The position numbers were made by a program, and so were the translations under genes. A DNA stretch of 64,000 bases, taken from the NCBI RefSeq assembly GCF_016808335.1, contig NC_053143.1, forward strand, positions 53,847,441 through 53,911,440, written 5' to 3'. Source of the stretch: Panicum virgatum. Taxonomy: Eukaryota; Streptophyta; Magnoliopsida; Poales; Poaceae. Every line of letters begins with the position of its first letter. The stretch's first letter is position 1. Shown here in pieces: positions 1 through 64,000 of this stretch. Below the pieces are notes generated by a model, which ran no database searches, was not told where the DNA came from, and worked only from the letters and a program-made list of their open reading frames with translations.

Positions 1-1385
1 CCTTTTCGGGCTCGCCTCGGTCTCATCTTTGGCGTGTAGACTCCTCGCATCTTCTAGAGTTTCTGTCCTTCACGATTGCACCCCTTTGGACGTTGTTATC
101 TTGGAGATATCTTCGAGGAAAGGATAGGATAGGGAATCCTTCCTTAAATCTTCATTTGCTTTGCTTAATCCCGAAGTATCTTGATCTCATCTTCGTGGGC
201 TCGGTCCTTTGGGCTCTCTTGGAGGATGGATGTGCGTGAATGGGCTTCGAATCAACATGGGCTTTGGTCCTCCCTTTTGGGCTGTGGCCCTCGTCTTTCT
301 CCGTGTTAGCGCTCGATCATGGGCCTCGTCATTTCATGCTCTAAAATAGGCCAAAAACCTGCAAAAACGAAGTTCCTCCAAAATATATGTGCAAACATGA
401 AAATGACCAATAATTAGGCCGGGGTTAGGACGGTTAGTGATTTTGATATTGAATTCATGCCATTATCAAGGATAAAAAGGGATAAAAAGGGTACTTAAGG
501 AGCGCCAACATGCTACGAGGCTTGGTCTGTGTTATCTTGTACCCCCTCGAGGTGGGCCCCATCGTTGCGGAGCCTGAATCCTTAGCGGTTACACCTTACC
601 AACGTGGTCCTTTGTAACGGCCTCGTAGTGAGTTTGCTAGTCATCTCACCTATGGAAGTGTGATGAACAACTAGAGTAGCTCACGACTTGTGGGTAAAGA
701 TGTGCAACCTCAGCAGAGTGTAAAACTAGTATACTAGCCGTGCTCATGGTCATGAGCGGCGCAGATCCTCCTTTTGATTAGTGGGGTTATCTTCCTTTGA
801 TTAGGGGGTTTCCCCGGGTGGCTTGGTTTTGTTTGGTCCTCAGTAGTAGCATAATTTAATTTGATTAATTACTATGTAACTGGGTTATGGTAATTTCATC
901 AACTTGTAGTAATTAGTTCTAATAAAATTTTGCCAAGATTAAAAGCTAATACAGTTGAGTCAGCCAACCTTAGAGCCTCATAGTTTGTGTTATACTTGTT
1001 GAGTACAAGTTGTGTACTCATACTTGCCTCCTCTGCTCTTTTCCTCTTGTTATTTTTGGGGACACTCTACTACTGCTCAGTTCCTGTCGACGCGAGGGAG
1101 TTCACCCAGAGCTACCTGGAGTACGAGGACTTCTAGGTGTTCGTCTCCCAGTCGACGTCCTTGTGGCGCCTAGCTTCCGAGAGTTTTTCGTATATGTATT
1201 TATGCTTCCGCTGTATCAGACATTTTGTCATTCATGTAATAAATAACATTTGTACTCGCTTTATTATATCTTTTTACGTGATATGTGCTGTGATATACTA
1301 TTCATTCTGTTGTATATACGTGTGACTTGATCCTGTCACGTATATGATTGCTCGGTTTATGTCCTTTTGTAAATAGGGTGTTAGA
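1..1385 (+). repeat. 3' part of a long LTR (same family as 15802-17014 and 45748-54851)
   Basis: No gene is seen here. From about position 500 the sequence matches 16130-17014 block by block: the GGCCTCGTAGTGA block, the CAGAGTGTAAAACT..TAT block followed by AGCCGTGCTCA, the GTTGAGTAC block, the GACTTCTAGG/GTCTCCCAGTC block and the end block ACTTGATCCTG..CGGTTT. The copy ends in GGGTGTTAGA (1376-1385), a decayed form of the GGGTGTGACA terminus at 17005-17014. It is read as an LTR 3' end on the plus strand. Bases 1-480 are not aligned to anything else in the window and may be the same element or another repeat. Short ORFs here are not supported as genes. Confidence 0.7.
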
Positions 1386-2339
1386 GAAGCTTGGGTCGCG
1401 CATCGCATCGCCGTTCCTCTGCAACCTCGTCAACTTCGACTCTCACCGGAGCTTCGTGTGGTGGTGACGATGCTCACCGATCCCTTCTTTTCCCTCTCTT
1501 TCGCTTTATCATGCGCGCAGCCGCTTGCCGGAGCTCTGCCTCGCCGCTCCGCCGCATTTACGACTTGCGCAGGCCCTGCTAGCGCTTTCGACGTCGCCTC
1601 TGCTTGCTCGCTCAACCTCTGCGTGAAGGCTCTGCCTCGCCCGACCCCCGCGCAAAAACGTCTGCCTCGCCCGACCCCTACGGAAGCTCGCCGAGCTTCT
1701 GGCCGCCCGCCAGCGCCACCGCCCACCGTCCGATCTAGATGCGAAGGCCCAGATTATATCTAAACCCGGGTCAAAACAACCCATACCGGTCAACCTAGGC
1801 GTTTTTTGTGAATAAACCCCTCCGTCTTATTCAAACCAATCCGCCATCCAAGCTAGTTCAAAAGTATTTACAAAGCAGCCCTTTCTTTTCTGTCTTAGCC
1901 CTCGGTCTTTTCTAAAATAGAACCCACTATCCAAGAGCCTTAGTTTTACCTTCGAACCCTCGGGTATACAGTTTAACTACGTTTTGAACCTCGGTTTCTT
2001 TAGTCAGAGTCCTTTTTATCTCAAAGCTTTCACCAAATAACCCCTGAAACACCATTTTAGCTAGAACTTTATCATTTTAACTCTGTTTTCCACGATTCTT
2101 GCGCTCACGCGATCCTTATAATGTGATCAGTTCTGTAACCTCGTTTTGTACTATTTATATTGATTGGTGTACTATTTCTTATTTATTGTACTTGCTTATT
2201 TGTATGTGTTCATGTGATGCGTTAGACGGTGCGCCGTTCGAGGAGCAACAGGATCAAGCCTTCGAAGACACTGAGCAGCAGCAGCAGTTTGGCGAAGGCA
2301 AGTGGACCCTTGATCATGCTTGTTATCCCAATAATTTAT
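1386..2339. other. non-genic sequence between LTR remnant and Tat element
   Basis: No gene is supported. The first 350 bases are GC-rich and overlap ORFs occur on both strands, but with low-complexity arginine/proline/alanine composition and no recognisable domain. The rest (1740-2339) is moderately AT-rich. It runs into the target site of the Tat element and resumes after it at 15797, so it belongs to the same older element as 15802-17014. It may be the body of a long LTR; no TGTCACACCC start is seen. Confidence 0.45.
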
Positions 2340-2547
2340 GAAATTGTTATCGCCATAAATTAACAGGGTTAATTTATGGGCCGAAAGCAAGATGGGCTTA
2401 AAGCAGAAGATTGAGGAAGGCTTGTAAATCGGCTCCTGCATGAGCATATGGGGCATATTGGCCGTGTATCCTTAGATTTAGTTTAATTTTAGAGATAGAG
2501 TCCAATCGAGACAAGATTAGTTTAGATTGTTTCCCAAGTCTCCGGAC

Positions 2548-2555
2548 TATAAATA
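2548..2555 (+). promoter_or_regulatory. LTR TATA box
   Basis: TATAAATA lies about 200 bp into the 5' LTR, with a copy at 14787-14794 in the 3' LTR. Position and sequence fit the RNA polymerase II core promoter of the element. The transcript would start near 2580 and carry the 2662-2692 hairpin in its leader. The start site is inferred, not seen. Confidence 0.6.
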
Positions 2556-2661
2556 TGTATCCTTTGCTATTCGTAAAAGGAGCGTCATCATGACTCGCAA
2601 ACAACAATTCTCGGCGCATCGCCACCCCTAATCCTAGGGTTTCATCCAAGTAAGTGCCATG

Positions 2662-2692
2662 CTGCCCTGATCGCTTCTTTCGATCAGGGCAG
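2662..2692 (+). repeat. perfect 12-bp hairpin in LTR leader
   Basis: CTGCCCTGATCG (2662-2673), a 7-base loop, then CGATCAGGGCAG (2681-2692). An identical copy lies at 14901-14931 in the 3' LTR. It should lie in the R/U5 part of the transcript. The function is unknown; genomic RNA dimerisation or leader structure is a guess. Confidence 0.75.
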
Positions 2693-3557
2693 TATTGTTC
2701 TTGCTTTTACCTTGGTATTACTCGTACTGAAGCGTTTTTTATGGCGAGTAATACTAGTTATCATGATGTTCGTAGCATGGCTTTTAGTAGATCTGTTGTG
2801 CTTCGTTGCTTATCATCTGCGAATATCATGTTGTCTCTGTGCAGTCACGTTTCAATCTCACGCTAGTTCTTATCGCATAGAATTAGTTGCACAGAGGCAA
2901 CACCCTGCTTCTTTCATGTCTAGTAGATCTGATCTGTTATGGTTTGCTCATATCTTAAGAGTTGGCATAATATCTGCTAGGTTAGGCCTTGCAAACGGAT
3001 TGGATGATCCGGTGGTGTAATGGATGCTTTATCTTAGCCTTGATAGGGATTGTTCCGGGAATCGGCTCTTGCTAGTTCTTAGGCCTCTGTTTTGGGTTGT
3101 GGTTTAGTTGTCTGTTATGTTCGCTAGGCCTAGTCATGTGTAGGATGTTCTGATCTAACAGTAAAGCAGTTACTATCGTGGATTAGATCAATTAGATTTA
3201 ATTGAAGCAGTTTTATAGTTATTTGCTTTATTTACCATATCTGGATACAATCAGATCCCATCTGACACCGGGACTCGATCGGCTCTTCAAAGCCGATGCA
3301 AGAGTCGTCCCGGGGAGCCGACCACGGCTCGGACTTACGTTTACACATGTCTTTGTATGCAGGAAACTGTTCGGAGCACGTTTGCACCCTCCTGATCGGG
3401 TATAGGTCAGGTGGCACGCCCGGTTTTCACACATCCTCCGGGCGCGTGACAGAAATTGCGGGCCATCGACGAGGGAGCAGTGCCTCTAGCGCCCTAGCAA
3501 CCTCCCGGCTCTTCGTGTTGCCCGTTGCTGCTCGCCGGTGGGTTTCGACTGACAACA

Positions 3558-3580
3558 CATTCTGGCACACCCGGTGGGAC
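3558..3580 (+). other. primer-binding-site region of Tat element
   Basis: The bases just after the 5' LTR contain CTGGCACACCCGGTGGGAC. This is the expected place for the tRNA primer-binding site. I could not assign the tRNA with confidence. Confidence 0.5.
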
Positions 3581-3609
3581 CACTCTCGACAACAACATCC
3601 ACTGCAACG

Positions 3610-6600
3610 ATGACTGGAGCTCAAGATCAAGAACCCGCTCCCAAGCCCGTCACGTATGAAGAGCTTCCTCCTGAACACAAGAAGAAGTATGATGAGATCA
3701 AAGCTCTGCTGGAAGCCGATCTCATCGGCTCTTTTGAGAGGACTCGCAACCATGGCATCTGGTGGAAGGGGTTCTCACCAGAAGGCGCTCTCGACAATGT
3801 AGATCTGTCTATACCATCTGAAGAACGCACCAGAGCCCTGCGTCAGGAGATGAACTACATGGTAGCCCATGCGCTTCATCGGCACTCTCAGAGCCTGATG
3901 AACGAACTCGAGCGCATGGCGCATCGCGTCATCCAGGAGATAATCAAGAACCAGTACTCTCCATCGGGGCCAATCTTGGGGAGTCACACAGAGGAAGCTG
4001 CACTGCAATCTAGGCCGCAACTGCCATTCTAATTTGCAGCTCCCAGATCACAGAGCTCGCCGATCTACGTCGTCCACAAGATCGGCGGTGATCCTAGAGA
4101 AGGCCAGTTCCTCACCGAGCCACCTAAGGAGATTCCGCACGGCTACACGTGCGCCTACATCCCTGACAACATCAGTCCAGCGCGCTCGGTGCAGATGGTG
4201 AACCCAGGAACTTCTGGAGCAGACGCAGAAAAACAAGCGTGGCTGGCAAAGTACGCTACTGGGCCGAGTGCTGAGCCATCGGCCCCAGGAGTTCTTAGTG
4301 TGGAGCAGGTCAGTGCAATACTCAGAGACCAGTTCGGCATCCTGCCCAAGAGGAAAGCGATCGGCTATTCCAAGCCGTATCCAAGAGACTATGACTTGAT
4401 CCCACTGCCACCCAAGTATCGGCTTCCTGAGTTCACCAAGTTCAACGGGTCAGAGGGAGCCAGCTCCATCGAGCATGTGAGCCGATACTTAACGCAGCTT
4501 GGGATCCATTGAGGGTCCGGTTCTTCGGCCAATCCCTTACAGGCCCAGCTTTTGGATGGTATGCGTCACTAGCTCCGGATTCGATTCGGATTTGGAGGCA
4601 GCTTGAAGATCAATTCCATACCCAGTACCACTCGGAAGCTGCAGAAGCTGGAATTGCCGACCTCGCCCAAGTTAGGCAGAAGCGAGGAGAGACCGTGTCA
4701 GAGTACATACAGCGCTTCAGGGAGGTCAAGAACCGATGCTACTCGTCACACATCACAGAGAAAGAGGTAGTCGATCTGGCTGTCCTGGCACTTGCTAAGC
4801 CGATCAAGGATGCGGCTTTTCAGTTGGAGCTCACGTCTTTGGCGCACCTGGTACAGAAGCTTACAGCATACGAGCATTATCATCCTGAGCTATACCAGGA
4901 CAAGTTCAAATGCCATGTGAACATGGCCCAGGCAGACGAATCTAATGACTTGGGTGAAGAGCAAGAAGTGGCCGTGGCAGAGTGGACTCGGGGGGCAAAT
5001 CCTGTCCCATGCAAGTGGATCAAGCAGCAGGGGCTTGTGAAGGGCTTCGACTTCGACATGACCAAAACAGAGTAGATATTCGACCTGCTCCTCAGAGAAA
5101 AACAGCTGAAGCTCCCAGAAAATCATAAGCTACCGACGGCACAAGAGCTGCAGGGAAGGCTATACTGCAAGTGGCACCACTCGTTTACTCATGCCACGGG
5201 TGAATGCAAGCAGCTGCGTCACCAGATCCAATCGGCGATCGAGCAAGGCCGATTAATCCTGGCTCAACACACTATGAAGGTGGACACGAAGCCCTTCCCA
5301 CAAGCTAACGTGGTGGAACTATCAGACTTCAGGTCCGAGGGCCAGGATCTAGAATTCCAGATCAACATGGTGGGACCCATGCGCCGCCATGATAAGCAGA
5401 GGAGAGAGGCCGCTTCTGGCAAGCGGCCGCAGAATGAACATAAGTTGGAACAGCAGCATGTGACTAAAGAGCAAGTGCGTCACATCCGCAATCAGCTTCC
5501 AGCTTCTAATCGGCTTCTAGAAAAATACCAGTACCAGTACCAGCTACGCCGCCGATACGAATCGGAAGAAGACGAGTACGAGCACCGCTCAGGAAGGACA
5601 TTGGGGAAGCGCCAGGCTATACGCGACCACTAGCATTGCCCGTTCTTCAGGTACTGTTGGAATTCCGGCATGAGCCGATTACCTACTATAGATGATTGCT
5701 TGGAGTGCAGGCCTCGAGGACACCAACAGGACAAGACATCAGTGTTCCGGCGTTTGGGACCCAGATCACGTCAGGATGACCATGTGAGGTGCCCATCCGG
5801 GGGTGATTCTGAGCTAGAGGAAGAAGACAGGTACCATCGCCCACGGTGGTGTCCTGACGGGCTCAATCGGTCACAGAAGCGCAGAGTACAGCGCTTGCGC
5901 AATCTGGAAGAGGCAAAAGCAAAGTATCTTGACGTGCTGAGGAAAGCGCGTCCGGTTCTCGCGGAGCAAGTCAGGCGACCGCAGAGGGAAGAGAGGCGCC
6001 CCCCAAGGAAGGAGTGGCACCCCAAGCAGACAAAAGCTGATGAGAAGCCATCGGCTGATGTGAACATGGTGTTCGTGCTCCCGTCGGAGTTTCGATCACC
6101 CCAACCGGAGGAATTGGCTATCGCGCAGCTGGATCTCGGCCCGCGGCCAATCATCTTTGAGAAGCCCAAGGAGAAAAGCTACAAGCACCTGAAGGGGTTG
6201 TATCTCAAGGGCCTCATCAACGGCAAGCCTGTGAACAGGATGTTAGTCGACACTGGCGCTGCAGTCAACTTGATGTCGTACTCTGTACTGCGCCGATTGG
6301 GTCGTTCTTCTGCTGATCTGATCAAGACCAACGTGATGCTCAATGACTTCAATGGACAGCCATCAGAGGCGATGGGGGTTCTTAACGTGGAACTGACAGT
6401 GGGCCGCAAGACTGTACCGACATCGTTCTTCATCGTTAACAGCAAGGGTACATACACGGTGCTGCTTGGAAGGGACTGGATTCATGCCAACTGTTGTATC
6501 CCTTCCACGATGCACCAGTACCTCGTCCAATGGGATGGCGATGAAGTAGAAGTGGTCCCTGCAGACGATTCTAGCGAGGTCTCGGTCGCAGATATGAACG

Positions 6601-6716
6601 CCTGGGATGCGGAAGGACAAGAGCCGATCTCAGGGATTGCCCTGGAAGACTACGATCGGATCGAGGCGACAAAAAACGGACTGAGGCTGGTCTTATCCAC
6701 TGACCTCACAGAATAG
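3610..6716 (+). pseudogene. gag: Tat gag-protease, broken reading frame
   Basis: Capsid precursor and aspartic protease of the Tat element. The likely start is the ATG at 3610 (MTGAQDQEP). The first frame has an in-frame TAA at 4030-4032 and closes at TGA 4510-4512. The retrotransposon gag domain (WYASLAPDSIRIW, residues of the 4509-5075 stretch) continues one frame over, which shows a frameshift near 4505. In-frame amber codons occur at 5073-5075 and 5631-5633. Two cysteine/histidine clusters follow: CKWHHSFTHATGEC near 5169, and an HCPFFRYC..C..C zinc-knuckle-like cluster around 5634-5712. The protease active site is LVDTGAAVNLMS near 6245. The frame ends with TAG at 6714-6716, and pol lies in another frame. 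At least four lesions make this a pseudogene. Confidence 0.88.
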
Positions 6717-6934
6717 ATGCACCCTGGCTAGCCACGGGGTGTAATAAAAATAGAGAGGCCGGTCCCAGCGACCGGCCCCAAAAAATAGAAAAATTCTGTT
6801 TGTGGTCGGAATTGGTACATCGTGTACACATGATGGCCTGCTCTGGCAGTTGGCCACTCGTTGACTATTTGGCTCTGAGTGATAATAGAAGTATAGAAGC
6901 GGCCAGCCCGTGCGGCTGGCCAAATAACTTTTCT
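6717..6934. other. hairpin-bearing spacer between gag-pro and pol
   Basis: The spacer holds two clear GC-rich inverted repeats: GGCCGGTC/GACCGGCC (6757-6777) and GGCCAGCC/GGCTGGCC (6901-6921), each with a 5-base loop. A weaker one surrounds TGGCTAGCCA near 6724. A-rich stretches follow each. They resemble the three hairpins after pol at 10190-10314. No coding function is seen, although the pol frame is nominally open through part of it. Confidence 0.7.
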
Positions 6935-9900
6935 TGTCATCTCCCTGTGTTTGCCGCTGATCTTGTAGACAACGGAGACTCGCCTGCATTCGCGGCTGGT
7001 TTTTCAGATGACGGTAAATTAGGATACGGGTTCACGTCGGCTGACGATTTGGAAGAAATTGATATTGGTCCTGGGGATAAGCCACGGCCGACATTTATCA
7101 GTAAGAAGTTAGATCCGGTCTTGCGTGAGGAGATGATTGCATTATTGAAAGAGTACCGGGACTGTTTTGCATGGGACTACACTGAAATGCCCGGTCTGGA
7201 CAGAAGCATCGTCGAGCATCGGCTCCCGCTCAAGAAGGGGTTTCGGCCGTTTCAGCAACCAGCACGTCAGATGAAGGCCGAAGTCCTAGAGGAAGTCAAG
7301 AAAGAAATAGAGAAGATGTTGGATGCTGGGTTTATCAGGCCATGCCGGTATGCAGAATGGATCTCCAATGTGGTGCCGGTGCAAAAGAAAGATGGCCGAT
7401 GGTGTGTCTGCGTCGATTTTAGAGATCTCAACTCTGAAGGATGAATACCCGATGCCTGTTGTAGAGACATTGATCAACTACGCTGCTGGCCACGAAATGA
7501 TGAGTTTCATGGATGGCAATGCTGGTTACAACCAGATCTTCATGGCCCCGGAAGACGTGAACAAGACCGCGTTCAGAGTACCAGGCGCAGTTGGCTTGTT
7601 CGAGTATTGGGTTATGACCTTTGGACTGAAGAATGCCGGTGCAACGTACCAACGTGCCATGAATTACATTTTACATGATCTCATCGGCAGATTGGTAGAA
7701 ATCTACATTGATGATGTTGTGGTCAAGTCCAAATTGGCTGGGGGGCATCTAGAAGATCTGCACCAAGTTTTAGAACGGACTCGAAGGTTTGGGCTCAAAA
7801 TGAACCCAAAGAAGTGTGCCTTCGGTGTATCGGCCAGTCAATTTCTGGGATTCCTGGTGCATGAACGGGGAATCGAGATCGGCCTGAAGAGTCAAGAAGC
7901 TGTGAGGACGATGAAACCACCTACTACGAAGAAAGAGTTACAGAAACTCATCGGTAAAATTAACTTTGTCAGGCGATTTATTTCTAATCTGTCTGGACGC
8001 ATTGAGCCGTTTATGGGTTTAGTGAAGATCAAATCCGATGATGAGTTTCGCTGGGGGGCAGAACAGCAACAAGCTTTCGATGAAATCAAGGAATATTTGT
8101 CAAAGCCCCCAGTATTGGTTCCTCCTCAGCATGATAGGCCGTTTTATGCGTACCTGTCCGTGGGTGACACCTCTATTGCTTTGTTGTTGGTTCAGAAGCA
8201 TGATGGCCAGGAGAGGGTGGTTTTCTACCTCAGCAGACGCATGTTAGACGCCGAGACCAGGTACCTTGAAATCGAGAAGCTTTGCCTTTGCTTATACTTT
8301 ACATGTACAAAGCTTCGTCATATTTTGCTCTCGGCGGAAACAATTGTTATATTCAAATCGGATGTCATAAAACACATGCTGTCGGCCCCTGTCCTTAAAG
8401 GCCGACTTGGAAAATGGATGTTTGTAGTATCAGAATTCGATATCCGGTACCAGCCTGTAAAAGCAGTCAAGGGACAAGCACTAGCGGATCTTGTTGCGTA
8501 TAGGATCAGCACTGATATTGCTACATTATTTATTTGTGCTTGGGCTATGTTCTTTGACGGATCGGCTTGTGATGATGGGTGCGGTGTGGGAATTCTGTTG
8601 GTATCGCCTCGAGGGGGCGACTTATTCCTTCTCCATCAGAAGCGGTGGAAATTTTTGGAGATTCGAAGCTGGTGATTTCTCAGCTCACGGAGGAATATAG
8701 GTGTGAGAGCGAGGCTCTTTTCCCGATGTGGATGCAGTGCCGTGAGTTAATGTCACGATTCAGGTACATCAATTTCCACTGGATACGTAGGACTCTGAAC
8801 AATGAAGCCAATGATTTGGCACAAATGGCTTCTGGTTACAAGGAGACAGCCGATGGAGTCGAAGTGGAGGTTCAGTTTCTAGAATCTGGAGACTGGAGAG
8901 CCGATATCTTCAATTACTTGAAGGATTCGGCTCGGGGGGCACCCAGGAGGATAAGACTCAAGGCCATGAAGTATGTTCTGATAGGGGATGACATGTTCTA
9001 CAGGACCTTGGAAGGACTACTACTTAAATGTCTGGGACCTTCAGAGTCAAATCGGCTCTTGCATGAGGTTCATGAAGGAGCCTGCGGTACTCACCAATCG
9101 GCTCATAAGATGAAATGGCTGATTAGGTGATCGGGTTATTACTGGCCCAGTATGCTGGAAGATTGTTTTAAATATTACAAGGGATGTCAAGCATGTCAGA
9201 GGTTTGGTAAAATTCAGATAGTGCCAGCATCAGTGATGAATCCTATCATCAAACCCTGGCCATTCAGAGGTTGGGGCATGGACATGATTGGACAGATCAA
9301 CCCGTCGTCTAGCAAGGGTCACCAATGGGTCTTAGTTGCCACAGATTATTTCACAAAGTGGGTAGAGGCAGTACCCATGAGGTCAGTGGCGTCAAGAGAT
9401 GTGATCAGCTTTGTCAAAGAGCACATCATTCATAGATTTGGGATCCCTCAGACCATTACGACCGATGGAGGATCGGTCTTTATATCGGAGGAGTTCAGAA
9501 AGTTTGCCAATGACATGGGGATTAAGCTGATCAGATCATCTCCGTATTATGCCCAAGCTAATGGACTGGCTGAAGCATCCAACTAGAGCTTTATCAAGCT
9601 CATAAAGAGAAAGATCGATGAATATCCTAGGCGCTGGCATGAGGTGTTATCAGAAGCTTTGTGGGCATATCGTATTTCGTGTCATGGGTCCACCAAGACG
9701 TCGCCGTACCATCTAGTCTACGGCTAGGACACTGTGCTACCATGGGAAATCACGGCTGGATCAAGGCGTGTTGAGTTTTCAGGATGATCTACCTGCTGAA
9801 CAGTATGCAGCCTTGATGAACGATAATGTGGAGGACCTGACAGAGCTAAGGCTTTGGTCGCTGGAAAAAATCAAAGAGAACAAAGCTAAAGTTGCCCGTG

Positions 9901-10151
9901 CATACAACAAGAAGGTCAAGCCTAAGGATTTCCGAGTTGGAGATTTGGTTTGGGAGGCGGTATTGCCGTTGGGAACTAAAGACAAAAAGTTTGGTAAATG
10001 GTCTCCAACTTGGCATGGGCCGTATAAGGTTGATCAGGTTTTGCCTGGGAATGCGTACATGCTCGAGGAATTGGACGGCGTCAAGTTTCCTGTTGCTGTC
10101 AATGGACAGCATCTGAAGAAGTATTTCCTGAGCATGTGGAAAGGCGAGTAA
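6935..10151 (+). pseudogene. pol: Tat pol: RT, RNase H, second RNase H, integrase (broken)
   Basis: Reverse transcriptase begins near 7190 (VEHRLPLKKGFRPFQQ). A frameshift at about 7430 follows VCVDFRDLN. The catalytic YIDDVV is at about 7700. RNase H 1 covers about 8120-8510. A second RNase H starts at MFFDGSA near 8548, then a frameshift and a deletion of about 30 codons join YSFSIR to EAVEIFGDSKLV at about 8640, removing the region with the usual catalytic glutamate. Integrase has an HHCC finger (HEVHEGACGTH..C..C), split by TGA at 9128-9130, and a DDE core (ATDYFTKW, TTDGGS, NGLAEA). In-frame TAG codons follow at 9584 and about 9726, and a one-base frameshift lies near 9777. The C-terminal domain ends at 10151. 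Clearly non-functional. Confidence 0.9.
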
Positions 10152-10189
10152 AGAAAAGCCGATGAGATCCATCTGGCTGCAGTGTAATA

Positions 10190-10314
10190 GGCCAACACGT
10201 TGAGTTGGCCTGCAAAAAAAAAATATATATATATATGATGACAGGCCAACACGTTGAGTTGGTCGGTAAAAAAAAGAGAAAATGATGATGATAGGCCAAC
10301 ACGTTGAGTTGGCC
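10190..10314. repeat. three tandem GGCCAAC/GTTGGCC hairpins
   Basis: Three copies of a 21-bp palindromic unit, GGCCAACACGTTGAGTTGGCC, start at 10190, 10244 and 10294, spaced by 54 and 50 bases. The spacers are A-rich or (AT)n followed by ATGATG. The middle copy has one stem mismatch. They lie between the end of pol and the 3' end of the antisense gene, so they may be a two-way transcription boundary. That is inference. Confidence 0.85.
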
Positions 10315-10415
10315 GGTAAAGAAAGATAGCCGATGTATAACCATCGACTTGAGATGTTTTTAAACAAGTACAACTTTCAGGTTAACAGGCAGTACTAATT
10401 GTATCTTGAGCCTAT

Positions 10416-13378
10416 CTACTGGTTCAGGAATTCTTCTATGACATGGATGGCTTCTATACGGACGGCGTCTGCTCGTGCTATGATTGCTTCATCATCCTTG
10501 TCATCGCCTGTTACTATCTGCCGACTCAAGGTGCTTATCTCTGCAAACTCTGCTTGTATCTGCTCGGTTATTTCCTGGGTCTCTTGTTCGGAGTTTGCAA
10601 TGGAAGTTTCTTTGGCTTGGATGAGCTTCTTGGTGGTACGAACCTTTTCTTTGAGTTCTGCCAGTTCTTTCTTCAGGAGGTCGAGTCGCTTCTTGTTGAT
10701 AGACACGTCAGCTTTGGTATCTAGAGTTGCCTTCTTCTGGTTGAGGGCCTTGCACTTTTGGGTAATGTCAGCTTTCAGAGAAGCTTGAGAGCGATGTGCT
10801 TCCATCCTTTGTTGTGCTTTACTGACTTCTATCCGAAAGAATGGGAGGTTGCTGGCTGACCAGAGCTTGATTTGCAATGGCTCCGGGAGTTGGGGTTCTA
10901 TTTGCTTGAAGATGTTCTTTATTTTGCTGGAATCATCAACCAGAGCGATGATTGGAGCAGATAGAAGATCCCTGATGAGTCGAAGCTGATGTGACAAGTT
11001 AGCCGATTGCTGAAGAGATAATGTTTCTGCTCCAGGGACAATCAGACCCATTGATGCCGGGTCGAAGGAAAGCAAATCTGAAATGTCAAAGCTCTAAGGA
11101 CATCTCTGGAGTTAGAACGATATGCTTTTATGGAGTTATCGGCTGGTTTAGAATTAGTTTTGTAATGTCACCTGTTCTGGAGAAGAAGTATTGGTCGGTT
11201 TGGGAGCAATCGTCCTATCAGAGCTGGTGTTAGCATCAAGAGCCTCGACTGTATCAGCTTGTTCTTCGCTTGTATCCATCAGTGCATCAGGAGATGCAGC
11301 CGTCTCATGTTGATTCAGGTCTTCTACATTGGAGGTTTCTTCAGCTACATCCTGGAAATAGAATTACAATCAACCAGAGCATATATGTCTGAAATAAAGA
11401 AGAAGGTTTTGAAAGATGAGTTACCTGGTTGGTGTTGGACTCTGATGGACTCGGAGTTGCTGGTGCTGGTTTCTTGATCACTCGCCTTGTGATCATCTTC
11501 CTTTTCTTGGTCAAGACTCGGGGGGCAACTACTGCAGAGGCTTGTCTTTGTTTGAAAGCCGACTGAAGTAAGTCTGGCTGAATAGTCATTATCACTGTCT
11601 TCATTGATGGTGATCCTTTGCAGAAGAGTACATCAGGAGCAGTTGGAAGGAAGTGAAATGGCACCTCGGTACTGGTCATGGGTTCTGGACCATCTTGTTG
11701 CCGCTAACAGGATGAGTAGGATTAGCCAAGAGGAAGGGATAGAGGACTCCGGAGGAATAAAATACAAAAATTCAGTACCTCTTCCTCGGGGATTACATAT
11801 TCAGGATCGATTTGCTGCAGTCGAGGACCTAGAGCTTTTCTGAAGACATGAGTTCTCCACATGTTCCACCAAGTATCAAAGCCGATTGATGAGGAGATAA
11901 AGAACAGATCGGCTGGTATTGGGATGTGGAGGTCATCAAACATGCCGTAGCACCTTGAACTGGTGAGACCATCAGGCAGATCGGCTCTGCTCTCCGCCAA
12001 GTGGTGAATATGGAAGTGGGGAGGAACCTGTCCTAAGCCAAATTGCCGAGCTGCTATGACTGGCTGGTAAGATTCATTACCTGGCTTGATAATTCTATTA
12101 GAGGTGCTGATGCCAACAGGAAGGAAGCTAGGTCGAATCATCAAAGAATACAGATGCCGAGTGCTGTCGTCATCGGCAAAGCTATCTAGTCTGAAGGCAG
12201 TTGGGTTCTCAAAAGATTCAGATTCGGTAAATGGGAAATATAGGGGATTATCTAGTCCTTTGTAGAAGACTTTGAACCAGTTTGCTGCATCTGTTGAATT
12301 CAGTTTACTGCCAGGGAGACTGAACAAAGCTTGGCCATAACTAGTACATCTAATTGGTTTACCATTCTCATCAGGAAAGGAGTTCTTGGTCAGGCGTTGG
12401 AAGTTGGGAATATGAGGTTGGAAGTACAGTTGTGCCCACAACTGAATGAACCACCAAGGGCCTCCAGTTCTCAGTTTCTTGTGGTTGAGCAAATTGGATG
12501 TCATTAAATGGAGATATCTATATGTTTCTCCAAGAAACAGTTTGCCTAGGCTAGTGTGATTACCATGGGCCAGGTGGTAGGCCAAGGGGAGATAGTTCTT
12601 AGTTGGAGCTAAAGAAGGACCACAGAAGATGAAGTGCTCTAGCCAAAGATTTAAGAAGGCTATGTGTTCCTTTTCAGTCACTGGACCTTTTGTTTTCATG
12701 TGCTGACTCATGTAAGTACCCCAGTTTGTGCAGTTGACTTTGGAAGAAAGTTTGAAGGGGACTTCTGCCATTTTGTGAGCAGCAGGATTAGGAGAGCTAA
12801 TGTCTAGTCCAGTGATCATGGTAATGTCCAGCAGAGTAGGGGTCATGGGTCCATGACCAAAGAGGAAACAATTCAGAGCATCAGACCAGAAGTAGCTGAT
12901 GGTTTTCAGAAGATTGTCATCTTTGTCAAGGGGTGACAGTGATAGACTAAGTGCATCAGCTATGTTCAAATCCGGCCATAAGGGCATGTGAGCTTTTGCT
13001 ACTCTGTTGTACCATGTAATCCAGCTCTCAGGTGGATTAGGCCAGGCTCTTATGCAGTCAGCCCAGAGATTTAAATCAATGTTTTGACTCACAAAAGGGA
13101 TCCTATTTGCTTCACAAGAGATCAAATCTATGGGGTTTTCATGGGTTTGTGGGCCAAGACAGAAAGATTTTGGGTTAGAGGGATGCGGCAAAAGGATGTC
13201 TGACACCTGGAGTTCAGAGATTCAGAAGCATATGTATGGTGTCATGTTTCAGAATTTTAGTTTCAAAAGCTTGGTAAGCTAAAGAAAATTAAAGGTTTGG
13301 GCCAAATATTACCTTCAGGCCGCAGATTGCCGTATCATCGGTTGCAGAGTTTGTTGTCTGAGTTGCAGAATCTGCCAT
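10416..13378 (-). CDS. antisense plant-mobile-domain gene of the Tat element (5 exons, open)
   Basis: Exons by eye: 13313-13378, 11779-13206, 11425-11703, 11172-11351 and 10416-11093. All junctions are GT-AG and all phase 0, giving 877 codons including the stop, with no interruption. The start is ATG at 13378 (MADSATQTT). Exon 2 resembles the plant mobile domain (aminotransferase-like, PMD) found in host MAIL/MAIN proteins and in antisense ORFs of Tat retrotransposons: LWADCIRAWPNPPESW, LLDITMITGLDI, GPWWFIQLWAQLYF. Exons 3-4 are basic and then acidic linkers. Exon 5 is a long helical, lysine/glutamate-rich coiled coil (KKRLDLLKKELAELKEKV). That this frame stays open while sense gag-pol has about ten lesions suggests recent constraint, or recombination with an active copy. 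The domain assignment rests on general resemblance. Confidence 0.75.
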
Positions 13379-13757
13379 GGTACAGATCTGTTGGCTTAGG
13401 GTTTGCTTGCTGTGGGCTCTGATTCGAATTCCAGCTGCTTGGAGGGTTCTTGCTCGAATTTGTAGAGCTTGGTTTTCGAATTGCGCTCGAATTTGAGGGT
13501 TCGTCGAGTTCAGTTCAGACTGGAAGTATTATTCTTCTGCGGGTTGATTCTAGTTTGAATTTCGTCGGCTCTTGGATATTTATGGAAGCCAGATGCATTG
13601 CCATCGGCTTTTTGGAAGGTAAACAAAGACACGAAATTGGGGAAACTCGATTTCATTAAAAAGGAAAGTTCATTACAAGGAAAGCCGATTTTACAAAGGA
13701 AATAATCATTCGGCTTTGTAATCCTACTCCTACGGTACTATTACTACTCGTAGGTAC

Positions 13758-14324
13758 CTAGTACCTATGATGCTTGGGGTTTCGGGCCGGCACATCCCCA
13801 TTGCCGTCGTCGTCGCTGCTGTCGTCGTCGTCGTCGTCGCTGCTGAAGGCGCTGCTGCCGCCTTCAGACCCGGAGTCGCTCCAGTCGTCGTCGTCGCCGC
13901 TGATCTCCTCCTCGCTGTCCTCCTCGGAGGACCCGAGGAACCGGAAGGGCTTTCCACCCATCGGCTCATCGTCATCGGAGGGGGAGTTGATCTCCTCTTC
14001 CGAGGAAGAGTCAACTTCTTCTGACGAGGGGTCTTCTTCCTCGTCCTTCTCTGACTCCTCTTGGAACAGGAGCCGGAGGTCTTCTCCTTCAGTCATGGGC
14101 TCGTCCTCCTTGGAGGCGACCCCGAAGTCGAACTCCTCTGCGTCCCAGTGCAGAGGAGCCAGCGCCTCGTAGGCCGCTGTTGGGTTCCACTCGGGGGTCG
14201 GCTCTCGGCTCTCTGGGATAGAGTCGATGGAGGAGGCCGAGAGGGAGGAAGAAGAAGAAGGGGAAGAGGAAGAAGAAGAAGAGTCTCCGAAGGAGTTGGA
14301 GCCGGAGGAAGAAGAGATGGCCAT
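13758..14324 (-). CDS. second antisense ORF, serine/acidic low-complexity protein
   Basis: 188 codons from ATG 14324 to TAG 13758-13760. Residues 1-35 are nearly all serine. A short ordered-looking segment follows (TPEWNPTAAYEALAPLHWDAEEFDF), and then a long Glu/Asp/Ser tail with runs such as SDDDDDDSSDDD. I recall similar ORFs near the 3' LTR of grass Tat elements but cannot verify this here. It lies upstream of the plant-mobile-domain gene on the same strand, and a TATA-like TATTTAA sits about 90 bp upstream of its ATG. The opposite strand also has ORFs (for example 13774-14172), but they are the mirror of the low-complexity code. Function unknown. Confidence 0.55.
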   Translation of the reverse strand: MAISSSSGSNSFGDSSSSSSSPSSSSSLSASSIDSIPESREPTPEWNPTAAYEALAPLHWDAEEFDFGVASKEDEPMTEGEDLRLLFQEESEKDEEEDPSSEEVDSSSEEEINSPSDDDEPMGGKPFRFLGSSEEDSEEEISGDDDDWSDSGSEGGSSAFSSDDDDDDSSDDDGNGDVPARNPKHHRY

Positions 14325-14414
14325 GGTTGCTGGAGGATTAGGGTGGTTTCTGTGCTACTGGCTTTGGGAAGAAGATGGAGATTTGCTATGAAGAAGAGCC
14401 GATGCAGAGGGAGG

Positions 14415-14421
14415 TTAAATA
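14415..14421 (-). promoter_or_regulatory. putative TATA box for antisense genes
   Basis: On the minus strand, CTATTTAACC lies about 90 bp upstream of the ATG at 14324. The spacing suits a plant core promoter driving the antisense transcription unit. No other evidence. Confidence 0.35.
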
Positions 14422-14568
14422 GTGAAAAGGTAAAAGATGGATCGGCAGTTTCACATTCTACGAGGAGCCAGTTGCAGGGACGTTGCTCTTCCTTGGTGGT
14501 TGCGATATGGTTAATGAGCATTAACGGGAAGATGAAGCGACGGATTGGTTTTGGAATTATCATTGCCA

Positions 14569-14583
14569 AAACCAGGGGGCATG
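14569..14583 (+). other. polypurine tract region before 3' LTR
   Basis: AACCAGGGGGCATG directly precedes the 3' LTR start TGTTATCG. A short G-rich tract at this point is the expected plus-strand primer of a Tat element. Confidence 0.6.
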
Positions 14584-15796
14584 TGTTATCGCCATAAATT
14601 AACAGGGTTAATTTATGGGCCGAAAGCAAGATGGGCTTAAAGCAGAAGATTGAGGAAGGCTTGTAAATCGGCTCCTGCGTGAGCATATGGGCCATATTGG
14701 CCATGTATCCTTAGATTTAGTTTAAGTTTAGAGATAGAGTCCAATCAGGACAAGATTAGTTTAGATTGTTTCCCAAGTCTCCGGACTATAAATATGTATC
14801 CTTTGCTATTCGTAAAAGGAGCGTCATCACGACTCGCAAACAACAATTCTCGGCGCATCGCCACCCCTAATCCTAGGGTTTCATCCAAGTAAGTGCCATG
14901 CTGCCCTGATCGCTTCTTTCGATCAGGGCAGTATTGTTCTTGCTTTTACCTTGGTATTACTCGTACTGAAGCATTTTTGATGGCGAGTAATACTAGTTAT
15001 CATGATGTTCGTAGCATGGCTTTTAGTAGATCTGTTGTGCTTCGTTGCTTATCATCTGCGAATATCATGTTGTCACTGTGCAGTCACGTTTCAATCTCAC
15101 GCTAGTTCTTATCGCATAGAATTAGTTGCACAGAGGCAACACCCTGCTTCTTTCATGTCTAGTAGATCTGATCTATTATGGTTTGCTCTTATATTAAGAG
15201 TTGGCATAATATCTGCTAGGTTAGGCCTTGCAAACGGATTGGATGATCCGGTGGTGTAATGGATGCTTTATCTTAGCCTTGATAGGGATTGTTCCGGGAA
15301 TCGGCTCTTGCTAGTTCTTAGGCCTCTGTTTTGGGTTGTGGTTTAGTTGTCTGTTATGTTCGCTAGGCCTAGTCACGTGTAGGATGTTCCGATCTAACAG
15401 TGAAGCTGTTACTATCGTGGATTAGATCAAATAGATTTAATTAAAGCAGTTTTATAGTTATTTGTTTTATTTACCATATCTGGATACAATCAGATCCCAT
15501 CTGACACCGGGACTCGATCGGCTCTTCAAAGCCGATGCAAGAGTCGTCCCGGGGAGCCGACCACGGCTCGGACTTACGTTTACACGTGTCTTTGTATGCA
15601 AGAAACTGTTCGGAGCACGTTTGCACCCTCCTGATCGGGTATAGGTCAGGTGGCACGCCCGGTTTTCACACATCCTCCGGGCGCGTGACAGAAATTGCGG
15701 GCCGTCGACGAGGGAGCAGTGCCTCTAGCGCCCTAGCAACCTCTCGGCTCTTCGTGTTGCCCGTCGCTGCTCGCCGGTGGGTTTCGACCGACAACA
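14584..15796 (+). repeat. 3' LTR of the Tat element
   Basis: Same length as the 5' LTR (1,213 bp) and about 98% identical by eye. Followed directly by the target duplication GAAAT at 15797-15801. Confidence 0.95.
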
Positions 15797-15801
15797 GAAA
15801 T

Positions 15802-17014
15802 ATTCACATTTACTTTATATGCGTGCATGTGTCTATAATATGACGGGTCCCAAAATTAAGGATGTGCCTAGTTGTTTACTTTCCTTCCTTGATCAAACCT
15901 GGGTTTAATTTATGTTGGGTAACTTTGCTAGTTGCCACTACTTTTTGGGCTATGGTTGGTTAATAATGAGACAAATGCTATACTTGTTTACTTCGTGTTC
16001 AATGGCTTATTGTTGTTAAACAAGATTATATGTGTTAATTGGAACATGGAGAACCACCCAGAAAAATAGTACAACCACAATACTATATGGCTCTGGTCTT
16101 GGCTAATTAATTAGAAACTCTAGCTTATGATGATCTTACCGAAAGGGCAAGAGGGGGTGCATTGATGGAGTATAGCTCGGACCTCTTGAGGCAATGATTT
16201 TGTTTATGGTCCTTTGCTAAGGTACCTCCTCATTAGGAAGTGTTATGACCACTTTGACTTGAAACCTTAGCGGATTGTCATAGGTTAGGGAATCTTTGTA
16301 AAGGCCTCGTAGTGAACTTCTCGCCAGTCACCAAAGGAAGTGTTTAAGAGCTTTACAAACCCGGGCGATACAGGGGAACACGAATTGTGGGTAAAGTGTA
16401 CAACCTCTGCAGAGTGTAAAACTGGTATATCAGCCGTGCTCACAGTCAAGAGCGGCTTGGACCCTCACATGATAATTGAACTTCAAGATGATCTAAATTG
16501 GTGTTATATTTTTTTGGTTACTGTTGTTTTACTTCATACTCTTATCTTGGGATAATGGTACACATTTACACATAGTTAATGCTTGCTAATAAAACCTGAT
16601 CAACTAAAATTGCTAAACGCAGTCAAACCGTGTCAGCTATTCCTTGGTTTGGCCTTGCATGTAGTGTAATCTATTCCCTTCCACTTGTTGAGTACCAACC
16701 ATAAGAGTACTCACCCTTGCATACTGTTGTTCAGACCAAGATAATTGTCCGGAGTTCCCAGAAGATTTCGAGGATTTCTAGGCGTATGTCTCCCAGTCAT
16801 CTGCCTGTGAAGTTGAAGATCCGCTACTACTCTATAAACGTTTATTTATTCGTTTAAACTTAAGATTGTCGGTCATGTAATAAAGTTCTTAATACTCTCT
16901 TTTCGTTATGGCATTGTTAAGGTATACACTTGAGACATCTATCATATGTGTGGGAACTTGATCCTGGCGCACATATGAGATGCATTCGGTTTCTTATTTA
17001 AACCGGGTGTGACA
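15802..17014 (+). repeat. LTR 3' part of an older retroelement, interrupted by the Tat element
   Basis: Continues the sequence left at 2339 and ends in TTAAACCGGGTGTGACA at 17014. Blocks at 16300-17014 match 1-1385 and, inverted, 45748-45853 plus 50428-51100. GGGTGTGACA is the inverted complement of TGTCACACCC, the terminus of the insertion at 45748. No coding sequence is seen; the 71-codon ORF at 16340 lies within the repeated block. It ends about 155 bp beyond the stop codon of the CBP60-NAC gene, so it may have cut that gene's 3' untranslated region. Confidence 0.75.
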
Positions 17015-17169
17015 TCCGGGCCGCTTAATTGAATTGAAAGTGGATCAAAGGTTCTAGTTCTCACAACCACTACAGAACGGGGGGAGGGGCTGTGCTTTTT
17101 ATAGACAGCAGGTCACTCACTAAAGCAAAAAATAAAACAGCAATAGAATTACAAAGGCTTATTTAGCTA

Positions 17170-17825
17170 TCACATGAACTGTACGGGTGGCAGCTGGTCC
17201 GTCTTCTGGAAGATTTTGCACAGCACCCTGCTCTCATCCAGCTGCACGTACACACAAGTTAATTAATCTCCAAACTTAGAGCTCCAGATCGAAGTTGTCT
17301 GAGAGAAAAATTAAATGTGGTTTTCATGTAAGCTAGCAATGCATCGATTTAATTTGACTGCTGGAGGCGTGTACATAGTACGTACCATCATGCTGGAAGT
17401 CGACGGCGAGACCTTGGTACCATCGGCAGGGAGGCGGCGGTATTCCTTCATGAACCAAGTTGTCTTCTGACCCCTAGGCCAGCGTCCCCTGTAGAAGACG
17501 AGTGTCTTGTACATGCCGAGCACCTCGCCGTCAGCGGTGGAGGAGAAGATATCCTTGTCGGTGCCCACGACGTTCCAGTAGCCTGAGCCGGCGGCGCGGC
17601 AGGGACGGGAGCTGTTGCCGTACTTGTGGGTGCTGGGGCTGAAGAAGTACCACACGCCCTCACCACCATTTACGCCCTTGGCTGGTAGGTCCCACGGGTC
17701 GAACTGGTAGATGTCGAGTTCGGCCACGATGGGGATAGGGCAGGGCTTCGCGGCGGCACGTTTGCACAGGTAGTGAACAATTAGCTCCTCGTCCGTTGGC
17801 TGGAACCGGAACCCTGGAGGCAGAT
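17170..17825 (-). CDS. NAC-domain exons 9-10 of the fusion gene
   Basis: Exon 9 (17386-17825) encodes NAC subdomains A (LPPGFRFQPTDEELIVHYL), B (AELDIYQFDPWDLP), C (YFFSPSTHKYGNSSRP..GSGYW) and D (KTLVFYRGRWPRGQKTTW). Exon 10 (17170-17241) encodes subdomain E (VLCKIFQK) and a short tail to TGA 17170-17172. An ATG at 17841, 16 bp before the acceptor, would allow a stand-alone 175-residue NAC protein. However, a TCTGCAG acceptor at 17826 joins in phase to the CBP60 exon, so the fusion reads ..KDRRVG-DLPPGFRF. The usual WKATG of subdomain C is WNVVG here. There is no long C-terminal activation region. The alternative is a separate short NAC gene. Confidence 0.8.
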
Positions 17826-20800
17826 CTGCAGATGGGTACATTAAAATAATAGCTCGTCGGTTACTGAACTACTGAAAATTTATTTAGTAATTCTGCTCAG
17901 TCTAGATATATAGATGCAGCAAATGAGTGTTCTATAAGAGCTTCCTTTAGTGACCGAATCTTCATCCAACATGGCACTGGGAGAAGTCGATGCAACCATT
18001 GGAGAACACGAATCCTTGAGAGAGAAAGAAGTCGACTCATACTTGAGAGCAGGGTTAACAATTTCGGCGAAACACCGGGATCCGAAATTTCGGTATTTTT
18101 CGGTATATTTCGTTTTCAAATTCAAAATTCAACAAATTTCGACCGAAATTCAACGAAATTCGCCGAAATTTACCGAAATTTCGGAACGGAATTCCGTTTC
18201 CGCTAAACACCGGGATTTGACCGGAAAACGAATTGGTTAACCCTGTTTGAGAGTCGATTGATTGCTCATTAAAAAATTGGGCATGGGAGCCGGAGCTATG
18301 GTGGTAGCAGTTGATTGGGTGGGCAGCGTTTCTTTATTGTGCATGCACTGTTCGTTGGTCTGCTCTTGTAATTTTTTTAACCATTCTAATCTGATGTGAC
18401 TCGTGGGACCCATGAATTGTCAGGAACCAATTCAACCACTGCTGATGCTCTAAGGATTTTGTTTTAACACGCCTCTTGCATTATTGGTACCTTTCAAGTA
18501 GCGTAAAATCAACCTTATTAAAAGGATGTATAGTACGTACCTCCCACACGACGATCCTTCACCCAGAATGCTTCTGATATCCCTTCTTGGATTCTCTCGT
18601 CTTGGCGGCCACTGGCTAGCATTTTTACGCCCATCTTGAACTTTCCAGTTCTAGCAACAAAGGATGTCACCTGGAAAAAGGCATCAGCGAGACATGCCTC
18701 TCCATCATCAAGGGCTAAGATGAGGTCACCTCCTAGGACTGATCCTTCTTTTCCAGGCCGTGGACACACTATGCCACGGCTGAACTCATCCCAAGTCCAG
18801 TAATCCTGATCACCATCGACACTAAAGTCTCCGTGGAGAGCTACGACCTCAACAGAAGCTGAAGACAGGGGACCATATGTGATCCTCGTGTTGTTCTCAT
18901 CGAACAGAGCTACTTTAAGATGGTTCCCATCATATGCTTTTATTTGCTCACGTGTGTAATACGTCTCGCACACCTTATTCACGAATCGCAAACGGTATTT
19001 GTTGTGCATCATCCTCTTTAGCGGTCGCCTGAAAAATGTTGTACAGTGGCTAATAAATATGGATAGCAAGAATAGTGACAAGGTCCGCGCAAATGCATGT
19101 CTGGCTCTGTGCTAATTGATTCTGTGCACAACTTTGGTAGTTCAATGTAATGAGGGTGAATTGTAGGAATAATGCACCTTTCATCTGAATCATCAGGCTC
19201 AAGTGGCTCAATGAGAACACCTCCTCTCCGAGGAGTCTTCTCTGACATGAGGCGCATGGTAGGCAAAACGCTTTTAATTGACTTGTGCTGGCAACTATAC
19301 AGCGGCATGAGCTGCTCAAGAAGGTCCCAACGACGCTTTCTCAGCTCCACATTAGGTGTATCCAATATGAGGTGCACTGGAAGTGCTGTTTGGTTCGTAT
19401 TAAATTCCGTACCTGCAGAATATAACGGTTAAGGCATTTATGGGTGAAGTGAAAATGTCAAGAGGCTGAACTTAGAAAACTGAGTAAAAAAAGGTTGGCC
19501 AATACTATAACATTACTTTTTTTAGACAATGGAAAAGATTCCGGCTTCAAAGTTCAAACCCCTCTAGAGAGCGGCATCAGTCTGTAATACTATAACATCA
19601 TAACTACTACCTCTTGTAATCCTAAATCATATTACAAATGGCTTAATTAGTAACAAGAAAATAAACTGACCTACAGTTTCCAATGCATATGTGCATTGGT
19701 GTAACAATAGGTTTTCATTCTGAATGCAACCTATTGTCTTTTTGTGGATAAAAATATGACAATATACTTCTTTTAGAACTCCTTATCAATCGGTAGTGTT
19801 ATTTTCTGGACCAAGCAGTGGTGTACACACGTTTCGATTTTCCGGCCCTTCCTATTAATGGGATGGCATTCGTTTTATTCTTGTATATGATCTCGTTTTC
19901 TTTTTCCCTATAGTGTTGACCAAGTGTCTAGCTAGAATAATATTTTGAAGTGGCCAAAATACACTGACTTACATGTTAGCATCTTCAAAATATACAGTAA
20001 AAATCCACACAGAAATTAGAACCGGCCAACTCACCGATAGCATGAAACGGAACATGGTCATCACCCATAAAATTCTGTCCCGTGCCGATGCCAACCAATG
20101 CCGATGACAGTAGTCCATCTCCAAATAAAGTATTAGGACGATGCAAAAAGGAAAAGAAATTAATAATGATCTGCACTATTGAATGGATCAAAGTAACTAG
20201 AACAAAAATATTCAAATTGAAGATTAAACAACAAGGTAAAATGTTGTGGTGATCAAGGTAAAATAAGCAAATGTATACTGTACAAACCCAGATAAACTAT
20301 CTTCATATTGCTGTGGATCTTATCGATATTTCTTTTAGGTTTGTTTGCTACTACAAAAAGTTCGGTAATAAGCTTGTAAAATTAAATTAACTTACAAACC
20401 CCTTAATTATAAAGAGTTGAGTAAAACTGACCTAGTTATATCCTAATAATACATGTTTTCATTTTGAATACAACGTATTGTGTTTGTTGTTCGAAATACG
20501 ATTCTTTTATGTCAATCTTGTTATATATACCATTATACTCCTATTGATGAAAAAAATATTTTCTAGCCATTGACATTAACGATAGTGGTTCCTTTAATTT
20601 TATTTTAGTAATAGAACATATACATATATATTAATTAAGTCAACCTAAGTACACACACGTGTGAGAGAGAGAGAGAGGGAGAGAGAGTGCGCGTGTAGCT
20701 ACACCTAACTAACCATTGAATGTGATTTGATAATATGGTAGTTCGGTACAATAATATATGGTAGTTGATAGTTTGCAGCAGTAAGAAATTCTATTTGCTG

Positions 20801-23800
20801 CTCAGATTACAACTTACTCATGGTTTCACTTTTTAAGAGTTTAATATCTCAAAGAAATAATCATAAAAAAAATCACATAAGTAACCAGCATAACCAACTG
20901 TTTCCAGGAGCCCCCAAAAAGTTGTTCCCCATAGCATTCTGGTCCGTGAAGTCGTAACTCGCCAACATCTCATCAATAGCTATATAATATTGCAAACATA
21001 TGAATTTTTTTAATTAAACCTGCACTATGGACAGTACATGATCTAGATAATATAAATAAAAAATATAACTAGGTTGGCAGCTGTTAGTGCATTGTTTCAA
21101 TGATTCAGGTACATAAACAAAGGTATGCATAAAACTAGGCGTGGATTATCTCCATTTTCTTGCTGATCTTATTGATATTCTCTAATGCTTGTTCATTACT
21201 ACTAAAAATGCTCTAACACTAAAAATGTTCGTATTTGTAGAAAATAAGAATTTATGTTCATATTAAAAAAGGTTTGTAATGAAAACAAAATATATAGAAT
21301 TGTTTTTAGTGTTAGTTTCAGCAAACTATGTTTTTGGTGGAAAACTAGAAGAATATTTGTAGGTAGCAGCTTCACAAAATTACACTTCTAATTTATTTTC
21401 CAAATAGAAGTGTATATTTTCAAAATTACATGTGGAGTACCTGTGTGGAGTTTATAAATTTTAGTAATGTGAAGTTGAAAAAGTACCAATACATGAAACA
21501 TCACAAAGAATATAGAAAGATTCAAATAAATACAGAAGAACTGAGAATGTATTTGTAGAATATAGGAAAAGAGTACTTACCTTGTCTGTTTGGCCTGTCA
21601 TGGCCCCGAACAAAGAAAGGATTTGACAACCCTTCTAGAACTCGTTCTTCTGTTGGCGACACTACCATCACCCCAAGCCTAACCTTCTTGTTACTAGAGT
21701 TACTGAATATTTTAGAACCGCTGTGAGATTTAACCCCATGAGCTAAGTTAAATCGGCCGTTACTCACTATTGATTTTACTGACTGATCCACACCTCCTGC
21801 TGCTGAATTTGGTTGTCGTGCTTTCTTTATGTTTCTCTCGAAATCCTCTCTGGACCAATTGTATTGATTATCATGTTGATTGAACTCTGCATTAACAACA
21901 ACCAACTCAACTATTGCAGAAGCAAGGGGTTCATCTTCTACAGTTTGATCCTCATTATTATATTCAACTAGAGCTACACTTATGTCTATGCTTTGCCCCT
22001 TTTCAATTTTCTCAGTCACCTCAGATGTAAATTTGAGTTTGTATCTTGGTTGCTGCACTTGATTCGATTGTGATCTGCAATAGAGAAAATTCTGCTACCT
22101 TATGAAAATTCTGCAAAACAACTGAGCAAAGCAGATATATGGTACGAGCAAACAACACCTTGAAGCAGCAGAATCATCACCACTTGTGCCCTTAGTGTGA
22201 AGCTCCAGTTGTTTACATAGGTCACTGTGACTTTCAGTAAGCTTCTCCAACTTTTTGCTTTGATCGTTGTAACTTTCAGTAAGCTTCTCCAACTGTTTGC
22301 GTATTTCACTAGTGTCATCCTTACTTTCAGTAAGCTTCTTTGATTGTTTGCGCATCTCCTCTTTGAGCTCTGTCAGTATGTGTATGACCTCGCTCTGAGA
22401 GTAGATTAACTGTGTTAGTACGATCATTTTTGTATGCTGGCAATCTAAAATTCTAATAAGAGAAATTTTGGGTAACAAGTTCAAATGGATCTAAAAATGG
22501 GATTTTGTTTCAAGTTTCACATTTCATTACACAATTTTATTCTTAACATTTCAATATGGAGTACAAAGCTTTAATAATTTACTGCCACATGATCAAATGT
22601 AAGCACTCCTACAAAATATGAGGTAGGAAATGCATCATATTTGAATTATCCACCTCGGTCATTACTAGACATAACAAAAAGTAACCCTAAATTTGTCCAA
22701 TGTTGCTTCTGTCATTTTAAATAATAATATCCCGAAGTACTCATGCACACGCACATAGCTCAAGCTAAGGTAAAACATGTATGCATTGCTTTGCAAACCA
22801 TGTATATAGAAAGCCATGAGCATATTGATTTTTTTATGTAAAACATATAGTTCAAGATAAGGTTTCAATTACAAACATGTCAAACATCGTACAATGAAAA
22901 AAAAGAAACTAACACTACTACAAAACAGGCCTTTGTTCCAGGCCATTTGTCCCGGCAGCCTTTGGGCCCGGGGGCCCGGGACAATAGGTGGCTTTTGTCC
23001 CGGGTCCAACGGCTAGCCGAGCCAGCGGGGGGACATGGGCCTTTTGTCCCGGTTGGTGCCTCCAACCGGGACAAAAGGCCTTGGGCCCCTTATCCCCTTC
23101 CCTCTCCCCCCGCCCGAGCCATTCAGCTCACTTGTTTTCTTGCTGTTCTTGGCTCGGGATAGAGGAGTTCTTGCTCATTTCTTCACCACATTTGTGAAGA
23201 TCTTTGATTCCCCATCCATCCATCGGCGCTAAAGGTTTGGGGCTTGTTTTTCTCTTCTTCCTTGGCTTGTATAGCTCATTTCATGCTTTAGAAATAGAGA
23301 AAATGTGTAGCTAGCTCATTTCTTGGACATTTAGCTAGCTAGATTGCATATGTAGGTGTGATTTTCTTTTAGATTTAGATGAGTATGTGGATAGTAGAAA
23401 TTTTTAGAATGAGTGTAGACACTTCATGTGATGTACTTGTATATATGACCATATTGTGGATAGTTGATTTTTTTATTCATGAATGAATTAATGAAATGAG
23501 TATATTATAGAATTTTTTGTATTATGAATGGATTATTTTGACACTCTATTGATGTATTTAATCAGGCTCACATTGAAACCATCTAGAAGCTAAAAAAATC
23601 TTTATTTCGAAACAATTATACGTCCTTAATCTGCCTGTGCCAAGTGCTGTGCCTATTAATCGTAAATGTTGGTGCTGCGACTGGCCGATTGGTGACATCC
23701 TTGTACCGCACCGTGTTCCCCCGAAAGGCAGTGTCATCACCGCAGGGTTGAGGTTACTGACATATACATTTTCAGAAATAAAGGTTTATTTTTCTTCTAG

Positions 23801-26800
23801 AGGGTTTCTGGATATTGAAAAGAGTGTACTCCTGGAACTGAAGGGTGTCAAAGTAATTAGAAGTTATAGAGATTTCTTTCAATTAATTAGAGATTTCTTG
23901 AGGATTAATGATACATTTCATCTTTTTTATATGATTTCATTGTTATTTGCAAGAGTTATTAATCTGATCATTGTAATTGTAATAGTAAATAATTTTTGCA
24001 TTGTAATGGTAAGAATTTATAATTTTGTGGAAAATAAAGGTATTTTTCAGTAAAATATGGGTTCAGGAGCTGGCGGGAGTGGCGCCGATGGGGGTGATCG
24101 TTGTCCTTCTGGAGAGAAGGGCACAACTCGAGTAGGTCGTCGGTCCAAAAAACCTAGTGCTTTTCATAGGGTAGCGCTCCGTTATTTGGAAAAAGAATAT
24201 AGAGAATGCATGGCAAGGGGCGAGGAACCTCCGTTTGATCTTGAGGATTTATTGCGGCGTTACGGTTCGTCACCACCAAACTCGGAGGTTTCAGCTCCGC
24301 CATCTTCTTCTGCGCCAGCAAGAAATCCGTTAGAGCATTTTGTGTTCCAACGCAAGGACGGTTGAAAACCTATGTGTTGTTGACCGAATTTTTAAGTTTC
24401 ATGTATAGTACTCCTTTGTTAAGTTCTGTAATGGATTAAGTACTCCTTTTAATTAATCAAGATGTATGATGGATATTGCATATCTTTTAATTATTCATGT
24501 TATGTTACATTTAGTTTAATTTAGGTTTGATATATTTTATTTATTCGATACGTGTAAAGAATTCAAATCGATTTATTTAAAATGCAGATTGACCGGCAAT
24601 GGATGTACAATGCTGACCGACGTTCGAAAGAATTCATTGATGGCCTGCATTATTTTTTGTCTGTGACTGAGGCAAACAAACAGAATGGTTTTATGTGCTG
24701 CCCGTGTGTTCATTGCAACAATAACAAGGATTACTCATCTTCAAGAATCCTACACAGCCACATTTTCGCAAATGGTTTCATGGAGAAGTATGTTTGTTGG
24801 ACGAAACACGGAGAACAGGGGGTTACCATGGAAGACAATGAAGAAGAAGATTTTGACGACCACTTTCCCGGGAATGCTGGAATCGGTGCATTCGAGGACG
24901 ATATTCCCATGGAAGAGCCCGAAGCAGATGTAGCAGAAAATGATCCCAGCGACGATCTGGGGCAGGCATTGCACAATGTGCAGGCAGACTGTGAGAGTGA
25001 AACGGAGAGGTTGAAGTTCCAGAAGTTGTTAGAGGGCCACCATAAGTTGTTGTACCCAGATTGTCAAAATGGATTGAAGAAACTTGACACCACCTTGGAG
25101 TTGCTGCAATGGAAGGCGACAAATGGTGTATCCGACAAGGGATTTGGTGAATTACTCAAACTTGTTTAAAAATGCTTCCTAAGGACAACGAATTGCCTGC
25201 CACAACGTATGAAGCCAAAAAACTTGTTTGCCCTTCAGGACTGGAAGTGCAAAAGAAACATGCATGCCCCAACGACTGCATCCTCTACCAAGGCGAGTAC
25301 GAGAATTTGGATGCATGTCCCGTATGCAGTGCATTGCGTTACAAGATTAGAAAAGATGATCCTGGAGATGTCGAGGGGGAGCCTCCCCGGAAGAGAGTTC
25401 CTGCGAAGGTCATGTGGTATTCGCCTATAATACCACGTTTGAAGCGCCTGTTTAGAAATAAAGATAATGCTAAGTTGATGCGATGGCACAAAGAGGAACG
25501 CAAGAAAGACTCGATGTTGAGACACCCCGCTGATGGGTCGCAGTGGAGAAAAATAGATAGAACGTACCCTGAATTTGATTTGGATGCGAAAAAGATAAGG
25601 TTCGGTTTGAGTACGGATGGCATGAATCCTTTTGGTGAGATGAGCAGTGGTCATAGCACTTGGCCTGTGACTCTTTGTCTGTACAATCTTCCACCATGGC
25701 TCTGCATGAAACGAAAGTTCATCATGATGCCAGTGCTTATCCATGGTCCAAAGCAGCCCGGAAATGACATTGATGTGTACCTAAGACCATTGGTCGAAGA
25801 ACTCTTATTGCTCTGGGGCGATGAAGTTGTACGGATGTGGGATGAATACAAACAGGAAAACTTCAACCTACGAGCATTGCTGTTCGTAACGATCAATGAC
25901 TGGCCTGCTCTTAGTAACTTGTCAGGACATTCGAACAAGGGATATAAAACATGCACACACTGTTTAGATGATACCGATAATATATGGTTGACTCACTGTA
26001 AGAAAGTTGTATACATGGGTCTTCGTCGATTTCTTCCCATCAGGCATGCGGTACGAAAGAAGGGCAAGCATTTCAAAGGCCAAGCGGACCACCAAACAAA
26101 ACCGATGCACCGTAGTGGTAAAGACGTCTTCAACATGGTAAAAGATCTAGAAGTTATTTTTGGAAAGGGATCTGGTAGCCAACCTGTTCCGAACGAAAAC
26201 GGAATGGCGCCCATGTGGAAGAAGAAATCTATATTTTGGGAGCTACCATATTGGGAAGTCTTAGATGTTCGTCATGCAATTGATGTGATGCACCTCATGA
26301 AGAATTTTTTCGTCAACCTGATAGCATTCTTGGGAGTGTACGGAAAGACAAAAAATGCAGTAGAAGCACGTCAAGAATTGCAACGTATGGAAGAACGAGA
26401 TGCCTTACATACACAACAGCGAGATAATGGACGACAATACTTAAGTCCTGCCAGATATACTCTTAGCAAGGAAGAGAAAGAAACCATGTTTGACTGCTTG
26501 AGCAGTATAAAGGTTCCATCTGGATACTCATCCAATATAAAAGGAATCTTAAATTTGGCAGAGAAGAAATTTACAAATCTCAAGTCCCATGACTGCCATG
26601 TGCTTATGACCGAACTTCTTCCGGTTGTGCTGCGGGGGATTCTGCCTAATAATGTCCGGTTAACCATCGTGAAGATATGTGCCTTCCTCAACACAGTTTC
26701 TCATAAGATAATTGACCCGGAGAATTTGATAAAGCTGCAAAACGATGTGGTGCAATGTCTTGTTGGCTTTGAGCTGATATTTCCACCATCTTTCTTCAAC

Positions 26801-29800
26801 ATCATGACACATCTTCTAGTGCACCTTGTCAAAGAGATTGATATCCTCGGACCAGTATTTCCACACAACATGTTCCCATTCGAAAGGTTCATGGGGGTAC
26901 TCAAGAAATGTGTTCGTAATAGAGCTCGTCCAGAAGGAAGCATCGCCAGTGCCTACGGAACTTAGGAGGTCATTGACTTTTGTGTTGACTTTATTGATGA
27001 CCTTAAACCGATTGGTGTCCCTGAATCGCGATATGAGGGGAGACTAACTGGAAAGGGTACATTAGGAAAGAAATCTTATGTCTACACAGATGATTTCTCA
27101 TTCAAAAAAGCACATTATACGGTTCTTCAACAATCATCCTTGGTTGACCCATATATCGAGGAACACAAGAAAATTTCCCGGAAAAGTCTGAGGCATGGAT
27201 TACACGTGAGCACGTGAACACTTTCTGCAGCTGGTTGCGGAAGCATCTAATGCATAACATGGATATAAGTGAACAACTGTTCTTATTGGCTAGGGGACCA
27301 TCTTGGAATATCTTAACATACCAAGGGTACGAGATAAATGGAAACACATTTTATACGATAACCCAAGATAAAAAGAGTACCAACCAAAACAGCGGTGTTC
27401 GTATGGATGCCACGGACAATAATGGAAAAAAAGACACATATTATGGCTACATTGAAGAGATATGGGAGCTGGATTACGGTCCCAATTTTAAGGTGCCTCT
27501 ATTTCGTTGCCAATGGGTTAAGCTATCTGGAGGAGGGGTAACAAAAGATGAGTATGGGATGACAATAGTTGATCTCAACAATCTTCGGTATAGAGACGAG
27601 CCATTTGTCCTAGCCCAGGATGTCGCTCAGGTTTTATACATTAAGGACATGTCCAGCAAGCCAAAGAAGGGGATAAACAAGCAAAAGGATGAGCCTAAGC
27701 GACACAGTTCTATCAGGAAAGAGAAACATCGTTGGAGTGGAGGATAAGACAGACTTGTCAGAAGAATATAATAATTTTGTTGCCATTCCACCTTTCGAAG
27801 TAAATGCTGATCCATGCATCCTGCTAGCCAATGATGATGCTCCATACTTGCGCCATGATCATAATCAAGGGACATTTGTGAAGAGAAAGTCTGTTACCGC
27901 TAATCCTTCATGTACTTGAATCATTTTATATTATTGTATAAAAACATAATCGGAATTCGAATACTTTTATTATATATGTACTGTACAATTATACTTTATG
28001 TGTTATATATATTATTTTATATATTTTTCACTTAATTACCAGACTCAATTATAATTTTCATTCAATAATGGATTACTCAACTAATTTTATTTATTTCATG
28101 AAATTACATTCATATTAACACACTATACTCTCTCACTAACACACAATCTCACTAACACAAACTATCTCTCAAACTGACACACTACTCATTAATATCATGA
28201 AATTGCTTAATTTTATCTAAAATTCACTTTTTAAACGTTAATATCGTGATAGAATCCACTTTCTGTCGAAAAGTAACCGTTTGAAAAAATTTGTTCACCT
28301 AATATATTTTTGCATGGTCAAAATAACAAATATGATTTCAAAAAAGTTAGATATTTCATTGACCCAATCACTTGAATGAAAATTAATTATTTTTGTTGCA
28401 TGTATCAAGTTTATATAGAGATAAGAAATTTTGTTCCATAATTTTTGGAACCATAATTTTATTAACTAAATTAACAAATGAAAGCCAATTTTAAAAGAGA
28501 AGTAAAAAGAAACAAAAACAAACATAAGATTAGGCGGGAAACGAGGGAAAAAGGGCCCCTTTTGTCCCGGGTGGTAGATCCACCCGGGACTAAAGGAGGG
28601 CCGCGGGCTGGGAATTTTCTCGGCCCGCCCAAAAACCCCTTTTTGTCCCGGGTGAAGCCACCACCCGGGACAAAAAGGGGGGGCCTTTTGTCCCGGGTGA
28701 AGCCACGACCCGGGACAAAAGGGCCTTTTGTCCCGGGTCGTGGATTCACCCGGGATAAAAGGGGGGCCTCCTATATATTCACTCAACCTCCTCCTTCCTC
28801 CAACACGCATTTTCCTGATCTGCGCCGCGCTGCCGTCGTCTCGCCCATCGCGCCTCCTGCTCCGCCGCCGTCCACGAGCGCCGCCGCCTCCACGCCCCGG
28901 CAGCCTTGGACGACGACCCCGCCAGGCCACTCACCGGTGCGCCGCCGTCCCCGGCCCCGTGCCACCTCGTCTTCACCACCTCCGGCCATCCCCGGCCCCC
29001 GCCGCACGAATTGACCGCCGCTCCACCTAAAATAGAGCACCAGTAAGCCCCACCGCACTGCCCCCCCCGCCACGATAGCGCGAGCACCGGAGCCGCACGC
29101 CCGTACTGGTGCTCGCATCGCTTCGCGCCGCCGCCGCCTGGCCCCACCGCCGCCGGGACAGCCACTCCGCGCCTCCCCTGCTTTGCGCCGCCGCTCGGGC
29201 ACGCCGTCGCCGTCCACCCCGCCGCCTCGGCGCACGCGGGCCCCACCGGGCCGCCGCCAACCAGCCGCCGCGCGGACCGCCGCCGCGGGTCCCTTCTCCC
29301 CTGTGCCTGGCGCGCCACCGCCACTGCGGTGTGCGTGGCTGGGCGGGGAAGACGCCCGTCCCACTGACCAGCGGGGCCCGCTGGTCAGTGGAGGGAGTAG
29401 GGGGGATTTTTCTTTATTTGTTGATTGATTTCGGCTGAAGCTCGTAAAATCCGTATAAAATCAAAGGAAAATGGGAAAAATATGAAATAAATTTTGTTAG
29501 ATTTGTTAGAGTAAGATCTACGGAGGAAAAATATCCATGATGGCGAAATGACCTCTTTACCCCTGTAAAAATTTAGATTGTGTTTAGTCTTGATTAATTA
29601 GTTTCTATAGATCTGTTAATCTAAAAATTATGAAATTTTTGCAGTAGCTTACTTTAAGTATGAGTGGTTCACTGTAAAATTTTCTTGATCATAATACATA
29701 GTTTAGTACATGTTTATAAAATGTACCTAGCTAGTATATTGCATAGGGGTAAATAATATCTTTATATATAAGATTCTTTAGAAATCATGAGAAGTAATTT

Positions 29801-32800
29801 AATAAATGTTTTTGCAAGTCATGTTCTGTTGATATTAAGTGGTACTCTAGTTTGATACTTAGGTAGATTAGTTGTTTCTAGCACTAGGGTTTCAATCATA
29901 ATTTCTGTGCTAGGAAAAATTCCTTATTTTTACCGGAGCCAATGAACAACTAGTTATGATTGCTGTAAAAATGTGAACACTTGAAGTACAGTATAACTGT
30001 TTTTAAAAATCAGTTATGCTTTATGCCTTAATAACTTGTGTTATTTTTCATACCCTGTAAAGTTATCCATTAAATCTGAAAAATTTGCAGAGAACTCCTA
30101 ACGTCCGCCATCCCGGCCCGGACCCCGCCGCGCGAGCCCAACGTCCCCGAGCGCCGCCGACCTCACGCCGCCGCCTAGAGCCCCGCGTCCTCCGGCTCGC
30201 CCCGCCTTCGCCTGTGCGAGCCCAATTATTTGTTTAAATTTGTTTAGAAATTAGTTTAAATATGGATTATTTGTTTAAATTTGAAAATATGGATTGTTTG
30301 TTTAGAAATTATGTTGTAAAATATATATTATTTGTTAATTTGTTTAATTTTGATGACAAATAGGGTGTTAATTACTTTTGAAATTATATTATTTAGAGTT
30401 CATGTTATTTAGAGTGAAATCATAATTTATTGTTTAGAGTGAAATCATAATTTGTTGTGTAAATAAAGGTATATTTACAAATTCTCGAAATGTATGAATG
30501 TATGTATGTATGTGTAAAGTGAGTTTAAATTTCTTTTAAATATTTCATGTATATTTCTTGAATTCATCCATCGATCGTTACTTAGTGAAAAAACCGTCTA
30601 GAATATTTCATATATAGATGATTTCAAGTTTATTTCTTGAATTACATAGAGAATATTACTGGACCTCATCCATCGATTGGTACTTAGTTAAATGCTCGCA
30701 AATATGTGGATTATTTAGAGAATTTTTTAAGGGTTTTATTTGTATTCATATTTTAGTTACGATGGACCCGCGACACACAGACGCGGAAGACGAACAGTTC
30801 CTGTTGAATATGATTGGCGAAGGTCAAGGAGATGTCCCTGAACAAGCTGATGATGGCAGCAATACCGACATATATTTGAATATGTCCGGTGATGGAATTG
30901 AGGCACCATCTATTTAGGATGACGTTGCTGCTGAACAAAGTGCTAATGTACATATCACAACTATACTTATTTGTAGTGACAATCATATTTTCATCTGAAT
31001 CTATATGAATACTATGAATGTTTTTTTATAGCCGTCTGGATCATCGTCGCAGCAGAAAAAGACGAAGTGAGGCCCAACAAAAAAACTGGAAGGGCGGTTC
31101 ATTATAACGGAAGTTGGTCCAGATGGCGAACCGATCGCTCCAGAAGCTGCCGCCAAAAAATTCATAAGACAATCCGGATGTATTGTCAGGGACCACATCC
31201 CGATCAGCTTCAGACTCTGGAAAGCTTACAATCCAAGCGAGGAACGTGATGCGGTACCCAAAAGAGAAAAAGAATGGTGCTGGCGAGAGCTTAAGAAAAA
31301 CTTCACGGTTCCAGCTGAATCCGAAGAGATATGCAAGCGCTGGACCCTGAGTAAGATGGCCGAACAGCTGCAATCATTCAAGAAAATTTTGACGAAGAAA
31401 TATATCAAGACCGTGACCACACCCGTATTTACCGGCGAGCTCGAAAAGCTCAGGGGTCACTGGGATGCATTTGTGGAATACAAGTCTTCAGAGTTTGGGC
31501 TTCAGAAGGTGCAGAAGGCCAAAGACAATGCCTCGAAGAAAGTGTACCATCACACTCTAGGCCAAGGAGGCTACAAGTTTGCAATACCCAAATGGAAGAA
31601 GATGGAGCAGGATCTGCTTGACAGAGGCATCCAACCTGCAACCTTGAACTGGCCTGAAAGGTCAAGGACCTAGTTTTATGGTCACGGGGGAAGCTTGGAC
31701 CCATTGACTGGTGACTGCATCTATGGGCGAAACATCCAGCGAGCAGCCCAGAGACTACAGGAGGCCATGCAAGCAGTGGCCGAGGAAACATTCCAGAGGG
31801 ATATAGAGAGGGACGAGCTGACTTACGCCCTTGGGAATCCAGAGCATCCGGGCCGCACAAGAGGCAAAGCCGTGGTTCCGTGGAAGTATGGGTTCAGGGA
31901 TTACATTGAATCATATAGAAGCCGGCAAAGAAGAAAGAATGATGAGCGGGAGCACATGCGAAGGCTAGAGGAACGGCTCATGTCACACGATCAAAGACTG
32001 GAGGAAGAAGTTCAACGCCAAGTGGCCATAGCAATGAGCCAGCAACAACAAGCGCAAACGGTGCCTCCAGAGCCTAATGTCGCAGCCGATCACCTGTCTC
32101 AGCGGAAAAGCAGCTGCGCTTCAATAGACGTCGCCGTCGCCGAGCCAACGGGGATCCAGGCCGTAGTTGAAGCGTCGGCCCCGCAGCGATTTCCAGTGGA
32201 TGAGATCACCCAGCGGACACCTTGTGACATGCAGACTGTCGTTAAGAACTTAATGTTCACTGTTGCGTACGGTACCGCCATGCCAACCCAACCAGGCGAC
32301 GTGTACCACGGGCAGCAAATTCCGCCTGGATACACACGAGTTGGCATGGAGCAGGTGTGCCAGGGTTGGGAGACGCTCAAGCTTGATATTCCTGGAGGCA
32401 ATGGGGAGAGGACACTAGCAGAAGTCATTCATGGCTACATCCTATGGGATAAGCGCTACATTGTCCTAAAGTCGGATGATCAAACACCAAGACCGGTATC
32501 TCAGCATGCCTCTCCAAGGCCGGCATCTCCGCAAAACTCCCCAAGGGCAGCACTGTCTCGGCAAGGATCACCGGCACATTCTCCATCACCATCATCTCAT
32601 GCGCCGATGAACAATCAAGCGTCACCGTCGCCTCCATGGTCACCCCCTCCGCCGCCGGCAAAGAAGCAGAAACGGCCGCCGACAAAGAAGGTGGCTGCAC
32701 CGGCTAAGGAGCCTCCAAAGAAGAAGGAAAAGGAGAAGAAAACCAAGGAGGCTCCTATTAAACCCTGGGACATGAGCCACGAAGAATGTGATCGGATAAC

Positions 32801-40783: not shown

Positions 40784-42160
40784 GTCTCTAACTCTTTATA
40801 TCCTTGTGTAGAGGGTCATCCTAAATATTACTTCTCCCTATATTTTTATATTCCCACGACAGTTCCCTTATACCAGATATCCTATTGTTCGAACCTTGAC
40901 ATATTAGAAATGAAACATAATCTACGAATTTTAAGGTTGAATGTCTATGATCTTGTTCTAAAATGGCAAGTATTTGGAATCGAATGTGGAATTTTGTTCT
41001 CGGATGTGAAAAGGGGAGAGAGATGATTTATGATGTTGCTACCTTGAGGGATTGTTTTTAGAGTACTTATGGAGAGAGGTTTTCCACTAAAATCCTAAAT
41101 TCGATATTAGAATAGTCTTTAGGGTGTCTCTTGGAGTTTGGAGATGATCTACACAAAACAGGCTTCACAATCTAACATTACCCCTTGTGCTTAAATAGTC
41201 CACTTTGCCTCCTCTACGCACAGCCGCAACGACGGCCTAGTCACGACCTCAACCGGCTCCAACCCATGTTCCCAGCCCTAACTACCCCGATTCCACTTCC
41301 CTTCTCCCGTGTGGCTGCTTTCTTTCTGCTTTGGGCTGGCGGCAGCGAACCGTAGCGGTGCGGCAAGCAACGGCTGCTCGCGAAAAGACGCGAGCAGCGC
41401 TACAATGCATAGCAACGACCAAAAAAATTTTGAACCTTTGAAAATGTTGAATACCCAAACCCCAAATCCTGGGCCCGCTCCTGCTTGCTGCCACTCGGAT
41501 GCTCATCACTCGGGCCCCGCGGGGGGCTCGCCAAGAGGCGCTCCAAGGACTAGCAATACAGTTATTATTGTTATATACAACAACGTAGTCTGCTTTTCTA
41601 TCAATCGGAGTTTTTTTTAGACCCTGTCAGTCGGAGTTCAATCATGTCACATGTTTACAGTGTTGGTTTACTTTGCCTGTACAAATAAGTATCCCTGCAG
41701 TCATTGCAACATATACATGTTTGAAGTTTTTTAGTGTTGAACTTGAACATACTCCTCTGCTTCGTCCCTCAGCTAGCTGTAAGCCAGTGATGATTCACAC
41801 AGATTAAAGGTTTGAAAAACAATCACATGTACGGTGTGTCACGGAGCTATTTTTACAATCATACTCTTGATCCTCGTTGCCCTGCTTATTTAGTAACGCA
41901 TCTTCTGTAACTGTAAACCTAATCTTGCAGTAGGAAGAAGAAATGCAGGTTCAGATCGTATCTTGGCTGGGGCTTGCGACTCACTATTGTAACTGCCAGT
42001 TGCTACACCAGTTCTGCGATGCCCGGAGTAGAGTTGGCGTTTGTACCAGTGAAGTAAGTGTTTGCAGGACCTCAGCATGATTCGAATTGGTTGGTTGCAA
42101 TCAAATGAGGAGCTATTTTTGAAAATAACAGAAACTATGATATTCACAAAAAAAAAACCC
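40784..42160. other. intergenic
   Basis: No gene is supported. 41210-41560 is GC-richer, and a perfect 10-bp hairpin, GCTGCTCGCG/CGCGAGCAGC with loop AAAAGA, lies at 41373-41398. The rest is AT-rich. Confidence 0.45.
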
Positions 42161-44770
42161 TCGGTTTGGCATTTTCGTGTGACCCCCTGATTTTGATCGA
42201 AATTATTCACATAACTCCTCGGTTCAGATCGGCTCCTCACCTCCGCCTGTCGCCGCCGGTCGGTCCTCCGTGGCCGCCTCCTCGCCGTCGCCGCACCTGT
42301 CTGAGCGGAAGGCACTCTAGCTCACCGGATAGCCAGGCAGCGCTCGCGGGGAAGGAGGCCACCGTGGCTTGCTTGCCCCGTGCTCACTGCTGACGCAGGG
42401 GGAACATCTTTGACCAGAGATCTGCGTGCCAGCTTCCTCTCCCTGCTAGACACGGATCCATGCCTCGCCGTTCTGGATGGCCTTCTGCTCGTACCAGTGC
42501 TCCCTCCGCTGCTCTCTGTCGCCGCTTCCTCGGCTAGGCGCAGCTCCAGTGCGCTCATCTCAGTCGAATCGTCGCGCGTCGATCCGGCCAAACATCAGGT
42601 ACCAGCTTTTCAAATCAACTGGAGAAACTCAGCTGAAATTTGCAAGTGGATAACACTTTTAGGGTTGGATGCTTGTGCATCTCACAATTCAAAGTCGAGA
42701 TTTTTTCTAAGCTTGTAGTCAGTTAGAATTCCATTCTTCCCTGTTCATGGTATGCAGGTTCTGAATCTCAACTGAAAGTTCGCCAATCCCTTTTTCGAGG
42801 TTCAAATCCTGAAAAGCTTTAAAATCCAGCTAGGAAAATTCTGGATCTCATTTCGAAGTCGAAACATCTAAAAGCTTTAAACCAAATGTTTGATTTACTA
42901 ACTATTTTCTTCCATCAAGTGCTTCCCCTGGTTTCTGACAATTTGTTGATCAAAGTCAAATTTGGCCTTAGTGGATATAAAAACTTAAAAAGGTGATCTC
43001 GTGGTCGTCAGAATACACCACCAAACTTAGCAAGATATAGGATAATACCACTAGGTCCACTACTGATGAGTAATCTTTTTTTTTTCGAAAGACCCGGACA
43101 GCTTCCGGCATGTATTAATAAGGAGAAAGCATTTTACATGAAAACCAACCTAACCTGCCAAATTGCAAGTCGGAGTCAACGCCCAACACCATTGCATTGC
43201 TTGACCAAAAAATATGTTCAGTCCTGTGCAGACTGAGCTATGCAATCTACATATAATTTTTTCCAACCATTACTCCGCCGTTTCACTCTTTCAGCTTGGT
43301 ACGCTACTTCCTGAACTATGCACCTTGGCGTCCGTCAACAAAGAGTTCTGATTCCTTACTTCTGTTAGGTCATGCTTGATTTACCTTTCTGCTCAGTGTC
43401 TCTGCTTCTGTTCCTTCCTGCTGGACGCTAGCTGGTTGGAAAAGAGATCTTTCTGGGAGCGTAAAATTCACATTGGCACATACTGATCTCTTCTTGTACA
43501 TCTCTCTGATCAGTGGCTTACCAATTTACCCATATTCAGGTAACTTTTATTGTTCTAAGAGCTCTGATTTAGTGCTGATTCTTCTTTTCTGCTAAGCTGC
43601 TCATGTTGTGTTCTGCTTGCCCAGTCTTCTTGTTGATTTTGAGCCAATTTATCTAGCAAATACTCCATCAGTCCATCTATTAATTTTTCTCTCTCTTTCT
43701 ATTTTTTATAGGTGTCGCAGCTTGATATGCGGGTTCTCTCTTGTGCTGATTGTCAACTTTCTGTCTATTGATTTCTCCAAGCAGTCCCTTTTCATTTTCT
43801 TGGGCTTGTTTAGAACTTGATATATCAAAGTAATGATGGGCTGATCATCATCACAAAATGGTTCCATAACATGGTTGCAGTGGCCAGTGGATCTTATCAT
43901 TAATCCTGTTAGCTTGCTGGAAGATAGATCTGCAAGGTACTGTGCTACAGATATTGATTCTTTGTTTACATGCCTTTGTAATGTTGTTACTATTAGTGAT
44001 TTGTTATCACTGCTTCACAGCTAGAATGTGAAAATTCAATTACAGGCTTCAGGGGAGGGAATATCCATAAAAAGATGATTCATCTATGTTAATAATAAAG
44101 TATGACTAGTGGAACATTACTCTCAAGGATCAGTATGTGGGATCCTATGTAAGATCTGTATTTGATTACGCTAGGATCGAGTCAAATGATAAGCCACCTT
44201 AACTGAAAGAACTAAAATGAATGTCAACTCAAACATGATAATTCACTATTGATATGTCAGTACCTCACCACATTTGTTAATTTATCCAGCACCATCATTG
44301 ATCTTTTTTTTGTCTTTGAAGATTATTTATGCATTATCCGGAAAAGGCACCATTTACCCTAGTGCATTAGCTCCTCAGAAACACATAGCGTTTTCTGTAA
44401 ATTTACTCAGCTCAATATTTCTAATAACAATAATGAACTGATTATTATTTATTCTGAGCATGTTTAATAATTTACAAGGTTGTACAACTTCCCAGCTCAA
44501 GTAACCTACACTTTAAATGCGGTTCAAAAGCTATGTACCATTAAAAAAAGTCATCAATAAACCTCCATAGCTCAACTTGTTCAAGACATAAACATAAATT
44601 AAGTAGTGATTTATGTGAATCTGTTACTAGGATAAAAGTTTAGTGATCCTTGTCTAGCTTTTCAAGCTGTCTTAACACATGTTGTGGATTCATTGCCAGT
44701 CTTCAAGTCTGCTACCCTTGCAAATAAATCACTTGGAATTTCTTGAAGACCTTCCTCAGAAGTTTGGCTA
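42161..44770. other. 5' region of the NLR gene
   Basis: A GC-rich patch at 42230-42600 is followed by AT-rich DNA with several CAG/GT sites, resembling untranslated leader exons and introns of a resistance gene. No coding exon is recognised. A segment at 43078-43250, starting with a T-run and TTCGAAAGACCCGG, may be a small repeat remnant. Confidence 0.35.
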
Positions 44771-45853
44771 ATGGCAACCATATTACATTCTCTGGTTTTA
44801 TCATGTGCTAAGAAGTTGCAAGATATCATAGCAGAGGAGGCAATTCTTATTCTAGGGGTAAAAGGAGAGCTTAGAGAATTGCTGAGAACAATGAACCAGA
44901 TACAATGCTTTCTTAATGATGCTGAGCAGAGAAGGACAGAAGGGTCGGCAGTTAACAATTGGCTCGCTGAGCTGAAAGATTCTATATATGAAGCTGATGA
45001 TATTATTGACATGGCCAAAATTGAGGGAAGCAAGCTGCTAGCAAACTATCCTTCATCAACATCCTCGTCATCAAGAGACTCGATTGGGTGTACAGGATTC
45101 TCGGTTTTCTCTTGCGTTCCTACTATTCAGAGACACCGTCGGATTGCAATTCGAATAAAAAGTTTCAATGCAGAACTTGAGAAGATTACAAAGCTAGGTG
45201 AAAGATTTTTAAAGCTTCAGAATGTGCAGACTAAAGAGGATGTTTCAGCAGTGAGGAAGATGAAAACTTGCCAAATTTTGGAGCCTAACCTTGTGGGGAA
45301 GGAAACATCACGTGCCAGCAAAAGAATTTTGGAACTGGTGCTTGCACACAAGAAAAAGAAAACTTTTAAGTTTGGTATTCTTGGAACCGGAGGCGTTGGT
45401 AAAACAACTTTGGCTCAAAAAATCTATAATGATGAAAAGATAAAAGGAACCTTTAGGAAACAAGCATGGATTTGTGTTTCTCAGGAGTATTCTGAAGTTG
45501 CTTTATTAAAGGAAGTTCTTGGAAACATCGGGGTAAATTATGATCAAGATGAAACTGTGGGTGAACTCAGTGCAAAGCTTGCAATGGAAATTGAAAACAA
45601 AAGTTTATTTCTTGTGTTGGATGACATTTGGCAGCATGGTGTGTGGAATAATCTACTTAGAATCCCGCTACACACTGCAGCTACTACAGTGATTCTGTTA
45701 ACAACTCGAAATGATACAGTTGCACAAGCAACTGGGGTGGACGATGTTGTCACACCCGATTTTAAAAACAAAATCGAATGCATAACTATATATATGCCAA
45801 GATCAAGTTTCATACATACAGTGACATTGTAAGTGAATAATCAGTAACAGTAT

Positions 45854-45983
45854 TATTAGAATGAGCAACTCAATCTATTCCATGGCCCAAAGGGGCAGAA
45901 TATACATGTACACAATATGCAAAGAGGCCCTCCAACTAAAGGGAAATACAAGAGAGATACACACAGCACATATATATCTGACA
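45854..45983 (-). repeat. copia 3' LTR
   Basis: Direct repeat of 50295-50422. Plus-strand ends TATTAGAATG and ATCTGACA. Confidence 0.93.
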
Positions 45984-45987
45984 CCCC

Positions 45988-48900
45988 CCCTCAAACTCAT
46001 GGGGGATCCACAACACTGAGTTTGGAGAGGAAGTAGCTGTGCTGAGCCCTTGTCTGTGCCTTTGTGAAGAAGTTCGCCAATTGAAACTCGGAAGGCACAT
46101 ACTGAAGAGCCACAATCTGATCATGCACCTGCGATCTCAAGTAAGAAGCATCAACACCGATGTGCTTGGTGAGTTCATGCTTCACAGGATCCCAAGCAAT
46201 ATTGATCGCACCAGTACTATCAGAGGAGAGAGGAGTTGGTGTGAAGCCATCACACCGAAATCCTCAAGTAGCCACTGGAGCCAGTGATCTCAGCTGTCAC
46301 TGCTGCCATAGCCCTCAACTCAGCCTCAGCACTTGAATGAGAAACTGTTGTCTGCTTTTTGGTTTTCCAAGCAATCAAGGAGGACCCAAGAAAGACACAA
46401 TAAGCAAAGAGAGAGCGACGATCATAAGGGTCATTAGCCCAGGTTGCATCAGAGTATGCCTGAAGCTCAAGAGGGCTAGAACGAGAGAAGAACAACCGAC
46501 GAGAGCTAGTGCCACGAAGATATCGAAGAACCCGAAGGAGGTGAGTGTAATGAAGTTGGGTGGGTGCAGAGACAAACTCAGGATGTGAACAACATGAGAG
46601 ATGTCAGGACGAGTGATCCCAAGGTAGACAAGACTACCAACAAGATGCCGGTAGCGAGTCAGATCCGCAAGAGGCTCACCATCAGTGGCTCGCAACTGAA
46701 CACCAAGCTCCATGGGTGTGTCAACAGTGCGGTGATCGGTGAGAGCAGCACGATAGAGAAGATCCTGAATGTACTTCTCCTGGGAGAGGTAGATGCCATC
46801 AGGCGTGGAGGAAACCTCGAGACCAAGGAAGTAACGAAGAGGACCCAGATCAGACATTAAGAATTTGTCACTAAGACGCTTCTTCACAAAGTCAATGAAC
46901 TGAGAGTCATCACCAGTAATGATCATATCATCAACATAGAGAAGAAGCGTGCGACCACGAGGGTAAGTGTGGACAAAGAGAGCGGGATCGTGGGCGCTGG
47001 GCTTAAAACCAGCATCAGTGACAACGGAGGAAAAACGCTCAAACCAGGCCCGAGGAGCCTGCTTGAGGCTGTAAAGGGAGCGACGCAGACGACAAACCAT
47101 GCCATCCGGAACAGAGTAGCCTGGAGGTGGCTGCATGTAAACCTCCTCACGTAGCTCATCATTGAGAAAGGCATTCTTGACATCAAGCTGGGAGATGGAC
47201 CACTGTCGGACAGAGGCAACAGCGAGAAGAGTCCGAACTGTGGTCATGTGAGCAACTGGTGCAAAAGTCTCATCATAATCACGACCGTGCTCCTGCTGAA
47301 AACCACGAGCTACAAGACGAGCCTTGTAGCACTCAAGAGAGCCATCAGAGCGAGTCTTGATCTTATAGACCCACTTGCAAGTAATAGGATTCACATGAGA
47401 TGGCAACATGACAAGATCCCTTGTACCAGTGCGCTCCAAGGCAGCAATCTCCTCAGCCATGGCGTGCTGCCAGTTAGGGTGGACAACAGCCTCTTGGTAA
47501 GTGGCTGGCTCAACAAGTGCAGCAGCAGTGAAGCCATAGCACTCTGGAGGTCGTAGGGCACCACGATCACGAAGATCATAACGAGATGGTGACTCAGGAG
47601 CAGGACCAAGGAGTGAGGAAGAAGACTCGGGTGAAGGTGGAGTTCTCGGACGACGAGAGTAGACGTGAGTGATCTCACGAGGAGGGGCCACCACAGGAGC
47701 AGGTCCGAGGAGTGAGAAAGACGACTCAGGTGAAGGCGGAGGTGGAGGTCTCGGGCGATGAGAGTAGACGTGGGTGATCTCACGTGGAGGGATCATCACA
47801 AGAGTAGGACTAGGGGACAACGGAGAAGACACAAGAGGAGAAAGAGGAACCTCGACGGGAGGAGGCCCAAAGAGCGACTGAGAAGGCTCAGGTGGAGGTG
47901 GAGGAACTATAGAAGGAGCAGAAGGTGGTGGTAGTGGAGTGGATGGCAGTGGAAAAGACACGTCAGGAAGAGTCAAGAAGGAGATAGACTCCGCGGTAGT
48001 GGAAGAGGAGGTGGAGGAGGAACGAGGGTAAAAAGGGCGGGATTCATCAAAGGTGACATTCCGAGATATCCTCATCCGACGGGCAACAGGGTCGTAGCAG
48101 CGATAACCCTTATGCTCCGTACTGTACCCAAGAAAAACACACTCAACGTATTGAGCAGTTTGCTTAGTGCGCTCACGAGGGGGGAGAAGAACAAAGCAGG
48201 CACACCCAAAGCAACGGAGATGACTGTAGTTGGGTGGATGGCCAAACAAATGCTCATACGGGGTACAACCCTGAAGAACTAAGGAAGGCTATCTATTAAT
48301 GAGAAAAATAGCCATAGAAACAGCCTCAGCCCAGAAGTGAGGTGGAAGCTCAGAGGAGAGTAGTAAAGGGCGAGCAGTCTCAAGTATGTGACGATGCTTG
48401 CGTTCGGCAGCACCATTATGAGCATGGGCACTAGGACAAGAAAATTGAGGAAGGGTGCCCTGGTCAGCAAGGAAGCGGCGATGCGTAGCAGAGATGTACT
48501 CACTAGCAGAATCAGCACAAAAAGCACGAATGGGAGAATCATACTGAGTGTGAATCATAGTGGCAAATTGCTAGTAGATAGAAACTGACCATGAGAGGAC
48601 ATAAGATAAATCCAGGTAAACCGTGAATAATCATCGATGAAAATGACATAATAGGAGTGACCCCCCTTTGGAGACAAAAGGACCTGGCCCCCATACATCA
48701 GAGTGAATGAGATCAAAAGGACGCTGCGATACAGAATCACTAGATGGATAAGGGAGTTGCAACTGTTCACCAAGTTTGCAACCCATACAATGAAGTGCAG
48801 CATCACCAGACACAGGACCTAGAACACCACTGCCCACAAGAGTGGATAGCCTCGAACCGGAGAGATGGCCAAGGCGACGTTGCCACTGAGCAAAGGTAGG

Positions 48901-49502
48901 TGCAGTAGTAGAAGCAGCAACCATGGGTGCAGGTGAGCTGGATGAGGGATTCGTCATAGTGGACGAGGGAAGGCGAAGCCAGTCAAGCTCCCAAAGATGC
49001 TGAGAGTCATGGTGCTGAGGCCCAGTCCCAACAAGAAGTCCCATGCGAATATCCTGAACACAACAAGAGTCCGACTCAAGAATGATCCGACATCCATGAT
49101 CAGTGATCTGGCCAGCAGACATCAGCTGCATAGTGAGGCTAGGAACATGTGAACGGTAGGCACATGAAAGGAAGACGTTGAAAGAACACCTCGTCCAGTA
49201 ACTGGAAGAGAGGTGCCATCAGCTATCTGAACAACAAGAGGGTGATCAAGAGAAGACAAGGAAGATAGCTGGGTTGAATCTGGAGTCATATGAAATGAAG
49301 CACCAGAATCAAGGAACCGTTGAGACGATGTGTCATGGTAAGGATGCGGTAGTGGGGAATCAGAAGCACGAGCAATAGTCCCAGAAAGAGAGGAAGTAGC
49401 TGCATTGAGGCGGCAAAACAATGTGAGCAGCTCTTGCTCTAAGGCAGAGCCCGAGATAGTGGTGGAAGAGGCCATCAGCGAGACCAGAACTGCTGAGCTC
49501 AC
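45988..49502 (-). pseudogene. pol: copia pol (protease, integrase, RT, RNase H), broken
   Basis: Protease FLDSGASFHM lies near 49300. The GAG-pre-integrase/HHCC region reads [17 protein letters not shown], with Q where the family's first zinc-binding histidine is expected. The integrase core has [19 protein letters not shown] and [10 protein letters not shown]. Reverse transcriptase (in 46600-48249) contains WVYKIKTRSDGS, LDVKNAFL and LLLYVDDMIITGD. RNase H has AYSDATWANDPYDRRS and SSAEAELRAM. Lesions: one-base deletion near 49165, insertion in a G-run near 48665, stop and frameshift near 48570, TAG after FLINR near 48288, and frameshifts near 46575 and 46270. Non-functional. Confidence 0.92.
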
Positions 49503-50280
49503 TCTGTATCTTTTTCTTTCTTTTTTTTTATAATGAGCAGGGAGGCTCGAGAGCAGAGCAGGGGAGGGGAGGCTCGAGTAGAGCAGAGGGCTCGAGCCGG
49601 GAGGGGTTGGGTTCGCGCGGGCGGCAGGGGCCCGCGCGGTCGAGCAGAGCCCTCGGGGCTGAGGCCACGAGGCCGCGATTGAGGGGCGGCGAGCGGCCCA
49701 GCAGGCGCGGCTGCGGCCCGGTGGCGCGGCTGCCGGCCGCAGAGGCGCCGAGGTGCGAAGCCGGCGGAGCGCGCGAAGACGCGGAGCCGACGGGGCGCGC
49801 GAAGGCTGCCGCGGGAATAGGACGACGGCGGCCGGCGCACGGACCCCCGGGAACAGGGATCCGCGGGAGCTGGGACCGCACGGGCGGCAGGGGCCCGTGC
49901 GGTCGAGCAGAGCCCGCGGGAGCTGGGACCCGCGGGGCTGAGGCCGCGAGGCCGTACAGGCGGCAGGGGACGCGCGGCTGAGGCCGCGACGGAGTGGCGG
50001 CGAGCGGCCCAGCGGGCGCGGCTACGGCCCGGTGGCACGGCTGCCGGCCGCAGAGGCGCCGAGGGACGAGGCCGGCGGAGCGCGCGGAGGCGTAGGCGTC
50101 GGGGCAGGTGAGAGGCAAGAGGAAGGAGAGATCCGGGAGGTAAGAAAAGGAAGGAAAAGGGGAGAGGGAGAAGAGGAAGAAGAGAGGTGGAGCTGCTCTT
50201 CGCCGGCCGGCGGTGGCTGCTCACCGGCGGGTCGCCGATGGCACGCCGGCGACGGTGGAAGGGATCCTGGCTGGGGACCT
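49503..50280 (-). repeat. GC-rich, internally duplicated region in the place of copia gag
   Basis: Very GC-rich, with a 49.6-50.1 kb internal duplication. The block GGCGGCGAGCGGCCCAGC recurs at a spacing of about 309 bp (near 49685 and 49994), and GGGCGGCAGGGGCCCG recurs at about 261 bp (near 49618 and 49879). ORFs on both strands are arginine/alanine/proline-rich. No UBN2/gag fold or CCHC zinc knuckle is visible. The element therefore lacks gag, and this may be a replacement or captured host GC-rich DNA. Confidence 0.65.
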
Positions 50281-50294
50281 TAGCTCTGTTACCA
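50281..50294 (-). other. copia primer-binding site
   Basis: Minus strand TGGTAACAGAGCTA follows the 5' LTR directly. It differs at one of the first 12 bases from the TGGTATCAGAGC site used by many copia elements. Confidence 0.8.
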
Positions 50295-50422
50295 TGTTAG
50301 AATGAGCAACTCAATCTATTCCATGGCCCAAAGGGGCAGAATATACATTTATACAATATGCAAAGAGGCCCTCCAACTAAAGGGAAATATAAGAGATACA
50401 CACAGCACATATATATCTAACA
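50295..50422 (-). repeat. copia 5' LTR
   Basis: Begins TGTTAGAATG and ends ATCTAACA on the plus strand. Followed by target duplication AGTAT. Confidence 0.93.
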
Positions 50423-52113
50423 AGTATCATGTAAAAAGAATTACAACAATTAAAAGACTATCAGAGTTATACAGTTTATCCTGGAAACGAAGAATCCAAA
50501 CTTCAGAGGCAATCGACCGGAGGTTGTGTACGCCTAGAACTCATCAACATCTTCAAAAGACTTCATAAACCTTCTCATTCTGAGCAGCAATAAGCAATGG
50601 TGAGTACACTTATGGTTGGTACTCAGCAAGACCACAAGAAATAACCAGAAAATGATTTAATTTCATCTTTAAGTAAAATTAATCATGTGAGGGTCCAAGC
50701 CGCTCTTGACCGTGAGCACGACTGATATATCAGTTTTACACTCTGCAGAGGTTGTACACTTTCACCACAATTCGCGTAAAAGTTCAAAGAACTTTAAACC
50801 CAACCATGCAAGTGCGGGCCAAGCACTATATCACACTTCCTTATGTATGACTGCATAGGGACGCTACGAGGTTTTTCCAAAGAATCACTGTATGTACGCA
50901 CTGGTCCCTTACTTTCTGCGGTACCTTAGAAGATGAAGCTTCTATCACCCACTTCATCAATTCTCGGTAACCCAAAATCCACCAATCAAACGCCCCAGGC
51001 ACGACATATATATCATCGAATTACTTAGCCAAGACCAGAGCCATATGGTATTGTGGTTGCACTGTTTTCTTGGGTGGTTCTCTATGTTCCAATTAAATCA
51101 AGTATTCTCATAAATAAGCATAGATAGAAGTATGGTTGGGGTAATAGGGTCACTTGCCTTTCTCCAACGAAAAGCTACTCTTACTGCTCTTCAGCTATTG
51201 CTCACTTGAAAGAACTTGATCTTCAATCCTCGAACGGCGATCCTTCTACTCGAAGCAATCATCGGGCAACCATACAAGCAAACAAGAAGTACAACTAAGA
51301 ACAAAACACCAAAACAAAAGAATGGTTTTAAAAGAGCGCATTAAAGGATAGGGCTCGCTGGTACGGTTACGAGAGCGCTAGAAACGCAGAAAACAAAGCT
51401 AGGGTTGAAAAGAAACAGCTATCGAAAGTTTATATTACTACTGAACAAAACAACTATGAGCTTAAAATATTTTATTTAGAAAACATGTGAAAAGGATATT
51501 TTTAAGAAATATCCCAATTATGATCAGCTCATATTATACTTATTTTCAAAAGCGAAGTAGAACTTAGTCCAATTTTATTCAATTATCTATGTACAAATTA
51601 CACTAATTAAACAATAAATTCGGAAGAAACTTGTGAGAGCATCTAAACGCACAACTTTATATAATTCGATTGGAACTAACAAATTAATTTGAAAACACAT
51701 TTGAGTTGATATTAAACAAATTAACATTAATTATGATAACCGGAGCAACATCTAATTAGCTTTTAATTAGAAAAAAAATTAGATGAGAGAACTTTAATCA
51801 AATTAAATCTAAATTTAATTTTGAAACAAAAACTACGATACTACAACGTTGCAACATGATAGCTTATGCTGAAAGAAAACTAACGCGACAAGAACAAACT
51901 GAAACAGATCTAAAACGCAAAAACTACAGGCTAAACGATGATCTAGGATCTAGTCGTGATTAACCGTAGACTTGGCTAGCTGCTGATTTTAACAAGGCAC
52001 AGGAAACTATGCTCGCGAATTTAGCAAATGATAGGGGTAGATCCGGAAAAGGTTAGGGTTGGGGCTAGACTGAAAAGATCTAATACATCTAGGGGGTTTA
52101 CTGCAGATTTCAC

Positions 52114-52887
52114 CTACGATGCGCGGATACTTGTGAACCCTCAAGTATCAGATACTGATACTCCTCCGATACTTACAGGATACCGATACTCCTCCGATAC
52201 TTGTCGGACAAGTATAGAATATTTAAATAATATTTAAATAAATAAGATAATATCGATACTTTGTCGACACCTTTCCGATTCTTTCCCAACACGTCAAAAC
52301 CCTAACCCCTCATTAACCGTGTAAATACACCATCTATACACACGAGACCCTCTATCCACGCATCCCTTCGTCATTTTCCACGTAGCAACCAATTGCACCA
52401 TCGCCATCTCCCATCACCGTCGCCCAGTCCGCCTCTACCCGATCATCCTGCCCCTGCTCCAATCTAATCAATGGCGAGTGAAATTGGGGCGTCAGATCCA
52501 TCTGCATCCAGCACTACTACTGGTACTGCAGGTGCTGTTCCTTCATCAGGCAACAATTCAGCTAGGGCAAGCCAAATTTTGGCTGTTGTTCATGTTTTTC
52601 CTCGACACGACAATGAGATGAAGCCCTTGTGGAGGTATGTCGAGGTGCTGGAGAAGATTGGAAAGGGTCAGGGAGGTAACGCAAAGAGTAGATTTATCAT
52701 TTCCATACTATTTTTATATTATCATACTATGAAATATGGTCGTTTTGAACTAGTCTGGAACATTTTTATATATATATTATATATATATATTCGCATATCC
52801 CCTTATCAGTGTTTTAGGAAAAATGACGTATCGGAGTATCAACGTATCGCGTATCCGTATCCGTATCCAAGTATCCGGGTAACATAG
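52114..52887 (+). mobile_element. hAT-like element with relic of transposase exon 1
   Basis: A perfect 8-bp duplication GATTTCAC (52106-52113 and 52888-52895) flanks 774 bp whose ends CTACGATGCGCGGATACTTG and, inverted, CTATGTTACCCGGATACTTG are imperfect inverted repeats. Both subterminal regions are full of GTATC/GATAC motifs. ATG 52471 opens MASEIGASDPSASS and reaches KPLWRYVEVLEKIGKGQGGN, the usual start of a BED zinc finger in hAT transposases. It stops at a GTAACG donor-like site before the zinc ligands. The rest of the transposase is absent, so this is an internally deleted element. Confidence 0.85.
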
Positions 52888-55800
52888 GATTTCACAAGAC
52901 ACAAAGAAAAACAGCAGATTACAATGTTCTCCAGGGGCTAGATCGCAAAAGCTCCATCTCCTCCATGGCTGCCGTACAGGAACTAGAATCTGGCCAAAAT
53001 TGCAGCGATTTAGACCACAAGAGAGAGGGAAAAGTGGGGGAAAGAAAGAGGAGATTGAGGGGAATCCGTTTTACTGCTTACCCATGGTGGAGGTGGATCA
53101 TAGCGACGGGAACCGAAGCCGGAAGGGGGGGCGGCATTGGTCTGTTCATGACCAGCGAACAAGCCTGGGCAGCAATGCTGTGTAGGGGCGATGTAAGGGG
53201 TCTGGGCGACCTGCTGCAGGGGGCGAGGGGCGAGGTGTTGCTGGGGAACGGAGGAGGCCAGCACGCTCGGCCTTGGTGGTGGCGTGCTCTCGGGAGAGGG
53301 GCGGCGCACACAGGGCTGGGCACCTCCACGTTCAGCAACAGGGGAGGTCACAAGGTGTCTTGGCCCCGCGACGTAGGCGCAAGGTGAGTCGCATGCAGGG
53401 GAGGGTGCCATGGAGTAGGGGCGCAGGGAGGCCTGGGCGCCTGGCTCCCTGATGGCGGTGCTGGGTAGGCTCGGCGTGCTGGTGCCTCACGAGCAGGAGG
53501 AGGGTACGGGTGGCGTGGAGCCCTAGAGCCGGCGATGCAGAGGAGGTCGCAGGGGCTTGGGCATCGCGATTTATAGGCACGGGCGCGTGGAATGCAACGC
53601 ACGCACGCCCAGGAGGAGACGTCGCACAGCACCTGGACCCGATGAGGTCAGCTGCTAAAGAGCCAAGCAGGTTGCATGCAGGACTGGGCTGGACCGAAGG
53701 GGTTTGAGCTAAGCCGAAATGGGTTTGTTCATGGGCCGAAGAAGGTTAAGTCTGCAGGCAACACCTTTTTAAAGGACGCAGATGGTCGGGCTTGCATGAC
53801 GTGCATGCTGTGGACTGCAACGAGGGCCCTCCGATCTCGAGGTGAAGTCCGAAATAGGCATGGCGCGAACAGCTAGCTCGTGCGTGTGGTACGACCAGAT
53901 CAAGCATGCATGGTCGTACCAAACTCGTTGAACGAGTCCTGACGCGCACGCACAGGAGTACCAAGCATGGCACGATAAAGCTGCTGTAGCCAAGAAAGAA
54001 AAGGATCGAAGGTGGATGATAGTTGAGACCGGTAGCTTTGGAGAGAGGGAAAGGAGTGACAGGGTGGCTACTATACTGAGGAAGAGAGCGGGGAAATCCA
54101 TGGCATCTTACGGTGTTGGAGAGGAATAGAGGGAAAAGGGTGGATGGTGATAAAACGCTTGATTCAACTGCAATGAAATATTCGGAACTGAAGAACGATA
54201 TAAAGAAAGAGAAAAAACTCAAAAGATTTCTCATCTCATGGAGAAACTACGAAGTAACCCCAACTTGGTGAAGGAAAATGATCGGCGATGATTGTCAGTC
54301 AGCTAGCTTCGATAAGCTATTAAGCTTTGGAAAGGAAAGGCAAAAGACGAGAACAAGGGTGTTTGTTTTCGGTACATTAACGAGAAGCTTTGAACGGAAA
54401 CGCGACAAACAACGAGATCAAGGCGATGGCCAAGATCAAGCTTGCACGCAACACGATTCTAGGATTTAGGGCGGACTAGAGCCAAAACGAGTTGAATCCA
54501 ACTCGAGATGAAAAGAAAAAGAAAGGATTTCATTTGTCGAGAATATATTTTCATTCTTAAAACAAATCTAGAAAAGTCTAGATAAATATTTTAAACAATG
54601 AAAAGGATACCTTGATGATCCGAAAATTCATGAAAGTTTATTGAAGGTAGTTCGGGACATGAGAATCCAAATAAAATACTTGGAACTCATGAAAAAGATT
54701 TTAGAGCTTTCCATTAAATGATTTTAACTCTAGAGAAATTGAGAATAAACTTTTCCGGAAATTCTGGAAATTTCTCATAAAACCTTAAAGGTGTATGAAG
54801 TTATTTTAAAAGATATTCACATCCTAAAATTAAATATTTTAGGGTGTGACAGATGTGCATCGAATTGAATTGATGTCAGCAGATGTGGGTTGGGAGCTGC
54901 TATGGAAGAGTATGAACCTTAGTGAACCGATCGAAGTGCAAACCTTACAAGGTGTAGGGATGGAGGAGATCGTTCATATGTGTGGTGGACTTCATCTAGC
55001 AATCAAAGTTATTGCTAGTGTTCTGGCAACAAAAGAGCGAACTGAGAGCGAATGGAGAAAGGTTATAAACAGAAGCGCTTGGTCCATGGGCAAACTTCCT
55101 ATCGAGCTTAGAGGAGCATTGTATCTGAGTTATGATGAGCTACCAAGGTGTTTGAAGCAATGTTTCCTCTATTGCGCATTGTATCCGGAAAATATGATAA
55201 TGCATCGTGATGATCTTGTCAGGTTTTGGGTCGCTGAAGGTTTTGTAGAAGAGGAAGAAGAATAACTTCTTGAAGATACAGCTGAAGAATATTACTATGA
55301 GTTGATATATAGAAATCTGCTTCAACCAGCCCCTATATGTTTTGACTACTCTTTCTGCAAAATGCATGATCTTCTGAGGCAACTTGCTGGACATTTATCA
55401 GGAGAAGAATATTTTTGTGGAGATATACTATCATTTAGTGCTAAACCTTTCTCCAAGTTGCGACGAGTTTCAATTGCCAATGACAAGAATTCTTTAATTT
55501 TCCCCAATGTGGACAGGGACCATAGTAGAGTAAGGACATTAAACATTCGTTTTGCTAAGTCACCAGGATCTGAGAACACAATATTTAGAAGATTTTCACA
55601 CCTTCGCGTATTTAAATTTGACTGGCTCGCTAATACAATTTATTCCAAATTCCATTCGAAATATGGTACATTTACGGTCACTAGATCTTGATTTGACTGG
55701 CATATGTTATCTTCCAGAGTCCATCAGTTCTCTCATAAGTCTTCAAATATTAAACCTGGAAGGTTGTTATTCTCTGGGAAGCCTTCCTTTGGGAATTACT

Positions 55801-56958
55801 CAATTATGCAACTTAAGACGCATCGGTCTCCGTGAAACACCAATAAATCGGGTTCCAAAAGGGATAGGACTATTGAAAAATCTGAATGATTTAGAAGGAT
55901 TTCCGATTGGTAATAGCAGTGATAATTCAAAAATGTGGGATGGATGGAATTTGGATGAATTGGATTCTCTTTTGCAGTTGAGGCGTCTTGATATGATTAA
56001 ATTGGAAAAGGCAGCTCATTGTGGTGTAGAATCTTTACTAAAATATAAAAAACATCTCAAAGTTTTGCGTCTGTGGTGCACTGAGTTTCCATTTCCATAT
56101 GAACACTATCATGAAGAGGATATTAGTAGGATTGAGAGTATATTTGAGCAGCTGATCCTTCCGCAGAGCTTGGAAGAGCTAGTATTTGGGGGATTCTTTG
56201 GTCGGAAATTTCCCACTTGGATTGATGGTGCTCATTTATCTTCAGTGAAACACTTAAGCCTCGTTAATTGCAGATCCTGTCTGTACCTCCCTCCTATCGG
56301 GCAGCTACCTAACTTGAAGTATTTGGAAATTATGGGGGCAAGCATGGTTGCCAAGATTGGGCCTGAATTTGTTAGCTACATGGTGAGTAATTCATCCTCT
56401 GCAGAGGCAATTGCATTCCCGAAGCTTGAATCGCTGCTCATGCGACAGATGCCCGAATTAGAGGAGTGGTCATTCATCGAAAAAGAAGAAAAATCAGCAG
56501 TAAATGAAGAAGGCGTTGGAGGTGGACCTGAAAAGGGGGAAGCTCCATGTCCAAGAATGGAGCTACTGCCTAGTTTGAAGAACTTGTATATTGACGACTG
56601 ACCAAATCTGCGAGCTCTCCCACAACAGCTTGGACAGCAGGCCACCAGCTTGAAGGAGCTCCAACCGAGATATGTGGGTAACCTTAAGGTGGTGGAGAAT
56701 TTCCCGTTCCTCTCACAGGTCCTTGTAATTGAAGGATGTGAACGCCTGGAGAGGGTATCAAATCTTCCCCAAGTGAGACGGCTGCGAGCACATGACTGTC
56801 CAGATTTGAGATGTGTTGAGAAGTTGGACAACTTGCAGCAGTTGTGGCTCGACGAGGATATGCAAGAGATCTCCTCACTATGGGTGCCTAGGCTTGCGCG
56901 GCAGTCCCGACAACTTCACTGCGAAGACCTGGATATCTACACTTGGACAAGGGGATAA

Positions 56959-57294
56959 TCTATTGATGCCTTATTAGATGGCTATAAGAAGATACTGGGT
57001 ATCAAGCATTGCCTAGAATTTATTTTCTTACATCCTTTCTTACAGTGTTCAGTTTGTACTGTTTTAACATGTCATAGAGTAGTTATAGTTACCCTTCATG
57101 AAGAGTACTCCACCTGGATGATGGAACTGACTAGAGATTTACTACATCCCTGATGGGAAAAGTATCTTCCAAGAACCTGATTTATTTGTAAGTTGCAGAA
57201 CACCCTAGAAACTTCTTAACAGCTCGTCTGAAGACCTACTTGGTTTATGGTTACCACTGATTAACGGCATAAGAATTATTCAATTAATGTATAA
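56959..57294. other. NLR 3' flank
   Basis: 3' untranslated and flanking sequence of the NLR relic. Nothing else is seen. Confidence 0.5.
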
Positions 57295-60200
57295 TCTATT
57301 ATCTTAATACAATAGTGTTAAAAGAAGCCACCACATTCGCCAAGAGGGTTTAGAAATTCCCACGTTAATCTAAAAAAGAGAAGAATATACACCGTTGGAT
57401 TTTATGAAGATCTAACGGTCTATATTATTATAAGATCTTAATACAATAGTGTTAAAATAAATCACCACGCTCGCCGAGAGGGTTTAGAAATTCCCACGTA
57501 ATCTAAAAAAGAGAAGAATATACACGTTGGATTATGTGAAGATCTAACGGTCTATATTATTCTAAGAATTCATATCATATAAAAAAATCCATATCACATA
57601 AAAATCCACATTGAATAAATTTTTTTATATTTCCTATTGTTATTAGAGTCGGACTCCATTGTTTTAGCGACATTAAACTGTCTATACTTGGAAAGGTTGC
57701 ATGCTTCGTTTCTGGCAAGGTTACATCAAGCAAACAAAGTTTGGTTGCTCAAACTAGGGCTCTATACTGCTTCGTTTATGGATAGGATTTAAAAAATAAA
57801 GAAAGGTCACATCATAAAGATATATCCGTTTCTATCACGTACACTCTCACGTACATCAAAGCTTTTGCTCGGTACAAGACCGACTCTGTCATCTATATTA
57901 GGCTCAATATATAAATAGAACCTTAAAACAATTGGTACAATTAGCTTTGTCTTGCACAGTTTTTTTCTAGCCGAAAAGAGTTCTCCGTCGTTTCTCAACC
58001 TGATCTCTCAAAGAGGTCTAGAAATTCCCACGTTAATCTAAAATTGCACCGTCGGATTTTATGAAGGTCTAATGGCTTAGATTTATCTAAAGAGCCCATA
58101 TCAAATACGACTAAAAATATTAGATTATTAATAGAAAAGATAATAATATGCATATATAATAAATTCTATAAAAGGAAAAGAATATACAACCAATAAGATA
58201 AGCAACTCTTTACTAATTTCTCATCTGCAGTTCCAGAAAAACAATCACACATACCAAAACCAAAATATAAAAATTAGCACTTTTTTATTTTGGAAAAGGA
58301 CTGTGGCAATATGCGTGACATCCTGCGTGGCAACAACACCAGGACGACATCGTTATCCGCTCCATGGCTCTCTAGGCGAGCGACTCATGTCCGGGCCATC
58401 CGGGGGCAGATTTTATCTCTCCATTGCATCTGCTGATTTGCATCCATAGAAGATTAATTATTTTTATCTACGATCGATTTAGAATATGAATAAAGTTTTA
58501 TTCATCACACTTAAAATTCTCCAATCACCTGGACATTGAGGCTTCATTCAGTTGATGGTGGCTGCCTAGGCGGCAAGCATTCCTTGATCTACAGAGAGGT
58601 GTCCCTAGGCTTGCAGGATGCCTGGGGCTAGAGACCGGGCACGAGGGGTGGTAGTGGTTAGCACTTAGCAGCATGGTGGTGTGGCTAAAGCGCCGCCAAA
58701 GTCATCATGAGCTACTCATATGTATCTCATGCACGTTCTCGAGAGAACGACGATAGTTGCAAGCGGCTAGGATAGGTACAAGTTTCAATAGGGGAGGAAG
58801 ATCATTGGACTAGCAAGAGGGCAATAAATAGAGGTGAAGACGGGTCTTGGCCATCGACCATCTATCGGACATGATTGACGACATCTTCGGTGGAGTGAGG
58901 AGGTGAGGACAAGAACGTTGGCCACATACAGCCTGAGCTCGGTGGTGGCCAATTAAAAGCTGCATGTCAGGCAGTGCAGAATATAACAGATCAATTGTTG
59001 GCCGAGTCTGAAAGAAACAATGGTTGCTTTCTTAGGAGAGGAGCTAACCACAGCATAGAGAAAGCTAATAAGGTTGAGGTTGAATCCATCAGCATCTTTA
59101 ACCCAAAAAACTAACATGCCGTTACATGATGATTGATAACTGCATGGAATAGAGTCGAGGAAGCGACACAGCTTGCTTTTTGCATTTTTTTGCAGGGTTA
59201 GCAAAAGAAGGAGAAGCGATGAGGGAGCACTACAGAAGGGATGAATTAGCAAGTTTGGCAACATGAGAGCGGGAATGACACAAAATCGAGTCGCAATATG
59301 ATGTATTAGTTATTATCAAGCAAACTTCTGGCAAGGCGCAGTTGATAGTGTGCAGCTAAGGATCGGTACACACAATGTAGGAGCTGATTAAGTGTGGCAA
59401 TCTATTCTTCAAAGTAGCATGTTTGCGATGGGATATTGATCTATATATGTTGAATAAAAACTTCATCAAGAAAATTAAAGATTAGACAACACTTAATTAT
59501 TGCAAAGCATAATTGGGTGATAGGGGAAGCATAAACTGTGGACATCAGATGTGTCCGCTGGACCGACTGCACCATACAAATTTCTTTTGAAAACAACCTT
59601 ACAACATATATTGTAGATGTAGCAGTCTTACAAAAAGGTCCTCCAAAGCGAAGCTAATTATGAACCAGGCCTAAACGACGACTAGACACACACGAACACC
59701 TCCACTCACAGTAGAAGCGAGAGCCTAAAGGAATTCACGAGCGAGCTACAAAACACAGTCGTCACCTCCATGAAGCTCAGCGATGAAAGCCACCAGAGGC
59801 ACCAGAGTCCGAAGGAACTCATAATGATGCTTGGAGCTATAGGGCGGAGAAGCCTACCTAGGAGTTTGAAGAGAAAGAATACTTCGTTGATGAAGACCAA
59901 CACCGGTGACCCAAGGACGCAGAGAAAAGCGATGCCAACATGTAGAAAACAGAATCCTCAAATCCAAGGGAAGTTTTGCAATGTAACAAACAACAGAGGT
60001 CCACAGGAACCCGGATAGAAAAAAAGCTCAAAGCTGCTTCAATAAAAAAGATAGCGGGGTGAGATGAGAAGCAAACTAGAGTTAAAAAAATTAGCAAACA
60101 AAGACCACTTAGATTCACTCTGAAGAACAAAAGCAAATCCACAACACAAGCAAGCAAATCTACCTTGACTAACCAAAACTAAAGTAATCAGATCGGTAGA

Positions 60201-61151
60201 AACCTGGAAGCAAGAGAAAGTAGGGGAAAAGGAGGAAGAAGGAGGAAGATGAAGAGCTGAACCAGAGAGCGAGGAAACGAAGGAAGAGGGATGAGATTCG
60301 GTCAGGCAGAGCGAGATGAAGAAGAGGGAGGGAAGAAACCTTTATTCAAGCTCACCCTACAGCCATCGTAGCAAGCCACAACGACGAGGGCACTAGCGGC
60401 ACCAGCAATAGCCACAACTGGGGGGAGGGGGGCAAGCGCCCATTCGAGCATAACAAAGTACAGATAGTATACACCAAGAGAAAGGAGGCTGGCCCACCTC
60501 CTTCTCATCGTCAAGTTGGGAGCGATGGGATCTCTATGAGCTATAGGAGAACGGGATGGGAGACGATAAGATTAGAGGAAGCTTCGCAAGCTCGCTTGAT
60601 ATTCAGATGGGCATCGGGTAAGGCATTGGTTACAAAACGATGGTGGTTTAGTGATGATAAAAATTTAAGATCCTACAATATCTATATCTTTTTACCAAAT
60701 ACTCATAAACACTTCAATCAATATGAATAAATCAATTGATCTATAAGAAAATATTTAAGTTCATTAGATCTTGAAATTAGAAATATATGAACTACAAATA
60801 GATCCATTGGTCGTACAAATTTAGGCTATACAAAATAGAGCATGCAGAAGAGTACAACAAATAAATATAAACATGTTTTAAATGTTAAGAGTGTTTAGGA
60901 ATTACAAAGTTAGTTGAAAAGTAAAAGAAATAACACTAAGTTTTATGATGATTTAGTGGTTTTATTAACCTGTGACATTACCTTGGCATTGATTTACGTT
61001 GGTATTATCACTTTGATGGTCTCAGAATTTACTTGATCAAGAAACAAAAAAAAATCATTTGAATTAATTAATTTTAAAATTTTAAAATAAATATAAATAT
61101 TAGTACGAAAATTCTAGATACCCGCGCTATTTGCACGGGCCACCTTGCTAG
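57295..61151 (+). mobile_element. candidate non-autonomous Helitron
   Basis: The proposed 5' end TCTATTATCTTAATAC starts after an A. The proposed 3' end has the hairpin CCCGCGC-TATTT-GCACGGG (61121-61139), eight bases, then CTAG (61148-61151) followed by T. TC..hairpin..CTRR at an A/T site is the Helitron signature. The 5' end is duplicated in tandem, and a related piece recurs near 58005-58095. No Rep/helicase coding is seen. Inside, 59690-60530 holds an A-rich segment and a hydrophobic minus-strand ORF (60302-60508) that may be a captured fragment; I recognise neither. Confidence 0.6.
57301..57568. repeat. 134-bp tandem duplication at Helitron 5' end
   Basis: ATCTTAATACAATAGTGTTAAA starts at 57301 and again at 57435. 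The two units share TTTAGAAATTCCCACG, GAAGAATATACAC and GAAGATCTAACGGTCTATAT. A third, partial copy with AGAAATTCCCACGTTAATCT is at about 58018. Confidence 0.85.
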
Positions 61152-61245
61152 TTGATATCATACTTAAATGGTTCATTTAAGCCTGAACGTGCATTTGTTT
61201 TGAGCTCACTCAAAAAATCTCTAGGGGTAAGCAATGATCTACTTA

Positions 61246-61506
61246 GAGCAGGGGCAATGATACAGCACGCTGGTCGGCGGATAAACTCCAGCGTGGCTTT
61301 TAATTAATGCAGCAGTAGCTTTGCAGCAGCGCAAACAGCGAATAGGAAGGGAGCGCAGCAGTAGAGCAGTGAATGGGAGCGCAGCGCACGCGTATTCTCC
61401 CGCTTCAAGCCGCCGTCTCGCCAGACACTCGCTGCGCACTCTCTCTCCTTTTCTCTCTCCGCCAGCAATGATTTAGCTGACTTCCAGCCAGCCATAATAC
61501 TTGCTC
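61246..61506. mobile_element. PIF/Harbinger-like MITE (probable)
   Basis: A 261-bp segment between TTA duplications (61243-61245 and 61507-61509) with inverted ends GAGCAGGGG and GAGCAAGTA. The GC-rich interior gives a spurious ORF. The end match is short, so the call is moderate. Confidence 0.5.
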
Positions 61507-61509
61507 TTA

Positions 61510-62708
61510 TCGTGAAATTATTTTAACTCTTCTAATGTTTTTATATGCTTTGTTTAGAACTACAGTCTACAGTCTACATAAACAATTATCTGTGCATCTG
61601 CCATCTAGTGTGCTGATTGCTGCAGGCGAGAGGTGACCATTCATATTTTTCTAGGTTAACTTTTGATATACTAAATTCAGTTCCAATCCCAAGCAGTACA
61701 CCAGGTAGTAAAATGCGTCTAGGAACATGCATTTCGCCTGCACAGCGTGTATGTAGTAGTAAAATGCTGCAAGACTTGTTTTAAAGTTGTGAATATATTC
61801 CAACATTAGAGTGCTTTCTGCAACCAACGGTTGAAACCACCAAGTGAAAGAAATGGAGAAATCAATAACTTGTGTTAAGCGACACAATCGATCCTGGCTT
61901 GTGAAGAGCACAAGCACAATTGCACAAGTGGCAGCGGAAACTTCTCTTAGGATCTGATTGACTAATGACTAGTAGCTTCTTGGTTTGTTCATCACGGTAG
62001 GCCCAATTCGAAACTTGTCTGGATTCAAACCCACTTTGAACAGAATTTTACCCAGGAAGGCCCACAAAAATATCACCCATAAAGCTTTCGCAGGCCGAAG
62101 CTCATCTCCACGTACAATAGCGGTGGCAACAGGCCCATCTGGCTTCTGGTCGTCGAAACGGGGGCTCGTCGCACGCCTCAGAAATCCCCCATACAAAACC
62201 CATGTCTGAAATCGCCGTGGTTTCACTAATCCAATGACAAGTCTGACAGAGTTGTTTGCTGTTGTTGTCAAGTTCACACAGAGAGTTCAAAATTTGCAAC
62301 TTGAAGCAGGGAACCGGGGAAGGTAGAATGCAGAAGTCAGCTATGTTTGTTTGATTGTTTATTTCGGGCAATTTGAACTGGCTTCTCGTCTGACGAAGTT
62401 TGGGGAAGGAAATATACTAAACTTGCTTGCGTGTACATCTGCATAATGCCATTATCATGTGGTGAATCATCAGATCATAATGTTCATCTGATCCTCATTA
62501 ATCATGGACTTTGGTGCAATCAAACATTTTAGAGAAAATTCCATGTGTGACACTGGAAGATAGCTCAATTCCCTCTATTGAATTTTAGTTTCGAATCCTC
62601 GAATGACACCGCCGTCCATTTCATGTATCGTTTCTGTGAGTTCCTCCAGAAACCATGTCAGAAAAAAGACGAAGGGACGAAAGTACCCTTTGCTCTCTAA
62701 TACCATTC
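61510..62708. other. intergenic
   Basis: No gene is supported. ORFs at 61651 and 61969 (minus) have no recognisable domain. Confidence 0.45.
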
Positions 62709-62925
62709 TGTAACATTTCGCCTCCCCGAGCAAGGTCGGGTCCGCTTACATCTGGTAGCTTAACTAGGACATGAACTACTCTTACATACCAACATAAGTC
62801 TTTTCTACATCCTCACTTGTGCGCACCCGGAAAGTATTTTCCGATCGCTCACACATCCCGAAATTGCTCCAGGGGTGTCACACCGAGGCCAAGTCGCGCA
62901 GCGGTCAGGGGTGCCGAGGCTGGCT
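62709..62925. repeat. retroelement LTR scrap
   Basis: TGTAACATTTCGCCTCCCCG, AGGTCGGGTCCGC, ACTTGTGCGCACCCGG and GATTGCTCCA-like blocks resemble a common grass LTR repeat that I recall only in general terms. No partner copy is in the window. Confidence 0.4.
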
Positions 62926-63609
62926 GCCCTTCAACAAATATTAATTTCTATGATATGTGTGTAAATTATGCATAATTTGGACTAATCCCTTACAAAAATA
63001 ATTGTTTACAAAAGTTTGCTCCCGAGTTGTGGCTAAAACAAAAAAAATGAGAAGAAAACTAGCTTTGGATAGTGGTCTTCATTCTTGTATGTTTCCTTCA
63101 TTCTAATTCTAGGGGCAAATTGGTCTTTTCACAGTCAACTTCATGGCATTTGGCCACCAAACTGACGGCCATGTCATTGGAAATTCAGGATCATACGAGG
63201 TAGAGAAATTTTTTTCAAGGTCATGGATAGAATTGAGCTATCTTTTGGTGTCATACAGGGAATTTTCTCAACATTTTAACCACCAGAGCAGCGCTGGGCA
63301 TATGTTTAAAAATTCTAAATTGATACTGGAACGCATGAGATAGAGTTCTAAATTGTTATTTGTTTAGTATGTCTCTACAGTAGTACGTAGTACCTTGTAC
63401 TTTCATATGCAAGCAAGTTTAATTAGTATGAATGGATGAACACGCAAGTTACTTAGTTTATTTTCTCCCAGTGGGATGTGGTTTGTTTGAGAAGTCATGA
63501 CAGGGAGGTGGGAAGAGCTGGTGGTTCGGCATGAATGAGACTCAGATTCCACTTTCAACGCAGTTTGTCAATAAAGCGCTAGGAAAACATCTCCGGTGTT
63601 ACCAGCGGG
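62926..63609. other. intergenic
   Basis: AT-rich. Nothing is recognised. Confidence 0.45.
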
Positions 63610-64000
63610 TTAGGTGTTATCATGTTATCAATTTTAATTACGCTTAAATTTGTACACATAAAATTTTAATAAAAAAATATGAATGGATAGAGCACGCAAG
63701 CATCTACCATCATGCAAAAATTTGAGATGCAACTGAAATTTGTGCAATGAGAAACAAAAAAAAGAAATGAGACTATGAATAGTAGCGGGTTATGAGTCAG
63801 ATATGAACAGTTGAACCCGCAATTATTTAAGTGCAAGATTTTCTTTTTTATTTCTTCTTGCAAAATTTTTTGTTCAACCTCAAACTTTACATGATGGTAG
63901 ATGCTTATGTGCTCTATCTATTCATATTTTTGTTGAAATTTTAGATACACAACTTTAAGTATAATTAAAGTTGGTAACATAGTAACATGTTAATGGGCGG
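63610..64000. repeat. foldback (long inverted repeat) element, possibly cut by window end
   Basis: 63612-63740 is inverted at about 63860-63995. Paired blocks include ATATGAATGGATAGAGCAC/GTGCTCTATCTATTCATAT, GCATCTACCATCATG/CATGATGGTAGATGC, and AATTACGCTTAAA/TTTAAGTATAATT. Arms are about 130 bp with a central spacer of about 120 bp. This fits a foldback or Mutator-like MITE. The outer end and any target duplication may lie beyond 64000. Confidence 0.75.

What the first reader, a model, noticed from the sequence alone, without database searches (positions are those of the whole stretch)
17170..37668. In-frame fusion of two CBP60-type domains with a NAC domain in one gene
Seen: a CBP60-type exon ends in phase 1 after ..VKDRRVG with GTACGTAC, and the NAC exon begins after TCTGCAG in the matching phase, giving ..G-DLPPGFRF. 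Ten exons have fully consistent phases and sum to exactly 758 codons with no stop. Known: CBP60 and NAC are separate DNA-binding regulator families. Inference: one protein with up to three DNA-binding modules, with NAC replacing the CBP60 C-terminal calmodulin-binding half. I do not know whether this architecture is already described in grasses.
Basis: partly seen in the sequence, partly recalled or inferred. Interest (0 to 1): 0.88.

Follow-up and report, generated by a model that had tools for sequence, protein, structure and literature searches.

The report
Grass CBP60 proteins with swappable baits
A switchgrass gene model really does fuse two copies of an immune-regulator DNA-binding domain to a NAC domain, and it belongs to an apparently undescribed grass gene family in which the same core carries different borrowed domains in different members, much as plant immune receptors carry pathogen baits.

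Summary
The fusion holds as a gene model. NCBI independently predicts nearly the same protein (Panicum virgatum LOC120645239 isoform X2; 735 of 747 residues shared).

The larger result is the family. All named hits carrying the core are grasses. After one largely conserved phase-1 splice donor they carry at least eleven C-terminal modules: NAC, WRKY, MYB, PP2C, ankyrin/PGG, HMA, FLZ, Dof, KH, IDD zinc finger, DUF4408. A Setaria italica and a S. viridis protein are 84% identical up to the swap, then carry HMA and MYB. Spliced-looking unnamed contigs join CBP60-N to NAC at the same point, so annotation merging is unlikely for NAC.

Seven of the eleven modules match grass NLR integrated domains, and the HMA's nearest solved relatives are NLR-integrated HMAs. 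The three readable NAC modules (two lineages) lack the GYWKATG lysine. I therefore favour an integrated-bait platform carried by a transcription-factor-like protein. Fusion and family are well supported; bait function is inferred. Nine literature searches aimed at it listed no description.

The parts
37613..37668 (-). exon 1, start codon at 37668
   Evidence: model; identical to P0001 residues 1-18
37440..37527 (-). exon 2
   Evidence: tblastn 100% with P0001 19-48
22159..22394 (-). exon 3, coiled coil
   Evidence: helices 40-70 and 76-116 in the model of P0001
21581..22074 (-). exon 4, first CBP60-N domain (PF07887)
   Evidence: (3.2e-18)
20899..20979 (-). exon 5, linker
   Evidence: 100% with P0001 292-318
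20035..20118 (-). exon 6, linker; 5' boundary uncertain (NCBI reads IGD where this model reads N)
19178..19412 (-). exon 7, conserved linker
   Evidence: part of alignment A2
18541..19028 (-). exon 8, second CBP60-N domain (PF07887), ending at the largely conserved phase-1 donor
   Evidence: 4.6e-39; donor position
17826..18540 (-). intron between the CBP60-N core and the NAC module
17386..17825 (-). exon 9, integrated NAC domain (PF02365), lacking the GYWKATG lysine
17170..17241 (-). exon 10, end of NAC and stop codon; NCBI isoform X2 uses another acceptor and ends ..TTSIWSSKFGD
22913..35196 (.). 12,284-bp CACTA element inside intron 2, flanked by TAA on both sides; it does not interrupt an exon
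   Evidence: Transposase_21 in 25151-26962

Best explanation
The gene is one member of a grass gene family: N-terminal coiled coil, two CBP60-N domains, then an exchangeable C-terminal module spliced on at one largely conserved phase-1 donor. Here the module is a stress-type NAC domain. Shown by computation: the fused gene model, the family, the conserved fusion point, the module swaps and the spliced-looking CBP60-NAC contigs. Inferred: it works as an integrated-bait immune regulator. The borrowed module imitates a host protein that pathogen effectors aim at. The CBP60 core, whose predicted fold resembles p53-like DNA-binding domains, sits in the defence-gene transcription pathway and passes the signal on when the bait is hit. 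A change of module changes what is sensed, as with integrated domains of grass NLRs, but the carrier is a transcription-factor-like protein. Confidence by part: fused gene and family about 0.9; conserved swap slot about 0.85; bait function about 0.45.
For: Model and NCBI agreement. In some searches (cut-offs 1e-3, 1e-20, 1e-22) every hit named to species that carries the core is a grass. Among 21 proteins that run 50 or more residues past the core, 19 carry a recognised further domain (17 above Pfam's cut-off; HMA of P0004 and NAM of P0012 below it), of eleven kinds; P0002 and P0028 carry none. Among 32 short ORFs that end near the fusion point, 22 show G-T/I within four residues of it (one, P0041, out of register; some rows are near-duplicates), as expected of a read-through G|GTAC or G|GTAT donor; background 5.6%. 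P0011 reads on into NAC, while P0049 (97% identical over 135 aa) runs through the same donor. Swaps between close relatives: Setaria HMA versus MYB, 84.5% over 258 aa, sisters at 100/99; barley KH versus wheat IDD zinc finger, 73% over 771 aa, sisters at 98/90. Dof fusions in T. turgidum, T. urartu and barley are 79-86% identical over about 1,020 aa in the two pairs compared. Seven of eleven modules (NAM, WRKY, Myb, PP2C, Ank/PGG, FLZ = DUF581 [equation recalled], HMA) are grass NLR integrated domains (PMC5819176 passages; Pik and RGA5 rows). The P0004 HMA best matches NLR HMAs: 7a8x, 'NBS-LRR class disease resistance protein', E 2e-22; Pikh-1, 3.6e-22. Altered functional motifs: NAC 3 of 3 readable (two lineages, P0010 and P0011 being sisters); both WRKYs of P0008 (WLKYGQK, WRKYGHK); one of two MYBs (NYWYT); no MxCxxC in the HMA module. 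CBP60 TF-derived domains are themselves NLR integrated domains in Arabidopsis (PMC6709784 passage).
Against: No functional data. P0005's MYB keeps NYWNT, and P0009's PP2C aligns well with PP2C phosphatases, so not all modules look like dead decoys. The NAC module seems to have decayed in Paspalum (P0055) and perhaps in one Urochloa protein (P0003), which also fits loss without function. Seven of 23 genome-annotated proteins with the end of the second domain intact have no further domain (P0002, P0006, P0015, P0025, P0027, P0038, P0057). Ten of the 32 short ORFs do not show the donor signature. The PP2C, WRKY, ankyrin and KH clusters have one member sequence each, and HMA, IDD and DUF4408 rest on one cluster each. 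P0010, P0011, P0019, P0031, P0038, P0055 and P0057 show only the second CBP60-N domain. The tree leaves 9 of 22 inner branches open. No substitution-rate test was possible, because no coding DNA of relatives was at hand.
Confidence: 0.55

Rival explanations
1. Composite transcription factor. The fusions combine two regulators so that CBP60-N and the borrowed DNA-binding domain act on promoters together, with no bait role.
Against: PP2C, ankyrin/PGG, HMA, KH and DUF4408 modules are not transcription factor DNA-binding domains. DNA-contact motifs are changed in the three readable NACs, both WRKYs of P0008 and one of two MYBs.
Confidence: 0.2
2. Fusion without lasting function. The slot behind the conserved donor picks up neighbouring exons by rearrangement; the modules drift and decay.
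For: NAC remnant in P0055, 44.8% over 29 aa to P0001; truncated NAC in isoform X2; NAC of P0012 matches Pfam only at positions 1-28 and looks frame-shifted after that; different modules in close relatives.
Against: The Dof module is kept in three Triticeae species, and Miscanthus and Paspalum share an FLZ fusion, 50% over 302 aa. Seven of eleven module kinds overlap grass NLR integrated domains, which random capture does not obviously predict; no statistic was computed.
Confidence: 0.17
3. Annotation artefact. Gene finders merged a CBP60-N gene with whatever gene lies downstream.
For: In this window the NAC exon has its own upstream ATG (MYPSADLPPGFRF), and exon 8 reads on to a stop a few codons later (VGGTYYTSF*). 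P0005 still has an MRRSPCC-like MYB start inside. Most fusions are known to me only from automatic annotation.
Against: ORFs joining second domain and NAC in unnamed contigs of 2.2-2.4 kb (P0010, P0011; 24 and 28 member sequences). The same splice point is shared by different modules. Setaria MYB, Stipagrostis PP2C and Aristida WRKY join inside the module, without its usual start (usual starts recalled). The Dof fusion was predicted in three species.
Confidence: 0.08

Closest known systems
Grass NLRs with integrated domains, major integration clade MIC1 (Bailey et al. 2018, PMC5819176)
   Same: One carrier clade, a fixed fusion point, many swapped modules, homologous carriers with different modules, overlapping module kinds (NAM, WRKY, Myb, PP2C, DUF581, Ank/PGG)
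   Different: The carrier here has no NB-ARC or LRR; it is a coiled coil with two CBP60-N domains. The fusion point is a splice donor after the second CBP60-N domain, not the CID motif
CBP60 / SARD1 transcription factors
   Same: PF07887 domain; canonical members activate salicylic-acid and other defence genes (PMC10778643 passages)
   Different: Domain duplicated; no further CBP60 region found by Pfam in the scanned members; variable borrowed C terminus
SNAC-type NAC transcription factors (rice SNAC1, ANAC019)
   Same: Exon 9-10 module is nearest to rice stress-induced NAC1 among solved structures (3ulx, E 2.4e-52)
   Different: No own start used in the fused model; GYWKATG reads GYWNVVG
Integrated HMA domains of Pik NLRs and RGA5, and of Rmo2
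   Same: HMA module of the Setaria italica relative P0004 matches NLR HMAs best (7a8x E 2e-22, Pikh-1 3.6e-22)
   Different: Carried by the CBP60-N core, not by an NLR; followed by a C-terminal DCSIM, which looks like a prenylation signal (recalled motif). Some HMA rows are labelled Rmo2 or 'Protein kinase domain-containing protein', so another non-NLR carrier may already be known; not followed up beyond

Membership tests
CBP60 transcription factors | N-terminal PF07887 domain | tested here: met
   two copies
CBP60 transcription factors | central and C-terminal CBP60 domains with the calmodulin-binding site (Pfam models recalled as PF20451 and PF20452) | tested here: not met
   hmmscan of P0001 at E<=0.01 lists only PF07887, PF02365 and a sub-threshold Laminin_II
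CBP60 transcription factors | DNA binding at GAAATTT-type sites | not testable with these tools
   model fold resembles DNA-binding folds, which shows no function
NAC family | PF02365 domain above cut-off | tested here: met
   140.1 bits, cut-off 27
NAC family | conserved DNA-contact strand GYWKATG (feature recalled) | tested here: not met
   GYWNVVG here, GYWMATG in P0010/P0011; GYWKATG in P0020, P0021 and the four PDB rows
NLR with integrated domain | NB-ARC and LRR domains in the carrier | tested here: not met
   none found in the 31 members scanned
NLR with integrated domain (works like) | fixed fusion point with different modules in close relatives | tested here: met
NLR with integrated domain (works like) | module binds an effector and triggers defence | not testable with these tools
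   no experimental data

The most novel reading that the evidence does not exclude
Grasses have an NLR-independent integrated-bait system: a lineage of double-CBP60-N proteins on which effector-target domains are swapped through one conserved splice donor, so that a salicylic-acid-type transcription regulator itself is the sensor. It shares much of its bait repertoire with NLRs, including a Pik-like HMA, and in this window it sits head-to-head with a HeLo/MLKL_N-type gene that could be the executor.
Probability: 0.38. Interest if true: 0.95.

Novelty: new variant of a known kind. Interest (0 to 1): 0.85.

Why it matters
In the papers I saw, integrated baits are described as a property of NLR immune receptors (a kinase carrier is hinted at by PDB labels). 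A transcription-factor-like carrier with the same swapping behaviour would be a new place to look for resistance genes in cereals. It would also give a list of host proteins that effectors attack, read from the genome, and make it testable whether CBP60 regulators sense effectors directly. The family may have been overlooked because annotations seem to split it in two (Setaria SEVIR_8G239000/238900, Paspalum BS78_05G255800/255700; inferred from neighbouring locus numbers) or label it uncharacterized.

Tried and rejected

Rows dropped before counts. The sets of 21 and 32 leave out 16 of the 69 proteins because the end of the second domain is missing or weak (P0013, P0014, P0018, P0020, P0021, P0030, P0032, P0033, P0035, P0036, P0037, P0060, P0066, P0067, P0068, P0069). 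The 23 genome-annotated proteins further leave out all rows from jgi, lgn or ena. P0015/P0016 and P0025/P0026 probably overlap the same loci. Pfam was run on 31 family members plus P0020, not on all 69. Four cores went into A1 and six sequences into A2. Searches scored only the best ~8000 candidates; one search scored 4939.

Full report
What was checked. Pfam finds two CBP60 N-terminal domains and one NAC (NAM) domain in the ORFs of exons 4, 8 and 9. A protein search returned NCBI's Panicum virgatum LOC120645239 isoform X2 with both families. The window is therefore this switchgrass locus or a nearly identical one. The two models differ in the last exon and at the start of exon 6 (IGD for N).

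Is the join more than a gene finder's guess? The intron between exon 8 and the NAC exon carries 10, 8 and 16 stops in its three frames. Two protein clusters from unnamed JGI contigs of 2.2 and 2.4 kb, P0010 and P0011 (24 and 28 members), read linker, second CBP60-N domain and NAC in one ORF with the join at the same place. P0049, from an unnamed ENA contig, is 97% identical to P0011 over 135 aa but runs past the same point into a short tail, as unspliced DNA would. I infer that P0011 is spliced RNA; a retrocopy is not excluded. No RNA read of the window's own locus was seen.

The family. Searches with the whole model (21 hits), with a profile of four trimmed cores (34 hits) and with a profile of linker plus second domain (40 hits) found the core, among hits named to species, only in grasses: Panicum, Setaria, Urochloa, Paspalum, Miscanthus, Aristida, Stipagrostis, Oryza brachyantha, Triticum, Hordeum, Avena and Aegilops (P0037, a kinase with one CBP60-N domain). 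Candidate lists were capped, and cut-offs were strict, so other lineages are not excluded. P0020 (Cochlearia), a plain NAC, is the only named non-grass hit. After the core the proteins differ. Pfam scans of 31 members show NAC (P0001, P0010, P0011; P0012 below cut-off), two MYB repeats (P0005, P0019), two WRKY (P0008), PP2C (P0009), ankyrin/PGG (P0007), FLZ (P0016, P0031, P0055), Dof (P0023, P0024, P0026), KH (P0017), an IDD-type zinc finger (P0022), DUF4408 (P0003) and HMA (P0004; below Pfam's cut-off, but E 2e-22 to an NLR HMA). That is eleven kinds. Of 21 proteins that continue 50 or more residues past the core, 19 have such a module (with the scans); P0002 and P0028 do not. Of 23 genome-annotated proteins with the end of the second domain intact, 16 have a module and 7 do not (with the scans). 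Some rows are probably the same locus annotated twice, and several are half models that show only the second domain.

The fusion point. The core ends at one place in most members. Of 32 short ORFs ending near it, 22 have Gly followed by Thr or Ile there, 21 of them in register, against 5.6% of background windows; 10 do not. Gly-Thr/Ile is what a phase-1 donor G|GTAC or G|GTAT gives when DNA is read through, and in the window the donor is indeed G|GTACGT. So a downstream exon seems to be usual in the family, and any phase-1 module could be spliced on.

Swapping. On a tree of 25 linker-plus-second-domain sequences, seven Pooideae rows with the unnamed P0028 form a clade (96/89). The panicoid rows group with Oryza brachyantha and unnamed rows at 86/86. 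Aristidoideae are unresolved, and 9 of 22 inner branches are open. Different modules occur inside each group. Setaria italica HMA (P0004) and S. viridis MYB (P0019) are sisters at 100/99 and 84.5% identical over 258 aa, then diverge. Barley KH (P0017) and wheat IDD (P0022) are sisters at 98/90 and 73% identical over 771 aa. Some modules last: the Dof fusion is 79-86% identical over about 1,020 aa in the two pairs compared (barley-durum, durum-T. urartu), and the FLZ fusion aligns over 302 aa between Miscanthus and Paspalum. The Paspalum protein has a stretch resembling a decayed NAC before its FLZ (44.8% over 29 aa to P0001).

Surroundings. A gene for a HeLo/MLKL_N-type protein (ATG at 38376, plus strand; PF22215, E 7.8e-7) starts 707 bases from the fusion gene's start codon, in the opposite direction. 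A coiled-coil NLR lies at 44747-56598; its NB-ARC is interrupted by a 9,104-bp insertion flanked by GATGT, and its downstream pieces lie in separate ORFs, so it looks broken. A 12,284-bp CACTA element fills most of intron 2. Whether neighbours of the other family members are similar could not be looked up.

Literature. Nine searches aimed at the architecture listed no paper on CBP60 proteins with integrated domains; I saw top-ranked titles and abstract starts, not all papers counted. One search looked for integrated HMA outside NLRs and gave five papers, none opened. Of the papers named above I read passages only, plus the outline (with abstract) and section 10 of PMC5819176. PMC12787737 and PMC5067614 were also searched for module names, passages only. 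The library lacks most subscription journals and bioRxiv preprints, so absence there is weak evidence.

Noticed in passing
window 38376-38828 (+): Divergent neighbour ORF, start codon 707 bases from that of the fusion gene, coding a HeLo/MLKL_N-like protein (PF22215, 7.8e-7); possible executor partner.
   Followed up: partly
window 44747-56598 (+): Coiled-coil NB-ARC LRR gene (Rx_N, NB-ARC, WH, LRR) interrupted in the NB-ARC by an insertion at 45748-54851 flanked by GATGT; no direct repeats over 150 bp were found in 45601-55000.
   Followed up: partly
window 22913-35196: 12,284-bp CACTA element with CACTACTACAAAA ends and TAA target duplication inside intron 2 of the fusion gene.
   Followed up: yes
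window 39906-40508 (+): C2-domain ORF (PF00168, 5.7e-16).
   Followed up: no
window 11725-13221 (-): Plant mobile domain ORF (PF10536, 1.6e-25).
   Followed up: no
P0037 (Aegilops geniculata): Protein kinase domain fused in front of a single CBP60-N domain: a second CBP60-N fusion type with the partner at the N terminus.
   Followed up: no
P0023, P0024, P0026: Triticeae Dof fusions carry two Dof copies, the first looking degenerate by eye.
   Followed up: no
window about 20118 (-): NCBI isoform X2 reads IGD at the start of exon 6, which I could not place on a canonical acceptor.
   Followed up: partly
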